Positions 1-64,000 of a DNA stretch of 64,000 bases are shown here, piece after piece. Origin of the DNA: Sulfurimonas sp. (GTDB lineage Bacteria; Campylobacterota; Campylobacteria; Campylobacterales; Sulfurimonadaceae); contig NZ_JAPHUF010000002.1 in the NCBI RefSeq assembly GCF_026196735.1, forward strand, positions 62,001-126,000, in the 5' to 3' direction. The notes under the pieces are model-generated. The model ran no database searches. It had not been told where the DNA came from and saw only the letters and a program-made list of their open reading frames with translations. A program made the translations under genes and the position numbers. Numbering within the stretch: the stretch's first letter is position 1; each line of letters starts with the position of its first letter.

Positions 1-1
1 A

Positions 2-1330
2 TCAATTATTTTTCTTATCGAGTACCTATTGAGACTTTGGGTAAGCAGCAGTGTTACAAAGATTATAATAGAGCAGAGTGAGTATGATGCAATGCTTGGC
101 AAAGAGTTTGAACTTCTTAAGCCTCTAAAAGAGATACTAAGAGTAAAGTTCAAGTATATCATATCTGTTAAAGCCATTATTGATCTATTGGCAATTGTTC
201 CATTCTTCCATCAGCTAAGACTTCTTCGTATATTTGTACTTTTTAGAGTATTTAAACTCTTTAGATATGCAAAAAGTATTCAGACTTTCACTTCAGTTAT
301 CGCTGCTAAAAAGTTTGAGTTTTTAACGCTTGCTATATTTGCTTCTATTGTTATCTTTGTTTCATCGGTTTTAATCTATGTAATGGAAGCAAATAATCCA
401 ACCTCACCTATTGATACACTTTTTGAAGCAGTTTACTGGTCTATTGTTACAATATCTACTGTCGGGTACGGGGATATAACTCCCGTAACAGAAGCTGGTA
501 GAGTTGTTGCAATGTTTGTGATAGTTGCAGGTATTGCAGTGTTTTCATTTACGACTTCACTTATAGTTACTGCTTTTACGGAAAAACTTGATGAGATAAA
601 AGATATAAAACTTATTGATGATGTTGCCAAAATGAAAGAGTTTTATCTTATTTGTGGATATGAAAATGTATCAAAAGAAGTGGCTAAAAAACTTAGTATC
701 AATAATAAAGTAATTATTTTAGAAAAGAACCTAGCAAAAGTAGAACAAGGAAAAAAAGATGGTTTTTTTGTGCTTAATTACGACCCTGGAAGCATAGAGA
801 GCTATAAGAAGCTTCGAATAAATATCAAAACGCAAGTTAAGGCTATCTTGTGTCTAAGTTATAGTGATGTTGAAAATGTCTATACTGCTTTGACTGTTCG
901 TTCTTTCAATAAAGATGTATATATACTCTCAATTTTGAAAAATAAGATGAATAAAAACAAGTTGATTTCTGCAGGTGTAAATGAGCTTTTTTATGAAAAG
1001 GAGCTTGTTGGAATCATAGCTAAAGAGTTTGCAGGACAACCCGTGGCATTTGAAGCCATACATGCTCTTCGCTCTAACTATAATGGCATAGATATGCAAG
1101 AAGTTGTCATTACTCAAAGAGTTCTTAACAATTTTGCTATGGCCGGAGAACTTCAAAATGCAAAATACAAAATAGTGCTTCTGGGAATATACAAAAAAAG
1201 TAAGAAAAGATTCTTTTTTAATCCTTTAGATGGTACTATTTTAGAGGCAGGGGATTATCTTTTGATTATTGGAAATATCCAGTTTATAAAAGAATTTAGA
1301 AATTTCTTACATAAAAAGGGCACTAAATGA
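2..1330 (+). CDS. Voltage-gated-type K+ channel with RCK domain (5' partial)
   Basis: Inner-membrane potassium channel. The reading frame is open to the left window edge, so the true start lies outside; the TTG at 29 is internal. The visible part begins in the S2-like segment (EYLLRLWVSS), continues through further helices, and carries the K+ selectivity filter TVGYGD at bases 458-475 followed by a last helix. After residue ~190 comes a cytoplasmic TrkA-N-like Rossmann domain and then a TrkA-C-like domain to the end. The nucleotide-binding glycine loop is degenerate (GYENVS), so NAD binding is doubtful. The stop overlaps the next start by ATGA, and the next gene is another RCK protein, which suggests a paired channel and regulator. 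Family assignment is firm; ligand is unknown. Confidence 0.93.
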   Translation, partial: SIIFLIEYLLRLWVSSSVTKIIIEQSEYDAMLGKEFELLKPLKEILRVKFKYIISVKAIIDLLAIVPFFHQLRLLRIFVLFRVFKLFRYAKSIQTFTSVIAAKKFEFLTLAIFASIVIFVSSVLIYVMEANNPTSPIDTLFEAVYWSIVTISTVGYGDITPVTEAGRVVAMFVIVAGIAVFSFTTSLIVTAFTEKLDEIKDIKLIDDVAKMKEFYLICGYENVSKEVAKKLSINNKVIILEKNLAKVEQGKKDGFFVLNYDPGSIESYKKLRINIKTQVKAILCLSYSDVENVYTALTVRSFNKDVYILSILKNKMNKNKLISAGVNELFYEKELVGIIAKEFAGQPVAFEAIHALRSNYNGIDMQEVVITQRVLNNFAMAGELQNAKYKIVLLGIYKKSKKRFFFNPLDGTILEAGDYLLIIGNIQFIKEFRNFLHKKGTK

Positions 1331-2034
1331 CACAGACAAGCGCCTTGATTTTTGGATATAACGAATATACATCTGAGATAAAAAAGAATATTTCATCGCA
1401 CTATAAAAATATACATGTATTTAAGTTAGATGAAAACATCACACCAATTGATAAAGAAGATGAATCATATGAAGTGTCCATTTTTGATTTAAGTGATAAT
1501 TGGAATCACCTAAGCGATATAGTTGATATTGAAGAGTGTGTAGCTTTTTGCATATTAGAAGATATGGCTGAAAATATATTTTTAACACTATCACTCAGAG
1601 ATACTTTTAAAGACTTGATTATTGTTGCATTGGCAGCTGACAAAGAGAGTGCAGATAAACTGACTTTGGCTGGAGCATCTAGAGTTATTCCAACTACTCA
1701 GACAACTGCAAATGTTATTGTTGACATGTTGGAAAAACCAATTGTTACAGAGGTTTTGCATGATATTTTATATGAGAAAAGCAATCTTAAAATAGCTCAA
1801 ATAAAAGTAGGTGAAAATGACTATTTTGAAGGAAAATATCCATCAGATATAGAGTGGAGCAGGCAACACGGAATTATTGTTTTATCTATTGTTCATGAAG
1901 ATATGAGCACAGAGTTTGTTTACTCATCAAAAGCACAGCACCATGTCATAAAAAAAGGTGATATATTTGTTGTGGTGGGGTATGAGTTAGAGATAAAAGA
2001 GTTTGAAAAAATGATAGGGAGTGGCTGTGAATAA
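1327..2034 (+). CDS. TrkA-N/TrkA-C (RCK) domain protein
   Basis: Soluble 235-residue protein with an N-terminal TrkA-N-like fold (start MTQTSALIFGYNEY) and a C-terminal TrkA-C domain from about residue 150. There is no membrane segment. The glycine-rich loop is degenerate, as in the upstream channel. It starts inside the channel stop codon (ATGA overlap), so translation is probably coupled. It probably serves as a separate gating-ring subunit or partner of the channel. It could instead regulate another K+ transporter, since nothing here shows direct contact. Confidence 0.8.
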   Translation: MTQTSALIFGYNEYTSEIKKNISSHYKNIHVFKLDENITPIDKEDESYEVSIFDLSDNWNHLSDIVDIEECVAFCILEDMAENIFLTLSLRDTFKDLIIVALAADKESADKLTLAGASRVIPTTQTTANVIVDMLEKPIVTEVLHDILYEKSNLKIAQIKVGENDYFEGKYPSDIEWSRQHGIIVLSIVHEDMSTEFVYSSKAQHHVIKKGDIFVVVGYELEIKEFEKMIGSGCE

Positions 2035-2917
2035 AATAGGAGTGATTGGAGCAGGAAAATGGGGCTTGGCTTTAGCTTTTGCGCTTAGTGAAAAAAATGA
2101 AGTTTTTATAAGTTCACGAACATCCAGAGATATGAGAAACTTTATTTCGATGCAAGAGATATTAAAATTTGACTATCTTGTAATAGCTATTCCGGCTCAG
2201 CAGGTGGCATCTTGGCTTGAAGAGCATTTTATATTTTCACATCAAAAAGTTTTAGTTGCTGCAAAAGGTATAGAAGCCTCTAGTGGACGATTTTTAAATG
2301 AGATATATGCTAAACACATTCCAAGTTCTCACATAGCTTTTTTATCAGGTCCTTCATTTGCAACTGAAGTTATGAAATCACTTCCAACGGCACTTGTAGT
2401 TAACTCTGAGAATGAAGAGTTAAGTGCTGAGTTTGCATCGTTTTTTCCCTCATTTATCAAGACATATACATCAACTGATGTAGTCGGAGCCGAAGTTGCA
2501 GGAGCATATAAAAATGTTATTGCCATTGCTGCAGGAATTTGTGATGGTTTAGGTCTTGGAAAAAATGCAGCAGCTTCACTTATCTCTCGCGGATTAGTAG
2601 AGATGCAGAGGTTTGGCTGCGAATACGGTGCAAAAGAAGAGAGTTTTGTAGGACTTAGCGGAGCAGGTGATTTGTTTTTGACTGCATCATCAACTATGAG
2701 TAGAAACTTTAGAGTAGGACAGGGTATAGCAGCCGGAAAATCTAAAGAAGAGATACTTAAAGAGTTGGGTGAAGTTGCAGAAGGTATAGGCACTACTTAT
2801 GCCTTAAAAAAAATAGCTGATGAGAGAGATTTATATCTTCCAATAGCCAGAGAAGTTTATAATATGCTAGAGGGCGAAAACCCACATGTCAGTTTAAAAA
2901 ACTTTCTTGCGAGTTAA
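2027..2917 (+). CDS. gpsA: Glycerol-3-phosphate dehydrogenase [NAD(P)+]
   Basis: Reduces dihydroxyacetone phosphate to sn-glycerol 3-phosphate for phospholipid synthesis in the cytoplasm. The N-terminal Rossmann motif is GVIGAGKWGLAL. The conserved LSGPSFATEV and the catalytic-lysine region (GAYKNVIAIAAGICDGLGLG) follow. Length (about 296 residues) is slightly short for the family. Two GTG starts are possible, at 2021 and 2027. I prefer 2027 because GGAG at 2018-2021 is then a properly spaced ribosome site and the protein begins MNKIGVIG. It overlaps the preceding gene by 8 bp and is followed after 6 bp by a transporter. Confidence 0.95.
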   Translation: MNKIGVIGAGKWGLALAFALSEKNEVFISSRTSRDMRNFISMQEILKFDYLVIAIPAQQVASWLEEHFIFSHQKVLVAAKGIEASSGRFLNEIYAKHIPSSHIAFLSGPSFATEVMKSLPTALVVNSENEELSAEFASFFPSFIKTYTSTDVVGAEVAGAYKNVIAIAAGICDGLGLGKNAAASLISRGLVEMQRFGCEYGAKEESFVGLSGAGDLFLTASSTMSRNFRVGQGIAAGKSKEEILKELGEVAEGIGTTYALKKIADERDLYLPIAREVYNMLEGENPHVSLKNFLAS

Positions 2918-2923
2918 TAATAT

Positions 2924-4279
2924 ATGAATGAATATAAAGCACAGTTTCAAAAAATAGCAGTTGGAGTTTTAGTAGGTGCTTTAATCTTCGCACTAAGTCT
3001 AACTATATTTACTCCACAGCAGGCCTCACTTCTTGGTCTTATAGCTCTTCTAGTTGCTTTATGGACCAACGAGGGCTTGCCTTTAGGTGTTGTTTCTCTT
3101 TTACCAATTATTATGTTTCCGGCTTTTTCGATTTTAACTACAAAAGAGACAACAGTTAATTATGCTCATCCTATTATATTTTTGTTTTTGGGTGGCTTTA
3201 TGCTTGCTATTGCAGTTGAGAAAACACATCTTCACAGATGGATAGCAGATAAGATGTTATCACTTTTTCCAGCAACTCCCAAGGGAATAATTTTTTCACT
3301 TACAATTACAGCAGGATTACTTAGTTCTGTGCTTTCAAACACTACAACAACACTTTTGCTTATGTCTATAGCTCTTTTCATAACGGACAATCTAAGACTT
3401 AAGATGAGATTTGCTCTTGCTATCGCTTATGGTGCCAGTGTTGGCGGGATATTGACTCCTATTGGAACTCCTCCAAATCTTATCTTGCTTGGTATCATGC
3501 AAAATAAGGGAATGGAAATCATTCCATTCTTGCAGTGGATGTGGATGGTTGCTCCTTTGGTGTTTATGATGTTTTTTGTAGTTGCATCACTTTTAAGCAT
3601 TGGCGTGAAAGATATTGACATGTCAATATCAACTGAGGATAAAGCATTAGATAAAGAGCAAAAAAAAGTATTATACATAATAGCAGGTTTAGTTGTTTTG
3701 CTACTGCTAAATGCTCCGCTAAAGCCGTATTGGAATGGACTAGGACTAAGTGAAGCGGGAATACTGCTCGGAGCAGGACTTTTACTTTATGTACCGCCGT
3801 TTAAGATACTTGACTGGATGGCTGATAAAGGAAAGATTCCATATAGGATTATGTTTTTATTTGGTGCAGGGTTTAGTATTGCAAAAGCGTTTAGCTCTAC
3901 CGGTCTGGCAGATGAGTTTGCTTCGTATCTAATTACCATTACGCAACTATCACCGATAATGATACTTTTTGCTGTAGCGATGCTTATCACTTTTACAACA
4001 GAGATAACCTCAAACACCGCACTTATATCTATCATGCTTCCTGTTATTTACGCAGTTGCCCAGCAGACAGGCATAAACACAACTCTGTTTATGATGGTCG
4101 CTACAATCTGTGCAAGTTATGCTTTTATGCTTCCGATTGCTACTGCGCCAAATGCTATTGCTATGAGTAGTGGAGCTGTAAGTATTGCTAATATGGCAAG
4201 ATACGGGATTGTTTTAAATCTGGTTGGAATATTTTTAATCGTAATGGTTGCAGAGTTCTTTTGGAAAGGGATTCTTTAG
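2924..4279 (+). CDS. DASS/SLC13-family anion (dicarboxylate) symporter
   Basis: Polytopic inner-membrane transporter of 451 residues, probably Na+-coupled uptake of dicarboxylates or a similar anion. It shows the two family signatures: ILTPIGTPPNLILLG near residue 180 and the C-terminal repeat TSNTALISIMLP followed by ATAPNAIAMSSG. About eleven hydrophobic segments are visible. Substrate cannot be read from sequence: succinate, malate, citrate and sulfate are all used in the family. It lies 6 bp after gpsA. Its stop codon overlaps the stop of the convergent small gene in a TTAG arrangement. Confidence 0.9.
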   Translation: MNEYKAQFQKIAVGVLVGALIFALSLTIFTPQQASLLGLIALLVALWTNEGLPLGVVSLLPIIMFPAFSILTTKETTVNYAHPIIFLFLGGFMLAIAVEKTHLHRWIADKMLSLFPATPKGIIFSLTITAGLLSSVLSNTTTTLLLMSIALFITDNLRLKMRFALAIAYGASVGGILTPIGTPPNLILLGIMQNKGMEIIPFLQWMWMVAPLVFMMFFVVASLLSIGVKDIDMSISTEDKALDKEQKKVLYIIAGLVVLLLLNAPLKPYWNGLGLSEAGILLGAGLLLYVPPFKILDWMADKGKIPYRIMFLFGAGFSIAKAFSSTGLADEFASYLITITQLSPIMILFAVAMLITFTTEITSNTALISIMLPVIYAVAQQTGINTTLFMMVATICASYAFMLPIATAPNAIAMSSGAVSIANMARYGIVLNLVGIFLIVMVAEFFWKGIL

Positions 4280-4473
4280 TCGTTTTTGCTTTTGTACATT
4301 GTGTAAAAGTCTTTTAAAATAAGTCCGGCAGTAAAGAACCACAAAAGATTTAGTATATAGTTTTCATCTAGTCCATTGTTGTAAAGATACGGAAATACCA
4401 AGAAGAACGGCCACTTAAAAAAGTAAAAAAATAGTATGCCAGACCCGTAAAGTTCTCTTAAGATTTTTTTCAT
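4276..4473 (-). CDS. Small membrane protein of unknown function
   Basis: A 65-residue protein with two hydrophobic segments, about residues 11-30 and 40-57, a basic N-terminus (MKKILREL) and a charged tail. A weak purine-rich ribosome site (AGAG) precedes the ATG. The gene is convergent with the transporter, and the two stops share the tetranucleotide TTAG. I recognise no family. It is kept because it fills the space exactly, is hydrophobic in a protein-like pattern and has a sensible start. Confidence 0.6.
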   Translation of the reverse strand: MKKILRELYGSGILFFYFFKWPFFLVFPYLYNNGLDENYILNLLWFFTAGLILKDFYTMYKSKND

Positions 4474-4529
4474 AGCTCTATTTTACCTTTTTTAGTTAAA
4501 ATTCCATCAAAGATATAATAAGGTTTAGT

Positions 4530-4832
4530 ATGATAGTCCATATAGTGATGTTTAAATTTAAAGATGAAAATAAAAAAGAGAACATAAAAGAAGTTAGTTC
4601 CAAACTGAATGCTTTAGTTGAGTTGATCCCAACTCTTAACTCCATGGAAGTAGGAGTTGATTTTTCTCGTTCTGAGAGAGCATTTGACATGTCGATTTAT
4701 ACTACATTTGATTCTAAAGAAGCTCTTAGCGAGTATGCAGTCCATCCAGAGCATTTAAAAGTGGTAGAGCTTATAAAGTCAGTAACCTTAGAGTCTAAAG
4801 TTGTTGATTATATCAAAGAGGATAGTAACTAA
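4530..4832 (+). CDS. Dabb-family (stress-responsive alpha/beta-barrel) protein
   Basis: A 100-residue cytoplasmic protein of the dimeric alpha/beta barrel family. It begins MIVHIVMFKFKDE, where the early His is typical of Dabb domains, and has the conserved VHPEHLKVVE segment near residue 70. Members are small dimers of mostly unknown function. A TATAAT at 4514-4519 lies only 10 nt before the ATG, but an AAGG at 4520-4523 is also placed as a ribosome site, so the promoter reading is uncertain. The next gene starts directly after the stop codon. Confidence 0.8.
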   Translation: MIVHIVMFKFKDENKKENIKEVSSKLNALVELIPTLNSMEVGVDFSRSERAFDMSIYTTFDSKEALSEYAVHPEHLKVVELIKSVTLESKVVDYIKEDSN

Positions 4833-6104
4833 ATGTTAATGACAATTGTAGCAATATATACTCTTTTTGTACTTGTAACTATTTATACAAGTGTTATGCA
4901 GATAGGCTATGTAAGCAAGGCTAAAAGAGGCAAGGCAGTTCTTCTGTCTGATTCTGAGTTTGTTAAAGCAGGTGATTACAGTATAGCAAAAGAAAAGATG
5001 AGTATTGCCAGCTCATTTTTAGACTATATAGTCTTTATTATTTGGATAGATTTAGGAATAAAATTTTTGGAAGATAGTTTTGTATTTCTAACAGAGAACG
5101 GGGAAAATGAAGCTGTAATGAATATTGCTATTGTAATGGGCTTTTTAGTTATTAACTCTATCATCTCTTTGCCATTCTCATATTATGAAAAATTTGTATT
5201 AGATGAAAAGTTTGGTTTTAACAAATCAACGATGGCTCAGTGGATAAAAGATACTCTTATCTCGTTTGTAATGACGCTAATTTTAGGTTCTTTAGTTGTT
5301 TGGGGAATCTACTTAATCATATCAAGTTTTACTCTATGGTGGTTATGGAGTTTTGTATTTATTTTCGCTGTTGTAGTTCTAATAAATATGCTTTACCCTG
5401 CATTTCGTGCAATGTTTTTTGACAAGCTTACTCCACTTAAAGATGAAAAATTAGACCATGAGATAAAAGTTCTGATGGACAAGACAGGTTTTGTAAGTTC
5501 AGGCGTATTTGTAAGTGATGCAAGCAAAAGAGATGCAAGACTTAATGCTTACTTTGGCGGTTTTGGTAAAGCTAAGAGAGTCGTACTTTTTGATACTCTT
5601 ATAGAAAAACTAAGCACAAGAGAACTTCTTGCAGTGTTGGGGCATGAGCTAGGTCACTTTGCACATGGTGATATATATAAAAATATAGCTCTAGTGGGTG
5701 CGATGCTTTTTGCAATGTTTGGCATATTTGGTAACTTGCCAGATTCTCTTTACTCAGAGTTAGGTTTGTCTGAAGCTCCTTATGTTGTTATGATTTTACT
5801 TATACTTTTTATGCCTGTGCTAGGCTTTTTGATGATGCCGATTATGGGAATTGTAAGCAGACATAATGAATACGAGGCAGATAAAATGGGAAGTGAATTA
5901 GCAGGAGTTGGCGGAGAGATTGAACTTGCAAATGCGCTTAAAAAACTTGTTACTGAAAACAAAAGTTTTCCTTTGTCACATCCGTTATATATCTTTTTTC
6001 ACTACACTCATCCTCCTGTTTTAGAGAGATTAAAAGAGCTTGGTGTTGATTTACAAGACATAGACAAAAATGCTTTAGAGGCTACATGTCAAGCGAATAT
6101 CTAG
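4833..6104 (+). CDS. M48-family (Ste24/CAAX-type) membrane zinc metalloprotease
   Basis: Integral-membrane endopeptidase of 423 residues. It has several membrane helices, the zinc motif HELGHF near residue 271, and the third-ligand region RHNEYEADKMGSELAG about residue 345. The architecture follows Ste24/CAAX prenyl protease 1 rather than the shorter HtpX. Bacterial substrates are generally unknown; a role in membrane-protein quality control is inference. It starts immediately after the Dabb stop codon and overlaps prmC by 19 bp, so all three are probably co-transcribed. Confidence 0.9.
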   Translation: MLMTIVAIYTLFVLVTIYTSVMQIGYVSKAKRGKAVLLSDSEFVKAGDYSIAKEKMSIASSFLDYIVFIIWIDLGIKFLEDSFVFLTENGENEAVMNIAIVMGFLVINSIISLPFSYYEKFVLDEKFGFNKSTMAQWIKDTLISFVMTLILGSLVVWGIYLIISSFTLWWLWSFVFIFAVVVLINMLYPAFRAMFFDKLTPLKDEKLDHEIKVLMDKTGFVSSGVFVSDASKRDARLNAYFGGFGKAKRVVLFDTLIEKLSTRELLAVLGHELGHFAHGDIYKNIALVGAMLFAMFGIFGNLPDSLYSELGLSEAPYVVMILLILFMPVLGFLMMPIMGIVSRHNEYEADKMGSELAGVGGEIELANALKKLVTENKSFPLSHPLYIFFHYTHPPVLERLKELGVDLQDIDKNALEATCQANI

Positions 6105-6916
6105 TAAAAGATATTTTAAAAGATATTACAACTACTCTTAGCCCACATATTCCTAGAGCATCCAGAGAAGCACAACTGCTTCTTATGGCTCATTTACATG
6201 TAGATGAGTTATGGCTTCTAACAAATCAATCTGTACATGTACAAAATTCCGATAAACTTTTTGAATGGGCGCAAAGACGCGCTAAAAACGAGCCCTTAGA
6301 GTATATTACTAAGAGTGTTAGTTTTTACTCTGAAGAGTTTTATATAGCAGAGGGTGCTTTAATTCCTCGTCCTGAAACTGAACTTCTCATAGATGAAGTG
6401 CTTAAAAGAGTAGAAGATAAAGATACTAAAATGACTTTTGCAGAAGTTGGAGTGGGCAGCGGTATTATCTCTATCATGCTTGCAAAAAAATTTCCAAATG
6501 CTAAGTTTATTGCTGTAGATATATCTCAAAATGCTATAGATATTGCAAAGATAAATATACAAAAGTTTGGACTTCAAAGCAGGATTGAGTTACGACTTGG
6601 TTCACTACTGGAGCCTATAAATGAACATGTAGACTATTTGGTGTCAAATCCTCCCTATATTGCAGATGATGAAAAACTTGAATCAAACTTATCGTATGAG
6701 CCTCAAAATGCCTTGTTTGGCGGAACTGTAGGAGATGAACTTATAAAAGAACTTCTTGATGAAGTCTTAAAGAGAAACATTAACTTTTTTAGCTGTGAGT
6801 TTGGTTATGACCAAAAGGATAAAATACAAAAATATTTAGATGGCAGGTCATACATTTCACTAGAATTTTACAAAGATTATAGTGATTTTGATAGAGGCTT
6901 TACCTTGGGGTTATAA
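6086..6916 (+). CDS. prmC: Peptide chain release factor N5-glutamine methyltransferase
   Basis: Methylates the glutamine of the GGQ motif of release factors RF1/RF2 using S-adenosylmethionine. An N-terminal helical domain is followed by the class I methyltransferase fold with AEVGVGSGIISI as the SAM loop and the catalytic VSNPPYIAD. RPETELL precedes the SAM loop as in the family. Length (276 residues) is normal. It begins inside the protease gene, so translational coupling is likely. Confidence 0.95.
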   Translation: MSSEYLVKDILKDITTTLSPHIPRASREAQLLLMAHLHVDELWLLTNQSVHVQNSDKLFEWAQRRAKNEPLEYITKSVSFYSEEFYIAEGALIPRPETELLIDEVLKRVEDKDTKMTFAEVGVGSGIISIMLAKKFPNAKFIAVDISQNAIDIAKINIQKFGLQSRIELRLGSLLEPINEHVDYLVSNPPYIADDEKLESNLSYEPQNALFGGTVGDELIKELLDEVLKRNINFFSCEFGYDQKDKIQKYLDGRSYISLEFYKDYSDFDRGFTLGL

Positions 6917-6919
6917 TTT

Positions 6920-7399
6920 TTGAAGAAAAATATATATATAGATTTTACATACCTAATCATACTAGCAGCTACTTTTGGAGCAATTATTGTTTTAGGTGCA
7001 CTTGTTGCTCCTGTTGTTTTTCATACCGATAAAATTTTACATGCTGTTGTTCTTGATAATTATAATGCCGGAATCATAATGGGTGAGGTGTTCCACCGTT
7101 TTTCTTATTGGATATATTTTTTAACATTTTGTGTAGCAGCATATGAAGCTGTTATGTATAAAAAAGGTCAAAGAGACAGTGTTGTTTTTGCCAGTTCTGT
7201 TGTTGTCGTTTTTACTTCACTGATGTTTAGCGCAGTTTATTCACCAAAAATCATGTCTATGCAAGTCCTCGGTCGAGAAGCTACAGAAAGCAATACATTT
7301 GCCAACATTCATATTGCAAGTGAATTAGACTTTAAAGTTTTAGCAGTCGCACTTCTTGTTTTATTTGTAAGAAGATTGATGCTTCTTAGACGCGCATAA
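6920..7399 (+). CDS. DUF4149 (TMEM205-like) membrane protein
   Basis: A 159-residue integral membrane protein with four hydrophobic segments. It carries the DUF4149 pattern of a G-rich first helix ending in APVVF, then GEVFHRFSYW. The start is a TTG three bases after the prmC stop; a GGGG stretch upstream may serve for ribosome binding. Function is unknown for the family. It is the last gene of the run that begins at the Dabb gene. Confidence 0.8.
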   Translation: MKKNIYIDFTYLIILAATFGAIIVLGALVAPVVFHTDKILHAVVLDNYNAGIIMGEVFHRFSYWIYFLTFCVAAYEAVMYKKGQRDSVVFASSVVVVFTSLMFSAVYSPKIMSMQVLGREATESNTFANIHIASELDFKVLAVALLVLFVRRLMLLRRA

Positions 7400-7466
7400 A
7401 TAGATAATTAATTCTTATCACAAAATTTATCACATTTAATAATTTATAACTAAAATGTCTTTAAAA

Positions 7467-7480
7467 TTGATGCATATCAA
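7467..7480 (+). promoter_or_regulatory. Perfect FNR/CRP-type operator
   Basis: TTGAT-GCAT-ATCAA matches the FNR consensus (TTGAT-N4-ATCAA) at all ten defined bases. Its centre, 7473.5, lies about 43 bases before the expected start from the TATAAT at 7506-7511. That is close to the class II activator position. It suggests oxygen- or nitrogen-oxide-responsive activation of the outer-membrane gene at 7538. Confidence 0.75.
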
Positions 7481-7505
7481 GTTTATTTAATCTTGATTGT
7501 AATAT

Positions 7506-7511
7506 TATAAT
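7506..7511 (+). promoter_or_regulatory. -10 element TATAAT for the outer-membrane gene
   Basis: Consensus TATAAT downstream of the FNR-type box. The expected transcript start is near 7517 and gives a leader of about 20 nt. AAGGA lies just ahead of the ATG at 7538. Confidence 0.6.
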
Positions 7512-7537
7512 TTGAACTAAAAATAAGAAGGATTTAA

Positions 7538-8101
7538 ATGAAAAAGGTATTAGGAAAAATAGTAGTTACTGCTCTAAGTTTAGTAGCGCTTTCTCAGAGT
7601 GCAAATGCAAGTGGTGGAGCAGGATTTTATGCTGTACCAAAAGCAGTTGTGATTATGGGTGACACTATTATGCATGGAGCGTATGAGCTTGATGGTGATA
7701 CAGGTGTAGGTATTGGTGTGGATTTAGGGTATGCATTTACAAAAAACTATGCTGTCGAGTTAGCTCTAACTCATGTAGAAGCTGATGTAACTGAAGATGA
7801 TCTTCATGGTCATGTAGTGAAAGGTGATGCTGAGTACACAACATATGGTGTTATGGGTGTTTATTCAAGAACTATAACTGGTCACTTACGCGGTTTAGTG
7901 AAGCTTGGTTATGCTTGGGAATATGAAAAAATAACTGATGTACACCATCCTTTTAAAACAACTCTAAGCGGTATTGCTTATGCTGCAGGTTTAGAGTACG
8001 GTATTTCTGACAACATGGAAGTTGTTTTTGAATATGAAGGTGCTGAAGTTGTAAGTAGTAGAGGCGATAGCCTTATGTTAGGACTAAAATATAAATTTTA
8101 G
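7538..8101 (+). CDS. Outer-membrane beta-barrel protein
   Basis: A 187-residue exported protein. An N-terminal signal peptide (MKKVLGKIVVTALSLVALS, cleavage after SANA) is followed by alternating amphipathic strands and a C-terminal YKF, the usual beta-barrel ending. It resembles the small OmpA/OmpW-type eight-stranded barrels. Ligand or transport role is unknown. It stands alone with its own promoter, an FNR box and a downstream hairpin. Expression under low oxygen or denitrifying conditions is therefore inferred. Confidence 0.85.
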   Translation: MKKVLGKIVVTALSLVALSQSANASGGAGFYAVPKAVVIMGDTIMHGAYELDGDTGVGIGVDLGYAFTKNYAVELALTHVEADVTEDDLHGHVVKGDAEYTTYGVMGVYSRTITGHLRGLVKLGYAWEYEKITDVHHPFKTTLSGIAYAAGLEYGISDNMEVVFEYEGAEVVSSRGDSLMLGLKYKF

Positions 8102-8118
8102 ACTTACAAATCTTTCAT

Positions 8119-8148
8119 TATTTACCTAGATTAAAATCTAGGTAAATA
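8119..8148 (+). terminator. Perfect stem-loop after the outer-membrane gene
   Basis: A 13-bp perfect inverted repeat (arms 8119-8131 and 8136-8148, loop TAAA) begins 17 bp after the stop codon. The following bases are not a clean T-run, so it may act as a weak terminator or as a 3' stabilising hairpin. Confidence 0.55.
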
Positions 8149-8164
8149 TATCTACCTCCCAATT

Positions 8165-8191
8165 TTAAAACACTTTTAACATATACTTAAC
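8165..8191 (+). promoter_or_regulatory. Three direct repeats at 11-bp spacing (OmpR/PhoB-type operator candidate)
   Basis: TTAAA at 8165, TTAAC at 8176 and TTAAC at 8187 are phased by exactly 11 bases. They end 18 bases before the TATAAA at 8210-8215. OmpR/PhoB-family response regulators bind tandem repeats with this phasing in place of the -35 box. The regulator is not in the window. Confidence 0.4.
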
Positions 8192-8209
8192 ACTCTTTAG
8201 ATATATTTA

Positions 8210-8215
8210 TATAAA
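8210..8215 (+). promoter_or_regulatory. -10-like TATAAA for the NosL operon
   Basis: TATAAA positioned 23 bases before the NosL ATG and 18 bases after the phased direct repeats. It is the best -10 candidate in this short spacer. Confidence 0.4.
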
Positions 8216-8238
8216 ATAAATCTAGGAACTGTTCTCTC

Positions 8239-9330
8239 ATGAAAAAAACTCTACTTATTATACTTGCCTTGTTACTTGTTTTTACATCCTCATCTCTTTT
8301 TGCTTTTTCTAAAGAGGCAGCTGGTGTTCCTGTTTTAGTTCAAGACGGTAAACATAAAGATTGGTGTCCCGTTTGCGGCATGGACATAAAGAAGTTTTAC
8401 AAAACTTCTCACACTTCCACACTGCAAAATGATAAAAAGAGACAATACTGCTCTATAAGATGCTTGGCTGTAGATATGCAAGAGCATAAAATAGACATAA
8501 ATAGTATAAAAGTTGTAGACGCGGCAACTGATAAACTCATAGATGCAAAGAGTGCAATATATGTGGTTGATTCTGATATTAGAGGCACTATGACTAAAGT
8601 GTCTAAACTGGCTTTTTCTAGTGCTGAGTCAGCTGATGATTTCAATATGGACAATGGCGGCTATATAGTTGATTTTGCAACTGCTTTAAAGATGGCAAAT
8701 GAATCTTTAAAATCAGATATTGCTATGGTTACGAAAAAGAAAACCAAAAAGATATATCCAATGGGTAAAAAAATATTTGAAAAATCGTGTAATAAAGATA
8801 TTGAGCCAAAAAATTACATAGAAATAAATCAGCTAAAATCAGCTATAAAGCATGAAAAGCTTTGTAAACCTCTAAAAGAAAATCAGCTCCAAGCCGTCGC
8901 TCTTTATCTTTTTGAAGTTAAAAGATTTGGCGACATGGAAAAAATTGATGGCATAATAAAAGTCACTAAAGATGAGAAATGTCCAATCTGTGGGATGTTT
9001 GTCTATAAATATCCAAAATGGGCAGCACAAATTTATTATGAAGATAAACATTATTCGTTTGACGGTGTAAAAGATTTAATGAAGTACTATTTTACTCATA
9101 AAGATGGGATTTCAAAAATCTTGGTTACGGACTACTACTCTCAAAAAGCAATAGATGCAACAAAGGCTTTTTTTGTAGTTGGCAGTGATGTTTATGGACC
9201 AATGGGAGATGAGTTGATACCTTTTGTAGATGAGAGAGAAGCAAAGACTTTTAGTATGGATCATAAAGGTTATAAAATCTTGAAATTTAGTGAGATAAGC
9301 GAAGAAGAAGTACGAAAACTAGATGAATAA
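8239..9330 (+). CDS. Double NosL-domain protein
   Basis: Exported protein of 363 residues (hydrophobic signal segment about residues 3-22) with two NosL-type domains. The first holds CPVCGMDIKKF near residue 44; the second holds CPICGMFVYKY near residue 250. NosL is a Cu(I)-binding chaperone for nitrous oxide reductase, binding through Cys and Met. Between the domains (about residues 170-225) lies a segment resembling a small cytochrome c (PMGKKIFEKSC, then QLQAVALYLFEV) but without a CXXCH heme motif. No nosZ is nearby. The gene leads an operon with an ABC exporter, so copper handling in the periplasm is likely; nitrous oxide reductase maturation specifically is uncertain. Confidence 0.85.
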   Translation: MKKTLLIILALLLVFTSSSLFAFSKEAAGVPVLVQDGKHKDWCPVCGMDIKKFYKTSHTSTLQNDKKRQYCSIRCLAVDMQEHKIDINSIKVVDAATDKLIDAKSAIYVVDSDIRGTMTKVSKLAFSSAESADDFNMDNGGYIVDFATALKMANESLKSDIAMVTKKKTKKIYPMGKKIFEKSCNKDIEPKNYIEINQLKSAIKHEKLCKPLKENQLQAVALYLFEVKRFGDMEKIDGIIKVTKDEKCPICGMFVYKYPKWAAQIYYEDKHYSFDGVKDLMKYYFTHKDGISKILVTDYYSQKAIDATKAFFVVGSDVYGPMGDELIPFVDEREAKTFSMDHKGYKILKFSEISEEEVRKLDE

Positions 9331-9634
9331 AAAAAGTAGATTTGTTTTTTATAGCTTTATTACACTCGGTGCACTCTTGTTGTTAGAGCTTAGCTACATC
9401 CAATCTACAAAAAGTGTAAGCAGTGAAGTACTAAATTATAAAAGATTTTTTGTAGAGCAGATAGGGCTTCCGGACTTGGCTATATCCACTGAGGCCAATT
9501 ATGTAAGACACAGAAGCCTGAGTGACATGTTTGGCATATATAAAGATGACGCAAGTCTAAGAGAGTACTTTGTATCTACATTTACTTACTCTCATTCAAA
9601 CACCATAAATGAAAAGAGATTAAATGAGAGATAG
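9323..9634 (+). CDS. Small membrane-anchored protein of the NosL/ABC operon
   Basis: A 103-residue protein with one N-terminal hydrophobic segment (about residues 9-27) and a hydrophilic remainder that is probably periplasmic. I recognise no family. It overlaps the NosL gene by 8 bp and the permease by 11 bp, so it is firmly part of this operon. Confidence 0.7.
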   Translation: MNKKSRFVFYSFITLGALLLLELSYIQSTKSVSSEVLNYKRFFVEQIGLPDLAISTEANYVRHRSLSDMFGIYKDDASLREYFVSTFTYSHSNTINEKRLNER

Positions 9635-10799
9635 AGTAAATGTTTACTTGATAGAGTATGCTATAAATTCTCTACTTAGACAGAAGTACAAAAGTTTATT
9701 TATAACTATAATATTAACTGCTCTTGTATTTTTACTTACTTCAATGTTTTTCATTACAAATTCTATAAAGTATGAACTGCAAAGTACAGTAGACGCACTT
9801 CCTGAGATAGTGGTTCAAAAGATGAAAGCGGGAAGACATTATGATATAGATGTAGATAGTGTTGATAATATCTTAGAGATAACAGGTGTAACAGGTGCAG
9901 TTGCCAGAGTGTGGGGATATTACTATTTTGAAAATGCCGGTGTTAACTTTAGTATCGTCGGCATAGATGAGTATGAAGATCAGTATAAAAGTAGTTTGAC
10001 AAATGCTGCTAACAACCTAGACTTTAGCTCATCTTCTATGATTGTAGGAGAGGGCGTTAAAAAAAGTATGCAAAATAGTTACTATAAAGAGTACTTCAAC
10101 TTTATAAAGCCCGATGGAAGTCTGAAAAAAGTTACAATAGGTGGAGTCTTTAATACTGATACAGAGTTAGAGTCAAACGATATAATTGTAATGAGTAAAG
10201 ATAGTGTCAGAGAGATTTTTGATATGAGTGCTGATAAGGCAACTGATATTGTTGTAAAAGTTTCCAATGTAGATGAAATACAGACAATAGCAACTAAGAT
10301 AAAGCTTCTGTATCCAGATTGCAGAGTAATAACAAAAGATGATTTGAAAATCAGTTATCAAAATATTTTTGACTATAAAAGTGGTGTATTTTTAGCTCTT
10401 TTTATAGTCTCACTATTTACATTTTTCATAATAATATATGACAAAGTAAGCGGACTTAGCAGCGAAGAAAAAAGAGAAATAGGCATACTTAAGGCCATTG
10501 GTTGGAGAGTTGATGATGTTTTAAAAGAGAAATTTTATGAAGGCTTTATAGTCTCGTTTTTTGCATATCTGCTTGGTTCGTTTTTATCATTTGCATTTGT
10601 ATATATCTTTAACGCACCGCTGCTGCAAAATATATTTACAGGTTATTCCGAGTTAAAAACCTCATTTAGTCTGCCTTTTGTTTTTGATTTTCAGACAATG
10701 GCTCTTGTGTTTTTTCTGAGTGTACCAATATATATAGCAGCTACAATCATTCCATCATGGAAAGCTGCCACTTTAGAGGCTGACGAGGTTATGAGATGA
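9624..10799 (+). CDS. ABC transporter permease (FtsX/MacB-LolE type)
   Basis: Inner-membrane permease of 391 residues with the type VII exporter layout. One N-terminal helix (about 24-46) is followed by a large periplasmic core domain and then three C-terminal helices of the FtsX domain (EEKREIGILKAIGWR precedes the second). Such proteins drive lipoprotein release or periplasmic mechanotransmission rather than classical substrate translocation. Overlaps on both sides tie it to the NosL protein and to the ATPase. Linkage to copper delivery or lipoprotein export is inference. Confidence 0.85.
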   Translation: MRDRVNVYLIEYAINSLLRQKYKSLFITIILTALVFLLTSMFFITNSIKYELQSTVDALPEIVVQKMKAGRHYDIDVDSVDNILEITGVTGAVARVWGYYYFENAGVNFSIVGIDEYEDQYKSSLTNAANNLDFSSSSMIVGEGVKKSMQNSYYKEYFNFIKPDGSLKKVTIGGVFNTDTELESNDIIVMSKDSVREIFDMSADKATDIVVKVSNVDEIQTIATKIKLLYPDCRVITKDDLKISYQNIFDYKSGVFLALFIVSLFTFFIIIYDKVSGLSSEEKREIGILKAIGWRVDDVLKEKFYEGFIVSFFAYLLGSFLSFAFVYIFNAPLLQNIFTGYSELKTSFSLPFVFDFQTMALVFFLSVPIYIAATIIPSWKAATLEADEVMR

Positions 10800-11464
10800 T
10801 AGAGTTAAACAACATAATAAAAAAATATGAAATAAATAAAAATAACACTCTTACGGCACTTGATGGCATAAATCTTAGTATTAAAGAGGGTGAATTGGTT
10901 GTTTTAAAAGGTGCCAGTGGAAGTGGAAAAAGTACAATTCTTTCACTAATCGCAGCTCTTAGTAAACCAACTAGTGGAGAAGTAGTTGTTGATGATAAAA
11001 GAGTCTCAAAACTTCCTGAGAATTTTGCATCTGATTTTAGACGAGACAACATAGGTTTTATATTTCAAAAATACAACCTTATAAATACTCTGAGTGTCAA
11101 AGATAATGTTCTTTTACCGTTAGTACCTATGAATCTACATGTAGATGTTTTAGAGGATAAGCTAAAGCGAGTTTTAGAGATGTTTCATATTAAGCATAAA
11201 GAAGATGCTATTGTTAAAAACCTCTCAGGCGGTGAACAACAAAGAGTTGCCATTGCCCGCGCAAACATAAATGACCCCAAAATTATACTAGCAGATGAGC
11301 CTACGGCAAATCTTGATGAAAAACTCTCCTTCTCATTTATAGAGATATTAAAAGAGTTAAAGCGCAGAGGCAAGACAGTTATAGTGGCAACACACGATCC
11401 GCTTTTCTTTAATCTTGACATAGTAGATAAAGTAGTTGAGATACATCAAGGAGTCATCTCTTAA
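10796..11464 (+). CDS. ABC transporter ATP-binding protein (LolD/MacB type)
   Basis: Cytoplasmic ATPase of 222 residues partnering the preceding permease. Walker A is GASGSGKST, the signature is LSGGEQQR, Walker B is IILADEPTAN, and a switch His lies in ATHDPLFF. Length and motifs are those of LolD/MacB-type ATPases. The ATG overlaps the permease stop (ATGA), and the stop overlaps the next start. Confidence 0.9.
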   Translation: MIELNNIIKKYEINKNNTLTALDGINLSIKEGELVVLKGASGSGKSTILSLIAALSKPTSGEVVVDDKRVSKLPENFASDFRRDNIGFIFQKYNLINTLSVKDNVLLPLVPMNLHVDVLEDKLKRVLEMFHIKHKEDAIVKNLSGGEQQRVAIARANINDPKIILADEPTANLDEKLSFSFIEILKELKRRGKTVIVATHDPLFFNLDIVDKVVEIHQGVIS

Positions 11465-12411
11465 TGCTGCTGACTCCTGAGGTTTTAACTATACTCATTT
11501 TAAATGTTATCTTTGCTGTTTTCGCAATAGTGGCTTTTGTGCTGAGTGTAAAAATATTTTTACACTGGGATATAAACTCTACCTCTCAAAGCCAGTACAT
11601 GTTAGAAAAGCAGAGTTATCTTAGTGCTACTATTATCAAGTATATATTTGCCATAAAAGTTCCACTATTTCTATTCTTTATCTTTACTCTTGATAAGGCA
11701 TCGAATGTACTTACCGGAGCGATGTGCGGAGCAGGGGTTGTTGATGCTACAGAGTATGGAACTTACCTTATTGTTTTAAAGATTATAAACCTCTATCTGT
11801 TTGCCTATTGGCTGAAGCTTCACAGTGAAGATATGAAAGATGAAAGTCAGCCATATACAAGGCTAAAGTTTGGCATCTTTATAGCACTGTTTATTTTTTT
11901 TATGATTGAGATTGTCTTAGAGGGTGTTATGTTTAATGCAATAGAGATAGATAAGATGGTGAGCTGTTGTGGAAGCATATATTCTAGTTCTGCAACTTCT
12001 TCTATATCTAGCATATTTGCCTTGGATAATAGAGTGCTTTTAAGTATATTTTACGGTAGCTTTGCACTAATAGTGCTATTTTACTTTTTAAAAAACCGCT
12101 ATCTTTTTGCACTTTTTAATTTTATATTTATAATTGTGGCACTAATAGCGTTGATATTATTTTTCGGTACATACATTTATGAGCTTCCATCTCATCACTG
12201 CCCATTTTGCTTTTTGCAGAGTGATTATTACTATATTGGCTATATTATTTATTTAACACTTTTTGTCGGAACATTTTACGGTTTAGTAGTGGGTTTTATA
12301 GATGAATCGTCAAAAAGTTACAGTATCTCAATTGTTTTCAACTCTCTTTATGTTATATTATTAACGCTAATTACTGTAATATACTATATTAAAAATGGTG
12401 TTTGGCTTTAA
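11464..12411 (+). CDS. Polytopic membrane protein with Cys clusters (NosL/ABC operon)
   Basis: A 315-residue inner-membrane protein with about eight hydrophobic segments. Cysteines are sparse but grouped at predicted loop edges: Cys88 (AMCGAG), Cys168-Cys169 (SCCGS), and Cys246/Cys249 in HHCPFCFLQ. Such an arrangement could bind copper or form thiol/disulfide pairs. I recognise no named family. It follows the ATPase without a gap and closes the operon, so it probably works with the NosL protein. Vitamin K epoxide reductase-like proteins were considered but the Cys spacing does not fit well. Confidence 0.75.
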   Translation: MLLTPEVLTILILNVIFAVFAIVAFVLSVKIFLHWDINSTSQSQYMLEKQSYLSATIIKYIFAIKVPLFLFFIFTLDKASNVLTGAMCGAGVVDATEYGTYLIVLKIINLYLFAYWLKLHSEDMKDESQPYTRLKFGIFIALFIFFMIEIVLEGVMFNAIEIDKMVSCCGSIYSSSATSSISSIFALDNRVLLSIFYGSFALIVLFYFLKNRYLFALFNFIFIIVALIALILFFGTYIYELPSHHCPFCFLQSDYYYIGYIIYLTLFVGTFYGLVVGFIDESSKSYSISIVFNSLYVILLTLITVIYYIKNGVWL

Positions 12412-12439
12412 TGAACATGTATATATGACAAAAGTTTAA

Positions 12440-12529
12440 ATTGCTATTGCACAAGAAAATACAGAGCTTAAAGATAAAGCTAATGAGAGATATATAAATT
12501 ATGATGAGGTTTTTAAAATAATAAAATGA
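12440..12529 (+). pseudogene. Possible C-terminal gene remnant
   Basis: An open frame of 29 residues before a stop, with protein-like composition (AQENTELKDKANERYINYDE, then VFKIIK) but no ATG/GTG/TTG start; an in-frame TAA lies just before it. It reads like the tail of a small antitoxin-type or coiled protein whose beginning is lost. The stop overlaps the regulator ATG (ATGA). It could be chance. Confidence 0.25.
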
Positions 12530-13158
12530 AATCACAGTTAAAAAAAACAGTTCTATTTAATAATATAGACGAAGATACGATTAATAAGATAGAAGGCTTT
12601 ACAACTGTTCATAAGATATCTAAAGATAATATAGTTTTTTATGAAGGGGATGAATCAAAATACTTATATCTATTGGTTAAAGGTGTTATAAAACTATACA
12701 AGACATCATCAAGCCACAAAGAGATTGTGTTAAAATATTTTCACGAAAATGAACTTATAGGTGAAGTTGCAAACTTTGAAGATATTCCTTATCCTGCTAC
12801 TGCAAAAGCATATAGTGATGTTGAAGTTTTAAAAATTGACTTTGAAAAACTAAAAGAGATTATTGTAACTAATCCAAATATGGCATTTAACATTCAAGTA
12901 TCGCTTATAAAAAAGATTAAAAATCTTGAAAATATTATATCTACAAATTTAGTTTTAGATTCAAAAGAGAGAGTAGCAAAGTATATTCATAATCATGCAG
13001 ATGACTTTTTTGAAACAAAAAATATAGAAATAGCAGAGATACTTGGTGTTTCTCCAGAGACACTCTCTAGAATTTTAAAGTTTTTTAAAGACCACGATAT
13101 CATCAATGTAAAAACAAAATTTATAGATAAAGATGCATTAGTTAAATTTTTCGAATAA
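12526..13158 (+). CDS. Crp/Fnr-family transcriptional regulator
   Basis: A 210-residue DNA-binding protein. The N-terminal cyclic-nucleotide-binding-like barrel covers about residues 10-120 (GDESKYLYLLVKGVIKLYK). A dimer helix follows, then a C-terminal winged helix with the recognition helix in AEILGVSPETLSRILKFF. There is no N-terminal Cys cluster as in E. coli FNR, so oxygen sensing by 4Fe-4S is unlikely; a heme/NO or other ligand is possible. The adjacent pentaheme cytochrome has an FNR-like box at the class II position, making it a likely target. Confidence 0.9.
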   Translation: MKSQLKKTVLFNNIDEDTINKIEGFTTVHKISKDNIVFYEGDESKYLYLLVKGVIKLYKTSSSHKEIVLKYFHENELIGEVANFEDIPYPATAKAYSDVEVLKIDFEKLKEIIVTNPNMAFNIQVSLIKKIKNLENIISTNLVLDSKERVAKYIHNHADDFFETKNIEIAEILGVSPETLSRILKFFKDHDIINVKTKFIDKDALVKFFE

Positions 13159-13169
13159 ATATCATATAA

Positions 13170-13183
13170 CTGACTTATATCAA
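13170..13183 (+). promoter_or_regulatory. FNR/CRP-like operator before the pentaheme cytochrome
   Basis: CTGAC-TTAT-ATCAA matches the FNR consensus at 8 of 10 positions. Its centre at 13176.5 is 41.5 bases before the start expected from the TAAAAT at 13206-13211, exactly a class II position. It lies between the Crp/Fnr gene and the cytochrome. Confidence 0.5.
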
Positions 13184-13205
13184 CTCAACAATCCACTCTC
13201 TTAGT

Positions 13206-13211
13206 TAAAAT
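13206..13211 (+). promoter_or_regulatory. -10-like TAAAAT of the pentaheme cytochrome gene
   Basis: TAAAAT 26 bases before the ATG at 13238. TGGAG lies ahead of the ATG as ribosome site. The spacing to the FNR-like box supports this as the real promoter. Confidence 0.45.
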
Positions 13212-13237
13212 ACGACAATTTTAATTATGGAGAAAAT

Positions 13238-14362
13238 ATGCGCAATATATTTTTAATAATATCTACAATGCTGCTAGTAAATTCACTTCAAGCGAATGAA
13301 AGTAAGGTTTGCCAAAAGTGCCATCCAATAATATATTCAGAATATTATGAATCATCTCATCGTAAAGCCTCTGTATATAATAACCCTATTCATAAAGCTA
13401 TGTGGGATAAGCACCCTAAAGATGAAAAAGGATATACATGTGCAAAGTGCCACTCTCCTAGTGATTTAGAGTCTTTGCAAACCGGTAAGCTTACAGAAAA
13501 CGATATACAAACTCAAGAGCCGATTTCTTGTACATATTGTCATACGATTAAAGATGTAGAAGAAGGTGATAGCTCAAATACAAACATAAGCAATGGTAAA
13601 AAGAGAGAATATTATACGGCTGAAAAAGGCATAAAAGGTAAAGCTGAGTATAAAACTGAGACATCATGGTTTGGACTTGTAAAAGAATCTAAAAGTTCGC
13701 CTTTTCATAAAATTGATTATGACAATGAAAACTACTACAGCGGTAATGTATGTATGGGTTGTCATTCGCATACCAACAATGAGCATAGCTTTGATATAAC
13801 GATGCTTGACGCTGCTATCAGTGACAAAGATGAAAACACATGTGTGACATGTCATATGCCTCAAGTACTTGGAACCAAGGTTACAATTCATGAAACAAAA
13901 ACACATGCTTACCACGGCATAGCAGGTATATATCATAAACAAAAGAAAATGGGTGAGCATATAGACTTTAAAATTTCAAAGACAAACAATAATTTTAATG
14001 TAGAAGTTATAAATAAATCTAATCATGCACTGTTTGGACAAGCATTTAGACAAGGAATATTAAAAGCAGAGATTAAAAGAAATGGTAAGACTATAGAACT
14101 TGAACCATTCATATTTGAAAGAATACTGGCAAAAGACGGTAAAGAAGTAATGCCATGGGATGCAAACGAGGCTATTAAAGACACTCTTATTTATGCTAAG
14201 AGAAATGTTGTGTTTGAGCAGGCAATAAAAGCAGGGGATGTAGTTACGCTTACTTTAGGAGTACAGAGAATATCTGACAATGGTGCTAAAAAGCTTGGGA
14301 TTGAAGATAATAAGGAACTAACAAAGTTTAGAGTTATGAAGACAGAAAAATATAGTTTTTAA
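13238..14362 (+). CDS. Pentaheme c-type cytochrome (c554-like)
   Basis: Periplasmic electron carrier or reductase of 374 residues. A signal peptide (cleavage near LQANES) precedes five CXXCH heme sites: CQKCH, CAKCH, CTYCH, CMGCH and CVTCH, all in the first ~210 residues. The C-terminal third is a heme-free, strand-rich domain. The pattern resembles the multiheme cytochrome c554 family, which acts around hydroxylamine or NO chemistry, but the substrate here is unknown. The upstream Crp/Fnr gene and FNR-like box suggest induction under oxygen limitation or nitrosative stress. Confidence 0.88.
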   Translation: MRNIFLIISTMLLVNSLQANESKVCQKCHPIIYSEYYESSHRKASVYNNPIHKAMWDKHPKDEKGYTCAKCHSPSDLESLQTGKLTENDIQTQEPISCTYCHTIKDVEEGDSSNTNISNGKKREYYTAEKGIKGKAEYKTETSWFGLVKESKSSPFHKIDYDNENYYSGNVCMGCHSHTNNEHSFDITMLDAAISDKDENTCVTCHMPQVLGTKVTIHETKTHAYHGIAGIYHKQKKMGEHIDFKISKTNNNFNVEVINKSNHALFGQAFRQGILKAEIKRNGKTIELEPFIFERILAKDGKEVMPWDANEAIKDTLIYAKRNVVFEQAIKAGDVVTLTLGVQRISDNGAKKLGIEDNKELTKFRVMKTEKYSF

Positions 14363-14376
14363 AAAAACTATATTTT
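14347..14376. terminator. Bidirectional terminator between the cytochrome gene and ftsZ
   Basis: A 13-bp perfect AT-rich stem (about 14347-14359 and 14364-14376) with A- and T-runs on both sides, in the 19-bp gap between two convergent stops. The cytochrome stop codon is inside the hairpin. It should work in both directions. Confidence 0.6.
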
Positions 14377-14381
14377 GAGTG

Positions 14382-15497
14382 TTAGTCTTGTTGTTGTCTC
14401 ATATAAGAAGGTATATCTAAATGGTTATCATCAAAATCTCCATTCATTACCAATCTTGGACGAATTTTTGTTACAGGTGAAGGAGTTTCACTTACAAAGT
14501 CTCCATTGTTAGTGCCAGCGTTTAAATCTTTTTCAAAACCGGTTGCAACAATAGTTATTTTTACATAATTCTCAGGAAGTGTCTCATCAGTAGAAGTTCC
14601 AAATATAACTTCTGCATCTTCATGAGCACTCTCTTGTACTACAATCATAGCCTCAGATGTTTCCATCATTGGAAAGTTCGGATGCATACTAAAATGTACT
14701 AACACACCCATCGCTCCATTGATTGACATGTTGTCTAGTAGAGGAGACTCAATAGCTGCTTTAATAGCTTCATAAGCTGCGTTTTCACCTTCATGTTCAC
14801 CAACACCCATAAGTGCCATACCTCTATGACTCATAACAGTTTGTAAGTCGGCAAAGTCAAGGTTGATGTCATTGATACCATTAGATAAAATAACACCGGA
14901 TGTTCCGCTAACAGCTTGAGCTAATACAGCATCAACGATTTTAAAACTGTCTTTGATACCAAGTTTTCTATCGATAATTGATAGAAGTTTGTCATTCGGA
15001 ATAACAACAATAGAATCACTCTCTTTTTTAAGCTCTTCTAGACCATCTTTAGCAAGTTTAGTTCTTTTTGGACCTTCAAACATAAAAGGTTTTGTTACGA
15101 TAGAGATAGTTAAGGCACCTATCTCTTTAGCTATTTTTGCAACAACAGGAGCAGCCCCTGTACCAGTACCGCCACCAAGTCCAGCAGAGATAAATACTAT
15201 ATCAGCACCTTCAAGAGCATTTCTGATCTCATCGTAATTTTCTAACGCAGACTCTTTACCGATATCCGGTTTCATGCCGGCACCAAGCCCTTTAGTTAGT
15301 TTGCTGCCGATTTGGATAGTTGTGACAGAAGCATCATTTAAAGCTTGGGCATCAGTATTTACCATTATTAACTCAATGCCGGTAATGCTTTCGTTAACCA
15401 TATGACCAATCATATTACCGCCACCGCCGCCAACACCAACAGCTACAATTCTTGCTCCACTTGCAATGCTTGCTTCTTCAACTAAAAATGCTTCCAT
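14382..15497 (-). CDS. ftsZ: Cell division protein FtsZ
   Basis: Tubulin-like GTPase that forms the division ring. The N-terminal GTP-binding domain shows VGVGGGGGNMIGHM and the tubulin signature GGGTGTGAAPVV. The C-terminal conserved tail (DIPSYMRQQ) that binds FtsA is present. I place the start at 15497 (protein MEAFLVEE) because AAGGAGAG sits correctly upstream; an earlier ATG at 15536 would overlap ftsA and has no such site. The product is 371 residues. It follows ftsA by 11 bp. Confidence 0.97.
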   Translation of the reverse strand: MEAFLVEEASIASGARIVAVGVGGGGGNMIGHMVNESITGIELIMVNTDAQALNDASVTTIQIGSKLTKGLGAGMKPDIGKESALENYDEIRNALEGADIVFISAGLGGGTGTGAAPVVAKIAKEIGALTISIVTKPFMFEGPKRTKLAKDGLEELKKESDSIVVIPNDKLLSIIDRKLGIKDSFKIVDAVLAQAVSGTSGVILSNGINDINLDFADLQTVMSHRGMALMGVGEHEGENAAYEAIKAAIESPLLDNMSINGAMGVLVHFSMHPNFPMMETSEAMIVVQESAHEDAEVIFGTSTDETLPENYVKITIVATGFEKDLNAGTNNGDFVSETPSPVTKIRPRLVMNGDFDDNHLDIPSYMRQQQD

Positions 15498-15508
15498 AAT
15501 CTCTCTCC

Positions 15509-16867
15509 TTAAAATAACTGAGTTGCCCAGTTCCAAAATTTACTAAATGTACCCGCTTCATCACTCTTTTTATCTTTTTTAGATGCAAGAGTAACCATTT
15601 TTTCTACTTTACTGTTTTCTTGTGTCTCATAAGACGGCAGTTCAGGGTCCTCAGTAAGGTCTATGCTACTGTCTTGCATTGGTGTCTCGTTTGTATGTCT
15701 TACTTTTTTATTTACATCTATCTCATATTGAGTATATGAAGATGCAGCATACATGACAAGCCCGATAGCACTTGAGTATTCAGGTGAACGAAGGTTGTCA
15801 AAGAGTCCATCCATCTCTTTAGGTTTTGCTAAACGAACAGGCACGGAACCAAAAGTTGCTATTGCGAGGTCTCTCATCCCTTCCATCTGTGAAAAGCCAC
15901 CAGTTAAAACAACTCCGGCACCTATGTTGTTTTTTAAGCCGCTATTTTCAATAAACTGAGCCAAAATCATAAGAGTCTCTTCAACTCTTGCAAACACTAC
16001 ATTATGAACTACTTCAAGAGACACTTCATGAGTCGTATTCTCGTCTCCTATGATAGGAAGTTCGATTAAATCACTACTAGGAGTCAGTAGTGAACCGTAG
16101 TTTAACTTTACGCTCTCTGCAACATTTAGAGGTGTGTGAAGCGCCATAGATAAATCACTCGTTACATGATTAGAACCAACACCTAAGAAATCGTTATATC
16201 TAATAGAGTTACCCGAGTGTATCGTAATGTTACTTGTATTACCACCCATGTCTATGATAGCAACACCTAGCTCTTTTTCATCATCATTTAGTGTAGCAAT
16301 AGAAGAAGCATAACCATTAAGAACTACATTTTCAACCTCTATGCCGGCACCGCGTACAGCTTTTTTAAGATTGTTTAAATTTGATTTTTGTGTTGTTATT
16401 ATGTGTGTGTCAACTTCAAGTCTTGAAGCATTCATCCCAAGAGGGTCTTCTATGAAGTCTTGGTCATCTACTTTAAAGTTATAAGGCAGAGCATGTAAAA
16501 CATCATACTCATTTGGAATGTTAGCATTGTATAGAGAAGTTTGCATGACTCTTTCTATCTCTTTAAAGCTAACTTCTTTATTTTGAATATTTACGATTCC
16601 GTTGGAGTTCAGACTTTTTGTGTAAGCACCGGATATGGAGACTATAGCAGTTTTAACATCACTTCCGGATATTCTTTTTGCATCAACAAGAGCAGCTTTA
16701 ATAGATTTAGAAGCTAACTCTATATTTGTTATGCTTCCTTTTTTAAGGCCTTGAGCCTTTGAAGTTCCAGCACCTGTTATAGCTATTGAGTTATCATCAG
16801 CTATCTCAGCGATAATCGCACATATTTTTGTCGAACCAATATCAATGGCTAAAACAGTTCTACTCAC
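15509..16867 (-). CDS. ftsA: Cell division protein FtsA
   Basis: Actin-like ATPase that anchors FtsZ to the membrane. The phosphate-1 loop is VLAIDIGSTKICAI, phosphate-2 is IIDMGGNTSNI, and the adenosine region is GVVLTGGFSQMEG. The C-terminal amphipathic membrane helix is visible at the end (FSKFWNWATQLF). The start is GTG with AAGGA upstream, directly after the preceding stop. Length 452 residues is typical of Campylobacterota. Confidence 0.96.
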   Translation of the reverse strand: MSRTVLAIDIGSTKICAIIAEIADDNSIAITGAGTSKAQGLKKGSITNIELASKSIKAALVDAKRISGSDVKTAIVSISGAYTKSLNSNGIVNIQNKEVSFKEIERVMQTSLYNANIPNEYDVLHALPYNFKVDDQDFIEDPLGMNASRLEVDTHIITTQKSNLNNLKKAVRGAGIEVENVVLNGYASSIATLNDDEKELGVAIIDMGGNTSNITIHSGNSIRYNDFLGVGSNHVTSDLSMALHTPLNVAESVKLNYGSLLTPSSDLIELPIIGDENTTHEVSLEVVHNVVFARVEETLMILAQFIENSGLKNNIGAGVVLTGGFSQMEGMRDLAIATFGSVPVRLAKPKEMDGLFDNLRSPEYSSAIGLVMYAASSYTQYEIDVNKKVRHTNETPMQDSSIDLTEDPELPSYETQENSKVEKMVTLASKKDKKSDEAGTFSKFWNWATQLF

Positions 16868-18331
16868 TTAGAGTCCTTGGATAAAAATCTCTGTTTTGTA
16901 CTTGTTTTGAAGTTTTTTAATCAAACCTTCGTTAAACATAGCACTCTTTAATCTAACAATTGGATTGTCCTGATTAATGTTAGTTTTATTAAGCAGTTTT
17001 TGTTCCAATATGTTATACATAACAACATTCCCACTCTCTAATGCAATGAATCCTCTTTTCTCCTGAGCAGTAAAAAGGATAGTCAAAAACTCCTTTGCAT
17101 CATTCGTGCTTATGTTTGTTAGCTTCTCAGTATCATGGCTTGTTATAAAATCGGTTGTTTCTCCAATAAATGTAGCAACAGAATTTTTTGCCAGTTCTGT
17201 TATCTTAGCTCTTTTTTGTTCATTTGTATATAGAGGTATAACATCAGCTTTAGCTTGCTCATAAGTTTTTGGTTGTGCCGGGTTAGTTTTGACAAGCTCA
17301 AAAGTAAAATACTTTCCATTTACCAAGATTGGTTTTAAATATGGAGATACCGGTGTTAGTTTTGAAAGAGCTTCAAGAACTTCATCACCAAAAGGATTAT
17401 TTGAAGCAGATATAGTCGCTATTTTTATATCGGCATTTTCTAAGTTTCCTTTTTTATACGATATATATGATCTTAAAGCTTCTTTTTTTGTCTCTTTATC
17501 GTTTAATTCTTGGATTACTTTGTCTTTAGCATTTTCAAAAGCTAGGATTTTGCCTTCAGAATCTTTAAAATGAGTTTTGTTATCGTTGTAGTATTCGTTT
17601 AACTTAAAATCATCGTAATCTTGAGTAATTGCAGCTTGAATGATATATTTTACATCGTAAGCAACTTCAGTCATAAAGTTATGTTGCATCTTCTCCCAAA
17701 AAGGTTTTACAAACTCATCTGATGTATCTACATTGATTTGATCTGTGTGCAAAACTTTATAGTTTATTTTGTCTGCAATATTAGACACAATTTCCATGGT
17801 TTTTAACTCTGAATCATTGGTGTTGATTGGGATAAGATTAAGAGTTTTTTTGATTAATAACTCTTTTTTCACATCAGCTTCATACTCTTTAAGGCTAAGA
17901 TTGTTTCTAGAAAGAATACTTTTATATGTCTCTTTATCAAAAACACCGTCTTTAAAAAAGTAATCTTGCTTTTGAATCTCAGCTAAAAGTTCAGCATCAC
18001 TAACTTGAAGGTCATAAGATTTGGCAAGGTTTAGTATAAGTGCTTGCTGTGTTAAATGTTTTAGAGCTTGAGATTGAAGACCAAAGCTTTTTGCTTTTTC
18101 TTCATCAAATTCTCCCTGAAACATTTGGCTATACTGGTTATAAAGATTTGAATAACTTTTTTGAAGTTCACCCATAGTTATCTCAACAGTTCCAACTTTT
18201 GCAACTGCTCCGGCTTTATCTCCATAGCTGTACTGACCCCAGCCAACAAAGCCTGCTCCAACGAAAGCAATAGTAGAAATCCAAATAGTTATTATTAAAT
18301 ATTTTTTGTGTCTTTGCATCCATGTAATCAT
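16868..18331 (-). CDS. PpiD-like periplasmic chaperone/peptidyl-prolyl isomerase
   Basis: Membrane-anchored periplasmic folding factor of 487 residues. A single N-terminal helix (about residues 11-29) is followed by a SurA-N-type chaperone domain (VGTVEITMGELQKSYSNLY) and a long helical and strand-rich periplasmic part. A canonical parvulin active site is not obvious to me, so chaperone activity is more certain than isomerase activity. The ppiD-ftsA-ftsZ order is also that of C. jejuni as I recall it. Confidence 0.85.
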   Translation of the reverse strand: MITWMQRHKKYLIITIWISTIAFVGAGFVGWGQYSYGDKAGAVAKVGTVEITMGELQKSYSNLYNQYSQMFQGEFDEEKAKSFGLQSQALKHLTQQALILNLAKSYDLQVSDAELLAEIQKQDYFFKDGVFDKETYKSILSRNNLSLKEYEADVKKELLIKKTLNLIPINTNDSELKTMEIVSNIADKINYKVLHTDQINVDTSDEFVKPFWEKMQHNFMTEVAYDVKYIIQAAITQDYDDFKLNEYYNDNKTHFKDSEGKILAFENAKDKVIQELNDKETKKEALRSYISYKKGNLENADIKIATISASNNPFGDEVLEALSKLTPVSPYLKPILVNGKYFTFELVKTNPAQPKTYEQAKADVIPLYTNEQKRAKITELAKNSVATFIGETTDFITSHDTEKLTNISTNDAKEFLTILFTAQEKRGFIALESGNVVMYNILEQKLLNKTNINQDNPIVRLKSAMFNEGLIKKLQNKYKTEIFIQGL

Positions 18332-18498
18332 CTAGTTTATAACCTTATGTACGATATTTTTGTAATTTTATGTAAATTCGTATTAAACCTTGATAAAGTA
18401 CTGCTAAACTTTATGAAACAGTTGATATTTATATGTTAAGTAAACTGTAAAATAAAAAGTAGTAGAATCACCAAGATAGAGTAAAAAAAGGACGGGCT

Positions 18499-18852
18499 AT
18501 GAATAGTGTAGAAAAATATGAGAATATTGAAGAGGTATTGCCTAAATTACCAAAAATTTTACTCAATACTATACAATCTGATGTTTTGGAAATTAGAAAA
18601 GTTAATAAATTATGCAAAAAATATTTGAGTGTATGTGACAAAAAACCGGATATAAAAAATGCAGTTTTTGTTGTTTATTCAAAGTACATTAAAAAGAGTG
18701 ATCATAGTTTTGAAAAATTTGTTTTTTTAGATGAACAAGGAGCTGAAATTTGTCATGTAAGTGGTATAGAGATGGATCTTTACGGGCTTCTTGAATGTAC
18801 AAAATTAGAACTTACCGAAGAGTATAAAGCCTTGGTTGACAATAAAGAGTAG
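18499..18852 (+). CDS. Hypothetical soluble protein
   Basis: A 117-residue protein with a helical first half (residues 1-55) and a strand-rich middle (NAVFVVYSKYI, KFVFLDEQGAEICHV). It has four Cys and no signal or membrane segment. AAGGA lies 6 bases before the ATG. I recognise no family. It is divergent from the ppiD-like gene; a TAGAAT at 18466-18471 is a possible -10. Confidence 0.65.
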   Translation: MNSVEKYENIEEVLPKLPKILLNTIQSDVLEIRKVNKLCKKYLSVCDKKPDIKNAVFVVYSKYIKKSDHSFEKFVFLDEQGAEICHVSGIEMDLYGLLECTKLELTEEYKALVDNKE

Positions 18853-18881
18853 TTGACATAAGCACTCAGTTCCTGTACAAT
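18853..18881 (+). promoter_or_regulatory. Consensus sigma-70 promoter for bioA
   Basis: TTGACA at 18853-18858, a 17-base spacer, and TACAAT at 18876-18881. The expected start is near 18888-18889, which leaves only 3-4 nt before the ATG at 18892. Confidence 0.55.
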
Positions 18882-18891
18882 GGATGCCAAT

Positions 18892-20190
18892 ATGAATAAT
18901 TTAGAATTAAAAAACAGAGACCTTGATGTCTTGTGGCACCCGTGTACTCAGATGAAAGACCACGAAACACTTCCTTTAACTCCAATTAAAAAAGCCTACG
19001 GAGTCTATTTGGAAGATTTTGAAGGCAATACTTACATAGATGCTGTTAGTAGTTGGTGGGTTAATATTTTTGGCCACACAAACAGATACATAAATGAAAA
19101 AATAAAAGAGCAGTTAGATACACTTGAGCATGTAATACTAGCCGGCTTTACACATGAACCTGTTGTAAGACTCTCTGAGAGGTTAGTAAAACTAACACCT
19201 GAGGGACTTGAGAAATGTTTCTATGCAGATAATGGTTCAAGTGCCGTTGAAGTGGCTTTAAAGATGAGTTTTCATGCTCATAAAAATGATGGAAAAAAGA
19301 AAAGAATTTTTGTTTCACTAACTAACTCATATCATGGAGAGACTATCGGTGCACTAAGTGTAGGTGATGTTGAACTATATAAAGATACTTATGCACCACT
19401 TTTGATAGAGACTATTCAGACACCGGTTCCAAAAGACATGAGTGTAGAGTCTGCAAGAGAAGCAGCATCTGAGTTTGAAAAACTTTGTAAAAACAAAGCA
19501 GATGAGATAAGTGCGATTATCTTGGAACCGCTTGTGCAGGGTGCAGGATATATGCACATGTACAGTCCTGAATTTTTGTCTCTTGTTCGTGATATTTGTA
19601 ACAGATATGATGTCCACCTTATAGCCGATGAAGTTATGGTTGGCTTTGGTAGGACAGGGGAGCTTTTTGCATGTCAAAAAGCTAACATAACACCTGACTT
19701 TATAGTTCTTTCAAAAGGTCTAACCGGTGGATATTTACCGCTTTCAGTAGTTCTAACGACCAATGACATGTACGCAAAGTTTTATTGTGATTATAATGAA
19801 CATAAGGCATTTTTACACTCTCACTCTTATACTGGCAATGCTCTTGCTTGTGCTGCGGCGAATGCCACTCTTGACATATTTGAGAGAGATAATGTTATAG
19901 AAGAAAATAGAAAAATCTCTAAATATATGGGCGATAAACTGCAAAAGTTTAAAGAGCTTCAAAATGTTGCCTCAATTAGACAGACCGGGATGATTTGTGC
20001 GGTTGAACTTAAAGGTTATACCTCCCAGCAGAGAATAGGGCTTAAAGTTTATCAATACGGACTTAATAATGGAGTTTTGCTTCGTCCGCTTGGACATATA
20101 GTCTACTTTATGCCGCCGTATATAATTACAAATGAAGAGATAGACAAGATGATGGACACTGCTTACGAGGCTATAAAACTACTACCTTAG
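18892..20190 (+). CDS. bioA: Adenosylmethionine-8-amino-7-oxononanoate aminotransferase
   Basis: PLP-dependent transaminase of biotin synthesis, converting KAPA to DAPA with S-adenosylmethionine as amino donor. Family marks are WHPCTQMKDHE at the N-terminus, SSWWVNIFGH, DNGSSAVEVALK, the PLP aspartate in LIADEVMVGFGRTG, and the Schiff-base lysine in VLSKGLTGGYLPLS. The start is set at 18892; the earlier in-frame ATG at 18880 lies inside the -10 box. No Shine-Dalgarno sequence precedes it. The stop overlaps the convergent gene in TTAG. Confidence 0.95.
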   Translation: MNNLELKNRDLDVLWHPCTQMKDHETLPLTPIKKAYGVYLEDFEGNTYIDAVSSWWVNIFGHTNRYINEKIKEQLDTLEHVILAGFTHEPVVRLSERLVKLTPEGLEKCFYADNGSSAVEVALKMSFHAHKNDGKKKRIFVSLTNSYHGETIGALSVGDVELYKDTYAPLLIETIQTPVPKDMSVESAREAASEFEKLCKNKADEISAIILEPLVQGAGYMHMYSPEFLSLVRDICNRYDVHLIADEVMVGFGRTGELFACQKANITPDFIVLSKGLTGGYLPLSVVLTTNDMYAKFYCDYNEHKAFLHSHSYTGNALACAAANATLDIFERDNVIEENRKISKYMGDKLQKFKELQNVASIRQTGMICAVELKGYTSQQRIGLKVYQYGLNNGVLLRPLGHIVYFMPPYIITNEEIDKMMDTAYEAIKLLP

Positions 20191-20777
20191 TCAAAGGCAG
20201 TGTCATTTTTACTGTAATCTAAAAGTAGTAATCTACAGCTTTTTTCCAATATGGCAATCTTTTTGGCCATCTCATGTATATCTCTGTTAAAAGTGTAAAC
20301 ACCATAGCCTTTAATAACCATGATATCCGTTTTTTTACTTTGAAAATAGTAAGCAATCTCGCTCTGTGCTCTTTCATACCAATCTTCAAACTGTTTAGGG
20401 TCTACTATTTCAATAGAACCTATCTCTTTAAAACCAAAGTAATCTTTAGGAGTTATGATGTTATGTTCTAGAGAGTATGCTGTTGTAAAAGGAGGCATGC
20501 TAAAACAGATAAATTTTGCATCAGATATTTGTGAGTAGATACTGTAATGAATGTTTGAATCAATACTGGCTTGATTCCATCTGTAATCTTTTTTAAAGTA
20601 CAGCTCTATAAGGTTGCTATCATCAATCGCATCAAAAATAGCTTCTTTGGTGTTTATAATAAAACGGTTTGATTCAGTTTTTGCTGAGATAGAACCATGA
20701 TAAATACCAAAGAAGTCTTTTCTAAACATAGAAAGGGCTAAAGTAGATAGTTTATTTTTGAGATGGTCTCTGTTCAT
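20187..20777 (-). CDS. Class II aldolase/adducin-like protein lacking metal ligands
   Basis: A 196-residue cytoplasmic protein resembling the class II aldolase/adducin fold: FGIYHGSISAK at residues ~23-33 matches the usual G-N-x-S phosphate-binding region, and VIKGYGVYTF near residue 153 matches the usual N-H-G-x-x-x-x-G segment. The zinc-binding His-X-His of true aldolases is replaced by SMPPF, and the later His by Tyr. A catalytic zinc site is therefore unlikely. Function is unknown; it may be a structural or regulatory paralogue. Confidence 0.65.
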   Translation of the reverse strand: MNRDHLKNKLSTLALSMFRKDFFGIYHGSISAKTESNRFIINTKEAIFDAIDDSNLIELYFKKDYRWNQASIDSNIHYSIYSQISDAKFICFSMPPFTTAYSLEHNIITPKDYFGFKEIGSIEIVDPKQFEDWYERAQSEIAYYFQSKKTDIMVIKGYGVYTFNRDIHEMAKKIAILEKSCRLLLLDYSKNDTAFD

Positions 20778-20813
20778 AATTAGCCTTTATTGTCTGTTTA
20801 GTTAACGAATATT

Positions 20814-21941
20814 TTAGTTAAACCAGCTTTTCATCTTGTCAATGGCTGAGTCTAGTACACTCTCATGAGGTTTTGATTCTATACCAAATGATGCTTGAAG
20901 TTTTTCTAGAAGTTCTTTTTGTTCATCATTTAGCTTTTTTGGATAAGTTATGTTTACTTGAGCGATTAAGTTTCCTTTTCCGTGCCCGTGAACATCTTCT
21001 ATACCTTCACCTCTAAAAGTGAAGTGCTGCTTATCTCTTGTACCAATATCAAGTTTAAGTTCCAACTCACCTGTAAGAGAAGGGATAGTCAGAGTTTCAC
21101 CCGAGACTGCCTGTGTGAAAAATACAGGAATAGCGATGTAAACATCATTGCCTTCTCTTTGAAAATGTTTGTCGGGTTTTACGCTAAAAGTAACATAAAG
21201 ATCACCTCTAGTCCCTCGTTTTCCAATATTTCCTTTGCCGGAGACTCTAAGGCGGTTTCCATCATCAATACCTTTTGGAATTTTAACGGTTACATTGCCT
21301 CTTTCTTCATTATACCCAGTGCCGTCACAGCTTTTACAAGATGCTGTAGATGCACTTCCGACTCCATGACATGCAGGACATGTTTGAGAAAAAGTCATAA
21401 AGCCTTGTTGCATCATAACTTGACCTTGTCCATTACACTGCTTACATGTAGAGAGTTTTCCGTCTTTTGCGCCAGTGCCATTACAAGGCTTACAAGCGTT
21501 TTTATATGTAAATTCTATGTCTTTTTCACATCCGAAAATAGCTTCATTGAAACTAAGATACATGTCAACATTCATATCCAGATTGTACTTTTCCATATCT
21601 GTCGGATTTTGGCGACGACGAGAACCACCGCCGGCAAAACCACTAAACATCTCTTCAAACATTGAGCCTAAATCATCAAAACCACCGGATGAACGGCGGC
21701 CGCCGCCACCCATACCTTGCAAGCCTTCTTTTCCATAGCGGTCATAGATACTTCTTTGTTTATCATCACTTAGACATTGGTAAGCTTCATTACATAATTT
21801 GAACTTGTGCTCAGCTTCTGTATTTCCGGAATTTTTATCCGGATGATATTTTTTTGCCATAGCTCTATATGCTTTTTTGATAGTTGTTTTGTCTGCGTCT
21901 CTTGAGACTTCTAATATTTCGTAATAGCTTAAATCTTGCAT
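20814..21941 (-). CDS. dnaJ: Chaperone protein DnaJ
   Basis: Hsp70 co-chaperone of 375 residues. The J domain covers residues 1-70 with HPD in [11 protein letters not shown] Gly-rich region (about 75-115) follows, then four CXXCXGXG zinc repeats ([32 protein letters not shown]), and the two C-terminal substrate-binding domains. All elements of a full-length type I DnaJ are present. It is divergent from mltA; a TATAAT abutting the ATG is too close to act as its -10. Confidence 0.97.
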
Positions 21942-22001
21942 ATTATATTTAATACCCTAATAATAATTTTCGCAATTATATCGTTTTTAATTTAATATAT
22001 G

Positions 22002-22007
22002 TATAAT
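22002..22007 (+). promoter_or_regulatory. -10 element TATAAT abutting mltA
   Basis: TATAAT ends 7 bases before the mltA ATG at 22015, so the expected transcript start coincides with the start codon. No ribosome site is present between them. Confidence 0.5.
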
Positions 22008-22014
22008 CACACTT

Positions 22015-23118
22015 ATGAAATATAATCTACTATTTTTAACTTTTATTATGTTTTTTGTTGGATGTTCAAAAGAACCTCAAGTTCTGTTTTTTGATATGCC
22101 TAAAACACATCTTGTAAAGAGCGATTTCAGTGAGTTGCCAAACTTCGAAGATGAGAATTACTCTGCGGCTCTCAACTCTTTTATAAACAACTGTGCAAGT
22201 TCTAAAACAAAAAAGATATATAAAGAACTATGTAGAGATGCCGTGCAGACATCAGACCCTAAAAAGTTTATTTTAGATGAGTTTATACCATATAAAATAA
22301 GTACTGAAAGTTTTGAAGAAGATGGACTGCTGACTGGTTATTATGAACCGCAATTAAATGGGTCTCTTATAAAAAAAGAACCATTTGTGTATCCTATATA
22401 TGCTACTCCAAATGACATGTTTGTTATTGATCTGGGCGAACAGTATCCAGAACTTAAAAGTCTTAGACTAAGAGGCAAATTAGAGGGCAATAAAATAATC
22501 CCATATTATGATAGACAAGAGGCAGTTGAAAAAGCATTGGATGCTGAAATAATATGCTATACAGATTCTAAAGTGGATCTTTTCTTTTTAGAAGTGCAGG
22601 GTTCCGGAAGGGTGACACTTGAAGATGGAAAAACTATTTTTGTAGGTTATGATAATCAAAATGGACACAGATACAAATCGATAGGAAAATATTTAGTAGA
22701 GATTGGTGAGATTCCTTTAGAAGAAATATCACTGCAGAGTATTAGAGCGTGGTTTGACGCTAATCCTCATAGAGTTGATGAAGTTTTAAACTATAACAAA
22801 TCAATGGTCTTTTTCAGACAAAAAGATCAAGCTGCAACAGGTTCGCTTGGGCTTGAACTCACACCTGATCGTTCAGTGGCAGTAGACAGAGAGTATATAC
22901 CGCTTGGTAGTATGTTGTACCTAGATGCTGATATCGATAATAAAAATGTAAGCAGGCTTGTTGTTGCACAAGATACCGGTGGAGCTATAAAGGGAAGTGT
23001 TAGAGCAGATATGTTTTGTGGTTATGGAGAAAAAGCAAGAGAGATAGCCGGAAAATTAAAAGCACCTCTAAGACTATGGATACTGCTTCCAAAAGATATA
23101 AAAGATGAGATAAATTGA
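22015..23118 (+). CDS. mltA: Membrane-bound lytic murein transglycosylase A
   Basis: Lipoprotein (lipobox FVGC near residue 17) that cleaves peptidoglycan, forming 1,6-anhydromuramyl ends. The MltA domain covers about residues 90-250 (GLLTGYYEPQLNGS, then EVQGSGRV). A C-terminal 3D domain carries the catalytic Asp region (VAQDTGGAIKGSVRADMF) and ends in RLWILLP. It acts in the periplasm, probably on the outer-membrane inner leaflet. The transcript may be leaderless (see the -10 at 22002). It overlaps recR by one base. Confidence 0.93.
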   Translation: MKYNLLFLTFIMFFVGCSKEPQVLFFDMPKTHLVKSDFSELPNFEDENYSAALNSFINNCASSKTKKIYKELCRDAVQTSDPKKFILDEFIPYKISTESFEEDGLLTGYYEPQLNGSLIKKEPFVYPIYATPNDMFVIDLGEQYPELKSLRLRGKLEGNKIIPYYDRQEAVEKALDAEIICYTDSKVDLFFLEVQGSGRVTLEDGKTIFVGYDNQNGHRYKSIGKYLVEIGEIPLEEISLQSIRAWFDANPHRVDEVLNYNKSMVFFRQKDQAATGSLGLELTPDRSVAVDREYIPLGSMLYLDADIDNKNVSRLVVAQDTGGAIKGSVRADMFCGYGEKAREIAGKLKAPLRLWILLPKDIKDEIN

Positions 23119-23687
23119 TGCAAGGCTCGTTAGATAAGTTCAACAAGCTTGTAGATGCGTTGCAGGAGTTGCCGACGGTCGGTAAAAAATCAGCTACTAG
23201 ATTAGCATACCATATGCTTATGAAAGATACTTTTGTAGGTATGAAGGTTTCTCATGCTATTGAAGAGGCTTTGGGATGTTTAAGAAAGTGTAGTTCCTGC
23301 GGCGGCATGAGTGAAGATGAACTATGTTTTATCTGCTGTGATGAAAGCAGAGACGAAACACTCCTTTGTATAGTTGAAAATGCAAAAGATATATTACTTT
23401 TAGAAGACAATGGGCTCTTTAGCGGTAAATACTTTGTGTTGGAGTCTTTAGAAGAGTTGGATTTTTCAGGTTTACAAAAAGCGGCAAACAATGGCGTATG
23501 CGAAATTGTTTTTGCCTTAACGCCGTCTATTGCAAATGATGCTATAATGTTATTTATTGAAGACAAATTGAGTGATTATGATATTAACTATACAAGAATA
23601 GCTCAAGGCGTACCAACCGGGGTTAGTTTGGAAAATGTGGATTTGCTCTCATTAACTAGAGCATTAGAAGATAGAGTAAAGGTTTAA
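23118..23687 (+). CDS. recR: Recombination mediator RecR
   Basis: RecF-pathway DNA repair protein loading RecA at gaps. A helix-hairpin-helix (LPTVGKKSATRLAYHM) is followed by a zinc finger (CSSCGG, CFICCD) and a Toprim domain (LLCIVENAKDILLLE). The start is the ATG at 23118, overlapping the mltA stop (TGATG); a TTG three bases earlier is less likely. Product 189 residues, slightly shorter than E. coli RecR. Confidence 0.95.
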   Translation: MQGSLDKFNKLVDALQELPTVGKKSATRLAYHMLMKDTFVGMKVSHAIEEALGCLRKCSSCGGMSEDELCFICCDESRDETLLCIVENAKDILLLEDNGLFSGKYFVLESLEELDFSGLQKAANNGVCEIVFALTPSIANDAIMLFIEDKLSDYDINYTRIAQGVPTGVSLENVDLLSLTRALEDRVKV

Positions 23688-23689
23688 GA

Positions 23690-24478
23690 GTGAAGTTAGC
23701 TGGTTTGATTTTTATGGTTTTTATGGTTTTTGGTTTTAGTGGATGTATCTCTCAAAGTGTTGAAGAGCCGCAAAAACCGGTTTTGAGTGAAGAAGTAAGT
23801 AGTGATGCAGATGATGAACTTGATGAATTCGCAGAAGAAATGCAAGTAAAAGAAGTTTATGATCCCTTTAGCGGATATAACAGATCTATGACTAGCTTTA
23901 ATGACGGTGCATATGAATATGTCTTTAAGCCCGTAGCACAGGGTTATAGATATCTGTTCCATGAAGAGATAAGAATGAGCGTACAAAAGTTTTTTCATAA
24001 CCTTTATTTTCCAATGCGAGTTGTGAACAATGCACTTCAGGGTAAATTTAAAAACTCTGCAGAAGAGACCGGAAGATTTGTTATAAACTCTACAGTCGGT
24101 ATTTTAGGGCTTTTTGATCCTGCAAAATCCAAGTTTGGACTCCAAGCTCATGAAGAAGATTTCGGACAGACCCTCGGGTTTTATGGTGCAGGTAGTGGAC
24201 CGCATATAGTTTTGCCTTTCATAGGGCCATCTAATTTAAGAGATACGATAAGCCTTTACCCTGATTCATTATTAACTCCAATTGACTATACTGAGAGAAG
24301 TTATTGGACCTTAACAGACACAGTGGCAGAATACTTAGGTGTAAAGTCGGTCGAGAAAGTAAATTATGCTTCACTTAATATGGAGAGATATGATAAACTC
24401 AAACAAGATGCAGTGGATCTTTATCCATATTTAAGAGATTTATATGAACAATACAGAGATAAGCAAATCGAGGAATAG
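23690..24478 (+). CDS. mlaA: MlaA (VacJ) family lipoprotein
   Basis: Outer-membrane lipoprotein removing or moving phospholipids at the outer membrane. GTG start, signal peptide and lipobox FSGC near residue 18. An acidic linker follows, then the MlaA domain from PFSGYNRSMTSFND (about residue 62) through GRFVINSTVGILGLFDPA to the end. Length 262 residues is typical. It is followed without a gap by mlaC and a large RND protein instead of the usual mlaFEDB genes. Confidence 0.93.
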   Translation: MKLAGLIFMVFMVFGFSGCISQSVEEPQKPVLSEEVSSDADDELDEFAEEMQVKEVYDPFSGYNRSMTSFNDGAYEYVFKPVAQGYRYLFHEEIRMSVQKFFHNLYFPMRVVNNALQGKFKNSAEETGRFVINSTVGILGLFDPAKSKFGLQAHEEDFGQTLGFYGAGSGPHIVLPFIGPSNLRDTISLYPDSLLTPIDYTERSYWTLTDTVAEYLGVKSVEKVNYASLNMERYDKLKQDAVDLYPYLRDLYEQYRDKQIEE

Positions 24479-25081
24479 ATGATGAAAACAATATTAAAAA
24501 AGATTTTATTTGTGAGCGCGATGTTGATATTTACGCAAAGTTTAGGAGCGAATGAACAAGATGATGTAAAAGAGCGTTTCTTAACCAACATAGATAAAGT
24601 TATTTTAATAGTTGAAGACAAAAGCCTTTCAAAAAAGCAAAGAAATGCTAATATCATTAATGTTTTGACCCCAATGTTTGATTTTGAACTTATGGCAAAG
24701 CTAAGCCTTGGAAAAATATGGAGAACTTTAGATAGCGAAGATCAAAAGAAATTTGTAAATCTTTATGTTGAGAGAATGGAGAAGTCATACTCTTCAAAAG
24801 TTGATTCTTACAATAATGAAAAAGTTGAAGTAAAAAAAATAGAGCAGCCAAAAGATAATAGAATAGCTCTAGTAACTGATTTAATTGGTAACGATGAGAG
24901 TCTTGAAATAGTATATAAATATTATAAGCCCAAAAAGCCAATAAGCCAAAAAGATACTTGGCTTGTTTATGATGTAGAGATAAAAGGCGTTAGTATTTTA
25001 AAAGCGGATAAAGCCCAATTTAAAGAGTTTTTACAAACAAAAAGTATACATGAACTTATGGCTGTCTTAGTCGAGAAATAA
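24479..25081 (+). CDS. mlaC: MlaC (Ttg2D) family periplasmic phospholipid-binding protein
   Basis: A 200-residue periplasmic lipid shuttle. A signal peptide (cleavage near LGANEQ) precedes the Tol-tolerance/MlaC domain, with FDFELMAKLSLGKIWRTL and WLVYDVEIKGVSILKADKAQ as clear signatures. It belongs to the mltA-recR-mlaA-mlaC-RND run. The HpnM proteins of hopanoid transport belong to the same fold family. The partner here is the downstream RND pump. Confidence 0.92.
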   Translation: MMKTILKKILFVSAMLIFTQSLGANEQDDVKERFLTNIDKVILIVEDKSLSKKQRNANIINVLTPMFDFELMAKLSLGKIWRTLDSEDQKKFVNLYVERMEKSYSSKVDSYNNEKVEVKKIEQPKDNRIALVTDLIGNDESLEIVYKYYKPKKPISQKDTWLVYDVEIKGVSILKADKAQFKEFLQTKSIHELMAVLVEK

Positions 25082-25093
25082 CAGATAAACAGA

Positions 25094-27574
25094 TTGAAAA
25101 ATTTATATTTAAACTATATTTTAAAATATCCAAAAATTATTTTGTCATTTATGACTGTTTTTATAGTCTTGATGGCTTTTTCAGCGATGAAGCTGGAAAT
25201 TGATGCAAGTGCTGAAACACTATTGCTTGAGGGTGACAAAGATTTAGAGTTCTCAAGAGAAATATCAAAACGATTTGAAGCACCATCTATTTTAGTTGTA
25301 ACTTACACTGTTGAAGATGACCTTCTAAGTGAAAAAAACATACAAAATATAAAAACACTAAGTCAGCAGATAGAAACTATTGAGATTGTGGAATCAACAA
25401 ACTCAATAGTTAATGTTCCTCTTTTGCAGTCACCGCCAAGACCGGTTAAGGAATTGGTAAAAGATATTCCTACACTTGAGTCTCCAAACATAAACAAAGC
25501 TCTAGTTAAAGAAGAATTTTTAAAGAGTGCAATATATAAAAAGAATTTAGTCAGTGAAGATTTTAAAACGACAGCAATATCAGTTAATTTAAAACGAGAT
25601 GAAAAGTACTTTAATCTTATTGACAATAGAGACAAGTATGTAAAACTTAAAAAGCAAAGAGAATTAACTGTATCAGAGAAAGAAAGCTTTAAAAAAGCAG
25701 AGATACTACTCAAAACATATAGAGATTTTTTAAGAGCGCAAAACCATAGTTCAATTGTTAAAGTACGAGAAATACTCAAAACATTTTCAGATAAAAATAA
25801 AAATATACAACTCCATTTGGGTGGAGTGGATATGATAGCTGATGATATGGTTGAGTTTGTAAAGTATGATTTGAAAACTTTTGGATTTGTTATTGTCGGG
25901 TTATTGATATTTATTTTGTATATTTTACTTAGAGAAATAAAATGGGTAGCTATAGCTCTCTTTATTTGTACATTTTCTTTAGTTATTACAAGCGGACTTC
26001 TTGGTTTTTTTGGTTGGGAGATTACAGTTGTATCATCAAACTTTATTTCGCTTCAGCTGATTATGAACATGTCACTGGTTGTGCATCTCATAATAAAGTA
26101 CAAAGAACTACATGCTAAAAATAAAAATGACACACAAGAGCAGTTGGTTGTAAATACGGTTGTTTCTATGTCAAAACCATCATTTTTTGTGGTGATTACG
26201 ACTATTGCCGGATTTAGTTCTTTAGTCTTTAGTAATATCCTTCCAGTCATAAATTTTGGCTGGATGATGAGCGTTGGTATTATTGTGTCACTTCTGCTTA
26301 CCTTTATTTTGTTTCCAATTACATTGAGTTTCTTCGATAAAAGTGAATTAAAAGACGATGATTCAAATAAAGTACCCTTTACCACCAGAGTTGCTGATGT
26401 AGCATTTGGTTATAAAAAAACAATACTTATAATGACATTTTTTGTTGTAATCTTTTCTATAACTGGGGCCACTCAGCTTAGAGTAGAAAACAGTTTTATT
26501 GATTATTTTAAAAAAGATACACAGATTTATCAAGGAATGGCAGTTATAGACCAAAAACTTGGTGGAACATCTCCACTTGATATTATCTTGACATTTAAAG
26601 AGGGTAGTGATGTAGTTGAGTCTGTAGAAGTCGTACAAGAAGAAGCTAATGAATTAGATGAGTTTGCAGATGAGTTTGCAGAGACAGAGAGTGACAAAGA
26701 GCAGTATTGGTTCACTCAAGCTAAAATGCACAAGATTACAAAAGTTCATGACTATCTTGATTCGCTTGAACCGATTGGTAAAGTTTTATCGCTTGCTACA
26801 ATTGGTGAAGTTATTAAAGTTCTAAATGACGGAGAAGAAGCGGATAGTTTGACTCTAGCACTTCTATATCAAGAGTTACCGCAGAAATATAGAAAAATAA
26901 TTTTATCTCCATATATGGATATTGAGCATAATCAGGTACGAATAAGTACAAGAGTAATTGACTCCATGGAAAATTTGCAAAGAGATAAGTTGATTAAAAA
27001 GATAAATCAAGATTTAACTGAGATGTTAAACCCAGAGTATGAAGAGCATAAATTATCAAATATTTTAATTATGTATAACAATATGCTTCAGTCACTTTTT
27101 GAATCGCAAATTAAAACTATCGGTATAGTTGTACTTATCCTATTTGCTATGTTTTTAGTCCTTTTTCAAAACCTAAAAATAGCGATAATGGCGATAATTG
27201 CCAATACTATACCTGTAAGTGTTATTTTTGGATTTATGGGTTGGATGAATATACCATTAGACATGATGACTATTACAATTGCTGCTATTAGTATAGGGAT
27301 TGCTGTTGATGATACCATACACTATATTCATCGTTTTACTTTGGAACATAAAAACCACAGTAATGCAAAAAAAGCAATGTATAACTCACACGCTAGCATA
27401 GGAACAGCGATGTTTTATACTTCAACGATTATTATGGTGGGTTTTTCTGTTTTAGTTCTTTCTAACTTTATACCGACAATTTATTTTGGATTGTTGACTA
27501 TGATGGCTATGCTTATGGCTATTGTAGCGGACTTACTGCTGCTTCCTGTGCTTCTTCTGCTGTTTGGGGTTTAG
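25094..27574 (+). CDS. RND-superfamily lipid exporter (MMPL/HpnN-like)
   Basis: Inner-membrane pump of 826 residues with the RND repeat. TM1 (about residues 14-32), a periplasmic loop, TM2-6, then TM7, a second loop and TM8-12. The transmembrane Asp pair used for proton relay is plausible in SIGIAVDDTIHYIHRF. It is the two-repeat HpnN/MMPL type, not the AcrB type. The start is a TTG at 25094 with weak ribosome site. Linked to mlaA and mlaC, it likely powers phospholipid movement between membranes. The 3' end overlaps the convergent hydrolase by 56 bp. Confidence 0.88.
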   Translation: MKNLYLNYILKYPKIILSFMTVFIVLMAFSAMKLEIDASAETLLLEGDKDLEFSREISKRFEAPSILVVTYTVEDDLLSEKNIQNIKTLSQQIETIEIVESTNSIVNVPLLQSPPRPVKELVKDIPTLESPNINKALVKEEFLKSAIYKKNLVSEDFKTTAISVNLKRDEKYFNLIDNRDKYVKLKKQRELTVSEKESFKKAEILLKTYRDFLRAQNHSSIVKVREILKTFSDKNKNIQLHLGGVDMIADDMVEFVKYDLKTFGFVIVGLLIFILYILLREIKWVAIALFICTFSLVITSGLLGFFGWEITVVSSNFISLQLIMNMSLVVHLIIKYKELHAKNKNDTQEQLVVNTVVSMSKPSFFVVITTIAGFSSLVFSNILPVINFGWMMSVGIIVSLLLTFILFPITLSFFDKSELKDDDSNKVPFTTRVADVAFGYKKTILIMTFFVVIFSITGATQLRVENSFIDYFKKDTQIYQGMAVIDQKLGGTSPLDIILTFKEGSDVVESVEVVQEEANELDEFADEFAETESDKEQYWFTQAKMHKITKVHDYLDSLEPIGKVLSLATIGEVIKVLNDGEEADSLTLALLYQELPQKYRKIILSPYMDIEHNQVRISTRVIDSMENLQRDKLIKKINQDLTEMLNPEYEEHKLSNILIMYNNMLQSLFESQIKTIGIVVLILFAMFLVLFQNLKIAIMAIIANTIPVSVIFGFMGWMNIPLDMMTITIAAISIGIAVDDTIHYIHRFTLEHKNHSNAKKAMYNSHASIGTAMFYTSTIIMVGFSVLVLSNFIPTIYFGLLTMMAMLMAIVADLLLLPVLLLLFGV

Positions 27575-28394
27575 TAGCATCAAGGTGATTTAAAATCAGC
27601 TCCATACGATGATTGTAAATTTCTCTGTTTTTATCTTGAAAAGGGTGGGCATAATTCTCACCATTAAATGTAGCAGCACCTCTGCTTTGCGCAATATCTC
27701 TTAATGGGGATGTCATACTTTTAGAAAGAATTTCATCTTTTTCTCCGGTAATTACAAGTATTTTACTAGCATCTTTGGGAAGATTTTCTACTGGATCAAT
27801 AGACTTGGGACAGCCGTGTGGAGATAGAAAACTTGGGGCTGAGTCTATGACTGCCGCGTCATATTCAACATCCAAACCAATCATATTTAAGACAATCATT
27901 CCGCCTAAAGATGTGCCGTAAAGAAGTTTTCTGTTGTAAGATTTGTTTAGATGTATTGCTATCTCTTTATGATCGTGGATGATTGCATTGATTCGCCTGT
28001 TTCCCTCAGAATTTGCATAACCTCTGTAGTCGTAAACATAAACATCATAATTATGTTCGGAGAATTTTTTCAACTCTTTTATCATAAGGTCTGAAACCAT
28101 AGCATTTCCCATAACAACCAAGATATAGCCTTTTGGCGGTGTATTATTGTAGCCGTCATTTGACATGTACTTGTAACCTCTGAGTATCTTTTCATCAGAT
28201 GTCTTAAATTCGCTTGGTTTTATAAACTTTATGTCGGCAACTCTGCTGCTGTCTGGACTCGGTGCCATAGAACTCCACAGCCAAAATAAAAAAGGCTCTT
28301 GAAAACTACCGCAAATAGATTTCTCTCTATCATTTGCATATGAATTTGAAGTGATGAATAAACTTAGAAGCAGTGATATGAAGTTTTTACTCAT
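27519..28394 (-). CDS. Exported alpha/beta hydrolase
   Basis: A 291-residue hydrolase with a signal peptide (cleavage near SNSYAN). The nucleophile elbow is GTSLGG near residue 163, the acid is in ITGEKDEIL, and the His lies in NYAHPF; an oxyanion-type region is MGNAM. It is related to the small COG1073-like serine hydrolases. It is probably periplasmic; substrate is unknown. Its last 56 bp run antisense to the end of the RND gene. Confidence 0.8.
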   Translation of the reverse strand: MSKNFISLLLSLFITSNSYANDREKSICGSFQEPFLFWLWSSMAPSPDSSRVADIKFIKPSEFKTSDEKILRGYKYMSNDGYNNTPPKGYILVVMGNAMVSDLMIKELKKFSEHNYDVYVYDYRGYANSEGNRRINAIIHDHKEIAIHLNKSYNRKLLYGTSLGGMIVLNMIGLDVEYDAAVIDSAPSFLSPHGCPKSIDPVENLPKDASKILVITGEKDEILSKSMTSPLRDIAQSRGAATFNGENYAHPFQDKNREIYNHRMELILNHLDATKPQTAEEAQEAAVSPLQ

Positions 28395-28443
28395 ATGTTT
28401 AATCCTTTAGATATTACATGTGTGATAGCAAAACTATTTTATT

Positions 28444-29244
28444 TTACAGTTTAAAACTCTTTGACATATGGATTTTAATATCATCAATTTTTAATTCATG
28501 ATTAGTAAATAATTCATTTCCTAAGACGCCTTGACCTAAAAGCATATCAGCACCGTCTTTATAAGTAATGCCTTTATCTTGTGCAAGTTTTAAAAATGGT
28601 GTTAGTTTTCCATATATAGCATCTGCAGCAAATGATGTGTTTTCTAAAGCTTTTTGTATTATCTTTGAGGGGGCAGGAAGTTGTTCATCTTTAAGTCCGG
28701 CACTCGTAGTGTTAACAACAAGGTCGTATCTCTCTGCTTTAAAGCTCTCCCAAGTGTGACATGTAGATACCAAATCTTTAAAATATTCAAGTCTTGAAGC
28801 ACTTCTATTTAAAACTGTTACATCTATGTCGTCTTGTACAAATCTGCTTGCCAGTGCTTTTGCAGTTCCCCCAGCTCCAAGCAGTAAAATCTTTTTAATG
28901 TTGCCAAATTCTTTTATAGCAAACATAAAACCATCTGCATCTGTATTGTAGCCGACAAGTTTGCCGTTTTCATTTATGATGGTGTTGACAACGCCTACAG
29001 TTTTTGCAAAACCTCTGACTTCATCACAAGCCTCATATGCAGCTTCTTTATGTGGAACAGTTATATTCGCTCCGCTAAGTTTAAGAGAAAGAAAAGTCTC
29101 TTTGAGTTTTGAGCCGTCTTTTAAATGAACTCTTGTGTAGCAGGCTGGGTAATTTAGGTTTTTAAACACACAGTTGTGCATAAGCGGAGAACGGGAGTGC
29201 TCTACAGGATCACCAAAAATGGCAAAAAGTTTTTTGTTTTTCAT
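28444..29244 (-). CDS. aroE: Shikimate dehydrogenase
   Basis: NADPH-dependent reduction of 3-dehydroshikimate in aromatic amino acid synthesis. Substrate-binding motif FGDPVEHSRSPLMHN is at the N-terminus. The catalytic Lys lies in ANITVPHKEAAYE, the NADP loop is LLLGAGGTAKAL, and DMLLGQG comes near the C-terminus. Length 266 residues is normal. It follows trpE by 2 bp on the same strand, giving an aromatic biosynthesis pair. Confidence 0.96.
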   Translation of the reverse strand: MKNKKLFAIFGDPVEHSRSPLMHNCVFKNLNYPACYTRVHLKDGSKLKETFLSLKLSGANITVPHKEAAYEACDEVRGFAKTVGVVNTIINENGKLVGYNTDADGFMFAIKEFGNIKKILLLGAGGTAKALASRFVQDDIDVTVLNRSASRLEYFKDLVSTCHTWESFKAERYDLVVNTTSAGLKDEQLPAPSKIIQKALENTSFAADAIYGKLTPFLKLAQDKGITYKDGADMLLGQGVLGNELFTNHELKIDDIKIHMSKSFKL

Positions 29245-29246
29245 TT

Positions 29247-30650
29247 TTAGTCTAAGTCTTCGAGTGAGTGTACTAGAGCACCAAGTTTATTTTTTACTTC
29301 TAAATACTCTAGCTCATTTTGACTATCGGCAACAACACCGGCACCGGCTTGTAAAACAACCTTATCCTCTTTTACCATAGCAGTTCTAATTGTAATAGCG
29401 CTGTCCATATTTCCATCAAAACCGAAGTAGCCTATGCTTCCACTGTAAAAACCTCTTTTTAGCCCTTCAAACTCTGCTATAAGCTCCATAGCTCTGATTT
29501 TTGGAGCACCTGTCATTGTGCCTGCTGTAAATGTTGCCATAAACAAATCAAACATATCTTTATCTTCATCTAATTGTGCTGTTACATCTGAGACAATATG
29601 CATAACATGAGAAAATCTCTCTATATGCATCATATCTTCAACTTTAACAGTTCCGGTCTTTGCTACACGACTAACATCATTTCTGCCAAGATCGATTAGC
29701 ATAAGATGCTCTGCCAACTCTTTAGGGTCTGCTAAAAGTTCAGCTTCAAGCTCTAAGTCTCTTTGCTTTGTAGCACCTCTTTTTCTAGTCCCTGCAATCG
29801 GACGAAGAAGAAGTTCACCATCTGTAAGTCTTACCATTACCTCCGGTGAAGAACCGACTATATTAAACTCTTCATACTCCATTAAAAACATATACGGTGA
29901 AGGGTTTTTAGTTCTAAGTATACGGTAGAAACTAAAAGGGTCAACTTTGATATTTCTGGTAAAGCGGTTTGTCATTAAAATCTGAAAAACATCACCGCTT
30001 TTTATCATCTCTTTAGAGTCATCTACCATCTTAAAAAAGTGCTCTTTAGTATGGGCGAAACTACCTTTGTCATCTCCAACATTATGCTTCATCGGAATAT
30101 ATTCATATGAGCCTTTTAACTCATTTTCAATCATATCAAACTTGTCATTCATCTCAGAGAGGGTGCTAACAAGTGTAAGTTGGTGATTTTTATGAGAATA
30201 TACTAAGATTATTTTTGGAAGGATAAGATCCAAATCTGGAGTATTAAGTTCATCTTTTAATCCCTCCATACTTGAGCTGAGTTTTGGCTCAAAGACTTTA
30301 ACCATATCATACCCGATATAGCCGATAAACCCATCAACATAACCGACTTTTAAGTCTGCTGTAGCTTTTTTATATGTTGATGTATCTATGTTTTTGTAGT
30401 AGTTTTTTAAAAATGTAAAAGGTGATTCATCTTTGATTGACGAGTTGCCACTGGCATCTGTATATATGGTTTTATTATCTAAGTATTGAAGTCTTTCTCT
30501 TGCCCCAATGCAGATAAAGCTATAGTTTCCTTCGCTTTGTCCTGCACTTTCAAACAGATAAGATATCTCATTATTAAACATAGTTTTTAATTTCGCATAA
30601 ACGGCAATAGGGGCTAGTTGATCTTGAAAAAATTGTTTAGAGTAAATCAA
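29247..30650 (-). CDS. trpE: Anthranilate synthase component I
   Basis: Converts chorismate to anthranilate with the TrpG glutaminase (not in the window). The N-terminal regulatory domain has LFES at residue ~32, matching the LLES tryptophan-binding motif. The C-terminal chorismate-binding domain shows IAGTRKRGATKQRD, DLGRNDVSRVAK, FTAGTMTGAPKIRAMELI and GYFGFDGNMDSAITIRT. The start is TTG at 30650; the product is 467 residues. PabB was considered, but the N-terminal regulatory motif favours TrpE. Confidence 0.9.
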   Translation of the reverse strand: MIYSKQFFQDQLAPIAVYAKLKTMFNNEISYLFESAGQSEGNYSFICIGARERLQYLDNKTIYTDASGNSSIKDESPFTFLKNYYKNIDTSTYKKATADLKVGYVDGFIGYIGYDMVKVFEPKLSSSMEGLKDELNTPDLDLILPKIILVYSHKNHQLTLVSTLSEMNDKFDMIENELKGSYEYIPMKHNVGDDKGSFAHTKEHFFKMVDDSKEMIKSGDVFQILMTNRFTRNIKVDPFSFYRILRTKNPSPYMFLMEYEEFNIVGSSPEVMVRLTDGELLLRPIAGTRKRGATKQRDLELEAELLADPKELAEHLMLIDLGRNDVSRVAKTGTVKVEDMMHIERFSHVMHIVSDVTAQLDEDKDMFDLFMATFTAGTMTGAPKIRAMELIAEFEGLKRGFYSGSIGYFGFDGNMDSAITIRTAMVKEDKVVLQAGAGVVADSQNELEYLEVKNKLGALVHSLEDLD

Positions 30651-30694
30651 AGGTTACCTTGTTGAGGAAATTGCTCCACAAAAGGAGCTAAATT

Positions 30695-31366
30695 TTATAT
30701 TTTAGTTAAAAAAGCACCGGCTTCTATAGAAGTTCTAACACTTCTTAAAGCTTCTCTTGCCTCACCTTCGCTAGGAAATGGACCAACCAAAACTTTGTTT
30801 AGTGTTTTGCCATTATTTGTTACTTGGTGAAATTTATATTTATAACCTAGACGAAGAATAGAGTCTAGAAATTTCTTATTTGGTTCATATCTTGCAAAAG
30901 AACCTACTTGAATATAGTAACTTCCGGTAGTTGCCGTTGCAGTTGTTTCAGGTTTAGTAACACTTTTTGGAGCCACTTTCTTCACAGCTGTTTTTACAGC
31001 AGCTTTTGGAGCTTCTTTTGGTGCTTCTTGTGTTATGGCAGATTCAGTTTTTTCTTTGTTGCTTTCTGCTTTTAATTTTTGTGCAATTTTGTCAAGAGAG
31101 TCATTGTTTTGATTGCTTTCTTGTACAACTTGTACTTCTTCAAACAGAGGTTCTTCGTCTGCTATCTCTTGCTTAGTCTGCGGGTCAGGAGGAAGAATAG
31201 CTTGTGGTAAATTGTCTGTGCCGGTTGAAGTAAGAGTATTCATAAGCATTACAACAATAATTAAAATCACACCTAAGGTAGCAACTGCTAAAATAATTTT
31301 TTTACTTCCAGCAGCCGAACCACCTTTGTTTAATATAATATCATTTAGTTCATTTTTTTCTTCCAT
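30695..31366 (-). CDS. SPOR-domain membrane protein
   Basis: Single-pass inner-membrane protein of 223 residues. A short cytoplasmic tail is followed by one helix (about 23-44), an Ala/Lys/Thr-rich low-complexity linker, and a C-terminal SPOR domain (SYYIQVGSFARYEPN, then KVLVGPFPSEGEAREAL). SPOR domains bind denuded glycan strands at the septum, so a role in cell division or septal peptidoglycan is likely. The position between DUF1882 and aroE is conserved in Campylobacter as I recall. Confidence 0.9.
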   Translation of the reverse strand: MEEKNELNDIILNKGGSAAGSKKIILAVATLGVILIIVVMLMNTLTSTGTDNLPQAILPPDPQTKQEIADEEPLFEEVQVVQESNQNNDSLDKIAQKLKAESNKEKTESAITQEAPKEAPKAAVKTAVKKVAPKSVTKPETTATATTGSYYIQVGSFARYEPNKKFLDSILRLGYKYKFHQVTNNGKTLNKVLVGPFPSEGEAREALRSVRTSIEAGAFLTKI

Positions 31367-31442
31367 AATTACACCCTTTTAATTGTCTAGTCTAATAATA
31401 CCTAAAAATTGTTGATATCACATAATGCTTTGTAAAAAAATA

Positions 31443-31985
31443 TTACATGTGTTTTGACCAAGAAGCTCCACGCTCTTTGGCATAAACTCCATATGGCAAA
31501 GTCAAAATGTTATATTCATCCGGCATATCAGCATTTGGAAATATTCTCCACTGCTTAGGCTGTTTAGCGGCTAATTTCATAGAAATCAGTTTGCCTAGCT
31601 GTATAGCCTCTTGCAGAGTTGTATGACCCTTATGTATATAAAGATGAATATGACCCTCTGTTTTTGTCTGATAAGCTGTAAAATTTATGTATCCCTCTTC
31701 ACGAAGCAAAAGTTGTGCCTTATGGTAAAAGCGTTCAGGGTCTCTTCCATTGTAGTCAATCACTATATTTTCAACTTTATTATGTTTATTTACTAAAGAG
31801 TGGGCAACTGTTATATCACCCTTGATGTGTTGGTTGATAATTGACTGAGTCAACGGAGCATCTACTTTTTCAAATTTATTGTAAAAAGTACGACCCTTAA
31901 AGGATAGCTTATTTACTACTGAATCTCTTTTTATCCAGTAGTGGTCCGTCACCATTTTGATAAGTTTAAGATCCATTGCAGTCAT
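31443..31985 (-). CDS. DUF1882-family protein
   Basis: A 180-residue cytoplasmic protein of the Campylobacterota-specific DUF1882 family, recognised by [21 protein letters not shown] near the N-terminus and its place next to glyA. Function is unknown. It starts 8 bp after glyA; no clear ribosome site precedes the ATG at 31985, and internal ATGs at 31976 and 31955 are alternatives. Confidence 0.8.
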
Positions 31986-31993
31986 TGTTGTGC

Positions 31994-33241
31994 TTAGTAA
32001 GTTGGTTGATTATATATTATAAAATTTTGCGCTAATGCTTTTAACTCTTCTTTGATACTTGCTTGAAGTTCAGTGTTGTTAATATCATCAAGTACATCAG
32101 CCATTTTGTTTGCTATAAATTCAAACTCTTTTTCTTTCATACCGCGAGATGTAAGAGCGGGTGAACCAACTCTAATCCCTGAGGTTACAAAAGGACTTCT
32201 AGTTTCACCTGGAACTGTGTTTTTATTGATAGTTATACCAGCATTACCAAGAGCAGCATCAGCATCTTTACCGGAAATTTCACGGCCCACAAAAGAGACA
32301 AGCACTAAATGGTTGTCAGTTCCACCAGAGACAACATCGTAGCCTCTTTTAACAAGTACCTCTGCTAAAACTTTAGCATTTGCTTTTACTTGTTTAGCAT
32401 ACTCTTTCCATTCTGGAGATAGGTTGTATTTGAAACCAACAGCTTTTGCAGCAATAACATGTACTAATGGACCACCTTGAAGAGCAGGGAAGATTGCAGA
32501 GTTCATTTTCTTAGCAATCTCTTCATCATTGGTCATAATCATACCGCCTCTTGGACCTGCAAGAGTTTTGTGCGTAGTAGTTGTAACAACATGTGCATGA
32601 GGAAATGGGCTAGGGTGCTCACCGGCTGCTACTAGACCTGCAACATGTGCAATATCTGCAAACATTATAGCTCCAACTTCGTCAGCAATTTCACGGAACT
32701 TTTTGAAGTCTATCTCTCTAGCATATGCAGATGCACCACAAACTATGATTTTTGGTTTAACTGCTTTTGCAATCTCCATGATTTTCTCATAATTCATGCG
32801 ACCATCAAGCTCTACACCGTATGTAAAACTAGAGTAGTTTTGACCTGAAAAACTAGGTTTTGAACCATGTGTTAAGTGCCCACCATGACTTAAATCCATA
32901 CCTAAAAGTTTATCACCGGCTTTTAATAAACCAGCATAAACAGCGGCATTTGCCTGGCTTCCTGAGTGTGGTTGAACATTTGCATAGTTACATCCAAAAA
33001 GCTCACAAGCTCTGTCAATTGCAAGTTGTTCAACACCATCAGCGTATTCACAACCACCATAGTAACGCTTGCCGGGATAACCCTCAGCATACTTGTTTGT
33101 AAAAACTGAGCCCATAGCTTCCATAACAGCCGGTAGTGTAAAATTTTCAGATGCAATCATCTCTAAATGGTCGCTCTGACGCTCCAACTCTTTTTCACAT
33201 AAATCAAATATTTCGCTATCGTACTCTTTTAAAAAGCTCAT
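31994..33241 (-). CDS. glyA: Serine hydroxymethyltransferase
   Basis: PLP enzyme interconverting serine and glycine with tetrahydrofolate, the main one-carbon source. Signatures are [31 protein letters not shown], and the PLP lysine in [16 protein letters not shown]. Length 415 residues is standard. An extended -10 (TATAAT on the minus strand at 33274-33279) gives a leader of about 26 nt with GGGAT as ribosome site, so it has its own promoter downstream of lysS. Confidence 0.97.
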
Positions 33242-33273
33242 GTTACAAAATCCCTTGTAAGTTAAATATGGCG

Positions 33274-33279
33274 ATTATA
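33274..33279 (-). promoter_or_regulatory. -10 element TATAAT of glyA
   Basis: Perfect minus-strand TATAAT preceded by TTTTTG. The start is expected near 33267, about 26 nt before the glyA ATG. No convincing -35, as is common in this phylum. Confidence 0.55.
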
Positions 33280-33326
33280 CAAAAAGTATGATAATAAAAG
33301 ACTGAATAAGGTTTTGTAGTTTCTTT

Positions 33327-33494
33327 TTATTTGAAAAAACTGATATCACCTTTTAACCGCCTATATTCCCAATATAATATCAACGGTATAATAAGTATTA
33401 CAAATTCGGGTAATCCCTCATCAAAAAGAACCATTAGTGAGAATGTTGCATATGATACGCTGATAACTACGGCAATTATGTCTTTTATTTTCAT
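33327..33494 (-). CDS. Small two-helix membrane protein
   Basis: A 55-residue minus-strand gene between lysS and glyA. It begins MKIKDIIAVV, has two hydrophobic stretches (about residues 5-24 and 30-41), then a basic WEYRRLKGD tail. GGGA precedes the ATG. The plus-strand frame at 33331-33525 covers the same DNA but is less protein-like and lacks a ribosome site, so I treat it as the shadow. No family recognised. Confidence 0.5.
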   Translation of the reverse strand: MKIKDIIAVVISVSYATFSLMVLFDEGLPEFVILIIPLILYWEYRRLKGDISFFK

Positions 33495-33636
33495 TTTTTT
33501 CCCAAATATTGAAATTTATTATTAGTTTGAGATTCATTGTATCACAATAATAAGTTATTTAAATGTCAATAAACAATAATGAATTAATATAAAAAAGTTA
33601 ATAGATACTATATGTTATAAGAGTGTTTTAATGTAG

Positions 33637-33661
33637 AAAAGGGCGTATAGTTTGCCCTTTT
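33637..33661. terminator. Hairpin terminator after lysS
   Basis: AAAAGGGC at 33637-33644 pairs with GCCCTTTT at 33654-33661 around a 9-base loop. It begins 19 bp past the lysS stop in the minus-strand direction and ends in TTTT there. The A-tract makes it potentially bidirectional. Confidence 0.65.
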
Positions 33662-33679
33662 AATTTGAGTGTAGTTAAC

Positions 33680-35194
33680 TTACTCTTCTTCTTGATTTTT
33701 TTGTTCTGCGTGTATGGGTTTCATTGCAGGGAAGAGTAGTACATCTCTTATTGAGTGCTCATTCGTAAGCAGCATAACAAGTCTATCTATACCTATACCT
33801 TGTCCGGCAGTTGGTGCCATACCATAGCTAAGTGCTTCTACAAAGTCTACATCCATCTCGTGCGCTTCATCATCACCACTCTCTTTTGCTGCATCTTGAG
33901 CTTCAAAACGGCCAAGTTGGTCAACCGGGTCGTTTAACTCACTAAATGCATTTGCAATCTCACGACCTGCAATAAACAGCTCAAATCTTTCAGTAATTTC
34001 CGGGTTTTCATCACTTCTTCTTGCAAGCGGAGAGATGTCAACAGGATACTCTGTGATAAAAGTAGGGTCAATCAGCTTTTCTTCAACGAACTCATCAAAC
34101 AGTTCGCCTTGAAGTTGACCTAAGTTCATGCCTGGCTTTACAGTGATATTTTTAGAGTTTAAGAACTCTACTATTTTATCTTTATCGTTAGTTACTTCTG
34201 CTGGAACACCACCAATTGTTGTAAGTGACTCTATAAGTGGAATCTCTGTAAAGTTTGCAAAATTAACTTCCATATCTCCATAAGGCAATAGTGCAGGCAG
34301 GTCTAAATGGTCAAATAAGTACTCAAAATACTCTTTTGTGATTTCAATCAAGTCTTTATATGTTTTATATGCCCAGTAAAATTCGATAGATGTGAATTCA
34401 GGATTGTGAGTAGCATCCATTCCTTCATTTCTAAAGTTACGGTTTATCTCAAATACTGCTTCAAAGCCACCAATAATAAGTCTTTTAAGGTAAAGCTCCG
34501 GTGCAATTCTAAGGTATCTGTCAATGCCAAGTGCATTATGGTGTGTAACAAAGGGTTTTGCATTGGCTCCGCCTGCAATTGGGTGCATCATAGGAGTTTC
34601 AACTTCTAAGAAACCTTTGTCTTCAAAAAAGCGTCTAGTTAAAGAGATGACTTTAGAACGAATTTTAAATGTTTTACGAACATCTGCGTTCATGATAAGG
34701 TCAAGATATCTTTTTCTGTATCTAATCTCTTTGTCTGTAACACCGTGAAATTTCTCAGGCAGCGGAGAGATTGCTTTTGTTAGTAGGTTTAGTTCAGTTG
34801 CATGAAGAGAAAGCTCACCTTTTCCGGTAACAAACGGATAACCTGCAACTTCAATGATATCACCAACTTCTATATGTTTTTTAAAAATATCGTTATAAAA
34901 ACCTTCAGCTAGGTTGTCTCTTGCTACATAAACTTGAAGCATACCGCTCTCATCTTCTATCTTTACGAAACTTGCTTTACCCATGATTCTAAAAAGTTTG
35001 ATTCTGCCATTTACAATGTAGTGGCGGTTCTCATCTCTTTTGTCTTCTTTATCTTCTATATCAGAGTTAACATTCAAATATTTTTCAATTGTTGTATTTC
35101 TTTTAGAATTATTAGAGTAAGGGTTAAAGCCTGCCTCTTTTAAAATGTTTGCTTTTTCAATTCTTTGTTGTATAAATTTATTATCAAAAACCAA
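33680..35194 (-). CDS. lysS: Lysyl-tRNA synthetase (class II)
   Basis: Charges tRNA-Lys. The N-terminal OB-fold anticodon domain spans residues ~50-150 ([19 protein letters not shown]). The class II core follows: motif 1 around [20 protein letters not shown], motif 2 [20 protein letters not shown], and motif 3 [13 protein letters not shown]. The start is TTG at 35194 with AAAAGGA correctly spaced. The product is 504 residues, and it lies 11 bp after fur. Confidence 0.97.
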
Positions 35195-35205
35195 TAATGT
35201 TCCTT

Positions 35206-35682
35206 TTATGTTTGTTGGCAGAGTTTACAGATTCCGTAAATCTGCATAGAATGGTCTTTCATAAAAAAACCAAGTTCATCAGCAATTTTATGCTGTCTAT
35301 GTTCAATCTGTTCATCTACAAACTCTGTAATGCTTCCACACTCTGTGCAAATAAGATGATCATGATGATCCTTAGCTCCAAGCTCATACTTTTTGCCTTG
35401 AGCACCAAAAGATAGTGATGTAACCATACTAGAATCTTCTAAAAGAGACAGCGTTCTATATACTGTTGCAATTCCTATCTTTAAATCAGGAAATTTTTCT
35501 TGGATAAGATTGTGTAGTGACTCTGGTGTTAAGTGTTCATCTGAATCATAAAGTGTCTCTAGTATAACTTCTCTTTGAATAGTAAACTTTAAAGCGTTCT
35601 TTTTTAGAAGTACTTTGAAATCATTAAGCAACTGCTCGTACTCAATAGTTCTGTCATTAAAATTTGTAGTTATATCGGACAT
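35206..35682 (-). CDS. fur: Ferric uptake regulator Fur
   Basis: Iron-responsive repressor of 158 residues. A winged-helix domain ([17 protein letters not shown], then [17 protein letters not shown]) precedes the dimer/metal domain with [11 protein letters not shown] and a C-terminal CKLC, i.e. both structural zinc CXXC pairs. It has the longer N-terminus usual in Campylobacter and Helicobacter Fur. It sits between cvpA and lysS as in C. jejuni, apparently co-transcribed with both. Confidence 0.95.
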
Positions 35683-35683
35683 G

Positions 35684-36334
35684 TTATTGGCTCATTTTTT
35701 CTGATGAATTTTTGTCTATTGCTGAGTTTATTTGATCTTTTGTCGCTTTTAGCATCTCAAGCGCAGAGTCTTTTACTGTTTCACTGATGTTATTTTCAAT
35801 AGTTTCTTTGCTTTTAATAATTGTAGCGTTGATGTCATCAGATATCTCAATAGGATCAAGTTTCATAATTACACTTCCAACTTCTACTAGCACAGGGAAC
35901 ATAAAACTATTTTTTGAAATAGAATCCATAGTTCCTCTCATAGCCTTTACATTGTATGTAGCATATGCGATTACAGCCGCAATAAGAAAAAACTTACTTG
36001 CACCAAATATGAATCCGAGCAGTTTATCAAAAATGCCTAATCCGCTCATGTAGCTTAATTTTTTAAAAATCAATCCCATAGCAACCATAAATAGCCAAAA
36101 TGCTATAAGTGTTACCAAGAAACCTGTAAAGCTGATTGCTGCGGTGTTTTCAAATCTAAAGATAAGATCACTTAACTGCTGACCTACGCTGTCGCCAACC
36201 CTAGAAGCTACAAAAATACCACCAATAATTCCCAATAGACCAAATAGTTCTTTAAAGAAACCGTTTATAATCCCTTTAAGTCCCAAAAATAAAACTATTA
36301 CGGATACTATAATGTCAAAATAATTAAATTCCAT
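35684..36334 (-). CDS. CvpA-family membrane protein
   Basis: Inner-membrane protein of 216 residues with four helices and the CvpA signature near the N-terminus (FDIIVSVIVLFLGLKGIINGF, FKELFGLLG). The C-terminal ~60 residues are a charged helical tail. CvpA relates to colicin V production and envelope stress resistance; its molecular role is unclear. It is packed one base from both neighbours. Confidence 0.88.
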   Translation of the reverse strand: MEFNYFDIIVSVIVLFLGLKGIINGFFKELFGLLGIIGGIFVASRVGDSVGQQLSDLIFRFENTAAISFTGFLVTLIAFWLFMVAMGLIFKKLSYMSGLGIFDKLLGFIFGASKFFLIAAVIAYATYNVKAMRGTMDSISKNSFMFPVLVEVGSVIMKLDPIEISDDINATIIKSKETIENNISETVKDSALEMLKATKDQINSAIDKNSSEKMSQ

Positions 36335-37255
36335 CTATTCAAATACCTTAGAAACTTGATTTTTACCATTATGCTTAGAAATATATAGAGCTCTATCTGC
36401 ACGCGTTAATAGTTTATCGGGTGTATCGCCATGAAGTAACTTAGTTAATCCGATGCTAGCTGTAACAGACAGTTTTTCTCCCATATAAATAAGTTTGTTT
36501 GAACTAATAAGCTTTAAAATTCTATCTGCAATTATGTTGCTTTCTTCATCACTGTTGCGATTTAGGACGATTGTAAATTCTTCTCCGCCGTATCTAAAAA
36601 TTTTATCTCCATCTCTAAGTGTTTTTCTTAGAATATTTGAAATAAAAATCAGAATCTTATCACCGGTAATATGACCATAAGTATCATTGATTTCTTTAAA
36701 ATCATCTAAATCAAGCATTAGCACATGAATATTATAATTTACACCATCGCTAGAGCTAGAGCAAGCTTCTAGAAGGTAAGTGTTTAATGCTCTTCTGTTA
36801 AAAACTTTTGTAAGCGAATCAATATTTGAAGTCTTTTCTAATGCCTCAACTTTTAATGATAATTGTGAAATAATTTGATTGGCTTTTTTTACTTCATCAC
36901 TCATGTGAGATTGAATTTCTATAAACTTTTCGTTAAGAGTCGGCAGGTCGATTTGTTCAGTTATGCAATCGCTTAAAGTTTTTTCATGTAATAGCGTTAG
37001 TTGTTCAAATTTTTCATTTGTATATTCATAAGATACTAAACTTTGATTTACGAGTTCTTTATATTTATTATCAAAAGCTTCTTTGGCATGTTTTGTAGAA
37101 TCTATTTCTTTATCATCAATGCTGCCGAGAATATCAACAGCGTCTTTTAAATAATCGATTACTTGCTCTTTGGTTGCGGGATCTTGGGCATCTATACGCT
37201 GCATTAAATTAGCAAAGACCTCTTCTACTAATGCTTTTAAATCACTTTTTTGCAT
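36335..37255 (-). CDS. GGDEF-domain diguanylate cyclase
   Basis: Makes cyclic di-GMP. A helical, likely coiled-coil N-terminal region (residues ~1-135) precedes a GGDEF domain with the active-site motif GGEEF (RYGGEEFTIV). An allosteric inhibitory RXXD site (RDGD) lies five residues ahead of it. There is no membrane segment. I set the start at the ATG at 37255; a TTG at 37267 is possible. It abuts cvpA, so it heads the cvpA-fur-lysS run. Confidence 0.9.
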   Translation of the reverse strand: MQKSDLKALVEEVFANLMQRIDAQDPATKEQVIDYLKDAVDILGSIDDKEIDSTKHAKEAFDNKYKELVNQSLVSYEYTNEKFEQLTLLHEKTLSDCITEQIDLPTLNEKFIEIQSHMSDEVKKANQIISQLSLKVEALEKTSNIDSLTKVFNRRALNTYLLEACSSSSDGVNYNIHVLMLDLDDFKEINDTYGHITGDKILIFISNILRKTLRDGDKIFRYGGEEFTIVLNRNSDEESNIIADRILKLISSNKLIYMGEKLSVTASIGLTKLLHGDTPDKLLTRADRALYISKHNGKNQVSKVFE

Positions 37256-37371
37256 AATATTGTCCAATCAAATATTTTTTGTATTTTACAATATTAAGCA
37301 TAAAGAATAGCTTTTATAGTTTTTATATTGTTAAAAGACAACTAATCAGAGCTATTTTAGGTACTTTTATG

Positions 37372-37377
37372 TAAAAT
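37372..37377 (+). promoter_or_regulatory. -10-like TAAAAT of the DAHP synthase gene
   Basis: TAAAAT 40 bases before the ATG at 37418, with AAAAAGG as ribosome site ahead of the ATG. The spacer is shared with the divergent diguanylate cyclase gene. Confidence 0.4.
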
Positions 37378-37417
37378 TACGAAAATATATAAATAGTACA
37401 TATAAAAAGGTTTTATA

Positions 37418-38776
37418 ATGAGTATCTGGAATCCTACAAGTTGGAGAGAAAAACCAATTTTACAACAGCCGACATACCCTGACCAAGAAGAATTAAAAAA
37501 AGTATTAAAAGAGTTAGAAAACTATCCTCCTCTTGTATTTGCAGGCGAAGCCAATAGGTTAAAAGAACAACTTGGCGATGTAGCAAAGGGTGATGCATTT
37601 TTACTTCAAGGCGGAGATTGTGCAGAGAGTTTTAGTGAATTTCATGCAGACAATATCCGTGATACATTTAAAGCTTTGATGCAGATGGCTGTAGTTATGA
37701 CTTATGCAGGTGGTGTTCCGGTTGTTAAAGTCGGTCGTCTTGGCGGTCAGTTTGCTAAGCCTCGCTCATCTGATACAGAAACATTTGACGGTGTAACACT
37801 GGATTCATATCGTGGTGATATTATCAATGGAGTTGAGTTTACTAAAGAAGCTCGTACTCCTGATCCTCAGCGTATGATAAAAGCTTACAATCAGTCAGCT
37901 GCTACTCAAAACCTCCTTCGTGCTTTTGCAACAGGCGGTTTAGCTGATTTGCATAAAGTTCATCAGTGGAATATGGCATTTACAAATAAAAGTGAAATTT
38001 CTGAAAAGTATGAGCAATTATCTCAAGAGATAGAAAATTCTTTGCAGTTTATGAAAGCTTGCGGAATAACATCTAAGACCTATAGAAACCTAAGAGAAAC
38101 AGATTTTTATACATCTCATGAGGCTCTTTTACTACCGTATGAAGAAGCTTTTACAAGAAAAGATTCTATTTCCGGTGACTGGTATGATACATCAGCTCAT
38201 ATGTTATGGATAGGTGATAGAACTCGTCAACTTGACGGTGCACATGTAGAATATCTAAGAGGTGTTAAGAATCCAATCGGTGTTAAAGCCGGTCCATCAA
38301 TGGACACGGAAGATTTAGTAAAACTTTGTAATACTTTAAATCCTGAAAATGAAGCAGGTCGTTTGAATATAATTGTTAGAATGGGAGCGGACAAAGTTGG
38401 TGATGAAAAAAATGGTCTGCCTAGACTTATTCGAGCAGTTGAAAAAGAAGGCATGAATGTAGTTTGGTCTTGTGACCCTATGCACGGCAATACTATAAAG
38501 TCATCAAACAATTTTAAAACTCGTCCGGTTGATTCTATTTTGACTGAAATGAAGCAGTTTTTCCAAGTTCACAAAGCTGAAGGAACAGTCGGTGGGGGAG
38601 TTCACTTAGAAATGACCGGTAAAAATGTTACTGAATGTATCGGCGGTTCATTTATTGTAACTGAAGAGGACTTATCTTCTCGTTACCATACTCATTGTGA
38701 CCCTCGTTTAAATGCTGATCAGTCTTTAGAGTTGGCATTTTTAATTGCAGACACTTTAAAAGAGTCTCGTAAATAA
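37418..38776 (+). CDS. Class II 3-deoxy-7-phosphoheptulonate (DAHP) synthase
   Basis: First step of the shikimate pathway, joining phosphoenolpyruvate and erythrose 4-phosphate. It is the plant-like class II type, 452 residues: [10 protein letters not shown] at the start, [44 protein letters not shown], and the metal-site region [11 protein letters not shown]. aroE and trpE are nearby on the other strand. It is a single-gene unit converging on the ABC-F gene with 3 bp between stops. Confidence 0.95.
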
Positions 38777-38779
38777 TTT

Positions 38780-40741
38780 TTAAAATGAAGAGGTAAGTTT
38801 ATTACTTATTTCTTCAAGTTTTTCCTCTATCGCAAATAACTCTTCTATCTTTTGTTCATAAACAGCTTCTATATCAGCTAACTCTTTTGCCAAAGCTGTA
38901 ATACCGATTTCTTCATAACATTTTGGGTCAGCTAAACAGTCATTTTTCTCTTTTATCTCAAGTTCGAGTTTTTCTATCTCGAGCGGTAATTTTTCAAGAG
39001 CAATTTTCTCTTTAAAGGTGAGTTTTAAAGCTTTTTCTTTAGGCGCGGCAGGTTTTTCCTGCACTTTTTCTTTTTGCATCTCGTTTTGCATTTCAGAGAG
39101 TACATGTAACTCTTTTTCAAGCTCTAAGTACTCTGAATATTGTTGATGAGACTCTTCTATATGTTTGTCTTTTTTAAAGATAAACAGCTTTTTAGCAATC
39201 TTATCTACAAAGTATCTATCATGACTAACAATTATTACAGCACCTGGAAAGTTGGTGAGTTGCTCTTCTAGAATGTTTATGGTTGGAATATCCAAATCAT
39301 TTGTAGGCTCATCAAGTATGAGAATATCAACATCTTTTGTAAATAGCAGGGCAAGAGCAATTCGGTTTTTTTCTCCGCCGCTTAGAACTCCTATCTTTTT
39401 ATCTAAAAACTCTCTAGGAAATAAAAAGTTTTTAAGATAACCATATACATGTAGGTCTTTTCCTCGAACACTTACTCTGTCTCCGCCATGTGGACAAAAA
39501 GTTTCCATTAGGTTTTTATCATCATCGAGCATTTCACGATGCTGGTCAAAATAGCCTATCTTAAATTCACCCTGTTTTATCTTTCCGCTGGTTGGTTCTA
39601 TACGCCCTAAAAGAGCTTTAAGCAGGGTTGATTTACCGCTTCCGTTTGGTCCTACTATGGCTATAACATCTTTTTGAAGTATACGAGTCGTAAAGTCTTT
39701 AAGCAGCTCTTTATTGCCAAGTGTTAAGCATAAGTCTTCAACCTCAAAAAGCATTTTTTGTTTGTTTATGCTTTTGTCACGGTTGAAATGTTTTGCTTCT
39801 CGTTGAAGCTCAATTGACATTTTTCTGATTTTGGCTGGATTGTTTTTTGCATCTTCTCTAAGGGTCATAAGTCGTTCTTTGCGACCTTCGTTTCTCTTAA
39901 GTCTAGCACGAACTCCTCTTGCGTACCAAGCATTTTCTCTTTTTAAAATATCAAGAAGATTGTCATGTTGCTTTTGAAGTGTTCTGATGTATTCCTCTTT
40001 TTGTGTCAAATAATCACTATATCCACCGCTGTACTCTCTAAGCGCACAGTCGTCTACCTCTACACTTTTAGTGGTAATCTTGTCTATAAAGTATCTATCA
40101 TGAGAGATGAAAACAAGGGTGAATTTCTCTTTTAAAATAAGTTCTTCTAAAAACTCAACCATGTAAACATCAAGATGGTTGGTAGGTTCATCTAGAAGCA
40201 AAACATCGGGCTTTTGTAAAAGCAAAGAGGCTAGAGCTACACGGCGTTGTTCCCCTCCGCTAAGAAGAACTATCGGCTTATCTTCATACTGTTTCAAGTC
40301 AAAGTGCTGGATGATTCTCTCTATCTTGTCGTCTAAGTTCCAAGCATTGTGATGTTCTATATATTTGGAGAGTTTCTCATGCTCATCTATGATTTTTTTA
40401 TTATCAAAATCCTCTGCTAGTTGTAGTGAAAGTTCGTTATATCTCTCTTTTGCTTTATTTAACTCGCTAAGACCATCTTCAACAGCTTCTCTTACTGTAT
40501 GACCCTCTTTGAAGTTTGGTCTCTGGTCTAGCATCTTTATCTCTAAATCATTTCTTGTGATTCTCTCGCCGCTGTCTTGCTCAAGAGTTCCGTTTATTAT
40601 TTTCATAAGTGTAGATTTACCACTACCGTTTTTACCAATAATAACGATTCTTTCACCTTCATCTATATGAAAATTGACATCCGTTAAAATTTTTTGTGCT
40701 GAGTAATGTTTTGATATGTTTTGTAAATCTATTAGTGCCAT
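38780..40741 (-). CDS. ABC-F family ATPase (Uup-like)
   Basis: Soluble protein of 653 residues with two ABC domains and no membrane part. Walker A motifs are GKNGSGKST (N-domain) and GPNGSGKST (C-domain); signatures are LSGGEQRR and LSGGEKNR. A linker of basic helices lies between (residues ~240-310), and the C-terminus is a coiled coil (about 560-645) as in Uup. ABC-F proteins act on ribosomes or on branched DNA intermediates; the coiled coil favours a Uup-type role. Confidence 0.93.
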   Translation of the reverse strand: MALIDLQNISKHYSAQKILTDVNFHIDEGERIVIIGKNGSGKSTLMKIINGTLEQDSGERITRNDLEIKMLDQRPNFKEGHTVREAVEDGLSELNKAKERYNELSLQLAEDFDNKKIIDEHEKLSKYIEHHNAWNLDDKIERIIQHFDLKQYEDKPIVLLSGGEQRRVALASLLLQKPDVLLLDEPTNHLDVYMVEFLEELILKEKFTLVFISHDRYFIDKITTKSVEVDDCALREYSGGYSDYLTQKEEYIRTLQKQHDNLLDILKRENAWYARGVRARLKRNEGRKERLMTLREDAKNNPAKIRKMSIELQREAKHFNRDKSINKQKMLFEVEDLCLTLGNKELLKDFTTRILQKDVIAIVGPNGSGKSTLLKALLGRIEPTSGKIKQGEFKIGYFDQHREMLDDDKNLMETFCPHGGDRVSVRGKDLHVYGYLKNFLFPREFLDKKIGVLSGGEKNRIALALLFTKDVDILILDEPTNDLDIPTINILEEQLTNFPGAVIIVSHDRYFVDKIAKKLFIFKKDKHIEESHQQYSEYLELEKELHVLSEMQNEMQKEKVQEKPAAPKEKALKLTFKEKIALEKLPLEIEKLELEIKEKNDCLADPKCYEEIGITALAKELADIEAVYEQKIEELFAIEEKLEEISNKLTSSF

Positions 40742-40844
40742 GTGGCTCCCATATTTATCGGGTTTAAAGTTATATAATAATATCTATATTTTGGTTAAGG
40801 AAGGCTTTATTTTTTGATTAAATGAATCTTTAATTAAAAAGGTA

Positions 40845-40850
40845 TATAAT
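40845..40850 (+). promoter_or_regulatory. -10 element TATAAT of the hydrogenase island
   Basis: Consensus TATAAT in the spacer before the FAD/hydrogenase fusion gene. The expected start is near 40857, giving a leader of about 37 nt; AAAAGG precedes the ATG at 40894. No consensus -35 or FNR box was found. Confidence 0.55.
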
Positions 40851-40893
40851 GTAGTTATTATCAAAAAAATCATATAGACCAAAAAGGTTTAAA

Positions 40894-43317
40894 ATGAGAG
40901 TTGTTATAGTAGGCGGCGGTATCGCTGCAACATATTTAGCAAACAATATTAAAAAACAAAACAGTGCTTTAGAGGTCACAATTGTCAGTGATGAAAAGTA
41001 TCCTCCGTACGACAGAATACATCTTTGTCGTTTAGTAGATGATAAAAAAGACATAGGCTCTATAGCATTGCCCCTTGACCCCACAGTTAAATTGGAATTA
41101 AACCAGAAAATAATTAAAATTGACAAAGAAAATAAAAGAGTTTTTTCTGATAACTCCATGTATAGCTATGACAAGCTTATCATTGCAACCGGCTCGCGTC
41201 CTATATCACTTTTTGATGTTGAGACAATCAAAAATGCAGCCGTATTTAGAAGTGCAGATGATTGCGAGATTATAAAAAGTGAGATGAAAGATAGAGATGT
41301 TGTTATAGTCGGTGGCGGTCCTATCGGACTTGAACTTTTAGAGACAATCAATCAAATTGATGATGTCTCAAACATCATACTTATTCTTCGCGCTAAACAT
41401 CTATATGACAAAAATTTATCAAGTGATTCTATAAAACTAATACAAGAGTGTTATACTAAAAATGGAAAAATCAAGATATCTTATGAAGATGAGATAGTTG
41501 ACAAAGTAATAAAAAACAATGAAATAATTTTTCTTAAAACCAAAAAATTAGACATACAAAATCCATTTTTAGTTTTTGGAACAGGGATTGAGCCAAATAT
41601 AGAACATTTTAGAGATACTCTTAGATGCAATAAAGGAATTTTAACAAATCTTTACATGCAGACAGACGATGAAAATATTTATGCTGTAGGTGAGTGTGCT
41701 GAGATTGAAGAGCTTAATTTTGTTGCAGGACATGTAAAAGATTGCACTCAAGAAGCAAACTGCGCTATATCTCATTTACTACAGAGTGATATGCAAGAGT
41801 TCAAAAGAGAAGTTAGCATTGACATGTTAAAAGTCGGTGAGTTTGACTTGGTGGATGTCAGGTCGCCAAAATTTAGTGCAAACTTTGAAAAAGTTGTTAT
41901 AGCTTCAAAAAAAGATAATCGGATTGATGAATATTTTCTTGAGGATACTAAACTTGTCAGGTTTATCGGTATTAACTCAAATGTAGATATTGGGTATATT
42001 GAAAATCTTATAAATGATGAAGATGAAGTAGACATCAACTACTTGTATCAAAACAGACTTGTCGGGGAGAGAGGCAGACTTATATGCAGCTGTGAGCATG
42101 TCTACCATAAAGATTTAGTAGATATTGTAACCGAGACCGGAATAGGCTCATTTTCAGAGTTGGCAAATTATTCACAAGCCGGCAGGGTTTGTGGCAGATG
42201 TAAATCAATGGTTGAGGATGTTATAAAAGAGTCACAGCATCTTATAGACCCAAATATGCCAAAAAAAAGTGCACAAGATATTAAACTTGAGCAAGAAATT
42301 GAAAAAGTACAAAAAAGAATAGATAAGTTTAACACACTTCATCCAAGAAATAACCTGAGTGCTGATAATCTAGAATCAGCTATGGAGTCGCTTAATATTG
42401 CAAAAAAAGAAGTTAACAGCTGGGTATCTATGGTAACGGCAAATATGAAACTTCATCCAAATTTTGAAGATTTAGTTGAAAAAGGTGTCAAAACCCTAAA
42501 TAAAGTCCCAATTATATGGCTAGAGTTGGCAGATTGCAGCGGGAACTCAGAGGCTTTTATAAAATCAACAAATCCTGCCATAGAAGATCTTATATTTGAT
42601 TATATTTCACTTGATTATCATGAGCTTCTTATGAGTGCTAGCGGTGATCAAAGTGAGACTGTTTTAGAAGATATAATAACCAATCAAAAGGGAGAATATG
42701 TTCTTATAGTTGAAGGTGCAGTTCCATTGGCAATGGATGGAAAATACCTTCGTATCGGACCAAAAGGTGAGACGGGAATTGAGCTTTTAAGAAAATGTGC
42801 AAAAGATGCAGCTTTGGTTTTGGCGGTTGGCTCTTGTGCATTTGACGGCGGAGTTGTAGCAGCTGCTCCAAATCCAACCGGAGCTGTAGGAGTGGCAGAG
42901 GCCTTGGGTAGAGATGATATTATAAACATCTCAGGGTGTCCTACAAATCCCACAAATATAGTCGGGACTCTACTCTCATACATAATGTTTGAAGAGTTGC
43001 CGGCACTAGATAAATATAATCGTCCTCTTTGGGCATACGAGGGAAGAATTCATGACAACTGCGAAAGACGCGGTCACTATGAGCTAGGCGAGTTTGTAAA
43101 AGAGTGGGGAGACGAGGGTGCAAAAAAAGGTTACTGTCTTTTTGAGATGGGCTGTAAAGGTCCATACGCACATGTAAACTGCCCAACCATGAAGTTCAAC
43201 AGTAGTACAAGCTGGCCTGTTCAGGCTGGGCATGGATGTATGGGATGTACGGAGTTAGGTTTTTTTGATAAGTTTGCAAACGAGAGAAAATATGTCGAGG
43301 AGCAAAACAATGAATAA
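40894..43317 (+). CDS. Fusion: NirB-like FAD/NAD(P)H reductase + BFD [2Fe-2S] + [NiFe]-hydrogenase small subunit
   Basis: An 807-residue cytoplasmic protein with three modules. Residues ~1-310 form a pyridine nucleotide-disulfide-type reductase like the N-terminal half of NirB (FAD loop VVIVGGGIAAT, NAD loop VVIVGGGPIGLE, second FAD motif IYAVGECAE). Residues ~395-445 form a BFD-like [2Fe-2S] domain (Cys398, Cys400, Cys433, Cys436). A helical linker leads to a [NiFe]-hydrogenase small subunit from ~540 to the end, aligning with HyaA-type subunits: VGSCAFDGG, SGCPTNP, GCKGPYAHVNCP, GHGCMGC. The second proximal Cys is Asn551 (DCSGNSEAF). No Tat signal or membrane anchor is present, so the enzyme is cytoplasmic. 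Likely H2:NAD(P)+ or H2:ferredoxin oxidoreductase with the large subunit downstream. Confidence 0.93.
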   Translation: MRVVIVGGGIAATYLANNIKKQNSALEVTIVSDEKYPPYDRIHLCRLVDDKKDIGSIALPLDPTVKLELNQKIIKIDKENKRVFSDNSMYSYDKLIIATGSRPISLFDVETIKNAAVFRSADDCEIIKSEMKDRDVVIVGGGPIGLELLETINQIDDVSNIILILRAKHLYDKNLSSDSIKLIQECYTKNGKIKISYEDEIVDKVIKNNEIIFLKTKKLDIQNPFLVFGTGIEPNIEHFRDTLRCNKGILTNLYMQTDDENIYAVGECAEIEELNFVAGHVKDCTQEANCAISHLLQSDMQEFKREVSIDMLKVGEFDLVDVRSPKFSANFEKVVIASKKDNRIDEYFLEDTKLVRFIGINSNVDIGYIENLINDEDEVDINYLYQNRLVGERGRLICSCEHVYHKDLVDIVTETGIGSFSELANYSQAGRVCGRCKSMVEDVIKESQHLIDPNMPKKSAQDIKLEQEIEKVQKRIDKFNTLHPRNNLSADNLESAMESLNIAKKEVNSWVSMVTANMKLHPNFEDLVEKGVKTLNKVPIIWLELADCSGNSEAFIKSTNPAIEDLIFDYISLDYHELLMSASGDQSETVLEDIITNQKGEYVLIVEGAVPLAMDGKYLRIGPKGETGIELLRKCAKDAALVLAVGSCAFDGGVVAAAPNPTGAVGVAEALGRDDIINISGCPTNPTNIVGTLLSYIMFEELPALDKYNRPLWAYEGRIHDNCERRGHYELGEFVKEWGDEGAKKGYCLFEMGCKGPYAHVNCPTMKFNSSTSWPVQAGHGCMGCTELGFFDKFANERKYVEEQNNE

Positions 43318-43329
43318 TCTTGCCAAAGG

Positions 43330-43365
43330 CAAAGCTTCAGTGAGAGGAATTTTTTCTGGGCTTTG
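43330..43365 (+). other. Intercistronic stem-loop between hydrogenase small and large subunit genes
   Basis: CAAAGC at 43330-43335 pairs with GCTTTG at 43360-43365, and inside them CAG (43338-43340) pairs with CTG (43356-43358). A smaller TTGCC-AAA-GGCAA hairpin just upstream overlaps the first arm. There is no T-run, so it is not a simple terminator. It may tune the ratio of the two subunits or mark an RNA-processing site. Confidence 0.4.
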
Positions 43366-43386
43366 CTCAGTAAAAAGGAGATTGAT

Positions 43387-45057
43387 ATGAACAAGAAGAA
43401 AAAAATTGTCATTGATCCAATCACACGAATAGAGGGACATTTAAGAGCTGAGGTGGAAGTGGATGAAGATGGAGTTGTTAAAGAAGCTTATGTAAGCGGG
43501 CAGCTTTTTCGCGGCATTGAGACCATACTTAAAAATCGTGATCCAAGAGATGCAGGACTGATGGCAGGCAGAATCTGTGGTGTATGTACAAATTCTCATT
43601 TTCGTGGAGCCATAACTTGCGTGGAAGATGCTTACTCTATAGAAGTTCCCAAAAATGCTGAAATCATCAGAGACCTTGTTTCAATGGCTCTTTTTATTCA
43701 AGACCATGTTGTGCATTTTTATCATCTTCACTCTTTGGATTTTGTGGATGTCACAAGTGCACTTGCAGCTGATGCTAAACTGACATCCAAAGAGGCACAT
43801 AAATACTCTGATAGACCATTTAGAAACTCACATGCTCACTATAAACAAGTAATCGCAAAACTTCAAAACTTTGTCAAAGCCGGAAAACTCGGTCCGTTTA
43901 GCAACGGTTATTGGGGACATAGTGATTATAAGCTAACTCCTGAGCAAAATCTAGTTCTAATATCACACTATTTAGAAGCTTTGAAGTTTCAAACAAATAT
44001 TAGTAAGGCTATTGCTATTTTTGGCGGTAAGACACCGCACCCTCAAACATTGGTAGTCGGCGGAGTTACAAGCGTGGCTGACATGTTAAATCCTGCAAGA
44101 CTCAATGACTACTTATTTATAATAAAAGAAGCAAAAGAGTTTGTGGATCGTGCATATCTGCCTGATATGAAGCTGATTGCTACGGCTTATAGAGATGAGA
44201 TTAAAGCAGGACTTGGAAGAGCTAACGGTAACTTTATGTGTGTTGGCGGATATGAGTTTGAAGGTGAGCGAAAACTTTTTTGCAGCGGGATAGTTTATAA
44301 TCATGATTTAGAGAATATTCATGAATTTGATGAGAGCAAAATAAGTGAAGAGGTTGACCGTGCTTGGTACAAGGAAGATGGTGAAATTGAGTATACAGAT
44401 TTAAATGAAGACGGAAGTCTGAAAACTGCAAAAAACGATGACAAATATTCATGGATAAAAGCTCCAAGATATGATGGTAAAACAATGGAGACCGGACCTT
44501 TGGCAAGAGTTTTGATAAGTTATAAAAAAGAAAATAAACTTATAAACTCTTTTGTAGATGAGTTTTTAAAAGATACCGAGCTGGAGTTGATGGATTTATC
44601 TTGCACTATTGGAAGAAATGCAGCTAGGGCTATCGAGAGCGGTTATATCTGTGAGTATATCTTAAAGCTTGTATCAAGACTGATACAAAATATAAAATAC
44701 TATGATACGGATACATGGACTAAATATGACTTTGAAAAATTGCCTAAGCAGACAAAAGGAAGATCATTTTTAGAAGTGCCTCGCGGAGTTTTATGTCACT
44801 TTGTAAATATTAAAGAAGCTAAAATTGATAACTACTCAGTTATAGCGCCGACTACATGGAATGCCACTCCTAAAAATTTTGACGGTTTAAGAGGAGCTTA
44901 TGAGGAGGCTTTGATAGGTATAAAAATAGCAGATACTTCAAAACCGCTAGAGGTATTAAAAGTTCTTCACTCCTTTGACCCATGCCTTGCCTGTGCCGTA
45001 CATATTATAGACACTAACGGCAACGAGCTTAGCTCTTATAAAATTAAAACTCTTTAA
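43387..45057 (+). CDS. [NiFe]-hydrogenase large subunit (group 1/2-like, cytoplasmic)
   Basis: Catalytic subunit carrying the Ni-Fe(CN)2CO centre. Both metal-binding Cys pairs are present: RICGVC in the L1 motif (GRICGVCTNSHFRG) and DPCLAC in L2 (SFDPCLACAVH). A 14-residue tail follows the L2 His and should be clipped off during maturation. Start set at 43387 (MNKKKKIVIDP) because GGAG precedes it; an ATG at 43363 lacks this. Product 556 residues. Its partner small subunit is the upstream fusion; assignment to group 2 rests on the absence of export signals in the pair. Confidence 0.95.
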   Translation: MNKKKKIVIDPITRIEGHLRAEVEVDEDGVVKEAYVSGQLFRGIETILKNRDPRDAGLMAGRICGVCTNSHFRGAITCVEDAYSIEVPKNAEIIRDLVSMALFIQDHVVHFYHLHSLDFVDVTSALAADAKLTSKEAHKYSDRPFRNSHAHYKQVIAKLQNFVKAGKLGPFSNGYWGHSDYKLTPEQNLVLISHYLEALKFQTNISKAIAIFGGKTPHPQTLVVGGVTSVADMLNPARLNDYLFIIKEAKEFVDRAYLPDMKLIATAYRDEIKAGLGRANGNFMCVGGYEFEGERKLFCSGIVYNHDLENIHEFDESKISEEVDRAWYKEDGEIEYTDLNEDGSLKTAKNDDKYSWIKAPRYDGKTMETGPLARVLISYKKENKLINSFVDEFLKDTELELMDLSCTIGRNAARAIESGYICEYILKLVSRLIQNIKYYDTDTWTKYDFEKLPKQTKGRSFLEVPRGVLCHFVNIKEAKIDNYSVIAPTTWNATPKNFDGLRGAYEEALIGIKIADTSKPLEVLKVLHSFDPCLACAVHIIDTNGNELSSYKIKTL

Positions 45058-45070
45058 AAAAGTAGTTCAT

Positions 45071-45589
45071 ATGGCTAAAAATATAGTTATCGGGGTTGGA
45101 AACCTACTCCTTAGTGATGACGGAATAGGAGTGATAAGCACATCTTATTTGAGAAAAAACTTTGCTTTTGAACCAGAACTTGAACTGCTTGACGGTGGGA
45201 CACTCGGGTTTAATCTTATTGAGTATTTTCTCAACTACGATAATGTTTTTATAATCGATACTATTTCAATAGATGATGAAGCCGGTTCACTCTATAAAAT
45301 CCCATCACAAGAGTTACTTGGCGGCACAAAATATAAAAATACGGCTCATGAAGTAGAAGTAGTGCAGATGCTTGAAGCTTGTGAACTTTACGATAAAAAA
45401 GCAAATATTACAATCTTTGGTATCGTGCCAAAGGATATCAATAGCATGAAGATAGGATTGAGCAAAAGCCTGATAGAAAACTTTGACATGTTAATAGAGA
45501 CTATAATAAAAAATATTCAAGAGTTAAATATAAAAGTTACAAAAAAAGCCAACTTTACACTTCAAGACATAATCAAAGAGTTTGGATAA
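45071..45589 (+). CDS. Hydrogenase maturation endopeptidase (HupD/HycI family)
   Basis: A 172-residue M52-family protease that removes the C-terminal tail of the large subunit after nickel insertion. Signatures: GVGNLLLSDDGIGV with the first metal-binding acid, LLDGGTLGFNLIEYF, and the conserved His in NTAHEVEVVQ. It lies 13 bp after the large subunit that has such a tail, whereas the Ech large subunit in this window has none. It therefore probably serves the soluble enzyme only. Confidence 0.93.
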   Translation: MAKNIVIGVGNLLLSDDGIGVISTSYLRKNFAFEPELELLDGGTLGFNLIEYFLNYDNVFIIDTISIDDEAGSLYKIPSQELLGGTKYKNTAHEVEVVQMLEACELYDKKANITIFGIVPKDINSMKIGLSKSLIENFDMLIETIIKNIQELNIKVTKKANFTLQDIIKEFG

Positions 45590-45598
45590 GATATTGAC

Positions 45599-46291
45599 AT
45601 GTTAAATTTTAAAGAATTTGTATTATCACAAGTAGGGAAGATATTTATAATAGGCGTGCTGTTATTTATCCTGTATTTAGGTGCTATTGGCGGTATATAT
45701 CTTTACTCATCGGAGGATGCTCACAATATAGTAATTATGACTTTTGCCAATCTGTTTTTTGGAAGAGCGGCAGGAATCTCTTTTGGTTTTTCAGCACACT
45801 TTAGCGATATAGCGATTATGCTTATAAATATGTTTATAGAGTTTTTAACTGTTATGTTGATATATCCCTTTTTTGTCCTCAGTTGGGAAAAATCACTGGA
45901 TATAAAAATGCTAAGAAGCTTTTTTATCAAGGTAAAAAAGCAAAAAATTAAGTACAAAGACCTTTTTGAGAAATATGGTAAATATGGACTTTTCTTGTTT
46001 GTCTGGTTTCCATTTTGGATGACAGGACCGGTTGTGGGTGCAATAATAGGTTTTTTAATAGGCATAAAACACTACACAACCATGTTTATAGTACTTGCGG
46101 GAACATTTCTGGCAACAGCGATATGGACATATTTTTTAAAAGAGCTAATAGCTTTGTTAAATTATCTAAGTTCTCACGGTGCATATATTATTTTAGCTAT
46201 ATTTATAGTACTTGGCATTGTTTTAAAACTAAAAAAAAGTAAAAAAACAAAAATCAAGAGAGAGGCGGATGATTTAGATGACAACATATAG
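45599..46291 (+). CDS. Small multidrug-export (COG2426) family membrane protein
   Basis: Inner-membrane protein of 230 residues with about five helices and the family motif around WFPFWMTGPVVGAIIG. The family name 'small multidrug export' is historical; no substrate is established. It sits between the two hydrogenases and overlaps echA by 14 bp. A link to ion or metabolite movement with Ech is only inference. Confidence 0.7.
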   Translation: MLNFKEFVLSQVGKIFIIGVLLFILYLGAIGGIYLYSSEDAHNIVIMTFANLFFGRAAGISFGFSAHFSDIAIMLINMFIEFLTVMLIYPFFVLSWEKSLDIKMLRSFFIKVKKQKIKYKDLFEKYGKYGLFLFVWFPFWMTGPVVGAIIGFLIGIKHYTTMFIVLAGTFLATAIWTYFLKELIALLNYLSSHGAYIILAIFIVLGIVLKLKKSKKTKIKREADDLDDNI

Positions 46292-48041
46292 CATACTCAT
46301 CATTGCTCCTCTACTATTCGCTTTTAGCGTGTTGTTTGGTGGGTTAAGAGTCCGAAATGTACTGACAGTTGTCTTTGTCCTTTTTTTGGCTGGAGTAAGT
46401 TTGACAAATATTTTCTTGGTAAGCTCTTCTACACAAATTTTATTTTCGCCTTTATTACATTATCTTTTTATTTTACTTGATTCTATTGTCCTTATATACT
46501 TTTTGTGGCAGGGGGTTATTAAAAAACACAACTTGGTGACTTTTTTTGCTCTGCTTCAGATGATGCTCTATGCAGCTGTTGTATTTTTCTCATCTTCGAT
46601 TACTTCGAGTGATATTTTAATCGATGAGATATCTTCGACAATGTACCTTGTCATCAACATTGTAGGTGGGATAATCATAGTTTATGCTCTTGGGTATATA
46701 GAGAGTGAAAAGTTTTCAAGGTTTAAGAAAAACGGTTTTATAGCGCTGCTGTTTTTCTTTTTATCTATTATGAATTTTATTGTCTCAACAAATAATATTG
46801 AGATATTCTTTTTGTTATTTGAGCTGACAACATTGTGTTCATACATATTGATAGCATATCATGGAGATGAAGTCTCAAGCGAAAATGCTCTAAAAGCTCT
46901 CTGGATAAATCAGATAGGCGGAGTGGCTATTTTAATCGCTTTGATTGTTTCAATAACCCAGTATGATACGGTATATTTTGACATGTTAATAAATAATATT
47001 AATGAACTCTATCTTTTACCAATCGTATTTTTGACAATTGCAGCATTTGTAAAAGGTGCGAGCATACCTTTTGATAAATGGCTGCTTGGTGCTATGGTGG
47101 CTCCAACTCCTGTAAGTGCGATGCTCCATAGTGCTACAATGGTAAAAATAGCACCATATTTGATGCTAAAACTTGCCCCTGCCATGAGCGGATTTGTCTC
47201 TTTGAGTATTACGCTGATTGGTACATTCGTGTTTTTTTCAGCATCACTGTTAGCTCTTAGCAAGGACTATTTTAAAGAGATACTTGGGCTTTCGACCATT
47301 GCACTTTTAGCGCTTATGATGGCTCTTGCAGCTATAGGAACAAAGGAGGCCACAACAGCCTGCTTGGTTTTGATAGTGTTTCATGCCATTTCAAAAGCAC
47401 TGCTGTTTTTACAAGCTGCAATACTAGAAAAAAGCTTCAATCTAAAATATGTCAATGACATAAATGGTCTGATAAATCACTCACCTTTTGTGGTCTTATT
47501 TATTGTGGTCGGTTTTGCCTCGCTTACGCTTCCTCCATTTGGGGCATTTGTTGCAAAGTTTATGGCCATAGAATCAATAGCAAATGAAATAGGCAACAAT
47601 CCTCTTTATGTTCTGGCTCTAATATTTATAGCTCTTGGGAGCGTCTTTTTAACACTATTGTATTTCAAAGTACTTACCAAGCTTTTGGCAAAAGATGTGA
47701 GCCAAGAAAAAGAAATACATGTAGACATACCAAAGCTTTTTACTGTTCCCTCATTTGCTCTTTTGGCTTTGCTGGTTATGGGTGTATATGTTCTTTATGA
47801 AAAAGAGTTTTTAACTACTGCTCAGGTTTTTGTCCCTGTTGTACTTATAGCTGTTGTGCCTCTTTTGTTTGCAACACTGCTTTTTAAAAAGGCTCACAGA
47901 GTTAAAGAGTATCACTGCGGTGAAAAAGAAGAACCGCAACTTAACATGTACTATTTTGAGATAGCTCGCAGTTACAAAATGGCTATTACGGTAGTTGCTA
48001 CAGTATTGATTTTAGTACTTATCTTGGGGGCGATGTTATGA
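46278..48041 (+). CDS. echA: Ech-type hydrogenase ion-pumping subunit A (NuoL/HyfB-like)
   Basis: Large antiporter-like membrane subunit of 587 residues with about 14-16 helices. The hallmark loop is FDKWLLGAMVAPTPVSAMLHSATMVK, with the conserved Lys of the ion channel in FVKGASIP. It is homologous to NuoL/M/N and HycC/HyfB, which couple electron flow to H+ or Na+ movement. It begins the gene order A-B-C-D-E-F known for Ech hydrogenase. Overlaps at both ends indicate one operon. Confidence 0.92.
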   Translation: MTTYSILIIAPLLFAFSVLFGGLRVRNVLTVVFVLFLAGVSLTNIFLVSSSTQILFSPLLHYLFILLDSIVLIYFLWQGVIKKHNLVTFFALLQMMLYAAVVFFSSSITSSDILIDEISSTMYLVINIVGGIIIVYALGYIESEKFSRFKKNGFIALLFFFLSIMNFIVSTNNIEIFFLLFELTTLCSYILIAYHGDEVSSENALKALWINQIGGVAILIALIVSITQYDTVYFDMLINNINELYLLPIVFLTIAAFVKGASIPFDKWLLGAMVAPTPVSAMLHSATMVKIAPYLMLKLAPAMSGFVSLSITLIGTFVFFSASLLALSKDYFKEILGLSTIALLALMMALAAIGTKEATTACLVLIVFHAISKALLFLQAAILEKSFNLKYVNDINGLINHSPFVVLFIVVGFASLTLPPFGAFVAKFMAIESIANEIGNNPLYVLALIFIALGSVFLTLLYFKVLTKLLAKDVSQEKEIHVDIPKLFTVPSFALLALLVMGVYVLYEKEFLTTAQVFVPVVLIAVVPLLFATLLFKKAHRVKEYHCGEKEEPQLNMYYFEIARSYKMAITVVATVLILVLILGAML

Positions 48042-48862
48042 TTGAAGTTATTCTTATAATAGTCGCACCGATAATAGGCGGTTTGATATATGGTCTTGAG
48101 AGAGTTGTTCGTGCTCGCATGCAGCGCAGACAGGGTCCTCCGATTTTACAACCGTTTTATGACATGTTAAAACTCATAGATAAACAGGCTTTGATAGTAA
48201 ACCCATATCACTCCATCTTGGGCATTATGCATTTTGTAACTCTGTGGGTTGTTGTCGCCTTCGTAGTCTTGGGGCAGAATCTGCTCTATATAATCTTTTT
48301 GCATCTTCTCTCAGCCATATTTTTAATCATCGCAGGTTTTAGTGCAAAGTCTATTTACTCTCATATAGGTGCAAATAGAGAACTGCAGGCTATGATAGCG
48401 TATGAACCGATTTTGATTATGACAGCTGTAGGTTTTTATATGATTAACGGTAGTTTTGATATATCTGTTATACGAAACAACACTTCAGAGATAGCGGGGT
48501 TGTTTTTAATCTTTTTAGCCTTTTTAATGATTATACCTATAAAACTGAAAAAGTCTCCATTTGACGCTACCGAAGCACATCAAGAGATAGTTGGAGGTGT
48601 TGAGATAGAGTACAGCGGTATATTTTTTGAGTTTTTATATATGGCAAAATGGCTTGAATATGTTTTTATCTATCTTCTTCTTATGCTGTTTGCAGGTGAC
48701 AGCCTGATACTTGGAGCAGTTTTGTCAGTTACTGTGTTTTTACTGGTTAATCTCGTGGATAACTCTACGGCGAGAATTAAGATGAAACACCTGATAAAAA
48801 TAGTTTTAGGCATAGGTTTGAGCCTCTCTATGATTAACCTGATAGGACTTAGTTATGTTTGA
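48038..48862 (+). CDS. echB: Ech-type hydrogenase membrane subunit B (NuoH-like)
   Basis: A 274-residue, ~8-helix membrane subunit homologous to NuoH/HycD. It anchors the soluble arm. Signatures are RRQGPPILQPFYDMLKLI near residue 28, ELQAMIAYEPILIM near 117, and the acidic KSPFDATEAHQEIVGGVEIEYSG near 170. ATGA overlap with echA; 8-bp overlap with echC. Confidence 0.94.
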   Translation: MIEVILIIVAPIIGGLIYGLERVVRARMQRRQGPPILQPFYDMLKLIDKQALIVNPYHSILGIMHFVTLWVVVAFVVLGQNLLYIIFLHLLSAIFLIIAGFSAKSIYSHIGANRELQAMIAYEPILIMTAVGFYMINGSFDISVIRNNTSEIAGLFLIFLAFLMIIPIKLKKSPFDATEAHQEIVGGVEIEYSGIFFEFLYMAKWLEYVFIYLLLMLFAGDSLILGAVLSVTVFLLVNLVDNSTARIKMKHLIKIVLGIGLSLSMINLIGLSYV

Positions 48863-49397
48863 TTTTAAACCAATTAGAAAAAAGTCACCATGGATACTGC
48901 ACTATAATGCAGGAAGTTGTAACGGATGCGATATTGAGATACTCGCTTGCCTCTCACCGAAGTATGATATTGAGAGATTTGGAGTCATCAACACTGGTAA
49001 TCCAAAACAATCAGATGTATTTTTAGTCACAGGTCCGGTTACATTTAGAAGCAGAGAGAGACTTATAGAGCTATATACCCAGATGCCTGAACCAAAGGTT
49101 GTCATGGCGGTTGGAAGTTGTACATGTACCGGCGGAGTATTTCGTGACATGTACAATGTTGAAAACGGGCTCGACAGATATATTCCGGTTGATGTTTATG
49201 TTCCAGGATGTGCAAGTTCGCCTGAACTGATTATAGATGGATTAGTTAAGGCTTTGGAGATACTGGAGTCTAAGACCAAAGAGATTGAAAAGCCCTTTAA
49301 GCTCTTTAGAGAAGCGTCATTGGACAACACTATTGTAAACAGACGAAATAGTGCACTTAAAGTAGGGGAGGACACAACAGATGATGAAAAAAATTGA
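48855..49397 (+). CDS. echC: Ech-type hydrogenase small subunit C (NuoB-like)
   Basis: Electron-transfer small subunit of 180 residues holding one proximal 4Fe-4S cluster. The four ligands are visible: CNGCDIEIL, VGSCTCTGG and VPGCASSPE. Homologous to NuoB, HycG and CooL. It pairs with the EchE large subunit. Unlike the small-subunit module in the upstream fusion, its proximal Cys set is intact. Confidence 0.95.
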   Translation: MFDFKPIRKKSPWILHYNAGSCNGCDIEILACLSPKYDIERFGVINTGNPKQSDVFLVTGPVTFRSRERLIELYTQMPEPKVVMAVGSCTCTGGVFRDMYNVENGLDRYIPVDVYVPGCASSPELIIDGLVKALEILESKTKEIEKPFKLFREASLDNTIVNRRNSALKVGEDTTDDEKN

Positions 49398-49731
49398 AAC
49401 CTCTATAGATACTCTAAAAAAAGATATTAAAGAATTTTATGATTATAAAAAGTGGCATTTTTTAACACTAAACGGTGTTGCACTTGAAGATGACATGTTG
49501 GAAATTCAGTGGATATTTTCAGAGTATGAAGTTAAAAATAAGATAGTTGTTTATTATGCACATATCAAATATGACGAGCTTATACCATCCATAGTAGAGA
49601 TAATCCCATCGGCAATAATCTCACAAAGAGAGATAGTGGATATGTTCGGCGTAGAGGTTGAGGGAAGCCAAAAGGGACTTTACCTTGATGAGGATTCTCA
49701 GCAAAAACCACTAAGCGGGTGTTCAATATGA
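49381..49731 (+). CDS. echD: Ech-type hydrogenase subunit D (NuoC-like)
   Basis: A 116-residue soluble subunit of the NuoC/HycE-N family, with the typical IIPSAIISQREIVDMFGVEVEG segment (the usual P-x-A-x-x-x-E-R-E-x-x-D-x-F-G pattern). It overlaps echC by 17 bp and echE by ATGA. As in Ech of methanogens, it is a separate polypeptide rather than fused to the large subunit. Confidence 0.92.
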   Translation: MMKKIETSIDTLKKDIKEFYDYKKWHFLTLNGVALEDDMLEIQWIFSEYEVKNKIVVYYAHIKYDELIPSIVEIIPSAIISQREIVDMFGVEVEGSQKGLYLDEDSQQKPLSGCSI

Positions 49732-50813
49732 AAAAGACAATAAATATACCAATAGGCTCACAACATATTGCACTGCTAGAGCCTGTAAGGTTTAAGTTTG
49801 AGTGTGAAAATGAGAAGATAGTAGGTGTTGACTCAGATGTAGGTTTTGTTCATAGAGGCATAGAAAAAGCATGTACAACAAAGTTTAAATATGACGCCAT
49901 TGGATATGTTGTTGCGAGAGTATGCGGACTCTGTGCCATTACCCACTCTATGACATATACGGCTTCTATAGAAAAACTAATCGGCGGTGAGATAACGCAA
50001 AAAGCAAAGTATCTGAGAATTTTACTACTAGAACTAGACAGAATCCACTCGCATATGCTCTGTTTGTCTCATACATGCGAAAATGCCGGTTTTGAAGCAA
50101 TGTTTATGCGTATTATGGGTGACAGAGAAGATATTATGGAGATACAAGAACTCATAACTGGAAATAGAGTGCAGTTTGATTATATAAGTATAGGCGGAGT
50201 TAACAGAGACATAGATGCCGCTTTGGCTAAAAAAATTCTTAGTAAACTGGAACTTGTCAGACAAAAAGTACTTGGATATATGGATGAATTTACAAACAAC
50301 TGGAGCTTATCTTTGAAGTTTAAAGGTGTTGGAATACTCACTCTTGATGATGCTTACAGATTTAATGCTATTGGACCCTTGGCTCGCGCATCAGGAGTGC
50401 AAGCAGATGTAAGAAACGAGATAGATTACCTTCCCTATAATGAAATCGGCTTCAAGATGCAAAAGCATACAGAGGGTGATATAAATGCAAGAAACCTTAT
50501 AAGACTTAATGAACTGCTAAACTCAATAGAGATGTGCAATAACATTCTTGAAGGCTTGCCTGAGGGTGAAATATTTACAAAGCTAAGAGGAAAGCCAAAT
50601 GGTGAAAGTGTAGTTAGGTTTGAAGCTCCTCGCGGAGAGCTGATGTACTATGTAAAAGCAAACGGCAGTGCTATGCTTGAGAGGGTTAGGATAAAAACAC
50701 CTACATTCTCTTCTATACCTGCGTTTTCACATATTTTTACGGGTGCTAATTATGCAGATGCACCTGCGATTTTGGCATCTTTTGACCCATGCCTCTCGTG
50801 TACGGCAAAGTAG
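49728..50813 (+). CDS. echE: Ech-type hydrogenase large subunit E (NuoD-like, Ni-binding)
   Basis: Catalytic group 4 [NiFe] subunit of 361 residues. Both metal-binding pairs are intact: RVCGLC near residue 65 and DPCLSC at the very end. These pairs separate it from true complex I NuoD. The protein stops three residues after the last Cys (CTAK), so no maturation tail is present. Start set at the ATG at 49728 that overlaps the echD stop, in preference to a GTG nine bases earlier. Confidence 0.96.
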   Translation: MKKTINIPIGSQHIALLEPVRFKFECENEKIVGVDSDVGFVHRGIEKACTTKFKYDAIGYVVARVCGLCAITHSMTYTASIEKLIGGEITQKAKYLRILLLELDRIHSHMLCLSHTCENAGFEAMFMRIMGDREDIMEIQELITGNRVQFDYISIGGVNRDIDAALAKKILSKLELVRQKVLGYMDEFTNNWSLSLKFKGVGILTLDDAYRFNAIGPLARASGVQADVRNEIDYLPYNEIGFKMQKHTEGDINARNLIRLNELLNSIEMCNNILEGLPEGEIFTKLRGKPNGESVVRFEAPRGELMYYVKANGSAMLERVRIKTPTFSSIPAFSHIFTGANYADAPAILASFDPCLSCTAK

Positions 50814-50823
50814 AGGTGAGATT

Positions 50824-51216
50824 ATGTTAACATCATTTTTTAAAGCACTTGCGAATCTTTTTAAAACACCAAAGACTATAGACTACCCTTTGACGCCTAT
50901 AGCAAAAGATGAAAAATACAGAGGTGTGATAGAGTATAATCAAGATGAGTGCATATACTGTTTAAAGTGTGAAAAAGCGTGTCCACCGGGAGCCATACTC
51001 TTCGTGCCGGTAGATAATCCGCCAATAAATGAGAAGAACAAAAAAGGCTTGAAGTATCACTACAATCCACACCTTTGTATCTACTGCAGCGAGTGTGTAA
51101 GAGCATGTCCAAAACCGCAAGAAGCTCTTTGGCAGAGTAATAAAAAAGGACACATTGGTATTAAAGATGATAAAATAAACGATGATTGGTTTGAACTAGA
51201 AGAGTTAAAAAAGTAA
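50824..51216 (+). CDS. echF: Ech-type hydrogenase ferredoxin subunit F
   Basis: A 130-residue polyferredoxin with two 4Fe-4S motifs, CIYCLKCEKACP (near residue 43) and CIYCSECVRACP (near residue 86). It is homologous to HycF/NuoI and passes electrons between ferredoxin and the EchC cluster. Start set at 50824, where GAGGTGAG is correctly placed; the frame is open further upstream but would lie inside echE. Confidence 0.95.
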   Translation: MLTSFFKALANLFKTPKTIDYPLTPIAKDEKYRGVIEYNQDECIYCLKCEKACPPGAILFVPVDNPPINEKNKKGLKYHYNPHLCIYCSECVRACPKPQEALWQSNKKGHIGIKDDKINDDWFELEELKK

Positions 51217-51228
51217 AAGGAGGATAAG

Positions 51229-53928
51229 ATGCAGCATTTAATCGGAGAAAATTGGCACTCTTTTGAAACTGAAAAAATTGTAGAAAAATTAGAAAGCAAC
51301 ATAAATGATGGCTTAGGTCCTCTTAGTATAAAGCATAGGAAAGAGTTTTTTGGCAAAAATGAGTTAAAAGAGAAAAAACAAGACTCCAAACTCAAAAAAT
51401 TCTTTATGCAGTTTCATAATGCCCTTATTTATATACTCCTTGGTGCATCGGCAGTCACAGGCTTTTTACAAGAGTGGGTAGACAGCGGGGTTATCTTTGG
51501 CGTTGTCATTATAAATGTGATTATTGGCTATATTCAAGAGGTAAAAGCCCAAGAAGCGATAGATTCCCTTAAAGAGATGATGACAACAGAAGCCATAGTG
51601 ATAAGAGATGGCAAAAAAATCAATATATCCTCTGTAGATTTAGTACCCGGAGATATAGTCCTGCTTGAATCTGGTTCAAAAGTGCCCGCAGACATGAGGC
51701 TCATAGAAGCAAAAGATTTAAAAGTTGATGAATCGATGCTTACAGGAGAGTCTCTGCCTGTGCAAAAAAATCTTTCAGTTCATAGTCAAGACATAACAAT
51801 CAATGACAGAAAAAATATGACATATTCAGGAACATATGTAACCTACGGTAGAGCAAAAGGGATAGTGGTCGCAACTGCTTCTCATACTGAACTTGGTAAA
51901 ATTGCTCACCTTATAGAAGAGACCACTTCTATGGAGACTCCTCTTACAAAAAAAATCTCAGCATTCTCAAAAATACTGCTCTATGTTATTTTAGTTCTTG
52001 CGACGATTACATTTTTGATTGGACTCTTAAGAGATTATAGTATTGTAGATACATTTATGGCTTCTGTTGCTTTGGCTGTTGGTGCAATTCCCGAGGGCTT
52101 ACCGGCGGCTGTTACAATTACGCTTGCTATCGGTGTCAGTCGAATGGCAAAACAGCATGCCATTATCAGAAAACTTCCGGCAGTTGAAACACTTGGAAGT
52201 GTTACGACAATCTGTTCTGACAAGACAGGAACACTAACTCAAAACAAGATGAGTGTCACAAATATATTTTGTGAGGGTAACTCTTATGAGATAGATGGTG
52301 TTGGATATGAACCAAAGGGTAATTTTTTTAAAGATAATAAAGAGATAGATTCTTTAGATGATAAACTACAAGAGGTACTTAGAGCAGGGTATTTATGTAA
52401 TGAATCATATCTTGTAAATAAAGATGGTCATTATCTTATAAAGGGAGATCCGACAGAGGGTGCACTAATCGTTAGTGCCTTAAAAGCCGGATTGGATGAG
52501 AATGCTCTAAACACAACATACCCAAGGCTTGACATTTTACCTTTTGAATCAGACAGACAGTATATGGCAACGCTAAACAAAGATATAAGCACGAATGAAA
52601 ACAACATATATCTAAAAGGCTCTGTTGAAAGATGTTTAAATATTTGTGACTATGAGATAAGTGACACAGGCACAGTTGCTGTTGATAAAGATAAAATTTT
52701 AGCAAAAGCACAGGAGTATGCAAGCCAAGGTTTAAGAGTTTTGGCTTTGGCTAAAAAAGTAAGTCACGGAGATAAAATAAGTGACAATGAATTGGACAAC
52801 GGCTTTGTGTTTTTAGGTCTACAAGCTATGATGGATCCACCGCGTCCAGAAGCAATAGAGGCCGTAAAAGAGTCCATTGGCGCGGGCATAAAAGTTATTA
52901 TGATAACTGGCGATCATGCTCACACTGCCTTTTCAATAGCAAAAATGATGTCTATAGTAGAAGAAGATGCAATATTTGAAGATACAGTATTAAATGGTAA
53001 AGAACTATTTAGTATAAGCGATAAAGAACTCATTGAAAAAGTATCTACTGTAAGAGTGTTTGCAAGGGTTGAGCCAGAACAAAAACTTCGAATTGTAGAT
53101 GCTCTTCAAGCAAGGGGAGAGATAGTTGCTATGACCGGTGATGGCGTAAATGACGCTCCGGCACTTAAGCAAGCAGATATCGGCATAGCTATGGGTAAAG
53201 GCGGTACTGAGGTAGCAAAAGAGGCTGCAGATATGATTTTAAGTGATGATAACTTCAGCTCAATCACACATGCTGTTAAAGAAGGTAGAAATGTCTTTGA
53301 TAATCTAATCAAGTTTATTACCTGGACTCTGCCGACAAACCTCGGTGAAGGACTTGTTATATTGGTTGCTATTATGTTGGGCTTGACTCTCCCAATACTT
53401 CCTGTGCAAATTTTGTGGATTAACATGTCAACAGCAATTCTTTTAGGGCTTATGCTTGTTTTTGAACCTCATGAGGATGACATAATGCTTCGTGCTCCAA
53501 GAGACCCAAAAAAATCTATTTTGACAAAAGTCATAGTCATACAGATGCTAGTAGTTGGTTTTTACATGTTGATTGCTTCATATATTATGTTTAACTATGC
53601 AATAGCAAACGGACAGAGTGTTGAGTATGCTAGAACTATTGCTGTAAATATCTTTGTTTTTGTTGAGCTTTTTTACCTCTTTTCTTGTAAAGAGCTGCAA
53701 AAATCAGTTTTTAGAACCAATATAATGAACAATAAGTTGCTTCTTTTAGGCGTTGCTCTTATGATATTTATTCAAATAACTTTTACGCATGCTAGTTTTA
53801 TGAACACAATGTTTAAAAGTGAAGGTTTAGATTTTATGACATGGACACAAATATTGCTTATAGGATTTGGTGTTCTTTTTGTGGTAGAAATCAAAAGATT
53901 TATTGATAGCAAACTAGGTATTAGCTAA
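51229..53928 (+). CDS. P2-type cation-transporting P-type ATPase
   Basis: Membrane ATPase of 899 residues. The N-terminal cation-ATPase domain (residues ~1-70), actuator motif TGES, phosphorylation site Asp331 in [19 protein letters not shown] nucleotide domain, and [11 protein letters not shown] hinge are all present. M4 has AIPEGLPA and M5 keeps TNLGEG as in Ca2+ pumps. M6 reads [11 protein letters not shown], where the Asp of SERCA-type pumps is Ala. The transported ion is therefore unclear (Ca2+, Na+, H+ or other). It starts 12 bp after echF behind AGGAG, placing it in the Ech operon. Confidence 0.9.
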
Positions 53929-53959
53929 AATTGGTACAATATAGAAAAAGGATTTTATA

Positions 53960-54133
53960 ATGAAGTATATAATGATATCTCAAATATTTTTAAGCGGTTT
54001 GTTCGCTCATGGTTTTGCCCATGAACATTTGCATTTTTTTGACTCTTTACATGTAGAGTATTTTGTTCTGTTTATAGCCGGATTGGTGAGTGCATTTTTC
54101 ATATATGAAAAAGTGTTTAAAGGCAATCGTTAA
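53960..54133 (+). CDS. Small His-rich membrane protein coupled to hypB
   Basis: A 57-residue protein: a short hydrophobic N-terminal stretch, a His-rich loop (AHGFAHEHLHFFDSLHVEYF, six His), then one helix (about 35-50) and a basic end. AAGGA precedes the ATG and the stop overlaps the hypB start (TAATG). Position and His content suggest a Ni2+-related membrane role with HypB, possibly a reduced HupE-like protein. I know no named family. Confidence 0.75.
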   Translation: MKYIMISQIFLSGLFAHGFAHEHLHFFDSLHVEYFVLFIAGLVSAFFIYEKVFKGNR

Positions 54134-54894
54134 TGTGCCAAGATTGTGGATGTAGCATTACTGAGCATAGCCATGATGCAGACGAACATACTCATGATAT
54201 GCAAAATGTCCATGCAAATCCACAGCTAAATAACAAAATAACCGTAGATGTAATCACAAAGATTTTAGACAAAAATGACCACGAAGCAGGGCATAATCGC
54301 GCTCACTTTGAAAAGCACGGAGTTTTGGCCATAAACCTTATGAGCAGTCCCGGCAGCGGAAAGACAGCACTACTAGAAAAGATTGCTGACATGTCGAAGT
54401 TTAAATTTGGTGTTATTGAGGGTGACTTGGAGACAAGTAGAGATGCAGACAGACTAAAAGCAAAGGGAATCCCCGCGTATCAGATACAAACAGGCTCAGC
54501 TTGTCACTTAGATGCCTTTATGGTTCATAAGGGACTTCACGATATGCCTCTCTCTGAGATAGATGTATGTTTTGTTGAAAATGTAGGCAACCTTGTCTGT
54601 CCAGCTTCATACGATGTGGGAACACATCTAAACATAGTTTTGGTGAGTGTTCCTGAGGGAAATGACAAGATAGAAAAATACCCTGTTATGTTTAGAAAAG
54701 CCGACTTGGTCCTCATCACAAAAACTGACCTTCTGCCGTATATAGATTATGATGTAGAAGCAGAGAAAAAAGAGGCGAGAAAACTAAAACCAAATGTTGA
54801 CATATTGGAAATTAGCATAAAAGATGATGACTCAATCAAAAAGGTCATAGAGTGGATAGAAATCAAAAGGATGCAACATGAAAAAAACAGTTGA
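54133..54894 (+). CDS. hypB: Hydrogenase nickel-insertion GTPase HypB
   Basis: GTPase that delivers Ni2+ to the large subunit with HypA. The N-terminal CQDCGC matches the high-affinity nickel site and a His-rich stretch follows (EHSHDADEHTHDMQNVH). P-loop SSPGSGKTALLEKI, metal-site CHLDA, CFVENVGNLVCPA and the G4 motif KTDLL are present. Length 253 residues is typical. It overlaps the following hydrolase by 17 bp. Confidence 0.96.
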   Translation: MCQDCGCSITEHSHDADEHTHDMQNVHANPQLNNKITVDVITKILDKNDHEAGHNRAHFEKHGVLAINLMSSPGSGKTALLEKIADMSKFKFGVIEGDLETSRDADRLKAKGIPAYQIQTGSACHLDAFMVHKGLHDMPLSEIDVCFVENVGNLVCPASYDVGTHLNIVLVSVPEGNDKIEKYPVMFRKADLVLITKTDLLPYIDYDVEAEKKEARKLKPNVDILEISIKDDDSIKKVIEWIEIKRMQHEKNS

Positions 54895-55666
54895 CGGACT
54901 ATCTCTCTTTATTGAGGGTAACAGCAAAAATAGAACAATTGTTTTTATACACGGTTTCCCCTTCAACCATAGCGCTTGGCAAGCACAGATTGAGATGTTT
55001 AGTGCAGATTACTACTGTATAGCGTATGATATCAGAGGACTTGGAGACTCTGTTGTTGGCGATGGGCAGTTTACGATGGAATCTTTTGTTGATGATCTCT
55101 CTACGATAATAGATAAGATGAGCTTGGACAAACCTATTTTATGCGCTCACTCTATGGGTGGGTATATCTCTCTAAGAGCGTTACAGAGAATGCAGGAGAG
55201 ATTCTTGGCTGTTATTTTACTAGATACCGTTTCAGGTGCTGACAATAATGAAGGCAAATTAAAAAGAGCAGCTGCCATTAAGAAAATAAACAGTGAAGGA
55301 TTGACTCCCTTTGTAAAAGATTTTATCACACTTTGTTATGGCGAGCTTTACAAGAGAGAACATTTAGAAGATTTTCAAAAGAGGATTGATTTATCGGCCT
55401 CATATAATCCTTTAGGTGTTAAAGGGTGTTTGCTGGCAATGCTAAGCAGAAATGATACAACACAATACTTAAGCAGTATAACAATTCCATCTCTTTTGAT
55501 ATGCGGGGAAGAGGATGCTCTTACCCCTCCTTCTGCAATGAAAGAGATGTCCCAAGAGATGAAAAACTCAGAATTTGTTTTGATAAAAAACAGTGCGCAT
55601 ATGAGTGCAATTGAAAATCCTGTGGATGTAAACAGTGCTATTAAATCTTTTTTAGAAAAAGTGTAG
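54878..55666 (+). CDS. Alpha/beta hydrolase within the hyp operon
   Basis: Cytoplasmic serine hydrolase of 262 residues. The oxyanion motif is HGFPFNHSAW, the nucleophile Ser lies in AHSMGGY (near residue 90), the acid in CGEEDALTP, and the His in NSAHMSAIE. It resembles 3-oxoadipate enol-lactonase/esterase-type folds; the substrate is not predictable. It overlaps hypB and precedes hypC by 9 bp, so it is co-expressed with hydrogenase maturation. Confidence 0.88.
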   Translation: MKKTVDGLSLFIEGNSKNRTIVFIHGFPFNHSAWQAQIEMFSADYYCIAYDIRGLGDSVVGDGQFTMESFVDDLSTIIDKMSLDKPILCAHSMGGYISLRALQRMQERFLAVILLDTVSGADNNEGKLKRAAAIKKINSEGLTPFVKDFITLCYGELYKREHLEDFQKRIDLSASYNPLGVKGCLLAMLSRNDTTQYLSSITIPSLLICGEEDALTPPSAMKEMSQEMKNSEFVLIKNSAHMSAIENPVDVNSAIKSFLEKV

Positions 55667-55675
55667 GTAAAAAAT

Positions 55676-55918
55676 ATGTGCCTTTCAATACCCTCTAAAG
55701 TAACAAAAATAGACAAAGAGAGAAATGTTGCTACTGTTGACACTATGGGTGTGAGTAGAGAAGCCAGTTTAGACCTTATGGAAGATGGAGGTGTCGAGGT
55801 GGGAGACTATGTTCTTTTACACATTGGATTTATTATGAATAAGATTGATGAAGCTGATGCTATCTCCTCACTTGAAGCATACGAAGAGGTACTTAAGATA
55901 ATGGACGAAGAAGAATGA
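55676..55918 (+). CDS. hypC: Hydrogenase assembly chaperone HypC
   Basis: An 80-residue chaperone that carries the Fe(CN)2CO unit with HypD. It begins with the essential MCLSIPSKV (Cys2), has VGDYVLLHIGFIMNKID, and ends with an acidic helix. Only one HypC/HybG homologue is visible, although two hydrogenases are encoded. ATGA overlap with hypD. Confidence 0.95.
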   Translation: MCLSIPSKVTKIDKERNVATVDTMGVSREASLDLMEDGGVEVGDYVLLHIGFIMNKIDEADAISSLEAYEEVLKIMDEEE

Positions 55919-57042
55919 GTAAAACTCTTCAACTAAAAGAGCTCTACACAGAGTTTAGAAATCCTGATACTATAAAGTCGTATGCTTCTCTGATAAAGCA
56001 AGAGGCTAAAAAACTTGAACGCGATGTCAGTATTATGGAAGTGTGCGGAGGACATACCCATACCATTATGAAGTATGGTCTTTTACAGCTTCTTCCCAAA
56101 AATGTACACTTCATTCATGGTCCCGGCTGTCCTGTGTGTATAATGCCAAAAGAGAGAGTAGACCATGCCATAGCGCTCTCAAAACAACCTGATGTCATAC
56201 TTGTCACTTTAGGCGATATGATAAAAGTACCCGGAAGTGAAGCAAGCCTGCAAGACGCAAGAGCAAAAGGTGCTGATGTAAGGTTTGTTTACTCTCCTAC
56301 AGACTGTTTAAAAATAGCCGAGCAAAATCCTGATAAAACAGTTATATTTTTTGCCATAGGTTTTGAGACGACTACACCTATGACATCTGCTTTGATAAAT
56401 CAGGTTATAAACAAAAATATTAAAAATATTCTGTTTCATATCAATCATGTAACAGTTCCAGAGCCAATGCGTGTTTTACTTGATGATGATGAAAATAAGA
56501 TAGATGCATTTATCGGTCCTGCACATGTAAGCGTAATAACCGGAAGTAAGATTTACGATGAATTCCCAAGAGACTACAAAAAACCTGTTGTGGTAAGCGG
56601 TTTTGAACCTGTGGATGTCATACACTCTGTGCTGATGATACTTAAACAATTCAATGAAAATAGATGTGAGGTTGAGGTTGAGTACAGTAGAAGTGTAAGT
56701 CATGATGGAAATGTAGTTGCACAAAAATTAAATGACATGTTCTTTGAGAGAAGGGACACTTTTAGATGGCGGGGTGTCGGTGAGATACCTAAAAGTGCTT
56801 TAAAATTAAAAGATGAGTACTCCTACTTGGATGCTGAAGTTACTTATGCAGAAATATTGCCAAATGAAAAAATAGACGATCATAAGCTATGTATATGCGG
56901 TGATATTTTAAAAGGAAAAGCAAATCCAATAGAGTGTAAAGTCTTTGGCAATGCATGTAAACCCTCAAGCCCTCTTGGAAGCTGTATGGTCAGCAGTGAA
57001 GGAGCTTGTGCGGCTTACTATAAATATGGCGGTATATTATGA
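55915..57042 (+). CDS. hypD: Hydrogenase iron-centre assembly protein HypD
   Basis: Scaffold where the Fe(CN)2CO group is built. CGGHTHTIMKYG, HGPGCPVCIMP and GFETTTP are present, plus the C-terminal 4Fe-4S Cys set (CICGDILKG, CKVFGNACKP, SCMVSSEGAC). Length 375 residues is standard. Overlaps hypC and the SixA-like gene by 4 bp each. Confidence 0.97.
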   Translation: MSKTLQLKELYTEFRNPDTIKSYASLIKQEAKKLERDVSIMEVCGGHTHTIMKYGLLQLLPKNVHFIHGPGCPVCIMPKERVDHAIALSKQPDVILVTLGDMIKVPGSEASLQDARAKGADVRFVYSPTDCLKIAEQNPDKTVIFFAIGFETTTPMTSALINQVINKNIKNILFHINHVTVPEPMRVLLDDDENKIDAFIGPAHVSVITGSKIYDEFPRDYKKPVVVSGFEPVDVIHSVLMILKQFNENRCEVEVEYSRSVSHDGNVVAQKLNDMFFERRDTFRWRGVGEIPKSALKLKDEYSYLDAEVTYAEILPNEKIDDHKLCICGDILKGKANPIECKVFGNACKPSSPLGSCMVSSEGACAAYYKYGGIL

Positions 57043-57545
57043 AAAAACTCTACATAATCAGACACGCAAAATCAAGCTGGAAAGATTTAGAGATTGATGA
57101 TTTTGACAGACCTCTCAACAAAAGAGGCAAGCAAAATGCTCCTTTTATGGGAGAGAAACTAAAAGAAAAAGAGATTATGCCAGACATGATTATCTCAAGC
57201 CCGGCATTAAGAGCAAAAACTACAGCAGAGATAATTGCTAAAAAAATGAACTATACAAAAGAGGTATTTTTCAATCAAGATCTTTACGAAGCGGATGCAA
57301 CAACTCTGCATAATATTTTGAGTAAGATTGATAATGAAAATAGTGTTGTGTTTTTGATTGGACACAATCCTGAGTTAAACATGCTAGCTGAAATATATGT
57401 CGGTTTTGATGAAAACATACCTACTTGCGGTGTTTTAGAGGTTGAGTTTAACTGCGATAGATGGATAGACATAGGAGCAAACAATGCTAGACTCGTATCG
57501 TTTGATTATCCCAAGAGATATAACGAAGTCAAAACCGATATTTAA
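57039..57545 (+). CDS. SixA-like histidine phosphatase
   Basis: A 168-residue phosphohistidine-phosphatase superfamily protein. The catalytic RHG-type motif is IIRHAKSSWKD (His9). A second Arg is in SSPALRAKTTAEII and the second His in LIGHNPELNML. E. coli SixA acts on phosphohistidine in relay proteins. Here it overlaps hypD by ATGA and closes the first hyp run. A histidine kinase lies 3 kb downstream; a link is speculative. Confidence 0.88.
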   Translation: MKKLYIIRHAKSSWKDLEIDDFDRPLNKRGKQNAPFMGEKLKEKEIMPDMIISSPALRAKTTAEIIAKKMNYTKEVFFNQDLYEADATTLHNILSKIDNENSVVFLIGHNPELNMLAEIYVGFDENIPTCGVLEVEFNCDRWIDIGANNARLVSFDYPKRYNEVKTDI

Positions 57546-57672
57546 AAAGCTTAAACAAAACCTAAAAAAATAACCTACTTATAAAACAATAAGAAGCTTA
57601 AAAGTTAAATCGGATAAAATTTGTCTGATTTAAAAATACTAGAGCGTAATGCGTTCTTAACAAGGATACACA

Positions 57673-57807
57673 ATGAAAACATTGATTTTATTAATCGGAC
57701 TAACACTAGGTGCTCTTCAAGCTGACAATATCGTAGCATACGATACTAAAAACGGCAACAATGCTGAGACTATTAAGCCTAACTACCCAAGTCAAGAACT
57801 TTACTAA
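57673..57807 (+). CDS. Secreted mini-peptide (44 residues)
   Basis: Signal peptide MKTLILLIGLTLGALQA followed by only 27 mature residues ending in YPSQELY. AAGGA precedes the ATG, a TAAAAT at 57616-57621 could serve as -10, and a strong terminator starts 22 bp after the stop. This complete transcription unit argues for a real gene. No Cys, no recognised family. It may be a small periplasmic peptide or part of a regulatory transcript. Confidence 0.65.
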   Translation: MKTLILLIGLTLGALQADNIVAYDTKNGNNAETIKPNYPSQELY

Positions 57808-57828
57808 AAGCTAAGTTCTTTTTCCTCT

Positions 57829-57858
57829 AGCTCGCCTTTTACGGCGGGCTTTTTTTTT
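57829..57858 (+). terminator. Strong rho-independent terminator
   Basis: AGCTCGCC (57829-57836) pairs with GGCGGGCT (57843-57850) around a 6-base loop, followed by at least eight T. It is the clearest intrinsic terminator in the window. It separates the ech/hypBCD run plus mini-peptide from the hypE-A-F run. Confidence 0.9.
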
Positions 57859-57949
57859 CTTTTTTTACTCAAAATCCTCAAACATACTTTTTAATCATCC
57901 AAATATAAAAAATTATCATCAAAATCTTACTATCTGGCATACTTTTCGC

Positions 57950-57955
57950 TAAAAT
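57950..57955 (+). promoter_or_regulatory. -10-like TAAAAT for the aldo/keto reductase-hypEAF run
   Basis: TAAAAT downstream of the terminator. The expected start is near 57962 and leads into AAAAGG and the ATG at 57978. It would drive the second hyp transcription unit. Confidence 0.5.
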
Positions 57956-57977
57956 ATTTAAAATGAAAAGGTTAAAT

Positions 57978-58997
57978 ATGCAATACAGATACATAGGAAA
58001 AACAGGGCTAAGAGTTACGCCGATTTGTTTGGGAACTATGAGCTTTGGTTCTTGGAGCGATGAGGCAGAGTCTTTTAAAATTATGGACAAAGCAGTAGAC
58101 TTTGGTATAAACTTTTTTGATACAGCTGAGCTTTATCCTGTACCACCAAGAGCGGAGTATGCAGGTGAGACTGAGAGTATTATCGGCAGATGGCTCAAAG
58201 GCAGACAAAGAGATAAACTAATAATTGCTTCAAAGGTTGCAGGAGCGGCTAACGGCTGGTTCGTCCCGCCTATCCGCCATGGTATGACTGCTATTGATAA
58301 GTTTCATATCAAAAAGGCAGTAGAGGGAAGTCTTAAACGCCTTGGCACTGAGTATATTGATTTGTATCAGATGCATTGGCCTGATTCTATAGTGCCTATC
58401 GAAGAGTCCTTAAGAGCATTTGATGAGCTGGTACAAGAAGGCAAGGTCAGATACCTTGGAACTTCAAATGACACCGCTCACGGACTTACAAAAGCAAATG
58501 AGACATCCAAGAGATTGGGAATTTCCAGATTTGAGTCTATACAGAATAACTTCTCTTTAAACAATCCGCGCTTTTTGGATGAGCTTTCACATGTATGCAG
58601 CAAAGAAGATATTTCACTGCTTGCTTATTCGCCAATAGCCGGTGGAGTTCTTAGCGGAAAGTATAATGGAGAGTTTTACCCTGATGTTGCAAGGTTTGCA
58701 GAGTATTTAAAAAACGGCGATAAAAGAGGACTGGCTCAAAGTCACAGATTTGTAAATGAGAAATCATTGGCTACAACTGCAAGATATATGGACATAGCAA
58801 AAAAGCTTGACATGTCAGTAGTGACATTAGCTGTTGCCTACTCAAAACAGTTCTCCTTTGTAGCTTCAACTATCATCGGTGCGAGAAATGCCAAACAACT
58901 TGATGAATCGTTTGCAGCCATGGATGTAGTCTTATCTGATGAGACAATGGCCGAGATAAAAGCTGTACAACAAGAAATTATGTACCCGATGGGATAA
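57978..58997 (+). CDS. Aldo/keto reductase
   Basis: NADPH-dependent oxidoreductase of 339 residues, TIM-barrel AKR family. It begins MQYRYIGKTGLRVTPICLGT. The catalytic Asp/Tyr lie in NFFDTAELYP, the Lys in IIASKVAG and the His in YQMHWPD; the cofactor site is STIIGARNAKQLDE. Closest in form to the Tas/YajO type. Start set at 57978 because AAAAGG precedes it; an ATG at 57963 sits almost at the expected transcript start. It is 2 bp before hypE. Confidence 0.9.
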   Translation: MQYRYIGKTGLRVTPICLGTMSFGSWSDEAESFKIMDKAVDFGINFFDTAELYPVPPRAEYAGETESIIGRWLKGRQRDKLIIASKVAGAANGWFVPPIRHGMTAIDKFHIKKAVEGSLKRLGTEYIDLYQMHWPDSIVPIEESLRAFDELVQEGKVRYLGTSNDTAHGLTKANETSKRLGISRFESIQNNFSLNNPRFLDELSHVCSKEDISLLAYSPIAGGVLSGKYNGEFYPDVARFAEYLKNGDKRGLAQSHRFVNEKSLATTARYMDIAKKLDMSVVTLAVAYSKQFSFVASTIIGARNAKQLDESFAAMDVVLSDETMAEIKAVQQEIMYPMG

Positions 58998-58999
58998 AT

Positions 59000-59989
59000 A
59001 TGAAGCAAATAAAACTAGCACACGGAAACGGTGGAGAAGAGAACAACGAGTTAATATCAAAAATATTCTATAAAGCATTTAAAAATGAGATACTAGAAAA
59101 AAGCGAAGATGCGGCCATCATAGAAGATGGAAAACTTGCTTTTTCAACTGACAGTTTTACTGTAACACCACTGTTTTTTGCAGGAGCAGATATAGGTAAG
59201 CTTGCCGTTTGTGGAACTTGTAACGACTTGGCTATGATGGGTGCACAACCTAAATATTTGACATGTAGTGTGATTGTTGAAGAGGGATTTAGCATAGATG
59301 AGCTTAAAAAAATAGTCTCTTCCATGCAAAAAGAGCTTGAGATAAACGGTGCAAAAGTTGTAAGTGGTGACACAAAGGTAGTGCCTCGAGGAAGTGTCGA
59401 TAAGATTTTTATAAATACTACAGGTATCGGTAAAGTTTTAAAAAGTGGGATAAGTTCTAACTCCATAACAGATGAAGATGCAATAATTGTGAGTCGTGAT
59501 ATCGGTTGTCACGGTGCGACTATTTTTGCCGCTCGTGAGGGGATTGAGCTGACAAGTGAGCTTAAGAGTGATTGTACTTCGCTCTATCCGATTGTTAAAA
59601 AACTTCTTGATGAAGATATACATGTCACGGCAATGAGAGATGCTACAAGGGGAGGGCTTAGTGCTGTTTTAAACGAATGGGCTAAGCAGTCAAATATCTG
59701 CATAGAGGTTGATGAAGATAAGATTCCCGTTTGTGATGAAGTGATGGGGCTTTGTGAACTTTTGGGTTTTGATGCGACAAGTCTCGCAAATGAGGGAACA
59801 TTTCTTTTGGCTGTTAAAACACAAGATGCCAAAAAAGCATTGGAAATTCTTCAAAAGTTCAATAAAAACGCTTCTATAATAGGCAAGCTTACAGACCTGC
59901 ATGTAAAAAAAGTTATTTTAAATTCAGCATGGGGTACACAAAGGTTTTTAGATATGCCCACAGGTGAACTACTGCCTAGAATATGTTAG
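59000..59989 (+). CDS. hypE: Hydrogenase cyanide-ligand maturation protein HypE
   Basis: Dehydrates the thiocarboxamide on its own C-terminal Cys to give the cyanide ligand for iron. The PurM-like ATP fold shows LAHGNGGEENNELI and AFSTDSFTVTPLFF; TRGGLSAVLNE follows. The essential C-terminal PRIC is intact. Length 329 residues. It starts 2 bp after the aldo/keto reductase, away from hypBCD. Confidence 0.97.
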   Translation: MKQIKLAHGNGGEENNELISKIFYKAFKNEILEKSEDAAIIEDGKLAFSTDSFTVTPLFFAGADIGKLAVCGTCNDLAMMGAQPKYLTCSVIVEEGFSIDELKKIVSSMQKELEINGAKVVSGDTKVVPRGSVDKIFINTTGIGKVLKSGISSNSITDEDAIIVSRDIGCHGATIFAAREGIELTSELKSDCTSLYPIVKKLLDEDIHVTAMRDATRGGLSAVLNEWAKQSNICIEVDEDKIPVCDEVMGLCELLGFDATSLANEGTFLLAVKTQDAKKALEILQKFNKNASIIGKLTDLHVKKVILNSAWGTQRFLDMPTGELLPRIC

Positions 59990-60010
59990 AATGCTTACAA
60001 AGGTATTAAG

Positions 60011-61519
60011 ATGAGCATGCATTATAAGATTTTTGTTATATTTGCTATTGTCATTACGATTATATTTTCTATAAAACTATACGATGATTATGTTCTAAGT
60101 AAAGAAATAAAAGAATTGTCGATCAAGTATGAAGCCAAAGCAATTTCTGACTTTCTTGTAGCTTTTAGAAGTACTTATCAAACTCTATTTGTTGACAATC
60201 ATGTAAAATTGGACAAATCAAGCATCGAACTGCTGCCGGTTCGGGCAACAAGTGAAATATCAAAAAGATTTTCATCTTTAAATAATCAATCAAAAATTAA
60301 AACAGTCTCCGATAGACCAAGAAACCCTGTAAATATGGCTAATCCAAGACAATTAGAAGTTATGGAGTATTTTAAAAAAAATAAAGATAAAAAATCTTTG
60401 TTTAAAACAGAGGGAGACAAGTATTATTATTCACAACCTCTCTACATAACGGAGGTATGTTTAAGCTGTCATGGAGCAAAAGAGAATGCACCTAAGGTAA
60501 TAAAAAACAGCTATGATTCTGCATATGATTATAAACTTGGCGAATTAAGAGGTATTATTGATGTAGAGCTCTCTCAAACAAAGCTTGGTACTATTTTGGA
60601 CAGGAACAATGACAAAAGAGTAATATTTGTTTTTATCATTTTAAGTGTGATTTTAATCGTTACATTTGTATATACAAGATACAACAAAAAACTAGAAAAT
60701 GAAGTAATTGGGCTAAATAAAAAATTAAAACAAAAAGTTACTGATGAAGTAGAAAAAAATAAAAACCAATATGAACAACTTATCCAAAAAACTCGTTTAG
60801 CACAAATGGGAGAGATGATAAGTATGATTGCTCATCAGTGGAGACAGCCCTTAAGTTCAATTTCTGCAATTGCAATTAACTTAAAACTTAAACTTTTACT
60901 TAAAGACGAGAACTCAGAAGCAAAAGCTACTTCAGATGAGGATAATAAATATTTTTTAAATAAACTAGAGCGTATTGAAGAGACAGTTCAAGTTTTATCT
61001 ACGACCATAGATGACTTTAGAAATTTTTATAAACCAGACAAAAAATCAGTAAGAATGGGACTCAAAGATATTGTATTAAAATCATTAAATATTATTGAAG
61101 CATCATTTAAAAATTATAATATAGAAATAATTGAAGACTATAAAGATGAGCAAAAATTTGATATGTATGGAAATGAAATGATGCAAGTAATTTTAAATAT
61201 ATTGAAAAATGCTCAAGATAATTTTATAGAAAAAAATGTAGAAAATCCATATATTAAAATTACTGCAGAAGGTTCAACTTTATCAATCTGTGATAACGGT
61301 GGAGGGATACCAGAAGATATAATAGAACAAATATTTGATCCGTATTTTTCAACTAAAGATGAAAAGAATGGCTCAGGCTTAGGACTCTACATGTCAAAAA
61401 CAATTATACAAGATCATCATGGTGGAAAATTGTATGTTGAAAATCAAGTTGATGCCCAAGGGGCAATTATTGGTGCATGTTTTAAAATAATTTTGCTTCC
61501 TAAAATGAATAAAAAATGA
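60011..61519 (+). CDS. Sensor histidine kinase with heme c (DUF3365/Tll0287-like) sensor domain
   Basis: Membrane sensor of 502 residues. TM1 (about 7-24) is followed by a periplasmic DUF3365-like domain holding one CXXCH heme site (Cys150, Cys153, His154), then TM2 (about 198-218). A coiled coil and a kinase core follow, with the H-box IAHQWRQPLSSI near residue 277, the N-box near 393, and ATPase G-boxes CDNGGGIPE and GSGLGLYMSK. A redox or NO/O2 signal is likely. No response regulator is in the window. It lies between hypE and hypA, suggesting control of hydrogenase. Confidence 0.9.
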   Translation: MSMHYKIFVIFAIVITIIFSIKLYDDYVLSKEIKELSIKYEAKAISDFLVAFRSTYQTLFVDNHVKLDKSSIELLPVRATSEISKRFSSLNNQSKIKTVSDRPRNPVNMANPRQLEVMEYFKKNKDKKSLFKTEGDKYYYSQPLYITEVCLSCHGAKENAPKVIKNSYDSAYDYKLGELRGIIDVELSQTKLGTILDRNNDKRVIFVFIILSVILIVTFVYTRYNKKLENEVIGLNKKLKQKVTDEVEKNKNQYEQLIQKTRLAQMGEMISMIAHQWRQPLSSISAIAINLKLKLLLKDENSEAKATSDEDNKYFLNKLERIEETVQVLSTTIDDFRNFYKPDKKSVRMGLKDIVLKSLNIIEASFKNYNIEIIEDYKDEQKFDMYGNEMMQVILNILKNAQDNFIEKNVENPYIKITAEGSTLSICDNGGGIPEDIIEQIFDPYFSTKDEKNGSGLGLYMSKTIIQDHHGGKLYVENQVDAQGAIIGACFKIILLPKMNKK

Positions 61520-61548
61520 CAGAAGCTATCGTTATAAGGTCATAAATT

Positions 61549-61890
61549 ATGCATGAATACTCTATAGTTCAATCTTTAATTGAGAGTTGCCAAGAACATG
61601 TAAAAGCAAACGATGCTACTAGAGTGACAAAAGTGGAAGTAAAAATAGGTGTTCTTAGCGGAGTAGAACCGCATTTATTAAGAGAAGCATTTGATACATT
61701 CAAAGAAGAAACTATTTGTCACGAGGCTGAGTTTGTAATGAATATTCAAAAGGTAAAAATACATTGCAACAGCTGTAAGCAAGAGACAGAGTTAGAAAAA
61801 AATGAGTTTGTTTGTCCTAAATGTGGCAGTTATGAGCTTAATGTCCTTGATGGCGAAGAGATGTATCTTATGAGTTTGGAATTAGAGTAG
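61549..61890 (+). CDS. hypA: Hydrogenase nickel-insertion protein HypA
   Basis: A 113-residue nickel chaperone. The N-terminal MHEYSIVQSLI supplies the nickel-binding Met-His-Glu. The zinc site has two CXXC pairs (CNSC and CPKC). Works with HypB. It is 4 bp before hypF. Confidence 0.96.
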   Translation: MHEYSIVQSLIESCQEHVKANDATRVTKVEVKIGVLSGVEPHLLREAFDTFKEETICHEAEFVMNIQKVKIHCNSCKQETELEKNEFVCPKCGSYELNVLDGEEMYLMSLELE

Positions 61891-61894
61891 TATC

Positions 61895-64000
61895 ATGATT
61901 TTTAAAGTTGAGATAAGAGGAGTTGTTCAAGGGGTAGGGTTTCGCCCTTTTATATACAATCTCGCTACATCGATGGAGCTAAATGGTTATGTCTCAAATA
62001 ACGCGCATGGCGTAATTATTGTAGTTGATACAACAAAAGATAAGGTTGATGAGTTTGTAGAGCAAATAAGAGCTAAGAGACCGCCTCTAAGTGATATTGA
62101 GTCTATAGATATTTCGCCCTCAAATGAAAAACAGACATTTAAAGATTTTACAATCAAAAAAAGTGAGAGCTCTGATGAACTTACAAGCATGATTCCCTCA
62201 GATATTGCGATGTGTAAAGAGTGTCAAGAAGAACTTGAAGACAAAAACAACAGACGATACAACTATCCCTTTATTACATGTACAAATTGTGGACCTAGAT
62301 ACTCAATCATAAAAAATCTGCCATACGATAGAAAAAACACATCAATGGCTGAGTTTGAGATGTGCAAAAAGTGCCAAGATGAATATAAAAATCCAAAAGA
62401 CAGAAGATACCACGCTCAGCCCATAGGGTGTTTTGAGTGTGGACCTATGATTTCTCTTTTAGATAAGAGTGGTAAAAAACAAAAGATTGAAAATGTTGTA
62501 GATGAAGTCGTAAAGTTCATAGCTGATGGCAAAATAGTGGCTATTAAAGGGGTTGGCGGTTATCATCTAGTCTGTGACGCAAGAAATGAGAAGGCTGTAA
62601 AACTATTGCGTGAGAGAAAACAACGCCCATCTAAACCCTTTGCAGTGATGGTTAAAGATATCAACATGTCAAAAGAGATAGTCCACATAAATGCAAAGGA
62701 AGAGGAGTTGTTAAGTTCTAACAGACGACCTGTTGTTCTGCTTGGGAAAAACGAAAGAGAACTTCTGTGTGACTCAGTTGCTCCGAACATAAATCAGCTT
62801 GGACTATTTTTGGCCTATACTCCACTGCATCATATGATTTTGCAAAAATTAAATTGTCCGCTTGTCGCCACAAGCGCCAACATCTCAGGGGAGCCTCTTT
62901 GCATAAACTCTGAGGAGATTATGAAACTATCACATATTTGGGACTACTGCTTAGACCATGACAGAGAGATTGTAAACAGTTGTGATGATTCTGTTTTGTT
63001 TGTAGAAAATGAAAAAATATTTATGCTCAGATGTGCAAGAGGCTACTCGCCGACTTATTTAAAACTTCCAAATAAAACAGACAAAAAGATACTTTCACTT
63101 GGAGCAAATCAAAAGTCTACAGTGGCAATAACGATAGAAAATAAGGTTATTATATCCCCATATATTGCAGACTTGGAGGGACTCTCAAGCATAGAGCACT
63201 TTAAATCTCACATAGAGACACTTAAACGCATTTATGATTTTGAGCCGGATGTAGTAGTGTGTGATAAACATCCTCGTTATGAATCTACAAAATACGCCAA
63301 AGAGTTAAAAGAGAAAAATTCACATGTAGAGCTTATGCAGGTGCAACACCACTACGCACATATACTCTCTACTATGGGTCTCAACAATATAACTTCAAAG
63401 GTGTTGGGTGTCAGTTTTGACGGAACTGGATATGGCAAAGAGGGACATCTTTGGGGCGGAGAGTTTTTTGTTTGCGATGAAAAGGGCTACGAGCGAGTAG
63501 GGCATTTTAAATATTTCAAACTTCTTGGAGGTGAAATGGCCATAAAAGAGCCAAGACGAGTTGCTCTTAGTTTTTTATTTGAGTTGTACGGAGAAGATGT
63601 TTTAACGCTAAATAACCACACTACGGCCTCTTTTACACAAAGCGAATTAAAAGTTTTATATCAAGCTTGGAAAAAAGGTTTAAACTCACCGCTAAGTAGT
63701 TCATGTGGGCGATTTTTTGACGCTGTGGCTTCTATTTTAGACATTCTACATGTGTCATCTCATGAGGGCGAGAGCGGACTGCTTTTGGAGAGCTTATATG
63801 ATGAGAATATAAAAGATTTCTATGAATTTAGCATACTTGAAAAAGAGATTGATTTTAGTGTGATTTTTTATCAAATACTAAAAGAAGAAGATAAAACTAT
63901 AGCGGTATCTAAGTTTTTCAATACCTTAGTAGAAATTATTTTTGACATGTCAAAAAAACACGATTTACCGGTAGTTTTAGGCGGTGGTGTTTTTCAAAAT
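61895..64000 (+). CDS. hypF: Carbamoyltransferase HypF (3' partial)
   Basis: Makes the carbamoyl precursor of the cyanide ligands and passes it to HypE. The N-terminal acylphosphatase domain is complete (RGVVQGVGFRPFIYN, GYVSNNAHG). The zinc-finger region follows (CKECQEE, CTNCGPRYS, CKKCQDE, CFECGPM), then the YrdC-like domain (IKGVGGYHLVCDA, KRPSKPF-type segment). The carbamoyltransferase core begins with LGANQKSTVAI. 702 codons are open to the right edge, where the sequence ends in the conserved LGGGVFQN, so only a short C-terminus (probably under 60 residues) is missing. Confidence 0.97.
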   Translation, partial: MIFKVEIRGVVQGVGFRPFIYNLATSMELNGYVSNNAHGVIIVVDTTKDKVDEFVEQIRAKRPPLSDIESIDISPSNEKQTFKDFTIKKSESSDELTSMIPSDIAMCKECQEELEDKNNRRYNYPFITCTNCGPRYSIIKNLPYDRKNTSMAEFEMCKKCQDEYKNPKDRRYHAQPIGCFECGPMISLLDKSGKKQKIENVVDEVVKFIADGKIVAIKGVGGYHLVCDARNEKAVKLLRERKQRPSKPFAVMVKDINMSKEIVHINAKEEELLSSNRRPVVLLGKNERELLCDSVAPNINQLGLFLAYTPLHHMILQKLNCPLVATSANISGEPLCINSEEIMKLSHIWDYCLDHDREIVNSCDDSVLFVENEKIFMLRCARGYSPTYLKLPNKTDKKILSLGANQKSTVAITIENKVIISPYIADLEGLSSIEHFKSHIETLKRIYDFEPDVVVCDKHPRYESTKYAKELKEKNSHVELMQVQHHYAHILSTMGLNNITSKVLGVSFDGTGYGKEGHLWGGEFFVCDEKGYERVGHFKYFKLLGGEMAIKEPRRVALSFLFELYGEDVLTLNNHTTASFTQSELKVLYQAWKKGLNSPLSSSCGRFFDAVASILDILHVSSHEGESGLLLESLYDENIKDFYEFSILEKEIDFSVIFYQILKEEDKTIAVSKFFNTLVEIIFDMSKKHDLPVVLGGGVFQN

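Follow-up and report, generated by a model that had tools for sequence, protein, structure and literature searches.

A hydrogenase small subunit of 813 aa that includes a fused N-terminal pyridine-nucleotide oxidoreductase module has been known since 2006, when Scott et al. described it for Thiomicrospira (Hydrogenovibrio) crunogena XCL-2, as relayed in two later papers (PMC4744846, PMC6501319). The same type was discussed again by Hansen and Perner in 2016, who reported it for Sulfuricurvum kujiense, Sulfurovum sp. AR, S. autotrophica, A. nitrofigilis and T. microaerophilum (PMC4744846), and by Gonnella et al. in 2019 for SP-41, in which expression of a fusion-type gene peaks with H2 as the sole donor and hydrogenase activity was found in the membrane fraction (PMC6501319). 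XCL-2 itself showed no H2 use, its fractions were inactive, and the [Fe-S] sites of the XCL-2 type were termed not conserved (PMC4744846). For twenty years no function has been assigned to the fusion, in part because its Fe-S sites seemed defective and its best-known bearer is inactive. These publications also mean that the novelty implied by an initial annotation of the locus described below, which was made from the DNA letters alone, was mistaken.

The window analyzed here is a 64,000-nucleotide stretch of a Sulfurimonas sp. genome (2.19 Mb in 25 contigs). Positions 40894-43317 on its forward strand form one unbroken ORF with an ATG start and no internal stop, encoding 807 aa whose nearest relatives are Sulfurimonas proteins. 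The initial annotation read this frame as three modules, a NirB-like reductase, a BFD [2Fe-2S] domain and a [NiFe]-hydrogenase small subunit, and the Pfam search that it suggested returned all four domains above gathering score: Pyr_redox_2 at residues 1-273 (5e-44), Fer2_BFD at 396-446 (2e-9), Oxidored_q6 at 548-695 (6e-28) and NiFe_hyd_SSU_C at 715-795 (4e-29). Among NCBIfam models, TIGR02374 (NirB) aligns to residues 1-447 over only model residues 1-468 of 794, such that the siroheme half that defines a NirB nitrite reductase is missing, and TIGR00391 (HydA) aligns to residues 491-797 over model residues 4-308. In fold searches, the reductase module matches putidaredoxin reductase, BphA4 and AorC (the last at rank 44). 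The small subunit has PDB hits 8pou_S and 5xvb_S; no solved structure spanning both halves was found in the PDB. The N-terminus is a Rossmann fold from its first residues, with no signal peptide. The protein divides as follows:

40894-42078, + strand: NirB-like FAD/NAD(P) reductase module, residues 1-395 (Pyr_redox_2, TIGR02374, fold matches)
41389-41391, + strand: Arg166, at the end of the second Rossmann beta-2 strand (Arg in 89/91 fusions; Glu in the HVIEFAP motif of E. coli NirB)
42079-42231, + strand: BFD [2Fe-2S] domain, residues 396-446, with C398, C400, C433 and C436 (Fer2_BFD; all four Cys invariant among 91 fusions)
42232-42360, + strand: variable linker, residues 447-489, the least conserved part (47% mean pairwise identity versus 53-78% elsewhere)
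42361-42498, + strand: remnant of the Tat signal peptide of an exported HydA, now a linker within the protein, residues 490-535 (residue-by-residue alignment, hydropathy)
42499-43284, + strand: [NiFe]-hydrogenase small-subunit core, residues 536-797 (Oxidored_q6, NiFe_hyd_SSU_C; PDB 8pou_S, 5xvb_S)
42535-42546, + strand: proximal motif CSGN, residues 548-551, with Asn551 replacing the second Cys of CxGC (alignment; CAGN in Tat-exported relatives)

Together with the large subunit encoded downstream, the fusion is, in our reading, probably a soluble cytosolic H2:NAD(P)+ oxidoreductase derived by rewiring an exported hydrogenase. The identical full-length architecture at about 90 independent loci, obtained by the cross-genome search that had also been suggested, excludes a frameshift or assembly artefact, and in essentially all of the 91 fusions that we aligned, the FAD and NAD(P) glycine loops and the four BFD cysteines are intact, as the initial annotation had stated. 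Full-length fusions occur in 12 of 200 Campylobacterota genomes and, the window's own copy aside, are 55-80% identical. Scanning a single genome per species yielded 80 loci on named contigs, nearly all from Campylobacterota (Sulfurimonas, Sulfurovum, Sulfuricurvum, Sulfurospirillum, Arcobacteraceae and Hydrogenimonas), with two from Thiomicrorhabdus-type Gammaproteobacteria; within the Thiomicrorhabdus order, 6 of 63 genomes carry it. The window fusion is 53-57% identical to the S. kujiense, Sulfurovum sp. AR and Thiomicrorhabdus proteins. No relatives of the hydrogenase large subunit were found on viral contigs.

Residues 490-535 align residue by residue to the SRRDFLKWASATTAMLMLPxxF region of exported relatives, either without gaps or with one residue deleted at the arginine pair, and the TIGR00391 alignment, which begins at model residue 4, further supports this homology. 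Ahead of the core, exported small subunits of this phylum have, for example, LEDEGVSRRDFLKWASATTAMLMLPSSFTPLVAEAAELMTRVPVIWIELQDCAGNSEAF; fusions have, for example, LESFEMSREFNRWISMITASMHLHPQFEEVVGEGVTQLNKIPIIWLELADCTGNSEAF, and the window fusion has MESLNIAKKEVNSWVSMVTANMKLHPNFEDLVEKGVKTLNKVPIIWLELADCSGNSEAF. The arginine pair is kept in 0/91 fusions, the mean hydropathy of the stretch is 0.07 versus 0.96 in exported enzymes of the Asn type and 1.05 in those of the Cys type, and the number of charged residues rises from about 0.3 in exported enzymes to 1.7 in fusions. W510, M513 and L520 are invariant in 91/91 fusions, with S512 and P522 nearly so; the segment is therefore under constraint and presumably has a new structural role. 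It is a decayed Tat signal, which explains the missing Tat motif by the decay of an ancestral one. With its arginine pair and hydrophobic core gone, the signal persists as a linker; the enzyme would therefore stay in the cytoplasm, with its electrons passing to NAD(P) and not to quinone.

In a tree of small-subunit cores, 25 fusions form a single clade (100/100), which is placed beside 16 Tat-exported CAGN-type enzymes with support that is not decisive (90/74). The large-subunit tree also resolves one fusion clade (100/100); its sister-group test gave an AU p of 0.43, and the placement of the fusions as sister to the CAGN-type exported enzymes is thus favoured by the small-subunit tree only. 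When E. coli Hya and Gammaproteobacterial enzymes are included, both subunits fall within the Campylobacterota group 1 enzymes. Gammaproteobacterial fusions are nested within those of Campylobacterota in the small-subunit tree (97/89 and 100/95) and likewise in the large-subunit tree, which indicates that the fusion was passed from Campylobacterota to Gammaproteobacteria. The fusion has a single origin, in which an NADH-oxidising NirB-like half would have been placed ahead of a small subunit from the Tat-exported group 1 (1b-type) hydrogenases. The product has neither the twin-arginine signal nor the cytochrome b partner of a respiratory membrane-bound group 1 enzyme. Assignment to group 2d, the Aquifex Hase III type, was rejected, since the group 2-like small subunit encoded in this genome (L006) and its relatives form a separate, distant clade with 100% support. 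The same genome has a second hydrogenase locus (L048, 8250-14719), in which a group 2-like pair is followed by a Tat-exported group 1 pair; the latter shows SRREFM and CTGC and is accompanied by a cytochrome b gene and a protease.

Across the 91 aligned fusions, the distal ligands H720, C723, C748 and C754 and the medial ligands C763, C782 and C785 are kept in essentially all sequences, and Pro775 is conserved. At the proximal site, three of the four Cys ligands are likewise kept, and the fourth is Asn. This Asn is found in 12/12 fusions of the 200-genome set; the corresponding count in the 80-locus set is biased, as the scan patterns contained the motif, a bias from which the 12/12 set is free. 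The substitution, together with the inactivity of XCL-2 and the description of its [Fe-S] sites as not conserved (PMC4744846), speaks for a reading, suggested for the XCL-2 type, in which degraded Fe-S sites have left an impaired or non-catalytic protein that acts as a sensor or is a relic. However, every other ligand is unchanged across about 91 fusions, whose small-subunit cores are 78% identical on average. The 69 fusion-associated large subunits likewise show no variation in their Ni/Fe ligands or in the PRG and RIEGH motifs, and they retain the C-terminal extension for the protease. Nor is the Asn peculiar to the fusion: many Tat-exported small subunits of group 1 have CxGN, those of group 2 have CNGN, and all three small subunits found in an S. 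kujiense genome bin carry Asn, the species being a reported H2 user (PMC4744846). The proximal Asn, which seems to be common among Campylobacterota hydrogenases, is therefore no argument for a dead enzyme. This comparison removes the sequence argument for inactivity; we regard an impaired protein as quite improbable and favour a catalytic H2:NAD(P)+ oxidoreductase. The group 2-like CNGN sequences include those at L006 1459-2340, L122 12726-13622 and L125 13922-14881.

The reductase module contains the FAD motifs GxGxxA/G, ATGS and YAVGE, and Cys45, which lies near FAD in this fold family, is kept in 90/91 fusions and is Ser in NirB. In glutathione reductase, an Arg at the place equivalent to Arg166 binds the phosphate of NADPH, so the replacement of the NADH-type Glu by Arg166 may make NADP the better acceptor. 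We take the predicted preference for NADP over NAD as a hint only; the GxGxxG loop of the fusion partly points to NAD. In NirB, electrons run from NADH to FAD to [2Fe-2S], and the NirB half thus normally oxidises NADH. This family behaviour and the reversibility of hydrogenases are what one would cite for the same enzyme running backwards, as a redox valve through which an over-reduced cell would turn NAD(P)H into H2. The group 1-type wiring, with its three-Cys medial site and conserved Pro775, is instead expected to bias the enzyme toward H2 oxidation, and expression in SP-41 peaks with H2 as the sole donor (PMC6501319), making a redox valve unlikely.

For the favoured direction, H2 oxidation by the cytosolic enzyme, the NiFe site in the large subunit (43363-45057) would cleave H2, and electrons would pass to the small-subunit clusters, the [2Fe-2S] cluster, FAD and finally NAD(P). 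This path, which the initial annotation had proposed, fits all the sequence evidence and is the best hypothesis, with uncertainty in how the domains pack. AlphaFold modelled the hydrogenase part poorly from a 12-sequence alignment; with 100 sequences, the pLDDT was 82 and the pTM 0.57, and we therefore make no claim on domain packing or on contact between the BFD domain and the distal cluster. The related FAD modules AorC and PadH come from enzymes in which electrons of the substrate are handed to NAD+. A working precedent for transfer from Fe-S to FAD to NAD+ is the tungsten aldehyde oxidoreductase (AOR), which contains AorC and which two papers describe as using NAD and as able to take electrons from H2 (PMC10413684, PMC9295118).

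The genes following the fusion are arranged as follows:

43363-45057, + strand: [NiFe]-hydrogenase large subunit, which probably begins at ATG 43387 (NiFeSe_Hases 1.4e-194; Ni/Fe ligands invariant in 69)
45071-45589, + strand: hydrogenase maturation protease of the HyaD/HybD type (HycI Pfam, TIGR00072)
45599-46291, + strand: small membrane protein PF06695 within the hydrogenase row (Pfam; also in L049 and L063)
46278-51216, + strand: six-gene Ech-type (group 4) hydrogenase row (NuoL-, NuoH-, NuoB-, NuoC- and NuoD-like genes and a 4Fe-4S ferredoxin-like gene)
54133-64000, + strand: hypB, hypC, hypD, hypE, hypA and hypF, with other genes interspersed (hypF extends beyond the window)

The cognate large subunit lies directly downstream of the fusion in 78/86 loci, and G060 and G177, the two genomes examined among those that lack this adjacency, encode it elsewhere. 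At least four Ech-type genes adjoin the fusion in a minority of loci (18/90), and other hydrogenase or hyp genes lie nearby in 27/41 well-covered loci, counts in which some genomes appear twice. Several individual loci depart from this order: between the fusion and the large subunit, we observe inserted NB-ARC/TPR and Uma2 genes (L040, 7118-10022), Fic, AbiEii and nucleotidyltransferase genes (L110, 10463-12965) and an opposite-strand block (L092, 2513-5363), and in one metagenome assembly, both genes are split into several frames, probably by sequencing errors (L118, 8001-12516). The NuoD-like subunit of the window's Ech-type hydrogenase (49719-50813) ends right after DPCLSCTAK and thus lacks a C-terminal peptide on which a maturation protease could act.

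The Sulfurimonas genome carries ATP-citrate lyase and POR-type genes, and in hosts with a reductive TCA (rTCA) cycle, cytoplasmic hydrogenases of group 2 have been proposed to supply ferredoxin (PMC2628731). Such a host would be served by a fusion that reduces ferredoxin, directly or by flavin bifurcation, and so feeds the cycle itself, an idea also raised in the initial annotation. It finds no specific support in the locus, because there is one FAD domain, no ferredoxin-like domain and no conserved adjacent gene for a second flavoprotein, and the adjoining Ech-type hydrogenase is the natural ferredoxin donor. We consider this role highly improbable. The oxidoreductase that we favour would use H2 to provide the NAD(P)H needed by the host to fix carbon, and the Ech-type enzyme would supply reduced ferredoxin. 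A comparable arrangement is reported for Desulfurobacterium, also an rTCA autotroph, in which 51 nt separate ech from the operon of an NAD(P)-linked hydrogenase and the two rise together at low H2 (PMC12724263).

The evolutionary part of this reading is strong; the catalytic part we infer from intact motifs and precedents. A cytosolic enzyme is favoured by the lack of a following cytochrome b gene and by the position of the fusion clade beside Tat-exported enzymes of the same phylum; against the H2:NAD(P)+ oxidoreductase as a whole count the inactivity of XCL-2, the activity of SP-41 in its membrane fraction, the proximal Asn, the uncertain predicted packing and the minority of loci with Ech neighbours. 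More tentatively, and as a proposal that we hold plausible but short of probable, one fusion event may have moved a periplasmic respiratory hydrogenase into the cytoplasm and switched it from quinone to NADPH, with the dead Tat signal becoming a structural linker and the Asn already in place; with the adjacent Ech-type hydrogenase, this would make a two-enzyme set giving both rTCA reductants straight from H2. The NAD(P)H supply from H2 in rTCA Campylobacterota is still discussed as reverse electron transport, to which a direct H2:NAD(P) enzyme, if real, would be a simple and testable answer. The initial annotation had recognized the domains and the path but overlooked the decayed Tat signal, the proximal Asn and Arg166. 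In the publications covered by our analysis, we found no mention of the decayed Tat signal, of the single fusion clade beside Tat-exported enzymes and its transfer to Gammaproteobacteria, or of the shared Asn argument and the Arg166/NADP hint.

When compared to known systems, the fusion shares with NirB the FAD/NAD module and BFD [2Fe-2S] domain, which span NirB residues 1-468, but has a hydrogenase small subunit in place of the siroheme/4Fe-4S C-terminal half, and it has Arg where NirB has Glu at the position contacting the NAD(P) ribose, and Cys45 where NirB has Ser near FAD. The FAD subunits AorC and PadH have the same reductase fold and likewise serve as NAD modules on Fe-S enzymes, whereas there they are separate subunits of other enzymes. 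The NAD-reducing Hox enzymes (group 3d) catalyze the overall reaction predicted for the fusion. Hox enzymes have a different small subunit and rely on HoxFU, an FMN diaphorase that has no relationship to the NirB module, and no HoxF or HoxU diaphorase genes occur in the gene row of the window. The Tat-exported, membrane-bound group 1 (1b-type) enzymes of Campylobacterota are close in their core (45-50% identical), in the CxGN that many of them carry and in the homologous Tat region; unlike the fusion, they keep a functional RR signal, and the copy encoded in the genome of the window adjoins a cytochrome b gene, whereas the fusion has a reductase module, no RR and no cytochrome b. Finally, judged by the published description of XCL-2, the XCL-2 type, a group 1b hydrogenase also called hydrogenase cluster I, shares a small subunit of about 810 aa, an N-terminal pyridine-nucleotide oxidoreductase and the lack of a Tat motif and of cytochrome b. 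The window fusion belongs to this type, with 807 aa comprising Pyr_redox_2, BFD and small subunit, no RR in the former signal region (as in all 91 fusions) and no cytochrome b gene within 43363-51216, and it differs only in sequence detail and in its neighbourhood, where an Ech-type row follows.
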